From a virus, in the IMG/VR virus record IMGVR_UViG_3300022839_000077, positions 1 through 28,815 of that record: a DNA stretch of 28,815 bases. One strand, given 5' to 3'. Below the pieces are notes generated by a model. It was not told where the DNA came from. It made no database searches and saw nothing but the letters and a program-made list of their open reading frames with translations. The translations under genes and the position numbers were made by a program. Shown piece after piece: positions 1 to 28,815 of the stretch; the first letter of the stretch is position 1; each line of letters opens with the position of its first letter.

Positions 1-193
1 ACACAGACTGCCCGGCGGCATCAACAGGGGCTTCGACGCCATCCTCCGGTTTTTGGAAAAGCGTGCCGAGCGTGGACGGGTCAAACCACGCGCCCTGCTG
101 GCCCCCGGCGAATAGCGACGCGATGGTTGGAGCCGCACCACCACCCCCGCCCCGCGCCATCATCGCCATCATCGCCATCGGAGAACCCATCAT
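1..193 (-). CDS. Partial unknown phage protein, cut by window edge
   Basis: The first 64 codons of a leftward gene are visible; the 3' end lies outside the window. The start is ATG at 193-191 (a second ATG follows at once), one base after the TAA of the preceding gene, so the two are translationally coupled. The N-terminus is Met-rich (five or more Met in the first 14 residues), then has a Gly run and a more ordinary segment with PTIASLFAGG and WFDPSTLG. I do not recognise a family. Its position downstream of the terminase suggests a virion or assembly protein, but this is inferred from order only. The missing terminase nuclease domain is not visible in this fragment. Confidence 0.6.
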   Translation of the reverse strand, partial: MMGSPMAMMAMMARGGGGGAAPTIASLFAGGQQGAWFDPSTLGTLFQKPEDGVEAPVDAAGQSV

Positions 194-194
194 C

Positions 195-494
195 TTAGGC
201 GCCCGACGTGAAGTGAAGCGTCAGCGGGCGCGGGATCGCAAAAAATGCCGACGCCGGCGCCACCGCAATGTCCGAGCCCTTGTTGCTCCCGCTGATCGCC
301 CCGATCGCCGACATCGCAACCACGCCGTCCGTCGTGATAACCACAAGGCCCGTGCCCGCAAGGAGCACCAACGAGGTGGTCGAAGTGTTGTCCAGCACCG
401 TCACGCGCAACTCAGGAAGGATGGGAGCCTGGATCGAAACGCTTCCGCCAGCCACGCCCACGCCGCTGAACTCAACGATCTTGATCGAAGCCAT
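195..494 (-). CDS. Small unknown protein, possibly virion-associated
   Basis: This 99-residue protein has a very strong Shine-Dalgarno, TAGGAGG, that contains the TAG stop of the terminase gene upstream; its own TAA abuts the next start. The sequence is rich in Val, Thr, Ser, Gly and Ala, with alternating beta-strand-like patches (for example LRVTVLD and GLVVITTDG) and no charged clusters, as in small beta-rich phage capsid or adhesion proteins. No catalytic motif, Cys or membrane segment is apparent. Placement inside the packaging operon supports a structural role, but the family is not recognised. Confidence 0.75.
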   Translation of the reverse strand: MASIKIVEFSGVGVAGGSVSIQAPILPELRVTVLDNTSTTSLVLLAGTGLVVITTDGVVAMSAIGAISGSNKGSDIAVAPASAFFAIPRPLTLHFTSGA

Positions 495-505
495 TTCGAC
501 GCCTC

Positions 506-1297
506 CTAGTCATTGCCGGGCATGAATTGCAGAACAGTCTCGCTCATCCCCTCCAGCGGGGTGAACGTCAGCATCACGATGCCGCTCGTCGTCGCGGTGC
601 GGATCACACACTCGCCGTAAATCGAAATATCCGGCTCCTCATCAAGCCAAATCACATGCTTCGATGTGCCCTCAAACGCGCCGCGGCCCTGCTGATAGCT
701 CTTGAGCCCAAGGCTGGACCAGTCGCCCGACACATGCTTGACTTGGATCGTGTCGATCAAATCCGCAACGCCGGTTCGCCACGTCGCCGGGCCAAGCTGC
801 GCGCCAGGAATGACGCCCGTGCCCGATACACGCCGCCCCGGACCCGACCCGAGCACCTTCCCCAGCAAGGTGAACTGGATGATGTCCCGCGTCGTCTCGT
901 TCGTCTTGCCAGCCGCCCAGGCGTCGATCGCACGGTCGAAACGACGCCCCGTCCACCACTCCGGGTAAAGCCCCGTCAGGTGCATCGACGTCTCATAACC
1001 GCCCGCGCCAAAGGTCTTGCCAACCCGGTTTGCAGCCATGAAACACCGCTCGCGATACCGCGCGCCAACGTCAAAAAACTCAAGGTGCCGCGCATAAAGT
1101 CGGCGGGCATGGAAGCGACGCCCCCCAACAACCGTCGTCTCGTCCGGGTAAAGGTCGAAGAAAAGCCGCTGCTGCTCCCGCCGCCGCATCTCCCGAAGAA
1201 TGTGCAGCGCACGAAGCCGTTCATCAGGGCTCGCGGTCCCCAAGGAAGACATGATCTCCCCCGGGGACATCCCAGCCAAGGCAACGGGAATGCTCAT
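506..1297 (-). CDS. Terminase large subunit, ATPase domain only
   Basis: This is the motor ATPase of a phage terminase, which drives DNA into the prohead. The 263-residue product has a Walker A-like ANRVGKT at residues 89-95, a Walker B/catalytic patch VIWLDEE near 215-221, and a motif-III-like TFTPLEG at 244-250. Large terminase subunits of this type usually run to 450 or more residues and carry a C-terminal RNase H-fold nuclease that cuts DNA. Here the frame ends at TAG 506-508, 13 residues after motif III. Reading on through the stop, or in the other frames of 1-500, shows no nuclease-like sequence. The stop lies inside the RBS of the next gene, so the short form looks organised rather than a sequencing slip. 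The missing nuclease may be encoded elsewhere, or the gene is a remnant. Confidence 0.85.
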   Translation of the reverse strand: MSIPVALAGMSPGEIMSSLGTASPDERLRALHILREMRRREQQRLFFDLYPDETTVVGGRRFHARRLYARHLEFFDVGARYRERCFMAANRVGKTFGAGGYETSMHLTGLYPEWWTGRRFDRAIDAWAAGKTNETTRDIIQFTLLGKVLGSGPGRRVSGTGVIPGAQLGPATWRTGVADLIDTIQVKHVSGDWSSLGLKSYQQGRGAFEGTSKHVIWLDEEPDISIYGECVIRTATTSGIVMLTFTPLEGMSETVLQFMPGND

Positions 1298-1321
1298 GTG
1301 GCACCCGTGGCCGCTGGGAAT

Positions 1322-1807
1322 TCAATCAGAAGGCGCACTGTCATTTTGAGCGCGCTCCAAACGCAGCCACGTCACGGCCTCTTGAGCCGCCTCGCGAGCA
1401 CGTTGGGTTGTGTAATTCGTGCAAGTGCGCCCCCGCGCCCACTCGCGAACCATTCGCGCTCGGCCCATCGTCGCGGGCTTGCAATACTGAAGCGGCGGAC
1501 CCTCGCGAACCCACGCTGCTCCAAAAGCACGAACCGCGTCTTGAACCAGAGCTTCCGAAGCATCAAGCGCGTCAAGCGCCGCGTTCAACGCAACACGGCT
1601 TGCGTCCAACTGCTCAGCGCGGGTCAGATCACGAGAAATGGGCGCAGGCTGCGCCGCGTCGTTTTGGGCGCCATCCGGCCGCCATTGCTGAAATGCGGGC
1701 GTTGGGCTCCCCTCACGCCCCGCCTCCAGCGCGCCAAGCCGACGCTCGATCTCGTCAAGCCGGCAAAGCTGCTCCAAAACCGACGTGCGGGGCACCCACG
1801 CGCTCAT
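1322..1807 (-). CDS. Unknown protein between terminase subunits
   Basis: This 161-residue protein starts at ATG 1807, overlapping the TGA of the small terminase gene by four bases (ATGA), and ends 24 bases before the large terminase start. The N-terminal 30 residues include a leucine/acidic stretch (VLEQLCRLDEIERRLGALEA) that could form a coiled coil. The middle is Ala/Asp-rich helix and the C-terminus is basic (RARMVREWARGR). No known family is recognised. Its fixed place between terS and terL and its coiled-coil start suggest an accessory packaging or assembly role, by context only. Confidence 0.7.
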   Translation of the reverse strand: MSAWVPRTSVLEQLCRLDEIERRLGALEAGREGSPTPAFQQWRPDGAQNDAAQPAPISRDLTRAEQLDASRVALNAALDALDASEALVQDAVRAFGAAWVREGPPLQYCKPATMGRARMVREWARGRTCTNYTTQRAREAAQEAVTWLRLERAQNDSAPSD

Positions 1808-2289
1808 GCCCCGTCATCCTCGATCTCCGCCGCAAGGTCCGCCGCAACCAACGCAGGGTCCGCCGTCGCAACCTGAACGCCCACGATCATCGCCAGCTCC
1901 TTGCCCATCGCGTCGTCGCTCATCGACCCGACATCCAGCGTCACGTCAACCTTCTGACGCTCGCCGTAGTGCTTCGGGCTCAACCGCGCCGCCGCCCACT
2001 TGCGCGCGTCAATCCGGTTTCGCGCCTTCTGCGGGTCTTTCTCGGTGTCGGCAATGTCGATGATGTCGCCGAAAACCGTGTGAGCCGCCTCCTCAACCGC
2101 AGACGCATACCTCGCCGCCAGCGCAGGGTCCGCACGGCACGCCACCCGCCAGGACTCGCGAGACGGCAGATCAGGATCTTCGCAAATCTTGCGGATCGCT
2201 TCAGCGTCGGAAACGCGCGACAAAATCGTCTCGATCGCCTCATCCGTCATGGGGTTCTTGATCTGCAAACCAGCCTCCGACACGAACAT
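1804..2289 (-). CDS. Terminase small subunit
   Basis: This is the DNA-recognition subunit of the packaging terminase. With the chosen start at ATG 2289, the product is 161 residues. It has an N-terminal HTH-type region (DEAIETILSRVSDAEAIRKI, then ESWRVACRADPALAARYASA) typical of small terminase proteins. The central RNRIDARKWAAARLSPKHYG is a hallmark I associate with this family, and an acidic C-terminal tail follows. A shorter start at ATG 2250 is possible. The open frame continues upstream to 2694 but becomes Arg/Gly low complexity and is unlikely to be translated. The gene is coupled by ATGA to the next one. Confidence 0.85.
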   Translation of the reverse strand: MFVSEAGLQIKNPMTDEAIETILSRVSDAEAIRKICEDPDLPSRESWRVACRADPALAARYASAVEEAAHTVFGDIIDIADTEKDPQKARNRIDARKWAAARLSPKHYGERQKVDVTLDVGSMSDDAMGKELAMIVGVQVATADPALVAADLAAEIEDDGA

Positions 2290-2488
2290 GCCCCGCCAAG
2301 GCGAAGCTAGGGTAAAGCGCAATTCTTGAATATGGCAAGAAAGCACCAATTCACGACGCATGTCAACGCCGATGTTCATGGCGCGGCAAGTGTTAAGCGC
2401 AAAAATCCAGACCCGTCTGCGAAGGGAACGCGGCCCATGGGGGGTGTGGGCACCGGTGACGGCCCCGTCGCGCGCTCGCCTCGGCCGA

Positions 2489-2524
2489 CCCCCACCCCCC
2501 CTCGTTCGACCCCCCCGCCCCCCC
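2489..2524 (-). other. G-quadruplex-like tract (G-runs on minus strand)
   Basis: Four runs of C on the plus strand (5, 7, 7 and 7 bases at 2489-2493, 2495-2501, 2510-2516 and 2518-2524) give four closely spaced G-runs on the minus strand. The minus strand is the sense strand for terS, so the tract would lie in the terS leader if transcription starts upstream. The pattern fits a G-quadruplex; folding is not shown. Confidence 0.45.
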
Positions 2525-2718
2525 TCGACATTTCGGGGGCCCTTGTCGCCGCGCCTGCGTGCCGCTGCGTCGCCGCGCGTCGGCCGCCACGTCGCCGCGT
2601 CGCTGGCATCCACGTCGCCGGCCGCCGCATCGCACGTCGCCATGCCGCGCCGCACCATTGGCGTGCTGCGCTGCACAATTCCAATAATCGCCATTATGTC
2701 AAATTATGTATTGAGCAA

Positions 2719-2731
2719 TATCAATGGCTTA
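2719..2731 (+). promoter_or_regulatory. IHF-consensus match in AT-rich island
   Basis: TATCAATGGCTTA fits the WATCAANNNNTTR consensus for integration host factor exactly. It sits in the only AT-rich patch of an otherwise extremely GC-rich region, and overlaps a small palindrome, ATTGA-6-TCAAT, at 2710-2725. IHF bends DNA at packaging sites of lambda-type phages and at promoters. A 13-mer with this degeneracy can occur by chance. Confidence 0.4.
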
Positions 2732-2811
2732 GCTGAAAACAGCGCGAAAAGACGGATCGGGGCGTCTCAAAACACAACATCTAGTGGGTGACGCGCACGT
2801 CATGCGGCGCG

Positions 2812-2915
2812 GCGCGGCGAGGCGCGGTGCGGCGAGGCGCGGTGCGGCGAGGCGAGGCGCGGTGCGGCGCGGTGCGGCGCGATGCGGCGCGGCACGGCGC
2901 CGGCGCGTGGCGCGG
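2812..2915. repeat. GC-rich short tandem repeat
   Basis: The region is built from imperfect copies of GGCGCGGTGCGGCGA and its 5-bp sub-units, almost pure C/G with little T or A on the plus strand. It gives Arg/Ala repeat peptides in all frames, which explains the spurious ORFs here. It probably expanded by slippage. Confidence 0.65.
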
Positions 2916-2928
2916 CGAGCAGGTTGTG

Positions 2929-2991
2929 CTCGGCCTGCTCGCATCGGCGCGGCGCCGGCGCGCATCGGCGGCGGGCATGAAGCAGGCCGAG
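2929..2991. repeat. Long inverted repeat with GC-rich loop
   Basis: An 11-bp perfect inverted repeat, CTCGGCCTGCT at 2929-2939 and AGCAGGCCGAG at 2981-2991, encloses 41 bases that are themselves palindromic around GGCGCC. On the plus strand the right arm is followed by AGCTTTT, so it could terminate rightward transcription, but no rightward gene precedes it. It lies downstream of the leftward gene ending at 3106 and could also be part of a terminase recognition site. Confidence 0.45.
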
Positions 2992-3105
2992 AGCTTTTGA
3001 CCGCGCGCGTCGCGCTCGGGCGTAGCGGCCCAGTGCAGGGTTTTAGCGGCCCTCCCCCTTCCTCGCCCTTCCCGCCGCTTAACGCCCGCGACGCGCTGCG
3101 ACGCC

Positions 3106-3837
3106 TCACGCGGCGACGATGCCGGCGTTGACTGCGACGACGTTGAGGCCTTCGCGCAGATGGGCGAGGGCGTTGGGCGCGCCGATGCGGCCGAGGTGCG
3201 AGACGACGCTGCGCTCCTCGACGACGACGTGGAGGACGATGGCGCGCTGTTCGCGGGTGAGGCGCTGGAGGAGGCGGGTTGCGGTTGTGACGCGGCGGAG
3301 GGCGGCGAGCACGGGCGCGGTGTGGTCGGGCGAGGTATCGACGGCCTCGGCGAGCCACGGTGCGCCGCTGGCGGCTGCTTCGTGGATGGCGCTGGACAGG
3401 GCGCGTGCTGCGTCGGACTGGCGTGGGGTGATTGCGCCGCGCCGTTCGAGGGCGATCCATGGGGCCGGCGTGCGGCGACGCTGCGGCGCGACGTCGGGCG
3501 TCTCGGGGTTGATCGTCTCGACCATGCCGGCCGGGAGGGCTTGCGGATGCTTGGCGAGGCGTCTTGCTTCGGTTCTGCCTCGTGGCGTGATCCGCAGGCG
3601 GATGGAGCCGACGCCGGGATCTTCGGCGTTGGCCCACTTCGCCTGGACGACGTGCGCCACGGCCTGGACGGCCCACCGGCGCGGGTCTGGCGTTCCATCT
3701 GGCGCTAGGGCGATGCCGAGGGTCGCCATCTCGCGACGCGGGTTGTGGGTGATCCATTGGAGGATCGCGAGGGTCTGCGACTGGGCGATCGTGAGGCGAT
3801 TTTGCGTCGGGTTGTCGGTCGGTGTTTTGGGCTGCAT
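3106..3837 (-). CDS. Winged-helix-like protein, possible regulator or origin binder
   Basis: This 243-residue protein starts at ATG 3837 with a good GGAG seven or eight bases upstream. A longer frame back to 3966 merely translates the 9-bp repeats. The N-terminal 100 residues look like a MarR-type winged helix: a helix LTIAQSQTLAILQWITHN, then a wing ending in RLRITPRGRTEARRLA. The last 60 residues (LTREQRAIVLHVVVEERSVV, then ALAHLREGLNVVA) resemble the DUF6456-type C-terminal helical domain of alphaproteobacterial proteins; this is a weak recognition. It stands alone on the minus strand, beside the repeat array, so I infer a DNA-binding role there or in regulating the divergent operons. It may instead be purely a transcription factor. 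Confidence 0.65.
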   Translation of the reverse strand: MQPKTPTDNPTQNRLTIAQSQTLAILQWITHNPRREMATLGIALAPDGTPDPRRWAVQAVAHVVQAKWANAEDPGVGSIRLRITPRGRTEARRLAKHPQALPAGMVETINPETPDVAPQRRRTPAPWIALERRGAITPRQSDAARALSSAIHEAAASGAPWLAEAVDTSPDHTAPVLAALRRVTTATRLLQRLTREQRAIVLHVVVEERSVVSHLGRIGAPNALAHLREGLNVVAVNAGIVAA

Positions 3838-3946
3838 GGGGTTGCTCCGATGTGGAGCGGCGTGTGGTCTGGCGTTGCCATTATCGCAGGCGATTTTGGC
3901 GTGTCTAGGCGACGCTGAAATTTCCGGCGTTCGGGGCGTTTTGAGC

Positions 3947-4260
3947 AAGATGACCAAGATGACCACGATTACCGTCCGTGCCCATGTCCGTGCCTCTACA
4001 CGTAGGGGTCTTTACACCCGGAGGGGGTAATAGTGGTCATCTTGGTCATCTTGTATATATAAGGGAGAGAGGGGGGGGGTTATATATATATAACAGCCTC
4101 TTAGCCTTTCCCCATAAGGGGAGCAAGATTACCAAAACAGCATGGTCATCTTGATGGTCATCTTGGTCATCTTGCCCCTAACGCACGACGAAATGGGAAT
4201 ACGATCACAGGCAAGATGACCAGATTAGCAAGATGACCATCAAGATGACCCGGTAATCTT
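3947..4260. repeat. Iteron-like array of AAGATGACC, candidate replication origin
   Basis: Twelve copies of a 9-bp unit are present. Perfect AAGATGACC starts at 3947, 3956, 4213, 4230 and 4242. The complement GGTCATCTT starts at 4035, 4044, 4144, 4156 and 4165. One-base variants AAGATTACC (4125) and GGTAATCTT (4252) mirror each other. Several copies abut head to tail with a 9-bp period; others face each other across the AT-rich segment. This layout is typical of iteron origins, where an initiator binds arrays beside a melting region. An auto-regulatory operator cluster is the main alternative. Confidence 0.7.
4054..4093. other. AT-rich and homopurine tract inside the repeat array
   Basis: An AT run TATATATAA (4054-4062), a pure purine tract ending in nine G (4061-4079) and a palindromic AT run TTATATATATATAA (4080-4093) lie between the two halves of the repeat array. 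In this GC-rich genome such a patch is the natural candidate for a DNA-unwinding element; the purine tract could also form triplex DNA. Confidence 0.5.
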
Positions 4261-4397
4261 GCTATCGGTTTTCGCGCCCCAAACGCGGATTATTTTTGCG
4301 GACCAGTGCGATTTATCTTGACCGGATCAGTGCGCAGGCGCAGGGTGATTTCCAGAGGCGGCACACACCGGGCCGCGACCACCAAGGAGCCTCCGCG

Positions 4398-4637
4398 ATG
4401 ATCCTGCCCGCCGTTTATTCTCTCGCCGCTGGAGACGTCAAAATCATCGCGACGTCGGACAAAATCGGCCTCTCGGTCGCCCAGTTTCCCAACGGCGTTT
4501 TCTTCCTCGCGGACGTTGAGGGCGACGACGTGATCGCGTTTTACGAGGGCATCCGCGCGGTGATCGTCCGCGACGGCGACACCCCTGCCGGCTACGCCGC
4601 GCGCGCTGAGCGGATGTTGGCCGACCTCGAAGCCTGA
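4398..4637 (+). CDS. Small unknown protein, first gene of rightward operon
   Basis: The 79-residue product begins at ATG 4398, nine bases after AAGGAG (4383-4388). An upstream frame to 4296 lacks a ribosome site. It is a small beta/alpha protein (VKIIATSDKIGLSVAQFPNG), with no motif I recognise. The last codons, for ADLEA, and the following stem-loop are nearly identical in DNA to the end of the gene at 6325-6819. The repeated cassette therefore includes the tail of the gene before it. Confidence 0.7.
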   Translation: MILPAVYSLAAGDVKIIATSDKIGLSVAQFPNGVFFLADVEGDDVIAFYEGIRAVIVRDGDTPAGYAARAERMLADLEA

Positions 4638-4640
4638 TGA

Positions 4641-4694
4641 TGATCCGCTCCGGCCTGCGCCTCCCACCAGAGACGCAGCGCGGAACTGATCCAC
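4641..4694 (+). repeat. Intercistronic stem-loop cassette, copy 1 (type I)
   Basis: Left arm CTGCGCCTC (4655-4663), short loop, right arm GAGACGCAG (4670-4678) with one C-A mismatch. It is flanked by TGATCCGCTCCGGC on the left and CGCGGAACTGATCCAC on the right. TCCG and CGGA add an outer stem. A GGGAG ribosome site and ATG 4718 follow. Confidence 0.8.
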
Positions 4695-4717
4695 ACAACC
4701 CAACAGGGAGAGACCCC

Positions 4718-5416
4718 ATGAACATTGAGCACGAAGAAACCCGCCGCGACGTGAGCGTCAAGATCTACCTCGACCCGGAGGGCATGAGCGTTTCGGACGT
4801 GGAACCCGCCGCGCCGATCCGCATCATCAGCAACGACTGGCGCGGCGGCTATAATGACGTCTCGGGGTCTCAGTTTGGCGGCGTGCTGTCGGCGGAGCAT
4901 ATCGCGATCGTGGAGGTTGACGGCTGGCGCGCTCTGGTGGAGCGCGAGCACGGCGACGACACAGGCGAGACAACGGGCGGTCGTAAATGGTGCGAAGCAA
5001 ATGGCGCGCAAGGCTACGCCCGGCATCATGGCGCGACGTGGCGCGGCGTGTTCTCGGCGCTGGAGGGGCTGGACGGCCGCGCGCTGGCGCGCGTCAGAAC
5101 CGCGACGATTTGGGACGATCCGCGCGGGCGCAGCGTTTTCTACGCGGCTTGGGACCAAGCGGAGATGGACGCATACGCGGGATGTAAAAACGCGGCGCCG
5201 GCGATCGAGGGCATGCGCTCGGCGCTGGAGGGCGAGGTCTACGGGTTTATCGTCGATGAGGGCGGACCCGACGAGGATAGTTGCTGGGGATTTGTGGGCG
5301 CCGCGAAAGATTGCCTTTTTGAAGCGCAATCCGTCGCGGACCAGATAGCGCATCGGCGCGAGGTCGCCGCGCTGGAGATGGTCGCAGCCTCGCGCCTTGA
5401 TATGGCGCCCGCCTGA
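4718..5416 (+). CDS. Unknown acidic protein
   Basis: The 232-residue product starts at ATG 4718, placed by GGGAG eight bases upstream; the frame before it runs through the stem-loop. The protein is acidic and mixed alpha/beta, with recognisable stretches such as GWRALVEREHGDD, RSVFYAAWDQAEMDAY and WGFVGAAKDCLFEAQSVADQ, but no family is recognised. It forms a one-gene block between two stem-loop cassettes. The final TGA is the first base triplet of the next cassette. Confidence 0.75.
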   Translation: MNIEHEETRRDVSVKIYLDPEGMSVSDVEPAAPIRIISNDWRGGYNDVSGSQFGGVLSAEHIAIVEVDGWRALVEREHGDDTGETTGGRKWCEANGAQGYARHHGATWRGVFSALEGLDGRALARVRTATIWDDPRGRSVFYAAWDQAEMDAYAGCKNAAPAIEGMRSALEGEVYGFIVDEGGPDEDSCWGFVGAAKDCLFEAQSVADQIAHRREVAALEMVAASRLDMAPA

Positions 5417-5468
5417 TCCGTTGCGGCCTGCGCCTCTCGCAATGAGGCGCAGCGCGGAACTGATCCAC
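5414..5468 (+). repeat. Intercistronic stem-loop cassette, copy 2 (type I)
   Basis: It begins with the TGA of the preceding gene. Arms CTGCGCCTC (5428-5436) and GAGGCGCAG (5444-5452) pair perfectly over nine bases with a 7-base loop. The conserved CGCGGAACTGATCCAC follows, then AAGGAG and ATG 5487. The left flank reads TCCGTTGCGGC instead of TCCGCTCCGGC. Confidence 0.85.
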
Positions 5469-5486
5469 CAACCAAGGAGCCACGCC

Positions 5487-5957
5487 ATGGGAACCGCAAC
5501 ACGCAAACAGCGCGTCACGATCGCCGCCTACGCTCGCCAACGCGGCGACGCCTACCGCGTCCGTGCCGAGGGGCATGTGGAATTTTTGGGCACGATCCCG
5601 CACACAAACGTCACTGGTTGGTGGATGTTCGCGAGCAGCCCCGACGAGGCAGTCAACCTAATATCGCGGGAGGGGCGCCGCGCCGCGCCCATGATCGACG
5701 CGCCTTTCACCACGCCCGACTTCGCGCCTGTGATCGACGCAGACACCGCGCGCGTGTTTCTGACCGCACTGGACGCGGCGGGATTGCTCTACCACCCCGA
5801 GGATCGCGCGGACGACTGCCTGTCCTGCTACGGCCTGAGCGTGCACGACCTGCGCGCCATCGAGGGCGCCATGCGCTCGACGCACTTGCACCTGCCCGAC
5901 CCGTGCGATTTTTGCCTGACGCTGCCCGGCATGGCCGACCCGCAGGTGCCGGCATGA
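5487..5957 (+). CDS. Unknown protein with Cys pairs
   Basis: The 156-residue product starts at ATG 5487 after AAGGAG. The N-terminal part is beta-rich and includes a short WWMFASSPDEAVNLISREG segment, common in small phage proteins that sense or process a substrate. The C-terminal half has DDCLSC and DPCDFC, four Cys that could bind zinc. The overall family is not recognised. It is the first of three genes joined by ATGA overlaps (5954, 6325), so these are probably made in fixed ratio. Confidence 0.7.
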   Translation: MGTATRKQRVTIAAYARQRGDAYRVRAEGHVEFLGTIPHTNVTGWWMFASSPDEAVNLISREGRRAAPMIDAPFTTPDFAPVIDADTARVFLTALDAAGLLYHPEDRADDCLSCYGLSVHDLRAIEGAMRSTHLHLPDPCDFCLTLPGMADPQVPA

Positions 5958-6328
5958 CCCGCCGCAGCGGCACCGCCAAAGGCGGATTTGACGCGCGCGT
6001 GCGGTTCGCCGCCGCGTTTATCGCGGACGGCCGCGATCACAACGGCCGCGAGCTTGACCACTGTTTTGAATCGGACGACGGGGACGCGGTGGCGCTGGCC
6101 CTCTACGGCAGGACCTTGCGCAATCCTGACAGCCCGCTTGCGGCGAGGCTGTTTGTCGTCTTGGGGCGCGAGCAAATGGCCCGCAGCTACGCGGAGCACG
6201 GCGATTTGACCCTCCCGCAGCTACAGGCCCTTTCCGCGCGTCTGATCGCCGAGGCCGAGGCGGCGTGGGTGATCCAAGAAGCCAAATACGACGCCGCCGC
6301 CAAGGCGCGCGCAGAGGTGCAGGCATGA
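5954..6328 (+). CDS. Unknown helical protein
   Basis: This 124-residue protein starts at ATG 5954, overlapping the stop before it (ATGA), with no ribosome site of its own, so it depends on coupled translation. It has mixed helices (LPQLQALSARLIAEAEAAWVI) and an Ala/Lys/Glu-rich end. Nothing identifies a function. The same block holds the genes at 5487 and 6325. Confidence 0.65.
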   Translation: MTRRSGTAKGGFDARVRFAAAFIADGRDHNGRELDHCFESDDGDAVALALYGRTLRNPDSPLAARLFVVLGREQMARSYAEHGDLTLPQLQALSARLIAEAEAAWVIQEAKYDAAAKARAEVQA

Positions 6329-6819
6329 CCACCACGACGCTCAAATCTCTCGCCACCATTCGCACGCTGATCGAGCAGGGCTGGACGCAGGGCAGTTTCA
6401 GGGGCGAGGACAACCCCGAGAAACCGCCCTGCTACTGCCTGATGGGCGCCGTCTATCACGAGGCCGGCGCCGATGTGCTCGACACCGTTGCCTGCTCAAA
6501 AATCTCTCGCGGCGCCGTGACTTTTGCCCTCGCCGCTGCGGTTCGCGCCGTCGCACCACTCCAGGACGGCCCCGTCAGGTCCCCGCGCGCTTCGGTCATA
6601 CACTTCAACGACGAGATTGCGCTGGAAAGGGGGCACGTTCTCGACGTGATCGACGCCGCAATCGCCCCCATCGCCGACGCCATCGCCGCCTACCAGGCCA
6701 TCGCCGCTGCCCGCCTTGCCCGCGACGTCGCCCGCGACGCTAATTTGTTTTGGCCAACACCCGAGCACGCTACCGCCATGTGCTCCGCCGAAAAGGCGCT
6801 CGCCGACCTCGAAGCCTGA
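6325..6819 (+). CDS. DUF6197-like protein
   Basis: The 164-residue product starts at ATG 6325 (ATGA overlap). Its pattern matches what I know of the DUF6197 family. It has a starting helix with IEQGWTQG; the Cys-containing CYCLMGAVYHEAG near residue 35; and a later HFNDEIALERGHVLDVIDAAI, equivalent to the conserved ND...V...AI part. The C-terminal 40 residues are Ala-rich helix. The family occurs in phages and actinobacteria with no established activity. The last DNA, encoding ADLEA, matches the end of the gene at 4398-4637. Confidence 0.7.
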   Translation: MTTTTLKSLATIRTLIEQGWTQGSFRGEDNPEKPPCYCLMGAVYHEAGADVLDTVACSKISRGAVTFALAAAVRAVAPLQDGPVRSPRASVIHFNDEIALERGHVLDVIDAAIAPIADAIAAYQAIAAARLARDVARDANLFWPTPEHATAMCSAEKALADLEA

Positions 6820-6868
6820 TCCGCTCCGGCCTGCGCCTCACCTAGAGGCGCAGCGCGGAACTGATCCA
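6817..6868 (+). repeat. Intercistronic stem-loop cassette, copy 3 (type I)
   Basis: It starts with the TGA of the preceding gene. Arms CTGCGCCTC (6831-6839) and GAGGCGCAG (6845-6853) enclose a 5-base loop; CGCGGAACTGATCCA follows, then AAGGAG and ATG 6892. The left flank is identical to copies 1, 4 and 6. Confidence 0.85.
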
Positions 6869-6891
6869 GCACCAACCCAAGGAGCCACCCC

Positions 6892-7173
6892 ATGCCCAGC
6901 CTGTATTCCAACGACGCCGCCCGCGTCACCTACGTCGCCGCCCTCGCCGCCCGCGACGATCTGGCCGTCGCCGACGCCGCCGCCCGCGCCGCCTACGTCG
7001 CCTACGTCAACGCCCGCGACGCCGCCAGCGACGCCGCCCGCGCCGCCCACGACGCCCGCGCCATCGCCATCGCCGCACGCGACGCCGCCAGCGACGCTCA
7101 CACCCGATCCTACTCCTCCGACATCGCCGCATCCAAAGCCACGGCCGCCTACAAGGCCCACGGCGACGCCTGA
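6892..7173 (+). CDS. Alanine-rich helical small protein (paralog group)
   Basis: This 93-residue protein, from ATG 6892 with AAGGAG in front, is dominated by Ala with regularly spaced Arg and Asp (repeats such as ARDAASDAARAAHDARA). It is predicted to be one long amphipathic helix or coiled coil. The DNA is close to a GAC-GCC-GCC repeat, so the gene may have arisen or grown by slippage. Two more genes in this operon (7240-7509 and 9420-9677) and a 33-codon gene (10536-10637) have the same style. It forms a one-gene block between two cassettes. Function unknown. Confidence 0.65.
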   Translation: MPSLYSNDAARVTYVAALAARDDLAVADAAARAAYVAYVNARDAASDAARAAHDARAIAIAARDAASDAHTRSYSSDIAASKATAAYKAHGDA

Positions 7174-7223
7174 TCCGCTCCGGCCTGCGCCTCGCACTGA
7201 GGCGCAGCGCGGAACTGATCCAC
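7171..7223 (+). repeat. Intercistronic stem-loop cassette, copy 4 (type I)
   Basis: It begins with the TGA of the gene before it. Arms CTGCGCCTC (7185-7193) and GAGGCGCAG (7199-7207) enclose a 5-base loop, followed by CGCGGAACTGATCCAC, AAGGAG and ATG 7240. Confidence 0.85.
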
Positions 7224-7239
7224 AACCAAGGAGCACCCC

Positions 7240-7509
7240 ATGACCCTCGCCGTCAAAGCCAAAGCCGACGCCTACAACCGCGCCATGATCGCCCACGACG
7301 ACGCTAGCGCCGATTTGGCCACACACTACGCTGCCCGATCCTGCGACCGCGCCGCACGCGCCACCTTCGACGCCACCTTCGACGCCTTCGACGCTGCCTG
7401 CGAGGATCTGGCCAAAGTCGCCGACGCATACATCGCCGCCCGCCGCGCATCGGACGACCGCGCCCACGCCGCCGTCAGAGCCGCAATCGCCGCGCGGGTG
7501 CAGGCATGA
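7240..7509 (+). CDS. Alanine-rich helical small protein (paralog group)
   Basis: The 89-residue product has repeated Ala/Asp/Arg helix (AARATFDATFDAFDAACEDLA), with more aromatic residues than its neighbour at 6892. It is likely a helical bundle or coiled coil. It starts at ATG 7240 after AAGGAG and ends in an ATGA overlap with the next gene. The tail ARVQA and its junction with the next ATG resemble the end of the gene at 5954-6328 (EVQA), which suggests shared block ends. Function unknown. Confidence 0.65.
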   Translation: MTLAVKAKADAYNRAMIAHDDASADLATHYAARSCDRAARATFDATFDAFDAACEDLAKVADAYIAARRASDDRAHAAVRAAIAARVQA

Positions 7510-7733
7510 CGATATTCGCCCCCGCCAACTTCGACCCGCGCAAAGTCGGCATCACTCGCAAGCGGCCCAGCGTCACTCAGGGCGAAACGCTTCTGACCTA
7601 TGACGGCGCGCGCATTGAACAATACGGCGACACGCCCATCCTGTTCCCCGACGGTAGTTACCGCCAGCGTGGCGCCGCGTTTTGGACCGCCATCGCACTG
7701 CGCGAAGCATTTGCACGGGGGATGCTGGCATGA
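7506..7733 (+). CDS. Small unknown protein
   Basis: This 75-residue protein is translationally coupled on both sides (ATGA at 7506 and 7730). Its sequence is globular in composition (YDGARIEQYGDTPILFPDGS) and ends in a helix FWTAIALREAFARGMLA. No family is recognised. Confidence 0.65.
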   Translation: MTIFAPANFDPRKVGITRKRPSVTQGETLLTYDGARIEQYGDTPILFPDGSYRQRGAAFWTAIALREAFARGMLA

Positions 7734-8014
7734 CCAAGACCAATCGCCCGCTTTTCAAAATCAGCCTGCGCCCCAAGCGGATGATGATGTTGCAAACAAT
7801 ACCAGATTACCACGTTATTCTGACCACAGACGACGGTGAGCGCAATACGGGCGATTGTTACTACAACATGACCGGGTATCGCGTAGGCGTTCCGTATCTG
7901 GACGGCGGGCGCGAGCGGTTTCTTGACCCGGGCGAGATTAGCATGGCCAAGCTGAAAAGGGAGATAGCCAACAGTCACCGTGAGGCGCGCGCGCAAGGAT
8001 ACCGCACCACCTGA
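7730..8014 (+). CDS. Small unknown basic protein
   Basis: The 94-residue product starts at ATG 7730, overlapping the stop before it. It contains a basic N-terminus (KISLRPKRMMML), a strand-rich centre (YHVILTTDDGERNTGDCYYN) and a charged C-terminal helix (MAKLKREIANSHREARAQG). It is the last gene of the block 7240-8014, which ends in a type II cassette. No family is recognised. Confidence 0.65.
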   Translation: MTKTNRPLFKISLRPKRMMMLQTIPDYHVILTTDDGERNTGDCYYNMTGYRVGVPYLDGGRERFLDPGEISMAKLKREIANSHREARAQGYRTT

Positions 8015-8090
8015 TCCTCGCCCTGCGCCTCTCGCCCGAGGCGCAGCACCGGGACCAGACCCGACGACAAACCCTTTCCACAGGAGCACC
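8012..8090 (+). repeat. Intercistronic stem-loop cassette, copy 5 (type II)
   Basis: It starts with the TGA of the preceding gene. Arms CTGCGCCTC (8023-8031) and GAGGCGCAG (8038-8046) enclose a 6-base loop. Downstream it differs from type I: GGGACCAGACCCGAC, then CCTTTCCACAGGAGCAC with the ribosome site. The same tail recurs in copy 7. Confidence 0.8.
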
Positions 8091-8092
8091 CC

Positions 8093-8578
8093 ATGATCTT
8101 CCCAATCCCCTCCCGCCACTGGCGCCGCGACGACGGCCTGACGTGCGCGCAATCCGCGATCCCGTGGGCGTGCGAGGCAGAACGGCCCCGCTGGACGATG
8201 ATGACGCGCGGCTGGACGTTTTCGGATGGCGCCGTTTGCCACGGGTTTGCGGCGACGGAAGCCGAGGCGCGGGCGCGCGCCGATCGCTGGAACGCGGAGC
8301 GCGAGGCGCAGGTCGCGGCCCAAGACGCGGCTCTGGCGCCCGTGCGAGCGCCGATCGAATGGACCCGCAGCCAGTGCGCGGACCGCCGCATTTCGTATCA
8401 CTCGGGTGAGGGCTGGGCGATCCGCGTTGTTGGCCGCAGCGTCTACCAGCCCGACGACGGGACCGACGACTGGACGCTGACGTTTCGAAGCCTCCCCGCC
8501 GCCAAATCGTGGACCGAGGCGTGCATCCGCTCAGCGCGGCAGGACGTGATGCTGGCACAGATGGAGACGTCGCAATGA
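8093..8578 (+). CDS. Unknown protein
   Basis: The 161-residue product starts at ATG 8093 behind AGGAG. The N-terminal part is Trp-rich (SRHWRRDD, WTMMTRGWTFSDG). A helix rich in Ala, Arg and Glu follows (residues about 60-80), then a second Trp/Arg beta segment (GEGWAIRVVGRSVY) that could be a repeat of a small domain. No family is recognised. It is coupled by ATGA to the next gene. Confidence 0.65.
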   Translation: MIFPIPSRHWRRDDGLTCAQSAIPWACEAERPRWTMMTRGWTFSDGAVCHGFAATEAEARARADRWNAEREAQVAAQDAALAPVRAPIEWTRSQCADRRISYHSGEGWAIRVVGRSVYQPDDGTDDWTLTFRSLPAAKSWTEACIRSARQDVMLAQMETSQ

Positions 8579-8850
8579 CCTTCGCGCACAACCTGCGCCT
8601 CCCCGACGAGACGCGCGCCTGTGATTGGCGCGCGGACGAGGCACTGAGCGAGGCGGCGCTGTTTCGGCACGTCCGCAGCCTGCGGGGCGTGAGCGTCTAT
8701 CGGTGTCACGACGGCGAATATCGCGTGACGGCGCCACAGCTTGGCGACGGGGCGCGCGTGGCCAGCTGGCACGAGACACCCGATCGCCTAGAGGCGTGGC
8801 ACGCCGCCGACGCAATGGCGGCCGCGCTTGCGACCCGCCACCCGCGCTGA
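8575..8850 (+). CDS. Small unknown protein
   Basis: This 91-residue protein starts at ATG 8575 (ATGA overlap). It has a central beta segment (SVYRCHDGEYRVTAP) and a C-terminal helix (AWHAADAMAAALA). It is the last gene before a 36-base gap that carries only a ribosome site and no stem-loop, the one block boundary of the operon without a cassette. Confidence 0.6.
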   Translation: MTFAHNLRLPDETRACDWRADEALSEAALFRHVRSLRGVSVYRCHDGEYRVTAPQLGDGARVASWHETPDRLEAWHAADAMAAALATRHPR

Positions 8851-8886
8851 TTTGATCCCCTCTATCCACCAAAAAGGAGCGACCCC

Positions 8887-9348
8887 ATGACCCTCCCATT
8901 CGCCCAATTCATGTCGTCAAAAGGCACGCTCGACGCGCTCGCGTCGATGGCGTCGGCTCGCCGATTGCTCGAATTGGCTGACGCGCAACGCGGATTGAGG
9001 GACGAGGCGGACGAGGCGGACGACGCCGCCGCCTACGCTGTCGCGGCCACTACAGTGCGAGCGTTGCAGTCTGCTGGCGTTGCCATGGCGACGACTGCAA
9101 CCAGCCAGATCGCGCTGCGGCTGTCGCGGCGCTACGGGTTTTCGTCCAAAACGAAACTGCGCAGCGAGCACGATGACGTCCTGTCGTGGGTGATGCGGAT
9201 GGGGACTGTTCCCACGAATTTGCTCAAAATCAGCGAGACGCGCAACGACGACGACCTGGTGAAAATCGCCTACGTTGCGATCACGGTCGATATGCTGGCG
9301 TGTTACTCGTCTGAGGTTGATCTATTTTGGGACGCTTCCGCGACCTGA
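8887..9348 (+). CDS. Unknown helical protein
   Basis: The 153-residue product follows a strong AAAAAGGAG. It is mainly helical: an acidic N-terminal stretch (RGLRDEADEADDAAAY), a hydrophobic Ala/Thr helix, then a basic segment (LRLSRRYGFSSKTKLRSEHDD) and an acidic end. Arg/Lys groups suggest nucleic-acid contact, but this is only a guess from composition. Its stop TGA starts cassette copy 6. Confidence 0.6.
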   Translation: MTLPFAQFMSSKGTLDALASMASARRLLELADAQRGLRDEADEADDAAAYAVAATTVRALQSAGVAMATTATSQIALRLSRRYGFSSKTKLRSEHDDVLSWVMRMGTVPTNLLKISETRNDDDLVKIAYVAITVDMLACYSSEVDLFWDASAT

Positions 9349-9401
9349 GATCCGCTCCGGCCTGCGCCTCTCACCAGAGGCGCAGCGCGGAACTGATCCA
9401 C
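9346..9401 (+). repeat. Intercistronic stem-loop cassette, copy 6 (type I)
   Basis: TGA of the preceding gene, then GATCCGCTCCGGC; arms CTGCGCCTC (9362-9370) and GAGGCGCAG (9377-9385) with a 6-base loop; CGCGGAACTGATCCAC; AAAGGAG; ATG 9420. It carries two extra bases (TGAGATCC) at the left junction. Confidence 0.85.
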
Positions 9402-9419
9402 AACCAAAGGAGCCACCCC

Positions 9420-9677
9420 ATGAACGCCCACAACGCCTACGACGCCTCCCGCGACGCAGCGCGCGACGCCATCGCCGCCCTTTTTGCTGCCATGGAAGCC
9501 TCAAGTGTTGCGCGCGAGGCGGCCCGCAAAGCAGACGCCCACGCTCTTGAGGTCAACTCATTGGCCCGCAAAGCCCGCATGCGCGCCGACGTCGCTTGCC
9601 TTCGCGCCTACGACGCGACCGTTCAATTCAACGCCGCATGCGAGGCGCGCGGCGCAGCCAGCGAGGCGCAGCCATGA
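9420..9677 (+). CDS. Alanine-rich helical small protein (paralog group)
   Basis: The 85-residue product has the Ala/Arg/Asp helix style of the genes at 6892 and 7240 (YDASRDAARDAIAALF, then RAYDATVQFNAACEARGAASEA). It starts at ATG 9420 after AAAGGAG. A predicted long helix, with no catalytic residues apparent. First gene of the block 9420-10637. Confidence 0.6.
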   Translation: MNAHNAYDASRDAARDAIAALFAAMEASSVAREAARKADAHALEVNSLARKARMRADVACLRAYDATVQFNAACEARGAASEAQP

Positions 9678-9718
9678 CCACCGCAGCCTTCACCCCCGGC
9701 AATACGAAGGAGAGACCC

Positions 9719-9886
9719 ATGACCATCACCAAGCACTGCCAAGACTGCGGCGGCGAGAATGTCTACTTCGACGCGACGGCTGCGTGGCATCCCGAGACTG
9801 GCAAGTGGACCCTGCGCGCGACCCAAGACGCCAGCTATTGCGACGACTGCGACGCGCACTGCCAGATCATCGACAAGGAGCAATGA
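9719..9886 (+). CDS. Small zinc-ribbon protein
   Basis: The 55-residue protein has CQDC near residue 8 and CDDC near residue 42, a two-knuckle zinc ribbon, with a Trp-containing central hairpin between them. Similar tiny ribbons with this layout are common in phages of alphaproteobacteria; their partner is unknown. The start ATG 9719 is set by AAGGAG at 9707-9712. A longer start at 9674, overlapping the stop before it, would add 15 residues of low-quality sequence. Confidence 0.7.
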   Translation: MTITKHCQDCGGENVYFDATAAWHPETGKWTLRATQDASYCDDCDAHCQIIDKEQ

Positions 9887-9888
9887 CC

Positions 9889-10539
9889 ATGGACGACCCG
9901 AAAAACAGCGCGACTGTGCAAGGCCTTCTGGACGGCATCGCGCCCGCCTTGAGCGCGGTGACAGGCCAGACGTGGACCAAGGCGCCCGACGATCCAGACC
10001 TGATCGACAATCGCCCTGGCATCTATCAGTGCGACGAGACGCGCATGGCGATCCGCGTCTCTGAGAGCAACAGCGCCGTGTTCGGCAGGCTGACCGCGCG
10101 CATCATGTGGCCAAACGATAGCGCCCATAATCGGCGTCAATGGCATCAATTCTACGTCGAGGGCTACAGCAAGGGCAAAGAGCCCGCGCCAACTTTTGGG
10201 ATGCTCAGAACGCCATCGGCCGTCGCGGTGCAAATTGCTCGCGTCCTCTTGACGCCTGCAATTCTCATCGCCCATGCCGAGACGCTTCAAAGCGACGCCG
10301 AAAACCGCGCTTCTCGGGATGCCGCGACGACCCTTATCGACGCGCTTGCACAGGCGTCTGGGTTGTGGGTGCGTCGGCCTCAAGATGGGCGCGGCTGGTT
10401 CGCCAATCGCAAGGCGCAATGGGAAATCACAGCGCGCCCTGATGCGCCCAGCGCCTCCGTGACGATCAACTTGCCGACCGACCCTGAGCGAGCGGCGGCA
10501 ATGGTTCGTGAAATTCGCAAAATGGTAGATGGGCAATGA
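9889..10539 (+). CDS. Unknown protein
   Basis: This 216-residue protein starts at ATG 9889, eight bases after AAGGAG; an ATG at 9883, overlapping the stop before it, is too close to that site. There is a globular N-terminal domain (GLLDGIAPALSAVTGQTWTK, IYQCDETRMAIRVSES), a central RRQWHQFYVEGYSKGK segment, and a C-terminal part with DGRGWFANRKAQWEITA. The two halves both look like small ligand- or DNA-binding beta domains. No family is recognised. Confidence 0.7.
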   Translation: MDDPKNSATVQGLLDGIAPALSAVTGQTWTKAPDDPDLIDNRPGIYQCDETRMAIRVSESNSAVFGRLTARIMWPNDSAHNRRQWHQFYVEGYSKGKEPAPTFGMLRTPSAVAVQIARVLLTPAILIAHAETLQSDAENRASRDAATTLIDALAQASGLWVRRPQDGRGWFANRKAQWEITARPDAPSASVTINLPTDPERAAAMVREIRKMVDGQ

Positions 10540-10637
10540 CCAAGGCGCGCTGGCTGATTGGATACAAAGCCCACGACGCCCGCGCTGCCGCCATTACCGC
10601 CGCCCACGCCGCCAACGCCCGCGCTAGACGCGCCTGA
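10536..10637 (+). CDS. Very small Ala/Arg-rich protein
   Basis: A 33-residue gene from ATG 10536 (ATGA overlap) to TGA 10635-10637. It begins with a hydrophobic WLIGYKAHD and continues as Ala/His/Arg repeats, the same style as the larger Ala-rich proteins. YKAHD recalls the YKAHG end of the protein at 6892. It is probably real because it fills the space between a coupled start and a cassette that begins on its stop codon. Confidence 0.5.
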   Translation: MTKARWLIGYKAHDARAAAITAAHAANARARRA

Positions 10638-10714
10638 TCCTCCCTCTGCCGCCTACACTGGGCGGCAGCAGCGGGACCAGACCCGACACGACGCAATCCT
10701 TTCCACAGGAGCAC
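10635..10714 (+). repeat. Intercistronic stem-loop cassette, copy 7 (type II, covarying stem)
   Basis: It begins on the TGA of the preceding gene. Arms CTGCCGCC (10646-10653) and GGCGGCAG (10661-10668) pair perfectly although both differ from the other copies, so the stem is kept by compensating changes. Downstream it shares GGGACCAGACCCGAC and CCTTTCCACAGGAGCAC with copy 5. Confidence 0.8.
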
Positions 10715-10720
10715 ACGACG

Positions 10721-11002
10721 ATGGCCAGCACTGACCACGCGCGCTTGGCCGCGCTGATCGAAACCCTTATCCCGCTGGCGAGACAGGACGCCGAAAACGC
10801 GTCTTGGCGGATGGGCCCGACGCGGCGCCTCGAATTGCTCGATTTGGAGGACGAGGCGCGCAGATTGCTCACGCGGCTGGATAAGGGTCGCAGGGCCTAC
10901 GAGGCCGACCTTGTGCTGCGCCCGAACTATCCTCACAACGGTCAGCCGCGCGTGACGTGGGCGGACCTTGGGCCGATTGCGCGCAGCTCATGGGAGAAGT
11001 GA
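10721..11002 (+). CDS. Small unknown protein
   Basis: The 93-residue protein starts at ATG 10721 behind AGGAG. A first helix pair (ARLAALIETLIPLARQDAEN and RRLELLDLEDEARRLLTRL) suggests a coiled-coil hairpin. The end is short and polar (PNYPHNGQPRVTWADLG). The TGA and the next ATG overlap (TGATG). No family is recognised. Confidence 0.65.
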   Translation: MASTDHARLAALIETLIPLARQDAENASWRMGPTRRLELLDLEDEARRLLTRLDKGRRAYEADLVLRPNYPHNGQPRVTWADLGPIARSSWEK

Positions 11003-11265
11003 TGCCCAGCACCCCCTGGACGGCCCCCGGCTTGCGCGTCACGAGGCTGGCCCTGCACAGGGCGGCAGGTGCGCGCGAATGGCAGGTGCGGGGCTGCACG
11101 GGCGTTCTCAGCGGCGCGCAGGTGCATGTCGCGCTTCCGTTCGCCTTGCTTCCGATCTACGGCACGATCAGCGTGATACTCAAACACGCCAAGCGCGCGA
11201 AATTCGACCCCCGCCCGACCGGGATCTTGGGGGCGATGCGAATCTGGGAGGACGACGAGCCATGA
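11002..11265 (+). CDS. Small unknown protein
   Basis: The 87-residue product starts at ATG 11002 (TGATG). It is basic in the first half (LRVTRLALHRAAGAREWQVR), then has a hydrophobic Leu/Ala/Ile segment (VHVALPFALLPIYGTISVIL) that could cross a membrane once, although it may be a buried strand, and a polar end. No family is recognised. Coupled to the next gene by ATGA. Confidence 0.6.
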   Translation: MPSTPWTAPGLRVTRLALHRAAGAREWQVRGCTGVLSGAQVHVALPFALLPIYGTISVILKHAKRAKFDPRPTGILGAMRIWEDDEP

Positions 11266-11774
11266 AGATCAACATATGCCTGCCCGACGACCCGCGGCTG
11301 ATCCTGGGCGACTGGCGCGGGCGCCGCGCCATGCTGGAGCTTGCGATCGAGGACGACGGCGAAACAGCAACGCTGACCGTCGCCGAGGTCGCGCTGACGC
11401 ATCGTTTCAACGACCGCTTGACGACGCTGCGTCGGTTCAAGCCGATCGCGAGCATCGACGTTGAGGCGATCAAGGAACTGGCGGAATACGAGACAAATGG
11501 CGGCATCATCGAGGCATTTGGAGACTGGGAATGGACCAAGGGCGACCCGCGCATCGAGGACGCCGCGGCGTGGATGGCGAACGACAACCCCGCCGCTCGC
11601 ATCGTCTCGGACCTGATCGTCGCGCCCTACGATAGCGACGTGTTTACGGAGGCGCTGGAGCGCGCTCTCCTAGAGGCGGCGCTGTGCGGCGTGCAGTTGA
11701 TCGCTGTCGAGCCCTACGTCGAGGGGCTGATGCGCGCCGCGATGCTGAAAATTGAAGAGGATGCAGGCACATGA
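11262..11774 (+). CDS. Unknown acidic protein
   Basis: This 170-residue acidic protein starts at ATG 11262 (ATGA overlap). It begins with a beta domain (WRGRRAMLELAIEDDGETAT) and continues with two helical regions rich in Glu/Ala (ALERALLEAALCGVQLIAVE). No motif or family is recognised. Confidence 0.65.
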   Translation: MKINICLPDDPRLILGDWRGRRAMLELAIEDDGETATLTVAEVALTHRFNDRLTTLRRFKPIASIDVEAIKELAEYETNGGIIEAFGDWEWTKGDPRIEDAAAWMANDNPAARIVSDLIVAPYDSDVFTEALERALLEAALCGVQLIAVEPYVEGLMRAAMLKIEEDAGT

Positions 11775-11983
11775 TTACCACCCCGCCGGAAACGCCATCG
11801 GATCGCAGACGCCGCCTAGAGGCCGAGCGAATGCGCCGCTCGCGCGCAAAGCAACGCGCCAGCGGCATCACCCAGGTGACGGTTGTGATCCCCGCGCACC
11901 GAGGCAACGATCTGCGCGCTATCGCCTTGGCTTGGGTTGCGGAGCACGAGGCTCAGGTGGCGCCGGTTGAGAAGGTGCGATGA
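11771..11983 (+). CDS. Ribbon-helix-helix-like small DNA-binding protein
   Basis: The 70-residue product, coupled by ATGA at 11771, has a basic N-terminus (RRRLEAERMRRSRAKQ). A strand then helix follow (ITQVTVVIPAHRGNDLRAIA), which fits a ribbon-helix-helix (CopG/DUF3018-type) fold. Such small proteins bind operators as dimers and often regulate their own operon. It is the last gene of the rightward operon. No toxin-like partner is evident beside it. The fold is my reading of the pattern. Confidence 0.6.
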   Translation: MITTPPETPSDRRRRLEAERMRRSRAKQRASGITQVTVVIPAHRGNDLRAIALAWVAEHEAQVAPVEKVR

Positions 11984-11989
11984 TGCGAT

Positions 11990-12017
11990 GATCCGGGGGC
12001 GCCATGCGCCCCCGATC
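11990..12017. terminator. Palindrome between convergent operons, likely bidirectional terminator
   Basis: GGGGGCGC and GCGCCCCC pair across a 3-base loop, and flanking GATC pairs with GATC around one unpaired C. It lies exactly between the convergent ends at 11983 and 12016 and overlaps the stop of the leftward gene. There is no T-run on either side, so it may act as a Rho-assisted block instead of a classic intrinsic terminator. Confidence 0.5.
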
Positions 12018-14619
12018 ACTCCGCAGCCACCGCAAAATAGCGCTTTACCGAATGGCCCCCGATAACTGATGGCGTAAACTCGCCACGCAAGACCTCTTGC
12101 TCAACTAAAGATGCCATTATTTCATCCATGTCGCGCGCCTTTATTCCGCGAAACTTCCTCTTGATGTCTTGCCACAAAATCCCTTTGGACCCGCTCGCCA
12201 GCACCACCCGCTCGACCGCGTTCACGTTTCGCTCGGTCTCGTTGTCCGCGACAAACAGTGCGATATTGCGGATCATCACGCGCGCCGACCACCGCGCGAT
12301 GGCGTGCCCGATTTCGAAGTCGTCCATCGTGATGAGCGGCTTGAACGGCGAGCGGCCCACGGCGGACACCAGCGCGATTTTGGTGGCGTTTTCGGCGACG
12401 CGGCGCAGGATCGGGGCGGCGCCTTTGATGCCGTGCATCTCGGCATAGTCCGCACACCCCGCCATCGCACCACGCAAGCGCAGGCGGTGGGCCTCGGCGG
12501 CCGCGGTAATCGGCACCTCCATCGCGGACACGCCCAGCAACGTGGTTTGGTTGTGCCGCGTGATCGCGTCACCGATGGCCAGCATGTCGGCCTTCAATTC
12601 CGCGGTGATCTCGCCGCTGGGGTTTTTCATGCCCAGGTCGTCCAGCGGCAGAGCCATGAACCGCGCGACAGACCCATCCTCCAGCGCTGATGATCCGAAC
12701 GCTTGCCAGAACTGATCGGGCGTTGCGGCGCCGAACATGCACAGGTGGGGCGAGTCAATGACCGCGCTGGGACGTGATGCGTAGGCAGTGCCGGTGTAGG
12801 TCGTGTTGGCGGCGCTGTAGAGCGCGGTGAACTCGGTCAAGATCTGCCTGATGTGCCCGCCGGCGCCCACGGCCGTCATCTGTTGAAGCATGTGCCCGAA
12901 CTCATCAAGGAAGCAAACGCGCTGCGGCTGGGCTTCGATCATCTGAAGCAAGCCCGGCCCCGACGCGATCCTGTCGTTGCCGATAAAGGCGACATAGCCC
13001 GCTTCCGCCATCAGCGCTTTGGCCGGGCCCATGAGGCTTGTCTTGCCCTTGCCCGACCCGCCCAAGCCCACGATGTAGATGTTGGTCCGCAGCTTCGTGG
13101 TCGTCTCGTATCCGCGGCCCATGACGGCGCCGAGAAGCGGGATGGCGACGGACAGCCCGCCCGCCTCGGTGGCGACCGTCGAGCAGGCGTCGAGGTAGAC
13201 AGCGACCTGGCCAAGCAGGCCGGGGCAGTCTTCGCCGGGGTTCTGGATCGGAAACGGGCCCGGGTCATCCCCCACCAAGACCTCGAACTCGCGCTTGGTG
13301 GGGAGTGTCACCTTGAACACGTCCTGATTGGCGCGCGAGAGCGTGAAATTCGACGGCGTGTTGATCCATTTTTCCGCGTCGAACGGCTCTGGCTCCGGGT
13401 CGGGCTCGGGCGCGGCAGGCGGCGGCGGTGCGGGGGGCGTTGGCGGTGCGGGGGGCGTTGGCGGTGCAGGATCGGGCGTGAAGGCGCCCGTCTCGACGTC
13501 GAACGTGCCGCCGAGATCTCCGCCGGTCGGCTCTGGCGCGGGGATTGTCGGGGGGAGGATCGGATCTTTTTTCGGCTCGATCCTACCCTCTGGCGCCGGG
13601 GCGGCGGGCTCGTCGTGCAGACTCGAAATGTCAGGCCCATTTTCCACGCGGCAGAACGGTTTCAACCAGTCCATCGCGCCCATGAAGTCCAGGCTGACCG
13701 CCGCCATCACCACGTCGATCGCGGTGTAGCTGACGTTGGTTCCGAAATCGCGAATGCCGTTTGGCGTGATCCCGATGTTCGGGTTGCGCTCCGATGGCGT
13801 GCGTCCTGATCCCGATGGCCTCCACGACGCAACCGCAGACCACGCGCCGTTGCCGCGCTGGCGCGTCTTGGGCAGATTGAGCGCGGGCCACCAGGCATTG
13901 ATTGCGGCGGGCTCCAGCGCGCGCTCGTTGAGGCTGCGCGCGGCAGGCTTTTCCAGATCGGACAGCGTGGACGCATGGCCTAAGCCAAAATCGCCCAACG
14001 TCACCGCGCGGGGCTTGGCGCGGGTGATCTTCAGCGGAAGCAATGCGTGGTCGATGATCCCTGCAATGCCTTCAGGCAGCCGCGGCAGGTCACTGACCTC
14101 CACATCTTGCAGCGCCTCCGAGCCCAGCATCCAGACATAGGGCGCCTTGGTGTCGGGGTGGATCGTTGGCGGGAGAACCGACTGCGTGCCGTGCATCAGC
14201 AGCTCGACCACGATCGCGCCATCGGCGTCGTGCCATCGCAGCCGAGCGCCAAGCGTGTGCGCGTCCAGCGACGGTTGATAATAGCCGATCCAGCCCTTCG
14301 ACCCGCGCCGGCAGCATCGCGACCCTTCCACCGCCGTTTTGATCGCGCGGATCACGTCGGCGCGGTCGGTGTCCACATCGAGGCCGACGACCTTGCCGTG
14401 AGCGAGACCGATCCCCGCGTTGGGCCACGCCTCCCATGTGTCGGACAAAAAGTCCGGGGGTTGCTCGTCGCACCATTTCTGCCACGCCCCGAGGTTGCCC
14501 CACTCGCCCCCGCTGAACGAGCCGGGCACCTTGGAGCCGGGGCGGATCGGGATGACGTGATACCCCTGCTCGCGCAGAGACGCCGCCACGCTGGCATAGG
14601 GGGAGACGTGGCGAGCCAT
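12016..14619 (-). CDS. Bifunctional DNA primase/polymerase-helicase fusion
   Basis: The 867-residue protein fuses two replication activities. Residues about 5-190 form an archaeo-eukaryotic prim-pol domain: the metal-binding LDVDTD (D81, D83) and the later LPPTIHP (H154). This domain type can start and extend primers. A Pro/Glu/Pro-Ala linker (about 380-420) follows. The C-terminal half is a DUF3987-type P-loop ATPase/helicase with Walker A GLGGSGKGKT (about 516-525) and Walker B VCFLDEF (about 568-575). The last 80 residues could be a winged helix (ILWQDIKRKFRGIKARDMDE). It is the 3'-most gene of the leftward operon and probably the phage's replicative primase-helicase. The domain boundaries and the specific ATPase subfamily are estimates. 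Confidence 0.85.
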   Translation of the reverse strand: MARHVSPYASVAASLREQGYHVIPIRPGSKVPGSFSGGEWGNLGAWQKWCDEQPPDFLSDTWEAWPNAGIGLAHGKVVGLDVDTDRADVIRAIKTAVEGSRCCRRGSKGWIGYYQPSLDAHTLGARLRWHDADGAIVVELLMHGTQSVLPPTIHPDTKAPYVWMLGSEALQDVEVSDLPRLPEGIAGIIDHALLPLKITRAKPRAVTLGDFGLGHASTLSDLEKPAARSLNERALEPAAINAWWPALNLPKTRQRGNGAWSAVASWRPSGSGRTPSERNPNIGITPNGIRDFGTNVSYTAIDVVMAAVSLDFMGAMDWLKPFCRVENGPDISSLHDEPAAPAPEGRIEPKKDPILPPTIPAPEPTGGDLGGTFDVETGAFTPDPAPPTPPAPPTPPAPPPPAAPEPDPEPEPFDAEKWINTPSNFTLSRANQDVFKVTLPTKREFEVLVGDDPGPFPIQNPGEDCPGLLGQVAVYLDACSTVATEAGGLSVAIPLLGAVMGRGYETTTKLRTNIYIVGLGGSGKGKTSLMGPAKALMAEAGYVAFIGNDRIASGPGLLQMIEAQPQRVCFLDEFGHMLQQMTAVGAGGHIRQILTEFTALYSAANTTYTGTAYASRPSAVIDSPHLCMFGAATPDQFWQAFGSSALEDGSVARFMALPLDDLGMKNPSGEITAELKADMLAIGDAITRHNQTTLLGVSAMEVPITAAAEAHRLRLRGAMAGCADYAEMHGIKGAAPILRRVAENATKIALVSAVGRSPFKPLITMDDFEIGHAIARWSARVMIRNIALFVADNETERNVNAVERVVLASGSKGILWQDIKRKFRGIKARDMDEIMASLVEQEVLRGEFTPSVIGGHSVKRYFAVAAE

Positions 14620-14981
14620 CAGAAAGGAACCTGCTCAGACGCGAGGCGGCGCAGGGCCTCGGTGTAGAGGGTCACGAGCTGCGCGGCGTAGAGCAGGTAT
14701 TCGGCCTTGCTCAGCGCGGCGAGATCCGCGTGCCCGAACGTGGCGCTGGCGTATCGCCCGGCTCCCATCGCGGCCTCCTCGATCGCGGCGTCCTCAGCGG
14801 GCGTCAGCGTGACGTTTTTCGATCGCGCGTTCATGAAAATCTCCACACAGGCGTTGCTGCAAAAATGGAACGTCGTGGCCTTGCGGTCCTGCGGTTGGCT
14901 GAATGCGAACCCGCGGCTGGCGCGGGCGCAGATCACGCAGGGCGCGCAGGTCGGCCCCACCGGAAGGGCGCGGGCGTTCAT
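14619..14981 (-). CDS. DUF6511-like zinc protein
   Basis: The 120-residue product starts at ATG 14981, overlapping the stop of its neighbour (ATGA). The N-terminus has CVICARASRGFAFSQ and, later, FHFCSNAC, a treble-clef-like Cys pattern. The C-terminal half (LTPAEDAAIEEAAMGAGRYA, then GHADLAALSKAEYLLY) fits the DUF6511 family. Members occur in phages of alphaproteobacteria beside replication genes; the activity is unknown. It touches the prim-pol gene by one base (TGATG). Confidence 0.7.
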   Translation of the reverse strand: MNARALPVGPTCAPCVICARASRGFAFSQPQDRKATTFHFCSNACVEIFMNARSKNVTLTPAEDAAIEEAAMGAGRYASATFGHADLAALSKAEYLLYAAQLVTLYTEALRRLASEQVPF

Positions 14982-15247
14982 ATCGACACCACAGGGCGCC
15001 GTTCGACGCGGGCGAGAGCGCGCACGCCCGCGTCCGTCATCACCGGATAGCCCGCGGGGCAGTAGTAGAGGTAGCCAGCGTTTTGGAGCGACTTGCAGAC
15101 GCGCCTGGCGTCCGCCGGGTGGCATTCCAAGCTGTTTGCCAGCGTGTTGATTTTTCCCGACGGAGGCGATTTTTCTGCTCGCCCGAACGCAATCAGCTTG
15201 TCTTCGATCGTGACCAGCGCGCGCAGCAGGGGGGGGATGTTGTTCAT
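14978..15247 (-). CDS. Small winged-helix-like protein
   Basis: The 89-residue product has a helix-turn-helix then wing (KINTLANSLECHPADARRV, CKSLQNAGYLYYC, then VMTDAGVRALARVE), the layout of small winged-helix DNA-binding proteins. It is coupled at both ends by ATGA overlaps. The gene upstream (15244-15588) has the same style, so the two may be related. It may regulate the leftward operon or assist replication; nothing here separates these. Confidence 0.6.
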   Translation of the reverse strand: MNNIPPLLRALVTIEDKLIAFGRAEKSPPSGKINTLANSLECHPADARRVCKSLQNAGYLYYCPAGYPVMTDAGVRALARVERRPVVSI

Positions 15248-15588
15248 GTCGCGTCCTTCAGCCAGTTAGGGGGCGTGCTGGCGACGCTAACCCCGTTGAT
15301 ACGCAGCACCTCTTCTTTGACCGGCCTCTTGGAGCGGGTGGCGGTGTAGTGCGCAGCAGCCGATTTGGTGACGCTCATTTCGCGCCGAACCAGCCCGCCG
15401 TCGAGCAGCCGCTTGAGGCAGTCTTGCGCGAGAGGTATCCCGCCTCTGGCGCGGTCTTTGAACATTTCGGACGCGACGACGCGCACGGTGCACGCGGGGT
15501 GCGCGCGCACGAACTTCAGCACGGCAAACATTGTCGGCTGGCGCACGGGATCGGGCTCGGCGGGCTTGGAGCCGTTAGGGCGCGTCAT
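15244..15588 (-). CDS. Small winged-helix-like protein
   Basis: The 114-residue product contains a likely winged helix: MFAVLKFVRAHPACTVRVVA, then GIPLAQDCLKRLLDGGLVRR and a basic wing (SAAAHYTATRSKR). Both ends carry ATGA overlaps, so it is expressed together with its neighbours. No specific family is recognised. Confidence 0.6.
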   Translation of the reverse strand: MTRPNGSKPAEPDPVRQPTMFAVLKFVRAHPACTVRVVASEMFKDRARGGIPLAQDCLKRLLDGGLVRREMSVTKSAAAHYTATRSKRPVKEEVLRINGVSVASTPPNWLKDAT

Positions 15589-16007
15589 GGCGCCACCTGC
15601 CGCGCGGTGATCGTGCCCTCCATCAGCGCAATTTCCGCCACGATGGCGTCGCGCATGTCTCTCAGATACGCATCAGGAAATTCGCTACGCCCCCAAACCC
15701 AAGCCGCTCTCCACGCGCGCCGCACGATAAAGCCACGCCCCTCGCTGATCTGTCGCGTGAACTCCACCTCGCTAAAGTTCGGCTCAGCCATGCAGGCGAG
15801 CTTTACCTGCTCCGTCGCCATCGTCGCAATCAGGTCATCGGTCCAAAACAGGGCCTTGCGCAAATCCTGCAATTCCTCGCCCTTGAGGTGAGCCCGCATC
15901 ACGTATTGCACGATCTGCGCGAGCGGACCGCACAGGCGGCGCGAGAGGTGTTTCACCTCAATCGGGCAATCGTTGTAGTGCGCGGCGCGCGTTACCGAGT
16001 CGCTCAT
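15585..16007 (-). CDS. Unknown helical protein
   Basis: The 140-residue product starts at ATG 16007 with AAGGAGAG upstream; the longer frame to 16232 lacks such a site and overlaps the neighbour deeply. It is mostly helical (LAQIVQYVMRAHLKGEELQD, FWTDDLIATMATEQV) with a Trp/Arg cluster (RRAWRAAWVWGR). No family is recognised. The overlaps on both sides put it in the replication operon. Confidence 0.65.
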   Translation of the reverse strand: MSDSVTRAAHYNDCPIEVKHLSRRLCGPLAQIVQYVMRAHLKGEELQDLRKALFWTDDLIATMATEQVKLACMAEPNFSEVEFTRQISEGRGFIVRRAWRAAWVWGRSEFPDAYLRDMRDAIVAEIALMEGTITARQVAP

Positions 16008-16267
16008 GCCCGCTCTCCTTTTGGGTCTGCAAAGCCATTTTCCCAATGCGAATGCTCGATTGAGTCGGGACGGTATGGGTTTATGTCCCCCCAATTCGCA
16101 ATCGAACCCTCGCGCCACGCCTGATCGCAAACATCGATGCTGTGCGCTGCCGTTGACGAAAATCCGGTTTGTCCCGGCCTTTCGTGTGGCGGCGTCCTGG
16201 CCGTTTTGAACCGCTCGCAAACCCGCTGCCACCAGCCGCGCTTCACCTTTTCAAATCCGCCACTCAT
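16004..16267 (-). CDS. Small protein with RMF/CrpP-like C-terminus
   Basis: The 87-residue product has a C-terminal pattern CDQAWREGSIANWGDINPY, then HSHWENGF. It recalls the ribosome modulation factor/CrpP-like motif (EG..A..G....NPY...W..G). In enterobacteria RMF binds ribosomes; in phages and mobile elements such motifs are widespread and mostly untested. The N-terminus begins MSGGFEKV, almost repeated inside the neighbouring upstream gene. The resemblance is by eye. Confidence 0.5.
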   Translation of the reverse strand: MSGGFEKVKRGWWQRVCERFKTARTPPHERPGQTGFSSTAAHSIDVCDQAWREGSIANWGDINPYRPDSIEHSHWENGFADPKGERA

Positions 16268-16698
16268 ACCGCGTCCTCCGAAGTCTTAGGCGACGCCGTA
16301 TCCCCCTCCCAGTCCTTCAAGTTCTCGGCGTGGCCTTCAGCGTGAGTGGCGTCATCCTCGCCATCGTGCCAAGGCCATGGTGCAGCATAGGAAAATGCCA
16401 AAACGTCATCGGGAGCGTTGGCGCGATTGTGCAGTCGCTCGTTCAGCTTTGCCGCAAATATTGATGCCGCCTCGTGACTTGGCGCTGCCAATAGGTCGTC
16501 AGGCCCGAGGATGTGAACGCACCACAACACCAAGTCCGCGTTTTTTTGAACCTTCTCAGAGCCGCCACTCATCGCGGCTTCGTAGCCCACACGAATGCAC
16601 GCGCGCTTGTAGGCCTGCGGCTCGTCACGAAGGGGCGGCTGGATCTTAGCGAGGCGGTCCACCTCGTATTCAGCGGCGTCGTCCCATGGGCGCGTCAT
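16264..16698 (-). CDS. Unknown protein
   Basis: The 144-residue product starts at ATG 16698 (overlap with the preceding stop), and a longer frame to 16737 is unlikely. It has helices (YKRACIRVGYEAAMSGGSEK, SHEAASIFAAKLNERLHN) and an acidic His-containing end. The internal MSGGSEKVQK and its DNA resemble the start of the next gene (MSGGFEKVKR), as if a small piece had been duplicated. No family is recognised. Confidence 0.6.
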   Translation of the reverse strand: MTRPWDDAAEYEVDRLAKIQPPLRDEPQAYKRACIRVGYEAAMSGGSEKVQKNADLVLWCVHILGPDDLLAAPSHEAASIFAAKLNERLHNRANAPDDVLAFSYAAPWPWHDGEDDATHAEGHAENLKDWEGDTASPKTSEDAV

Positions 16699-16925
16699 AC
16701 CGCGTCCTCCAGATGGCTCGCGTAATGGTGCTGCCACTCAAAGGGGCCGGTCCCCGCTGCCTTCTGGAGCCACCGCACGCGGATCTGACCTTGCATCGAG
16801 TGATAGCCTCTTGGCGGAAGCACGGTGCCGATCGACCCCTTCTGGAAAAACTCCAGGAAGGGCGCCGGGTAGAGGTGGACGCAGTCCTGCGCGATGCGCA
16901 CTTTATCGCCTGGGGAGAATTTCAT
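16695..16925 (-). CDS. Small SH3/KOW-like protein
   Basis: The 76-residue product begins MKFSPGDKVRIAQDC and has a following GSIGTVLPP and GQIRVRWLQKA. This looks like a small beta-barrel of SH3 or KOW style, with the typical 'G-D-x-V' entry and a Gly turn. Such domains bind proteins or nucleic acids. The start at ATG 16925 is set by the ATGA overlap with the helicase gene; a longer frame to 17099 is a shadow. Confidence 0.6.
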   Translation of the reverse strand: MKFSPGDKVRIAQDCVHLYPAPFLEFFQKGSIGTVLPPRGYHSMQGQIRVRWLQKAAGTGPFEWQHHYASHLEDAV

Positions 16926-18541
16926 TCTGCCGCCTCCTGCTCGTTGGTTTCGTAGGCCACCTGACCAATTCGCCAAAAATCGCCGTCTTTGACGCGGATA
17001 ACCCAGCAGGGTCGCCGCAACTCGCCTTGGCGTTCGTGCGCTTCCTTGGTGGACGTCGGTGGTGATGCGGTGGCGTCGATCGCGTGGCTTCGCCACCACT
17101 GGATTGCGTGGTTGAACGCGCGGCTCTGGTGGTCAAAACAGCTCCACTCTGAGATGCGTTTTTTTCCGACGAGGTATTCGGTCCGCAGGCTGTCTGGCGC
17201 ACCTGTCTTTCGGTGGATCGAATAAGCCACGTCGCGCACCTCTTCCCAATCGGGCTGCGGGGCGTTCATCGACATTATTGCCTCGGTGCCGGCCGTGTCG
17301 TTGATCCCGATTTCGGGCGGCGGGAACTCATGGCCGCAAATCGGGCACTCGCGCGCCGCGATAAGGCACAGCGCCGAGCACTCGGGGCATTCCTTCGTCG
17401 GCGCCTCGCCGGGCTCCTCGTTTTTCTTTTTCTCGCCGGGCATTTTGATTGCGTCCACCGGCCCGTGCCGATCGACGTTTCCCGCGAAATCGAGCACGAG
17501 GCAGTCCACTTTGCCGGGTGCGCACCGCATTCCGCGCCCGGCGATCTGCACATAGAGCCCGATCGACTGCGTGGGGCGCAGCATCAGGATCAGGTCGGTG
17601 CGAGGCGCGTCGAACCCGGTGGTGAGCACGCCAACCGACGTCAACGCCTGAAGCTGGCCTGCCTTGTATTGCGCCAGATATGTCGCGCGCTGCGCCGCCG
17701 GCGTGTCTCCCGTTACCGTCTCCGCGGTGACGCCACGCTCGCGCAGCCCGTCCCGAACCGACAGCGCGTGCGAGACGTTGCAGCAAAACGCCAGCCAGCT
17801 TTTCCTATCCCCGGCCAGCGCCACACTTTCGTCCAGCGCTGCGCTGGTAACGGCATCGGTGTCGAACCGCGCCGCCATTTCGGCCTCGATGAAATCTCCG
17901 CCGCGCTTTTTCAGCCCCGACAAATCGAACACCGCGTCGGGTCGCTTTGAGATCAGAGGCGAGAGAAATCCGCGCTCGACCAACATTTTGATCGCGATCT
18001 CGTAGCAAATTCCGTCAAACAGGGCGCCTTCGCCCATGTCCAGCCGCCCGCTATCCAGGCGGTAGGGCGTCGCGGTCAAACCGATGAATTTCACCTTCGG
18101 GTTGACCGCGATCAGCGCCTTAATCACAGCGCGATAGGTTGTTGCCCCCTTGGACGGGATCAGGTGGGCCTCATCAACGATGACGAGATCCCAGAAGCCC
18201 ACTGCGCCGCGCTCGATCAGGCGCACGAACGACTGCACGCCCGCGAACGTCACCTGACCGAGCCTTTTGCGCCCCAAGCCAGCGGAGTAGATGTCGGCCG
18301 GCGCCGCTGGCCACGCGCGCATCAGCGCCGTGAAGTTTTGGGCGATCAGCTCCTTGACGTGGGTGAGGCACAAGACGCGCGTTTTGGGGAACGCCTCGAC
18401 GGCTGTTTTGATAATGCCGGCGAGGATCACCGACTTCCCGGAGCCTGTTGGCGCGACGACGAGCGGGTGGCCGCGCTGTTCGCGGAACCAATCGAATACC
18501 GCCGCTTGCGCATCAAGCTGATAATCGCGAGCGACGATCAT
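16922..18541 (-). CDS. SF2 DEAH-box helicase with zinc ribbon
   Basis: The 539-residue product starts at ATG 18541, giving an ATGA overlap with the nuclease gene; the frame to 18727 is out of context. Superfamily 2 motifs are in order: Walker A APTGSGKS (30-37), DEAH (123-126), TAT (156-158) and motif VI QIAGRGMR (332-339). The layout is that of UvrB/RecG/RadD-like helicases that unwind DNA or remodel protein-DNA complexes. A four-Cys zinc ribbon follows (CPEC at 385-388 and CPIC at 399-402), then a C-terminal domain I do not recognise. It lies beside the exonuclease, so a role in recombination-linked replication is likely. Confidence 0.85.
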   Translation of the reverse strand: MIVARDYQLDAQAAVFDWFREQRGHPLVVAPTGSGKSVILAGIIKTAVEAFPKTRVLCLTHVKELIAQNFTALMRAWPAAPADIYSAGLGRKRLGQVTFAGVQSFVRLIERGAVGFWDLVIVDEAHLIPSKGATTYRAVIKALIAVNPKVKFIGLTATPYRLDSGRLDMGEGALFDGICYEIAIKMLVERGFLSPLISKRPDAVFDLSGLKKRGGDFIEAEMAARFDTDAVTSAALDESVALAGDRKSWLAFCCNVSHALSVRDGLRERGVTAETVTGDTPAAQRATYLAQYKAGQLQALTSVGVLTTGFDAPRTDLILMLRPTQSIGLYVQIAGRGMRCAPGKVDCLVLDFAGNVDRHGPVDAIKMPGEKKKNEEPGEAPTKECPECSALCLIAARECPICGHEFPPPEIGINDTAGTEAIMSMNAPQPDWEEVRDVAYSIHRKTGAPDSLRTEYLVGKKRISEWSCFDHQSRAFNHAIQWWRSHAIDATASPPTSTKEAHERQGELRRPCWVIRVKDGDFWRIGQVAYETNEQEAAE

Positions 18542-19524
18542 TCCTCGATCCTGACTGGCCCATCCGTCCATGTTGATCCATCGACCATTCGATAGGTGAT
18601 CGTCATCGCCTCGGGGTCCGCGTCGATCTGCTCGCCGGGGATCAGGTCGGGCAGGTGCAGGTGCGTCGGGCAAATCGCCCCGTCGCGCTGCTCCAGCGGC
18701 GTCAGCGGCTTGTCGAGATGCGCGCAATGCCCGTGCCCGCCCGCCGTGAACGAAAAATGGGCGCAGGTGCGGCAGTGCATCCGCGGCATGGCGGCGTCAA
18801 AGCACCGCCCTTGGTGCGGGCAATAACGGCAGGGGGGCCGCTTGCGCGCAGCCTCGGTCTGCGCCTCTGTCAGCCCCAACAGCAGGCCTGGTGGCGCGTG
18901 GTGGGTGTCCACGATCCCGGCGATCCGTGCCCCCTGCCGCGCCAGCACAGCGTCGTCTGGCCGGATGCGCTCGATCAGGATGTCGCGATCATCCCGGTTG
19001 AGCGCGATGTAAAGCCCGCGCGTAGCGGCGGTGCCGTGGATCGCGCCGTGCAAGCCGTGCCAATGCTCGGGCAGGGCCTTTTCCAGCCCGTGCTTTTTGA
19101 CCGCGCGGAAATTGGCCGCCGTCAGCGATTTGCACATCAGGGCATGGACCGCCTTCGGCGCCTCGACCACGCCCGTAGCAAGCCCGTCGCAGCGGCCTTG
19201 CACGGCTCCGTCGAACAGCGAGAACCGCCATGGCGATCCGCGGTCATCGCTGGCCACCTCGACATGAACCCCCGCCAACGCGAGGGCCGAGATCAGCGTG
19301 CCCTTGTCCAGCGCGGCCTGCTCTTGCAGCGCGATGCCCTTGCCGTCTCTGCGCTCGGGCGGCGACGCCCAGCGGTGCGTCAGAAATATCGCCAGATCAC
19401 ATTCGGAGCCGAGCAGATGCACAGGCACGTTGACCGCCTCGGTGCGCGGCGTGCCTTGCGCTTGTGCGGCGAGAGCTTCCCAAATCGCGTTGACCGTCGG
19501 ATCGGGCAGAGAGATTTCAGCCAT
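18538..19524 (-). CDS. PD-(D/E)XK exonuclease-like protein with altered active site
   Basis: This 328-residue protein matches the phage PD-(D/E)XK/Cas4-type exonucleases of recombination operons. It has a catalytic-Asp-like GRCDG; a helix and strand GLYIALNRDDRDILIERIRP; and Cys-rich CRYCPHQGRC and CRTCAHF, with a later Cys, like the metal cluster of those proteins. Two usual signatures are changed. Where relatives have a strand ending in E-x-K, the text reads ALMCKS, so the Glu is Met. Where they have a Gln-rich HYAQMQ-like helix, it reads HWHGLHG. It may be catalytically impaired or strongly diverged. The start at 19524 overlaps its neighbour by eight bases. Confidence 0.75.
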   Translation of the reverse strand: MAEISLPDPTVNAIWEALAAQAQGTPRTEAVNVPVHLLGSECDLAIFLTHRWASPPERRDGKGIALQEQAALDKGTLISALALAGVHVEVASDDRGSPWRFSLFDGAVQGRCDGLATGVVEAPKAVHALMCKSLTAANFRAVKKHGLEKALPEHWHGLHGAIHGTAATRGLYIALNRDDRDILIERIRPDDAVLARQGARIAGIVDTHHAPPGLLLGLTEAQTEAARKRPPCRYCPHQGRCFDAAMPRMHCRTCAHFSFTAGGHGHCAHLDKPLTPLEQRDGAICPTHLHLPDLIPGEQIDADPEAMTITYRMVDGSTWTDGPVRIEE

Positions 19525-20128
19525 GGTCGATCACCTCGCCTTCTGCCTCAGCCATGGCGAGTTCGCGGCGAATGTTGGCGATTTGGCACATCGCGATGAC
19601 TGCGTTTCCCTCCGACATCATGCTGATGAGCTCGCCTTTGCTCACGCCGCCCATTCGTTTTGCGAGCATCGCGTAGCCCACGACTCGCGGCAGGTCGTTG
19701 GCTTCGAGCATCTGGCGCATTGCATCGACGGCCTTGCGGCGCGCGGCCCATGTCTTCCCCGATGCCAGCGGGCGGCCTTGGAACGACCAGAGGCCGCAGC
19801 AGGCGTGCTGAACGCCGTCTTCGGCCACGCTGGCCTTTGCGTCGCCGAGGCAGGTCGGGCAGCTCACCCGTGGCAGGGTTGCTGGGTCGAACCATGTGCG
19901 CTTCATCAGTGCGTCCAGGCGCGCCTTGCTCAACCATGCAAGGTGGGTGTTGCACAGGCTGCACCGAACGCAGGCGGCGTGCTGGCCTGACCCGACGGCG
20001 ATCACGCCGAACCTGTTCTTTGGTGGTCTTTGAATGGGTCCGCAGTCGCACCTGGCTGCAAGCGGGCCAGTCTTCCCGGCAAGGGGCAGCGTCAGCCCAA
20101 ACAGCCGCGCATAGTCATCTTGTGCCAT
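19517..20128 (-). CDS. Cys-rich zinc-binding phage protein
   Basis: The 203-residue product starts at ATG 20128, since the frame to 20404 turns into Pro/Arg low complexity. Cys residues occur as CDC, HAACVRCSLCNTHLAWLSK, SCPTC and HACC. The central CxxC then H..WL resembles a zinc knuckle common in phage proteins next to DUF669/nuclease genes. The C-terminus is helical. It may be a zinc-dependent recombination factor or primase accessory; I cannot assign it. A 97-base gap with a hairpin lies upstream. Confidence 0.65.
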   Translation of the reverse strand: MAQDDYARLFGLTLPLAGKTGPLAARCDCGPIQRPPKNRFGVIAVGSGQHAACVRCSLCNTHLAWLSKARLDALMKRTWFDPATLPRVSCPTCLGDAKASVAEDGVQHACCGLWSFQGRPLASGKTWAARRKAVDAMRQMLEANDLPRVVGYAMLAKRMGGVSKGELISMMSEGNAVIAMCQIANIRRELAMAEAEGEVIDHG

Positions 20129-20174
20129 CACGGGGTTACTCCGTCTGACTTCTGGAAAGTTTCGGATCGGGGGA

Positions 20175-20213
20175 GGTGCGGCGCGTGGGCTGTGGAAAGA
20201 CGCGCGCCGCACC
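20175..20213 (-). other. Stem-loop after the DUF669-like gene
   Basis: An 11-bp perfect stem, GGTGCGGCGCG (20175-20185) and CGCGCCGCACC (20203-20213), with a 17-base loop, starts 12 bases after the stop of the leftward gene ending at 20226. There is no U-run after it on the minus strand, so it could be an RNA processing or attenuation hairpin and not a complete terminator. It separates the promoter-proximal from the distal part of the operon. Confidence 0.5.
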
Positions 20214-20225
20214 GTCAGGCTGGGG

Positions 20226-20927
20226 TCAGGTTGCCCACGACCCCACGGCGCCACCGGCTGCTGCCGGGTTCGGCGCGGGCGCTGCGGGCGTCTCGGGCTC
20301 AGGCGCAGCGGCTTCGCGCTCATCGGGCGGCGGTGCGGCCGCGGCGGGCGGAGTGGCTGCGGGGGCAGGCGGGGTCCATTTGCCCGCTGCGGGGGCTGCG
20401 GCACGCGCGGGGGCGTCGGTTGGCGTCCAGGCTTTTTTCACGGGCGCTGCGGTGGACGCGCCACCCGATGCGGGCCGCACCATGCCGTCGGGCATGAGAT
20501 GATACGTTGAGGCGTCGTGGTAGTTGGTGATTTTGTTTTTCAGCGGCGGCGGCGGGTTCATTTCCAAGTCAGTCTTGCTCGGCTTTTCAAACCCAACGTC
20601 AGCCCAGAAGGAAAGGCCTAGCACCTGGTCAAATCCCGAAACCTTGAGTCTCCCCACGGCTTGACAGAATGTGCGAAATTCACGCACCGCAATTTCAACC
20701 GTTGTCGGGTTCGGGTTCTCTATGTTGAACTTTTGCCAGATACGCCGACCTTTGTGTTCGCCATCGCTCACTTCAAAGATGATTTCGAAATAACTGCCGT
20801 CTTTTTTGCTTGTCTCCTTTTTCGACCCTTCAATGCCAATCATGATGTATTTTCCCCGTGGCAGGGCTCCAGGCGCCCGTATCGTGTCTCCTTCGGAGGC
20901 GTCGAACTCAAATCCAAAATCGCTCAT
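20226..20927 (-). CDS. DUF669-like ssDNA-binding protein
   Basis: This 233-residue protein starts at ATG 20927 behind AAGGA. Residues 1-140 fit DUF669 (phage ssDNA-binding-like): GKYIMIGIEGSKKETSKKDG, YFEIIFEVSDGEHKGRRIWQ, then FCQAVG. The remainder is an Ala/Pro-rich tail (residues about 150-233), longer than in most relatives and without the acidic tip of SSB proteins. Such proteins accompany single-strand annealing or RecA-like recombinases in phages. It sits directly downstream of the ATPase gene, as expected for that pair. Confidence 0.8.
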   Translation of the reverse strand: MSDFGFEFDASEGDTIRAPGALPRGKYIMIGIEGSKKETSKKDGSYFEIIFEVSDGEHKGRRIWQKFNIENPNPTTVEIAVREFRTFCQAVGRLKVSGFDQVLGLSFWADVGFEKPSKTDLEMNPPPPLKNKITNYHDASTYHLMPDGMVRPASGGASTAAPVKKAWTPTDAPARAAAPAAGKWTPPAPAATPPAAAAPPPDEREAAAPEPETPAAPAPNPAAAGGAVGSWAT

Positions 20928-20938
20928 TTTGTGATCCT

Positions 20939-21721
20939 TCAGCTTCCGGGCTGTGCGGGGAGGAACGGGGCGAGAGCGGCATAACCAGCGCCGCGCTTGA
21001 TGATAAGCCGCTCAGGGGCGTCGTAGCGGCATTTGGCGACGCAGAACGCCGGAGCGGAAAGCTCCAAAACGCGCTGCGCTCCGCCCTCTGCTTTGGTCGT
21101 CTTTTTCCCAAACCCGCCGGCGTCCTTTTCAACGACGGTTATCTGCTGGCGCAGAAAGCCGATGACGTCCATGTTGGCGGTCACGAATGCAAGCGCACGC
21201 TTATGCAGCCGCGGGCTGTGGCGCTTGTATTCGACGTTGGATTGGTCTGGCGCGGTAGTGATCTCATCGTGCGCGAGAAGCACGACGTTCATTTTCTTGG
21301 TGAGCCGCAGATAATCCAAGATCGAAAAAACGTGGTCCCAGTGAGCGTCTGTCGCGACATATCCTTTGCCGAAGCCGGCGTCTTCGATGTTCGTCCATTG
21401 GTTCACGGCGCATGTGTGCGCCCATATCAGCGTCTCCAGCGCGTCGAGGCAGTCGATTACGACGGTTTGAAAATCATGCTCGGCGCTGCCTAGAAGGGAA
21501 AGCGCCTCCGTCACCTCGTCGTATGAAGACATGGGCCCTTCTTCGGACGGCTTGAAGGTCGTCAACGCAAGCGACCCTGCCCCGTCCTCCGTCTGGATGA
21601 AGATCGGCTTCGGGAACTCGCTTGCCAGCGTCGTCTTGCCGGTCCCCGGGGGGCCGAAGATGAGGACGCGAGGGGGGTGGACTGCCCTCGTGGTGTGCAG
21701 TGCGTCAATCGAAAAGGCCAT
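20939..21721 (-). CDS. RecA-fold AAA ATPase (Sak4-like)
   Basis: The 260-residue product starts at ATG 21721 with AAGGAGAGG in front; the frame to 21946 is low complexity. It has Walker A GPPGTGKT (23-30), a Walker B-like TVVIDCLDALE near 100-110, and a Gln/Thr-containing segment with LLAHDEITTA, typical of the AAA_24/Sak4 group of phage recombination ATPases. These act with a DUF669-type SSB and an exonuclease, all encoded next to it, to catalyse strand annealing or exchange. Confidence 0.85.
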   Translation of the reverse strand: MAFSIDALHTTRAVHPPRVLIFGPPGTGKTTLASEFPKPIFIQTEDGAGSLALTTFKPSEEGPMSSYDEVTEALSLLGSAEHDFQTVVIDCLDALETLIWAHTCAVNQWTNIEDAGFGKGYVATDAHWDHVFSILDYLRLTKKMNVVLLAHDEITTAPDQSNVEYKRHSPRLHKRALAFVTANMDVIGFLRQQITVVEKDAGGFGKKTTKAEGGAQRVLELSAPAFCVAKCRYDAPERLIIKRGAGYAALAPFLPAQPGS

Positions 21722-21794
21722 GGCCCTCTCCTTGCATTTCGGGTGTGGAAAAAAGCGCCGGGCGGGTGGATGCCAGACCACCGCCGCGTGGATC

Positions 21795-22319
21795 TTATTC
21801 GGCGCCGGCACGGGCCGGGCCATCGTCGCCCGGCGTTTCAAACGGTCGGCCAGCAGGGCCAACCGTGATGACTGTTTTGTCGGTATCGCCCCAGATTTTG
21901 CGGGACGAGACGGGGTTCGCCTGGTTGTCGTCCAGATAGGCGACACCGACCAAGGCGTCCTCGACCAGCTTCAGGACATTGCTCCCGTCGGGATCAATTA
22001 TGTGGAGGGCTCCCATGCGCTCGGCGCGCTTTTTGGCGCTGAGGCTTTTGGGGACGGCGAACCAGAACGTGACGTCGAGGAACACCGCGCCGCTGCGCAA
22101 TGGGACGCCTGCATGGAGTGCGAGGCCGCGCAGTGCAGCGCGGCGCCCTTTGATCTTCTCGGGCAGTCGCGCGTGCTTCCCCCCAAGGTGAGGATGCGCC
22201 ATCGGGCGGCCAAGGTGCGTGAACGTGATCGCGTGCTGCGGCAGGTCGCCGTCACGCGCAATTCCTCCATCGGAACTGTTTTGCCGTGGTTCAGCCCCAT
22301 GGGAGATGGACTTCATCAT
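21795..22319 (-). CDS. RusA-like Holliday junction resolvase
   Basis: The 174-residue protein starts at ATG 22319 (ATGA overlap with the HTH gene). RusA-type features are present: ITFTHLGRP near 31-39, VTFWFAVPKSLSAKKR (83-98), the metal site IDPDGSNVLKLVEDAL (D111, N114, K117, D121) and AYLDDNQ (130-133) with K141 in RKIWGD. RusA cuts branched DNA left by recombination-dependent replication, and is metal-dependent. It is longer than the usual 120-residue RusA because of the N-terminal extension (about 30 residues) and a loop. Confidence 0.85.
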   Translation of the reverse strand: MMKSISHGAEPRQNSSDGGIARDGDLPQHAITFTHLGRPMAHPHLGGKHARLPEKIKGRRAALRGLALHAGVPLRSGAVFLDVTFWFAVPKSLSAKKRAERMGALHIIDPDGSNVLKLVEDALVGVAYLDDNQANPVSSRKIWGDTDKTVITVGPAGRPFETPGDDGPARAGAE

Positions 22320-22528
22320 TGCCCGGGCTCGGCTGACTTGAACCGAAACGCAGACTCGGCGACCTCGATCCCGACGTCGATGCTCAGGCGTCTCACGACG
22401 CTGAACCAAGAAGCCGGAAGGAGGCCATCTTTCGCTCGCCCCTGTTCGCGCACGGCATCATCGCTGACCCCGAGCGCCATTGCGATTTTCTGTGTGCCGA
22501 TCAGGCGGATGATTTCGGTGCTGCTCAT
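22316..22528 (-). CDS. Cro/YdaS-like HTH protein, first gene of leftward operon
   Basis: The 70-residue product starts at ATG 22528. It holds an HTH: IIRLIGTQKIAMALGVSDDA, then VREQGRAKDGLLPASWFSVV. Small Cro- or YdaS-type DNA-binding proteins often lead phage early operons and repress the divergent promoters. Two palindromes sit immediately upstream (22541-22576). An ATG at 22609 would extend it through those operators and is unlikely. The TGA overlaps the RusA start. Confidence 0.7.
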   Translation of the reverse strand: MSSTEIIRLIGTQKIAMALGVSDDAVREQGRAKDGLLPASWFSVVRRLSIDVGIEVAESAFRFKSAEPGQ

Positions 22529-22780
22529 AACGCGACGATACCAAAACTTTTGGCGCCGCGTAACCGAAAAGTTTCGTTTTGCGCCGATTTTTCTCAACAA
22601 CCAGTGCAAGTCACTGATTTCGTGAGTGTTAAAAAATTATCCGCCACGATGGCCGCTTCAAATAGGCGCCTGAAGCCCGCTTGGCGTTGTTGCGGATTGC
22701 ATTGATGCCAAAAAAATCGTTGCCATGACAAAATAATTTGGTTAAGTCTTGCCGGTCCCCAACCCACGGAGGCCGGCACG
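22529..22780. promoter_or_regulatory. Divergent control region
   Basis: A 250-base, relatively AT-rich gap separates the leftward operon (from 22528) and the rightward one (from 22781). It contains the two palindromes at 22541-22576, A-runs (22631-22638, 22709-22717) and AAATAATTTGG, and must hold promoters for both directions. I did not find a textbook -35/-10 pair; TTACGC-17-TATCGT on the minus strand is the best weak candidate for the leftward gene. Confidence 0.5.
22541..22576. promoter_or_regulatory. Tandem operator-like palindromes
   Basis: CCAAAACTTTTGG (22541-22553) is a perfect 13-bp palindrome. CGAAAAGTTTCG (22565-22576) is a near palindrome of the same pattern (CGAAA-2-TTTCG). Their centres are about 23 bases apart, a spacing of about two helical turns. 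They lie 13 to 48 bases upstream of the HTH gene, so they are the likely binding sites of that protein or of the XRE protein at 25269. Confidence 0.55.
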
Positions 22781-23137
22781 TTGAACACAAAATCTCCCGT
22801 CAAAACCCGACACAGCAAGAGCCCGCCCGCGGCTCCGCGCAGCTCCTTGCACTTCGCCACTGCGGCCGTGATGCGCCGCCGCGCGGTGGCCGATGAGGCC
22901 CTCGCCGAAGACCTCTCGTGCGAGGCGGACGCTCTCGCCAAGCAGGCCGAGCGGTTGACCATACTGTCGTCCGAATTGTCCAACCGCGCCGCGAGCAATC
23001 GCATGTCCGCGTCGCGCTTGGACGGCATGCCCTACGACGCCAACGAAAGCGACACAGCCGACGAGCTGCGCGTCAAGATCATGCGCCGCGACGAACGGCG
23101 GCTGGCCGAGGCGCGTGAAGCGGTGGCGAGACGATGA
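22781..23137 (+). CDS. Unknown coiled-coil protein, TTG start
   Basis: The 118-residue product appears to start at TTG 22781: GGAGG at 22768-22772 stands eight bases ahead and no ATG is as well placed. It has a basic, Pro/Ser-rich N-terminus, then an extended helix with heptad-like Leu/Ala (ADEALAEDLSCEADALAKQA, ERLTILSSELSNRAASNRMS) and a basic end. It is probably a coiled-coil dimer. No family is recognised. It is the first gene of the rightward operon. Confidence 0.6.
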   Translation: MNTKSPVKTRHSKSPPAAPRSSLHFATAAVMRRRAVADEALAEDLSCEADALAKQAERLTILSSELSNRAASNRMSASRLDGMPYDANESDTADELRVKIMRRDERRLAEAREAVARR

Positions 23138-23544
23138 TGAAGCCATGCCCAAGTCTCGACATCTACGATGTCGCGGTGCTGGCGATCGTCGCCGACCAGT
23201 CGTGGTTCAAGGGGCCCGCCCGTCATCCGGGCACGCTCGACGTATCGCGTCAGCGCGTGCCGTGGGCGGGGGAGATTGTGGCGCAAAAAGAGCGCCGCAA
23301 CACCGATGCCATTCTTTCCAAGCTGGAGCGGCATGGCCTGATTGCGTCTTCCGTTCAAAAAGACTTGCCCGGCCCCAGATGGGCTGCGACGGATTTGGGC
23401 ATGCGGATCTCCTTGCGGTTCGCATGGCACCAAAACCCCGGACACCAGCCGAAAAGCGATATGTTCTGGTGGAACGTGGCCTACTTGATCGCCGGCATGT
23501 TCATGGGCGCCTTTGTCGCTCTCGTCATGTTGGTGCGGCTATGA
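23134..23544 (+). CDS. Winged-helix-like protein with C-terminal membrane segment
   Basis: The 136-residue product starts at ATG 23134 (overlap with the stop before it). The first 95 residues look like a MarR-style winged helix (IYDVAVLAIVADQSWFKGPA, RRNTDAILSKLERHGLIASS, then a wing DLPGPRWAATDLGMR). A single hydrophobic helix follows (NVAYLIAGMFMGAFVALVML). Membrane-tethered winged-helix proteins exist, but this is a reading of the composition. No specific family is recognised. Confidence 0.6.
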   Translation: MMKPCPSLDIYDVAVLAIVADQSWFKGPARHPGTLDVSRQRVPWAGEIVAQKERRNTDAILSKLERHGLIASSVQKDLPGPRWAATDLGMRISLRFAWHQNPGHQPKSDMFWWNVAYLIAGMFMGAFVALVMLVRL

Positions 23545-23822
23545 CCGGGCCCAAGGCGATGTCGGTCGTTGACCGCAATTCGTCCCGCGCAGGTCTGTTG
23601 GCGCGCATTTCAGACCTTGAGCGGGAAAACGCGGTGCTCAAGGCGCAACGCCGCGGGGCCTCGATGGCGGAACTGCACCTAGAGGCGGCGCGCTGCAACG
23701 TCGCCTCCAGCAAGGCGCTGCACTCGTGGCGCGTTCTCGAAGGCTTCAAACTCCACGAACGCGCCAGAGCCATGGCCGAGGCGCGTCTTTTCCTTCTCAA
23801 GAAAGGCCGATTTGATGAATGA
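23541..23822 (+). CDS. Small coiled-coil protein
   Basis: The 93-residue product starts at ATG 23541 (ATGA). A leucine-zipper-like helix is present (LLARISDLERENAVLKAQRR), followed by basic helices (HLEAARCNVASSKALHSWRV). It likely oligomerises. The next gene begins eight bases before its stop. No family is recognised. Confidence 0.6.
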   Translation: MTGPKAMSVVDRNSSRAGLLARISDLERENAVLKAQRRGASMAELHLEAARCNVASSKALHSWRVLEGFKLHERARAMAEARLFLLKKGRFDE

Positions 23823-25056
23823 TCTCACGCCCCCGGCGCCCGACAACCTGCCGGCGCTTCCACTCGTTTCCGACACCATGATCGACGCCGCGTTCGATGA
23901 CGCCGTGGGCAGTGCCGCGCTGGTGTCGTTTGTTCGCGAGGGCGTGTTCGCCGAAGCGATCGACGCCTCCACGACCGAAGGGCTGGAGCGCATCCGTTCC
24001 CGCGCGCATCAGATCCGCGGCGCCAAGGCCAAGTTCGAGAAGCGCGGAAAGGAGCTGTCCACCCAGGCCGCATTGGTGCCGAAGCGCATCAACCAGTTGC
24101 GGGAGGCGCTGAAACACCTAATGGAAGTTCTGGTCGAGGATTTCCGCAAGCCCTTGACGGACCATGAGGCGGCCGAGAACATCCGCAAGGAGGCGCACGA
24201 GAAGGCGATCAACGAAATCGCCACATCGCCCCTGCTGACCGTCAGGTCGCCTGTGGCGCGCATCAAGGAGCGCATCGCAGAACTGAATGAGATCGACCTG
24301 AGCGCGCGGTGGGAAGAATTTCACGGCGACGCCACCATGGCGGTAGCTGTGCGCCTCGAAGCGCTCAACGCCATGCTCGCCGACGCCAAGCTGATGGCCG
24401 ACGCGGAGAAGCTGCGCAAGGATGTCGTGCAGCGCGACAAGGAGATGGCAGACCTGCGCGCCAAGCTGGCCGCGGCCGTGGCTGAGGCGGCGCGCGTGGC
24501 CGCGGCTGAGGCGGCGCGCGTGGCCGAGGTGGCCGAAGCGGCGCGCGTGGCCGAGGTGGCCGAAGCGGCGCGCGTGGCCGCGGCTGAGGCAGAGGCGGCC
24601 GAGGTGGCTGAGGCGGCGCGCGTGGCCGAGGCTGAGGCGGTGGAGTGGCTGGTCTCGACCCCCGCCGAAGAAGCGGCAGAGGCGGCCGATACGGCGTTTC
24701 TGAACGCGCAGGACGACGAGGCCGATGCGGCGCTGGCGTCCAAGATGGAAGCGCTGGTGATGGGTGTGGCCGCCTTTGTGGAGGATGCGGACAACGCCGC
24801 CTCCGACGCGACGACGGCGCGTCCTGCTGCGTCGAAGCTCAACTGCACGGACGATGTTCGGGCGGACGAGCGCAGTTGGCTCTTGGAGATATTGGACGAT
24901 GGGTCGGCAATATCTTTACGCGCGTATTCGGGCGGCGCCTCCGATGAGGGCGCTTGGGGATCGCTGATCCTGATGCGGGTTGAGGCCGATGGGACCAAGA
25001 CCTTCCGAAACTACGTCGCACTGAGCGATTGGTCCTCGGACGGGATGATCGCATGA
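23815..25056 (+). CDS. Coiled-coil phage protein with Ala/Val/Glu tandem repeats
   Basis: This 413-residue protein starts at ATG 23815; a TTG at 23812 directly before it is also possible. Residues about 60-130 resemble a widespread phage coiled-coil family of unknown role (IRSRAHQIRGAKAKFEKRGK, LREALKHLMEVLVEDFRKPL). Residues about 190-275 form a Val/Ala/Glu/Arg helix made of repeats; the DNA GCGGCGCGCGTGGCC occurs five times, mostly 24-27 bases apart. The C-terminal 80 residues form a separate small domain (RSWLLEILDDGSAISLRAYS). It may be a scaffold; the function is unknown. Confidence 0.65.
   Translation: MNDLTPPAPDNLPALPLVSDTMIDAAFDDAVGSAALVSFVREGVFAEAIDASTTEGLERIRSRAHQIRGAKAKFEKRGKELSTQAALVPKRINQLREALKHLMEVLVEDFRKPLTDHEAAENIRKEAHEKAINEIATSPLLTVRSPVARIKERIAELNEIDLSARWEEFHGDATMAVAVRLEALNAMLADAKLMADAEKLRKDVVQRDKEMADLRAKLAAAVAEAARVAAAEAARVAEVAEAARVAEVAEAARVAAAEAEAAEVAEAARVAEAEAVEWLVSTPAEEAAEAADTAFLNAQDDEADAALASKMEALVMGVAAFVEDADNAASDATTARPAASKLNCTDDVRADERSWLLEILDDGSAISLRAYSGGASDEGAWGSLILMRVEADGTKTFRNYVALSDWSSDGMIA
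24487..24627 (+). repeat. In-frame tandem repeat within the coiled-coil gene
   Basis: GCGGCGCGCGTGGCC starts at 24487, 24511, 24538, 24565 and 24613; the central copies are 27 bases apart, with variants GAGGTGGCCGAA between them. The unit encodes nine residues (AARVAEVAE), a heptad-like helix, so changes in copy number would lengthen the helix without breaking frame. Confidence 0.75.
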
Positions 25057-25265
25057 CTTTCATCCCACTGTTCTTTTTGTGCCTCATCGCGGAACCGACG
25101 GCGTGCAAAGTCATTGCGCCGATCGCGCTGACGCAAATCCTGAGCATCGAGGAATGCTTGATGCTACTGCAAATCGCCGAGCCCATTATCAGCGGGTTCC
25201 AAGAGGGCGCAGGCCAGCCGGTGACGCTTGAGCCGTTTTGCGTTCAACGCCCGATGGGAGCCTGA
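25053..25265 (+). CDS. Small protein with signal-like N-terminus
   Basis: The 70-residue product starts at ATG 25053 (ATGA). The N-terminus is hydrophobic (MTFIPLFFLCLIAEPTAC), and could be a signal peptide or membrane anchor. The centre has EECLMLLQIAEP, a pattern I associate with small Cys-containing proteins in phages and alphaproteobacteria. It ends three bases before the XRE gene. Function unknown. Confidence 0.6.
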   Translation: MTFIPLFFLCLIAEPTACKVIAPIALTQILSIEECLMLLQIAEPIISGFQEGAGQPVTLEPFCVQRPMGA

Positions 25266-25268
25266 ACC

Positions 25269-25511
25269 ATGACCGTCAAGCCTGCCACCATCGGGTCTCG
25301 ACTGCTTGCGCGCGCCAACGCCCTGGGCATCTCCCAGGGCGAGGTCGGCCGCCGGGTTGGAGTGAGCCGCGTCTCCGTGAACAACTGGGTTCACGGGCGC
25401 GCGCGTCCCAGCGCCCCGCACATCGTTTTGATCGCGCGCGCGTTGGGCATCACCTCCAATTATCTGCTGGGGATCACGCCCCCAGAGCAGCCCACGGAGG
25501 ACGAAGCATGA
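25269..25511 (+). CDS. XRE-family HTH protein
   Basis: The 80-residue product is a plain XRE/Cro-type helix-turn-helix: IGSRLLARANALGISQGEVG, RRVGVSRVSVNNWVHGRARP, then IARALGITSNYLLGIT. It starts at ATG 25269 with GGGAG upstream. With no C-terminal peptidase domain, it is a stand-alone repressor or Cro-like factor and not a LexA-type CI. It may bind the palindromes at 22541-22576. It is embedded in the rightward operon. Confidence 0.85.
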   Translation: MTVKPATIGSRLLARANALGISQGEVGRRVGVSRVSVNNWVHGRARPSAPHIVLIARALGITSNYLLGITPPEQPTEDEA

Positions 25512-25600
25512 GCCGCGCGCCCACCGTCCTGCTGCCGCGCCTGCTGCGCCCAAGCGCCGCCGCCGATGCCGCCGAAGCCGCCGGGGCGCGGGTCAAATGA
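25508..25600 (+). CDS. Tiny Leu/Ala-rich ORF
   Basis: A 30-codon frame from ATG 25508, overlapping the stop of the XRE gene, with an Ala-rich helix (PSAAADAAEAAGARVK). It is so short that coding is uncertain; the coupled start is the main support. It overlaps the start of the next mini-ORF. Confidence 0.35.
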   Translation: MSRAPTVLLPRLLRPSAAADAAEAAGARVK

Positions 25601-25647
25601 GCGCCCGCACCTGGCGTGACCACCATCGCGGACCACGACATTTTTGA
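25597..25647 (+). pseudogene. Broken mini-ORF, copy A
   Basis: Starts ATGAGCGCC and encodes a 16-residue peptide before a TGA at 25645. The first 20 bases closely match the start of the ORF at 25920, including an ACCTGG codon pair that is ACCTAG there. It looks like a truncated relative of that gene. Confidence 0.35.
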
Positions 25648-25699
25648 CGTGATCCAAGTCCTCGCAGACATCTTAGGCAAGAAGGCGTGCACAGCATGA
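25616..25699 (+). CDS. Small ORF with GTG start
   Basis: A 27-codon frame from GTG 25616 whose TGA overlaps the ATG of the next gene (ATGA at 25696). The peptide has a protein-like mix (TTIADHDIFDVIQVLADILG). No ribosome site is obvious, and the ORF overlaps the broken ORF at 25597. Coding is plausible but unproven. Confidence 0.35.
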   Translation: MTTIADHDIFDVIQVLADILGKKACTA

Positions 25700-25923
25700 C
25701 AACCTCAGGAATCAAATGGTTTTTTGACACTAGCCACCTTTTTGAAGTCGTTGAGGTCCGCAGGTTTTGCGGCGGTCAAGTTGCGGGCCTTGACATCAGC
25801 GTGGCAAAAAACACCGATGGCAATCGGGTCGTGCTTGAGGATTTCAGGCTGTCGCCGTCTGAGGCGCGCAGCGTTGCCGCCGCGCTCCTCGCCGCCGCCG
25901 AAGCTGCGGAGGCCGCATCATGA
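25696..25923 (+). CDS. Small unknown protein
   Basis: The 75-residue product starts at ATG 25696 (a GTG at 25687 is also possible). It has a compact beta segment (LFEVVEVRRFCGGQVAGLDI, VVLEDFRLSP), then an Ala-rich helix (EARSVAAALLAAAEAAEAAS). The Ala-rich end and the following ATGAGCGCC resemble the end of the gene at 25508-25600. No family is recognised. Confidence 0.6.
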   Translation: MTTSGIKWFFDTSHLFEVVEVRRFCGGQVAGLDISVAKNTDGNRVVLEDFRLSPSEARSVAAALLAAAEAAEAAS

Positions 25924-26036
25924 GCGCCCTCACCTAGCGCAACGCGCGCCTCGCCGCGACCACCCCAGCCGAGGCCGCGCTTGTGGCGCTCCTCGTGGCT
26001 GGGGTCAAGTTTCTAATTTTGGGAGTGACGCCATGA
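25920..26036 (+). pseudogene. Mini-ORF interrupted by an amber codon, copy B
   Basis: From ATG 25920, a 38-codon frame reads to TGA 26034-26036, which overlaps the next start (ATGA). It is broken at codon 6 by TAG (25935-25937). Beyond it the frame is protein-like (RNARLAATTPAEAALVALLV, then AGVKFLILGV). The relative at 25597 has TGG at the same codon, so a G-to-A change is likely. Its edges are intact, so it still looks like a gene place. Confidence 0.5.
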
Positions 26037-26395
26037 CATGGTGGATGACTGGCATGACCGACGCGAAGCTTGCCGCGCTTGGCTGGGATTTTGCTGTGCG
26101 CGACATTCAGGGCGGCGTGGTCAGTGTCGCAACCGCGGATTATGGCGACGTAGCATCGCAGCGGGAGGAGGCCATAAAAGCGCGCAGGACATTCATTGAC
26201 TTGCGCCCGCTGGTTGAGCCGCCCACTGTTCCAGCCCCGATCCACAAAACGTGCTGGCGCTGCGACACGCCAAAGCCGGTGACGGCGTTTCACTGGCGCA
26301 ACCGAGCGCGCGGCGTGCGGCACTCGTCCTGCAAGGCTTGTCGCTGCCGCGATGAGCGCTTGCGTTATGACGAACGGGAATTTGATCGCACTTAG
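26033..26395 (+). CDS. Zinc-finger phage protein
   Basis: The 120-residue product starts at ATG 26033. The N-terminal half is an open alpha/beta piece (MTDAKLAALGWDFAVRDIQG). The C-terminal half has CWRCDTPKPVTAFHWRNRAR, then CKACRCRDERLRYD: two CxxC pairs with a Phe/Trp between them, as in small zinc fingers near HNH-type proteins. Catalytic His-Asn-His residues are not evident. It ends in TAG. Confidence 0.65.
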   Translation: MTWWMTGMTDAKLAALGWDFAVRDIQGGVVSVATADYGDVASQREEAIKARRTFIDLRPLVEPPTVPAPIHKTCWRCDTPKPVTAFHWRNRARGVRHSSCKACRCRDERLRYDEREFDRT

Positions 26396-26495
26396 CATGG
26401 GATGGTGTGGATGCCTTGGTCGGGGCAGATGTGCTCGGCCAGTCTTTCAAGTCGATCCGCTCAACCGCCCCCGCAACGAAAAACGAGGCGACAAC

Positions 26496-26858
26496 ATGAA
26501 CAAATTCCGCAAGCGGCCCGTCGTGATCGAGGCAATGCGCTTCACCTACCCGGTCACGCAAGAGTTTCGTGATTTTGTGGGCGATAGCCTCGGGGCAGTG
26601 GAGAAGCTCCGCCGCCCCGAGGCTATCGCATGCGCCGTCATCAAGAACCGCGAAGATGGTCCCGCCGACGAGGCCAAGCACATCGCCACCGAAGGTGAAT
26701 GGATCATCAAGGGACTGTCGGGCCATTTTTACTCGTGCGACCCTGATATTTTCGCGCAGACATATGAGGCGGTTGTGGAAACTGTCACGCCTCGTGGAAC
26801 GCGGAAACCGCCTCATATGTCTGCGTTCCACGAGGTGGAAACTGTCACACCCCCCTGA
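26496..26858 (+). CDS. Widespread small phage protein, tail altered by inverted repeats
   Basis: The 120-residue product starts at ATG 26496 after GAGG. NKFRKRPVVIEAMRFT near the start, GEWIIKGLSGHFYSCDPDIF near residues 67-86 and AQTYEAV are hallmarks of a common phage protein family of unknown function (KFRKRPV...W...G....C.PDIF..TYE). Relatives end soon after that motif. Here a 27-residue extra tail (VETVTPRGT..., then VETVTPP) is encoded by a block of inverted and direct repeats. A second, 16-bp inverted repeat lies in the centre of the gene. Confidence 0.75.
   Translation: MNKFRKRPVVIEAMRFTYPVTQEFRDFVGDSLGAVEKLRRPEAIACAVIKNREDGPADEAKHIATEGEWIIKGLSGHFYSCDPDIFAQTYEAVVETVTPRGTRKPPHMSAFHEVETVTPP
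26581..26629 (+). repeat. 16-bp perfect inverted repeat inside a gene
   Basis: GCGATAGCCTCGGGGC (26581-26596) and its exact complement (26614-26629) flank 17 bases that themselves hold GGAG-AAG-CTCC. The mRNA would form a long hairpin in the middle of the coding sequence of 26496-26858. Confidence 0.85.
26755..26848 (+). repeat. Interlocked inverted and direct repeats at a gene end
   Basis: A 20-bp perfect inverted repeat at 26755-26774 and 26806-26825. A second, 13-bp one, CCTCGTGGAACGC (26790-26802) with GCGTTCCACGAGG (26823-26835), interlocks with the first. The direct repeat GTGGAAACTGTCAC occurs at 26775-26788 and 26835-26848. The arms are alternative to each other, or could make a pseudoknot. 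Confidence 0.85.
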
Positions 26859-26915
26859 GAGGATTGTCACACAAGCCCGCAGGCGGTGACGCTTTGATCT
26901 GAATGGAAATCCACC

Positions 26916-28316
26916 ATGAGAGCCTACTACAACGAATTTGACCCCTACGCCGCGGACACCCTTGAGGGGCTGATCCGAGACGGGCGCATCCCGCCCGGCG
27001 ACGTTGACCGCAGGAGCATCGAAGATGTCGAGCCGCAAGACCTCTCGGGCTACACCGCCTGCCACTTTTTCGCCGGCGCCGGGATATGGCCGATCGCACT
27101 TCGGATCTGTCGCTGGCCCGATGATCGACCTGTCTGGACCGGATCATGTCCTTGCCAGCCTTTCAGCGCGGCAGGCAAAGGCCTTGGGGTCGCTGACGAA
27201 CGACACCTCTGGCCTGCCTTTCACCATCTCATCCGCTTCTGGCGCCCTGCAAGCGTCTTTGGAGAGCAGGTTGCGCGCAAGGCTGGCAACGCTTGGATCA
27301 ACCTTGTTCTCAATGACCTGGAACGAGACGACTTTGCCGTCGGGGCGGCGGATCTTGCAGCGGCGAGCGTTGGGGCACCGCAAATCCGCCAGCGGAATTA
27401 CTGGTTCGCCCACGATCTCCGATCTGGTTTGCGCGTCTTGGGCGACACCCACGACGCGCGACCACAAGGACAGCCCTGGGATGGCCGAGACGGGCGTGAA
27501 CCCGGACGGGTCGATCCGCTCGCGGCTGGACCGGATCGGGCTGCAAGCGAATTTGGCGCACTGGCCTACGACCGGAGCGAAGGACGGAGACAAGAGCGTA
27601 CGGACGGCAGCGGGGGCCGAGCAAGAGGCCGTGCGGAAATCTTGGATGAACGACCTTTGCACCGCAGCGTTCTGCGCGCATTGGCCCTCGCCGACGGCAT
27701 CCAACGGAACGGGCGGGCAGGGGATGCAGGGCCTTTCGCTGACGGGGCGGCGCGAAGACGGGACGAAGGCCACCGTGGCGCTGCCGGGGTTCACGCAGCA
27801 GGCGTTGACAGGCTGGCCTACGCCCATGGCTGGGACGCCGAGCAAGGGTGGTCGCTCGATGGCGGGGAACAACGACGCGAGCAGGCAGACGGAGGCGTTG
27901 TGCGGCAAGACGGTGGCGGGCCACGGCTTAGCCCTGCCCGAGATCGCGCCCAGCCCGGCCCGACTAACGGCTTCTGGCGAGATGCTGACTGGCTCTTCTG
28001 CCGAGACGGCAAGTGGCGGCCAGTTGAACCCGGCACATTCCCTCTGGTTGATGGGTCTGCCTTCGTGGCTGGTTCAGGCCATGCCTTCGAAGGCAAGTCG
28101 CGCGCGGAAGCCCTCCGCCTCTCGGGTAACGCGATCTGCCTCCCCCTCGCCGCAGAGTTTATCGCCGCCGTCCGCGAGGCCCTTGGTGAAGGACCTGTTC
28201 GGATAGCGGACGCCTATGCGAGCGAAAAGCGGGAGGCAACGCAGACGCCACCCATGCTCGGGCCGGTCCCCGCCCCCCAACCTGCACCCACACAAGGAAA
28301 TCAACGTGACCGATAA
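26916..28316 (+). CDS. DNA (cytosine-5) methyltransferase, phage Dcm type
   Basis: The 466-residue enzyme transfers a methyl group from S-adenosylmethionine to cytosine C5. The motifs are in order: I CHFFAGAGIW, IV GSCPCQPFS (catalytic Cys), VI VFGEQVARK and VIII QIRQRNYWFA. The C-terminus has NGFWRDADWLFCRDGKWRPV and GNAICLPLAAEFIAAV, typical of phage Dcm. Between them lies the target-recognition region with repeated LGDT, LAYD, LADG and LAYAHG. In phages it guards against host restriction. The ATG at 26916 has only a weak ribosome site. A second frame inside it also looks coding (27121-28206). No restriction partner is visible. Confidence 0.85.
   Translation: MRAYYNEFDPYAADTLEGLIRDGRIPPGDVDRRSIEDVEPQDLSGYTACHFFAGAGIWPIALRICRWPDDRPVWTGSCPCQPFSAAGKGLGVADERHLWPAFHHLIRFWRPASVFGEQVARKAGNAWINLVLNDLERDDFAVGAADLAAASVGAPQIRQRNYWFAHDLRSGLRVLGDTHDARPQGQPWDGRDGREPGRVDPLAAGPDRAASEFGALAYDRSEGRRQERTDGSGGRARGRAEILDERPLHRSVLRALALADGIQRNGRAGDAGPFADGAARRRDEGHRGAAGVHAAGVDRLAYAHGWDAEQGWSLDGGEQRREQADGGVVRQDGGGPRLSPARDRAQPGPTNGFWRDADWLFCRDGKWRPVEPGTFPLVDGSAFVAGSGHAFEGKSRAEALRLSGNAICLPLAAEFIAAVREALGEGPVRIADAYASEKREATQTPPMLGPVPAPQPAPTQGNQRDR
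27121..28206 (+). CDS. Overlapping-frame WPTP-repeat protein (dual coding)
   Basis: In the +1 frame of the methyltransferase, an open frame from ATG 27121 gives 361 residues. It contains LASLSARQAKALG, SLESRLRARL, STLFSMTWNE, repeated Trp-Pro-Thr-like pieces (SWATPTTRDHKD, HWPTTGAKDG, HWPSPTASNG, GWPTPMAGTP), then PARLTASGEMLTGSS and GGQLNPAHSLWLMGLP. From memory, these are the hallmarks of a common phage protein family of unknown function. Upstream TTG 27004 or ATG 27025 are alternative starts. No good ribosome site is seen at 27121, so translation is uncertain. The opposite frame repeats (LAYD, LADG) coincide with these Trp-Pro pieces. Confidence 0.5.
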   Translation: MIDLSGPDHVLASLSARQAKALGSLTNDTSGLPFTISSASGALQASLESRLRARLATLGSTLFSMTWNETTLPSGRRILQRRALGHRKSASGITGSPTISDLVCASWATPTTRDHKDSPGMAETGVNPDGSIRSRLDRIGLQANLAHWPTTGAKDGDKSVRTAAGAEQEAVRKSWMNDLCTAAFCAHWPSPTASNGTGGQGMQGLSLTGRREDGTKATVALPGFTQQALTGWPTPMAGTPSKGGRSMAGNNDASRQTEALCGKTVAGHGLALPEIAPSPARLTASGEMLTGSSAETASGGQLNPAHSLWLMGLPSWLVQAMPSKASRARKPSASRVTRSASPSPQSLSPPSARPLVKDLFG

Positions 28317-28608
28317 CGACAACGAAATGATCGCCAGCCTGAAGGGCTTTACTCCGGGGCCGTGGGTTCGTGGGCCTTTGACGGGATCAGACCTAGACTA
28401 CGAGGATGATGAATCGGAAGTCGAGGTTTTTTGCGCTTTTGGATTTTGCGTGCACAGCCACACGCTGGGGTTTGACGATGAAGTCGACGCGCAGATAACG
28501 GCCAACGCCGCCCTCATCGCCGCCGCTCCCGACCTCCATCGGATCGCAACCGAGCAGGCCGCAGAGATTGCGCGGCTGCGGGATGCGCTGGCGAAGGGCG
28601 AGCAGTGA
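28306..28608 (+). CDS. Small phage protein of the TPGPW...LIAAAPDL type
   Basis: The 100-residue product starts at GTG 28306, with AAGGA (28294-28298) in front, overlapping the methyltransferase end. GFTPGPWVRGP near the start and ANAALIAAAPDLHRI near residue 70 are a common phage signature of unknown function. A C-terminal coiled coil (TEQAAEIARLRDALAKGEQ) follows. The 'APDL' helix is often seen with restriction-evasion or replication loci, but no role is established. Confidence 0.75.
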   Translation: MTDNDNEMIASLKGFTPGPWVRGPLTGSDLDYEDDESEVEVFCAFGFCVHSHTLGFDDEVDAQITANAALIAAAPDLHRIATEQAAEIARLRDALAKGEQ

Positions 28609-28640
28609 TGACGTTCTTTCCGATAACCGAGACGCCATGA
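28608..28640 (+). other. Ten-codon coupling ORF
   Basis: ATG 28608 overlaps the TGA before it (TGATG) and its own TGA overlaps the start of the next gene (ATGA). The 10-residue peptide (MTFFPITETP) probably only serves to carry ribosomes onto the next gene, which has no ribosome site of its own. Confidence 0.4.
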
Positions 28641-28810
28641 CGTTCCAACAAAAGCGCCGCCTAATCGTCCGCGTCGCATGGGCGCTGTGGGCTGCAATCG
28701 TGGTCGCCATAATCATAGACGGGAGCGCGCCTTGGGCCGCATACGGCGCATGCGTGTCTGTGACGTTTTACGGTGCGCTCTTGCATTATTGCTTCATGCA
28801 CGACGAATAA
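28637..28810 (+). CDS. Small membrane protein
   Basis: The 57-residue product starts at ATG 28637. A basic N-terminus (MTFQQKRRLIVR) precedes a first hydrophobic helix (VAWALWAAIVVAIIID), a short polar loop and a second one (AAYGACVSVTFYGALLHYCF). It looks like a two-helix inner-membrane protein. In phages such small proteins can be pinholin-, superinfection- or signalling-related; nothing here decides. Its TAA lies five bases before the end of the window. Confidence 0.65.
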   Translation: MTFQQKRRLIVRVAWALWAAIVVAIIIDGSAPWAAYGACVSVTFYGALLHYCFMHDE

Positions 28811-28815
28811 AAGCC

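Follow-up and report, generated by a model that had tools for sequence, protein, structure and literature searches.

Known primase-dependent origins and the locus under study

Among the closest described systems, the ORF904 protein of pRN1 requires a 100-bp stem-loop (21-nt stem, 58-nt loop) that lies downstream of its gene, and the loop still works when moved (PMC4234260). The alpha protein of phage P4 binds the repeats of its origin with a winged helix (as cited in PMC4234260), and the PrimPol of NrS-1 starts at TTTGGTTA or GTG (PMC8718748). The authors of the pRN1 study also considered phage BIP-1, which encodes a related primase: repeats were found there and judged not to be the origin, and a stem-loop was proposed (PMC4234260).

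Here we analysed a stretch of 28,815 bases from a virus record (hereafter the window). It has no exact terminal repeat and is therefore probably a fragment. Judged from its sequence, the repeat-rich stretch 3946-4261 is very probably the place where the phage starts copying its DNA. We read it as an iteron-built stem-loop origin that is most likely bound by the PrimPol protein of the phage and displaced by more than 7 kb from the gene of this protein, and we give this reading a probability of roughly 0.8.

The coordinates of all relevant features are collected in Table 1. The terminase subunits are among the leftward genes, and so is a replication module with the order Sak4, DUF669, Cas4 exonuclease, RadD-like helicase and PrimPol-DUF3987 (ending at 12016). 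Over 7 kb, including the rightward operon, separate the array from the primase gene, and an array search found no array-like sequence directly downstream of the window's own primase. Hence the pRN1-type location directly downstream of the replication protein gene is not seen in the window, but it is seen in many relatives. GC skew over the window gave no support for an origin; it decides neither way, as the contig is incomplete and the local skew goes with the direction of the genes.

Some features elsewhere in the window were recorded as well. Five near-identical leaders of about 80 bp (4638-4723, 5410-5489, 6810-6897, 7164-7246 and 9346-9425) end at start codons of the rightward operon. Each comprises a GCGCCTC-loop-GAGGCGC hairpin (changed in one copy) and a ribosome site, and they look like a repeated regulatory leader. 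The TerL reading frame (506-1297) stops after the N-terminal ATPase domain, and the TerL of MW202785 is also annotated as two ORFs; a frameshift, an intron or a split gene are possible. At 26755-26825, a 20-nt inverted repeat with a 31-nt loop and a copied segment nearby (TGGAAACTGTCAC) resembles a fold-back duplication, and a degenerate tandem repeat (24478-24649) is located within ORF 23812-25056.

Table 1. Features of the window that bear on the candidate origin and its initiator (strand: +, rightward or direct; -, leftward or inverted).
Feature	Position	Strand	Basis or remark
Terminase small subunit (TerS)	1804..2694	-	Pfam Sf6_terminase; array 1.25 kb upstream of its start
Orphan gene next to the array	3106..3837	-	No family, no homologue in relatives
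Gene-free divergent region, 560 bp, between leftward gene 3106-3837 and rightward operon from 4398	3838..4397	.	ORF list, sequence
Stem-loop 1, left arm: two tandem CAAGATGACC plus ACGATTACC	3946..3973	+	28 nt, 96% complementary
Stem-loop 1, loop: 52 nt, two GTG and two CAC triplets	3974..4025	+	Comparable loops in relatives
Stem-loop 1, right arm: two inverted tandem copies	4026..4053	-	Repeat and inverted-repeat search
AT-rich patch (TATATATA, (TA)6) with G9; presumed unwinding element	4054..4093	.	Sequence; G/C-run enrichment in relatives
CAGCCTCTTAG, matching the CAR-N2-4-STTR motif (CAG..CTTAG)	4094..4104	+	Motif follows the AT-rich patch in relatives
Variant repeat CAAGATTACC	4124..4133	+	Sequence match
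Inverted repeat 2, left arm: three inverted copies at 4144, 4156, 4165	4144..4174	-	Repeat search, inverted repeat, fold
Inverted repeat 2, right arm: three direct copies at 4212, 4229, 4241	4212..4250	+	Repeat search, inverted repeat, fold
Variant repeat CAAGATTACC, inverted	4252..4261	-	Sequence match
Predicted initiator: AEP PrimPol (15-179), DUF3987 MCM-like AAA+, C-terminal winged helix (about 794-863)	12016..14619	-	Pfam, AlphaFold2, structure comparison
RadD-like SF2 helicase	16922..18727	-	Replication module; in 82/90 relatives
Cas4-type exonuclease	18538..19524	-	Replication module; in 71/90 relatives
DUF669 protein	20226..20927	-	Replication module; in 61/90 relatives
Sak4-like ATPase	20939..21946	-	Replication module; in 61/90 relatives

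Architecture of the repeat array

An earlier note on this DNA had described five direct and five inverted perfect copies of a 9-mer together with a mirrored pair of variants, in a gene-free setting with AT-rich runs and a nine-G tract. Every position proved exact: AAGATGACC occurs at 3947, 3956, 4213, 4230 and 4242 on the plus strand and at 4035, 4044, 4144, 4156 and 4165 on the minus strand, and the AAGATTACC variants are found at 4125 (+) and 4252 (-). Likewise, the region 3838-4397 between two ATGs is without a credible gene, and TATATATA (at 4054), (TA)6 (at 4081) and G9 (4071-4079) are all present. What had to be corrected is the unit. Each of the ten perfect copies can be lengthened to the 10-mer CAAGATGACC / GGTCATCTTG, with a one-base overlap between tandem copies, so that the repeat is 10 bp long and not 9 bp; furthermore, two long inverted repeats had been overlooked.

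If up to one mismatch is allowed, the window contains 17 matches while 4.0 are expected, and none of 100 dinucleotide shuffles reached 17. Twelve short, specific repeats are clustered within 316 bp of non-coding DNA, as is characteristic of iteron origins. No exact or near DNA match to the array was obtained in annotated phages. The IMG/VR matches to CAAGATGACCAAGATGACC were single tandem pairs outside any array, and longer patterns gave no match there.

The elements follow each other in a defined order: inverted tandem pairs that form a stem-loop, the TATATATA/G9 patch, the CAG..CTTAG motif and a second inverted repeat. The arms of inverted repeat 1 (3946-3973/4026-4053, 28 nt, 96%) delimit a stem-loop spanning 3946-4053, and those of inverted repeat 2 lie at 4144-4172/4222-4250 (29 nt, 93%). 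As single-stranded DNA, both fold far better than shuffled sequences (z -8.6 and -11.4, respectively). In double-stranded DNA, they might be no more than symmetric sites for a protein rather than hairpins. A comparison with Rfam gave only eukaryotic microRNA models far under their cut-offs, and such models score any long hairpin.

The only (TA)4 or longer runs and the only G9 run of the window are those at 4054-4092, and its lowest-GC 300 bp (46%) fall inside 3838-4397. An AT-rich element (TATATATA and (TA)6, 4054-4092) that adjoins the repeats is a further characteristic of iteron origins, with a presumed role in unwinding. Because G/C runs of at least 8 are 29-fold enriched 3' of the primase genes of relatives, the nine-G tract probably belongs to the element. 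GTG and CAC triplets occur in the loop of the window and in nearly all loops of the relatives, a recurrence of little weight because such loops are GC-rich and related.

Recurrence of the layout in relatives

Neither gene 3106-3837 nor TerS nor the primase as single sequence recovered relatives from viral contigs, and a primase alignment was needed to find them. The resulting profile search delivered 75 viral and 34 prokaryotic-genome loci, which after removal of duplicates gave 90 loci including phage records, all of them with the primase by construction of the sample. Rhizobium phage RHph_TM3_3_14B and the Synechococcus phages Ssp-JY40 and Yong-M3-232 have an annotated module of the same kind and order. 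In these three phages, a blind search for clustered 9-mers detected a mixed-orientation array, with a different repeat each, shortly 3' of the primase. Further arrays located about 20-120 bp 3' of the primase match are built from TTCCTTCAA, TTCTTTCAA, AATTCCTCA, ATCCCTCAA, GAAAGTTCA, AATTCCAAA and others. Array-bearing relatives comprise Rhizobium, Synechococcus and many Rhodobacterales phages and prophages; the 9-mers differ while the layout is kept.

In 44 of 81 distinct relatives, the best mixed-orientation array of the locus falls in the stretch of 320 bp that follows the primase stop. This stretch contains at least five copies in both orientations in 53 of the 81, compared to 208 of 8644 control windows. 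Such counts overstate independence, since the positive loci are for the most part close Rhodobacterales relatives of one another. Roughly a third to half of the relatives have no array under these criteria. Inverted repeats with a score of at least 14 and a loop of 30-90 nt were found in 39/81 downstream regions and in 0/243 control windows. Considering long hairpins in 1.53 Mb of relatives, 34 of 37 lie no more than 520 nt beyond the primase; the window has only two, both of them in the array.

The arrays share a common plan. Tandem copies come first, then a spacer of roughly 45-95 nt, in many cases rich in G, and inverted copies; these are followed by an AT-rich stretch, a CAR-N-STTR motif, a single copy and, after a gap of about 10-20 nt, inverted copies again. 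The window, Ssp-JY40 and one relative (L096) agree nearly element for element. The latter has the 10-nt gap and AACAAGCACTTA as in the window layout, with its array 0.3 kb upstream of its primase. We searched 3.5 Mb on both strands with a five-element layout descriptor, which was chosen after some loci had been seen and was shaped partly on the window itself; it matched only primase-linked arrays, that of L096 and the window array, while block-shuffled controls gave 0 matches. With the same reservation of a partly window-shaped descriptor, the window array follows the plan from tandem repeats, spacer, inverted repeat and AT patch to the single copy, short gap and inverted copies. The CAR-N2-4-STTR motif, picked post hoc, occurs in 14 of 34 relatives while 2.4 are expected.

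With the helicase as an independent query, 28 further loci were obtained. In L131/L132, L139, L140, L144, L145 and L146, arrays or hairpins of this kind follow the primase or lie close to it; in L141 the distance is 3.1 kb. Contig L145 carries the same replication genes and relatives of the TerS (34%) and TerL (45%) of the window. Its array is found between primase and TerS, 1.35 kb upstream of the latter, and the corresponding distance in the window is 1.25 kb. The array thus stays in the same position with respect to the terminase genes; in the window, however, the operon lies between it and the primase.

Two more arrays were noted in these loci. A second mixed-orientation array of six copies (GGTGGTAAC) lies about 1.4 kb beyond the origin-like array of one relative (L026:13938-14088). 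Microcystis phage MJing1, the terminase of which is related to that of the window, has ACCCTGACC copies arrayed in both orientations next to the primase gene (L019:40402-40616).

The candidate origin proposed in the earlier note is thus supported, because the same architecture recurs beside a homologous primase gene in many phages. The note had also named an array missing from relatives that keep the replication genes as speaking against an origin. This is not what we observed: the letters change and the design is kept. In the open-access literature searched, we found neither a description of PrimPol-linked iteron arrays in phages nor published experiments on any of these arrays.

Candidate initiator and relation to known systems

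The product of gene 3106-3837 had been suggested as the binder of the array. However, comparisons with Pfam, PHROG, NCBIfam and phages gave no match for it, and its single-sequence fold is uninformative (pLDDT 43). Its role as initiator is not supported: a homologue is present in 0 of the 90 primase-relative loci, many of which have arrays. The accompanying claim that the prim-pol/helicase has no obvious site here is probably wrong, because arrays travel with this protein family. In relatives, the arrays usually adjoin the primase gene. Such recurrence beside a replication-starting gene points to its PrimPol product as the opener of the array.

Pfam detects a Prim-Pol domain (PF09250) in the product of 12016-14619 and no TOPRIM-type primase domain. 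At the C-terminus, AlphaFold2 predicts a helix-helix-helix-strand-strand winged helix with a pLDDT of about 90. The AAA+ part (DUF3987) resembles MCM helicases in structure comparison (Z 19, rmsd 3.6 over 261 residues). MCM chains were the only ones listed, since one AAA+ domain crowded out AEP primases and SF3 helicases; consequently, the comparison says nothing on the PrimPol domain, and an SF3 match was not seen in this MCM-dominated list. A sequence-profile search pointed to ORF904 for the PrimPol part (E 0.02) and to RPA32 winged helices for the C-terminus (E 0.2), neither of which is significant alone. Pfam lists DUF3987 as a family of unknown function, and an MCM-like AAA+ fold is predicted for it here within a PrimPol protein. 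These findings suggest that DUF3987, in fusion with PrimPol, acts as an MCM-like origin helicase.

We propose the following picture of the element. Arranged as inverted tandem pairs, the iterons would also serve as the stem of an extended stem-loop; behind it come the AT/G-tract as presumed unwinding element, the CTTAG-type motif and another set of inverted iterons. As initiator, the PrimPol/MCM-like AAA+/winged-helix protein that the phage itself encodes (12016-14619) is the most likely. The CAAGATGACC copies would be bound through its C-terminal winged helix. Its AAA+ domain would assemble on the AT-rich patch and melt it, or would extrude the hairpin, and its PrimPol domain would then prime where the strand is exposed, perhaps at the GTG/CAC triplets of the loop or at the CTTAG motif. 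The rightward operon would have separated the origin from its usual place directly 3' of the primase gene. Binding, melting, priming and direction are inferred; the scheme follows the analogy with pRN1 (a required, movable stem-loop), P4 (a winged helix on iterons) and NrS-1 (a defined start sequence).

Alternatively, the array could be the same origin and be bound by another protein of the module, either the RadD-like helicase or the small protein 14619-15125, which would recruit PrimPol. We consider this unlikely. The helicase is indeed the best conserved module protein (82/90 loci, up to 48% identity; 55% in L131), and UL9-like SF2 helicases are fused to some AEP primases (Kazlauskas et al., PMC5862659). 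However, it is the primase and not the helicase that usually adjoins the array, and the primase has a predicted winged helix, as P4 alpha and ORF904 do. In addition, the repeat type tracks the winged-helix type of the primase (TTGA with the RDRDEI-type, TTGG/TTGC with the KADDRMV-type), although this correspondence follows the phylogeny as a whole.

The divergent, promoter-sized gap might also suggest an operator, at which a phage regulator would control promoters on both sides, and a leftward sigma-70-like site is present at 3907-3880, no more than chance expects. Yet the arrays of relatives are located 3' of the primase between same-strand genes and not at divergent promoters, the array, with its twelve copies ordered as hairpins and its AT/G-tract core, does not look like an operator, and family scans recognised no regulator beside the array; this makes an operator quite improbable. 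Binding by the terminase small subunit, with the array as a packaging (pac/cos) site, would fit the distance to TerS in the window (1.25 kb) and in L145 (1.35 kb). But only 1 of the 90 primase relatives has even a weak homologue of the window-type TerS, many have arrays nevertheless, and the linkage is to the primase module, so we hold a packaging site to be very improbable. Partition sites are repeat arrays as well, and this general likeness is what a centromere-like site of a plasmid-like prophage would have in its favour, with no computed result beside it; among the scanned gene products of the window there is no ParA/ParB-like protein, and such a site seems hardly credible.

Taken together, we prefer the stem-loop origin opened by PrimPol. 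Beyond the window, we lean toward a new class of origins in alphaproteobacterial and cyanobacterial phages and prophages, in which one AEP PrimPol/MCM-like AAA+/winged-helix protein would act on an iteron array that forms a stem-loop with a conserved AT/G-tract/CTTAG core, the unit being movable from the initiator gene. As read from the DNA, what is new here is that a putative iteron origin and a putative PrimPol stem-loop origin are combined in one element. The result is a concrete, testable candidate for origin and initiator in a large set of phages that had no assigned start of replication. With their many repeat sequences, the origin/initiator pairs would lend themselves to studies of how origins and the specificity of winged helices change together, and they would suit the building of compact replicons in Rhodobacterales.

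Compared to the known systems, the locus is in each case similar and distinct. Like NrS-1, it would combine a phage PrimPol with a specific start sequence, which in NrS-1 is present in two opposite-strand copies in the middle of the genome and was proposed as the origin. In contrast, no iteron array is reported for NrS-1, its recognition sequence is TTTGGTTA, and its C-terminal ring helicase is of its own kind. With P4, for which we rely on the account in the pRN1 paper, the locus shares a multifunctional primase-helicase; the winged helix that binds the origin repeats in P4 is predicted here as well. The primase of P4 is of the TOPRIM type and that of the window an AEP, and a hairpin layout is not described for P4 in that account. 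The system of pRN1 (Sulfolobus) lacks iterons and employs an SF3 helicase, whereas DUF3987 with an MCM-like AAA+ fold is found here, and the loop of the window is not next to the initiator gene. Nevertheless, ORF904 likewise unites an AEP primase-polymerase, a helicase domain and a C-terminal winged helix (predicted here), and the stem-loops are of similar size (21-nt stem and 58-nt loop in pRN1, 28 and 52 nt here). Both may be displaced, contain GTG/CAC in the loop and are located downstream of the initiator gene, here in the relatives. The layout would thus link a P4-like recognition of iterons with a pRN1-like stem-loop.
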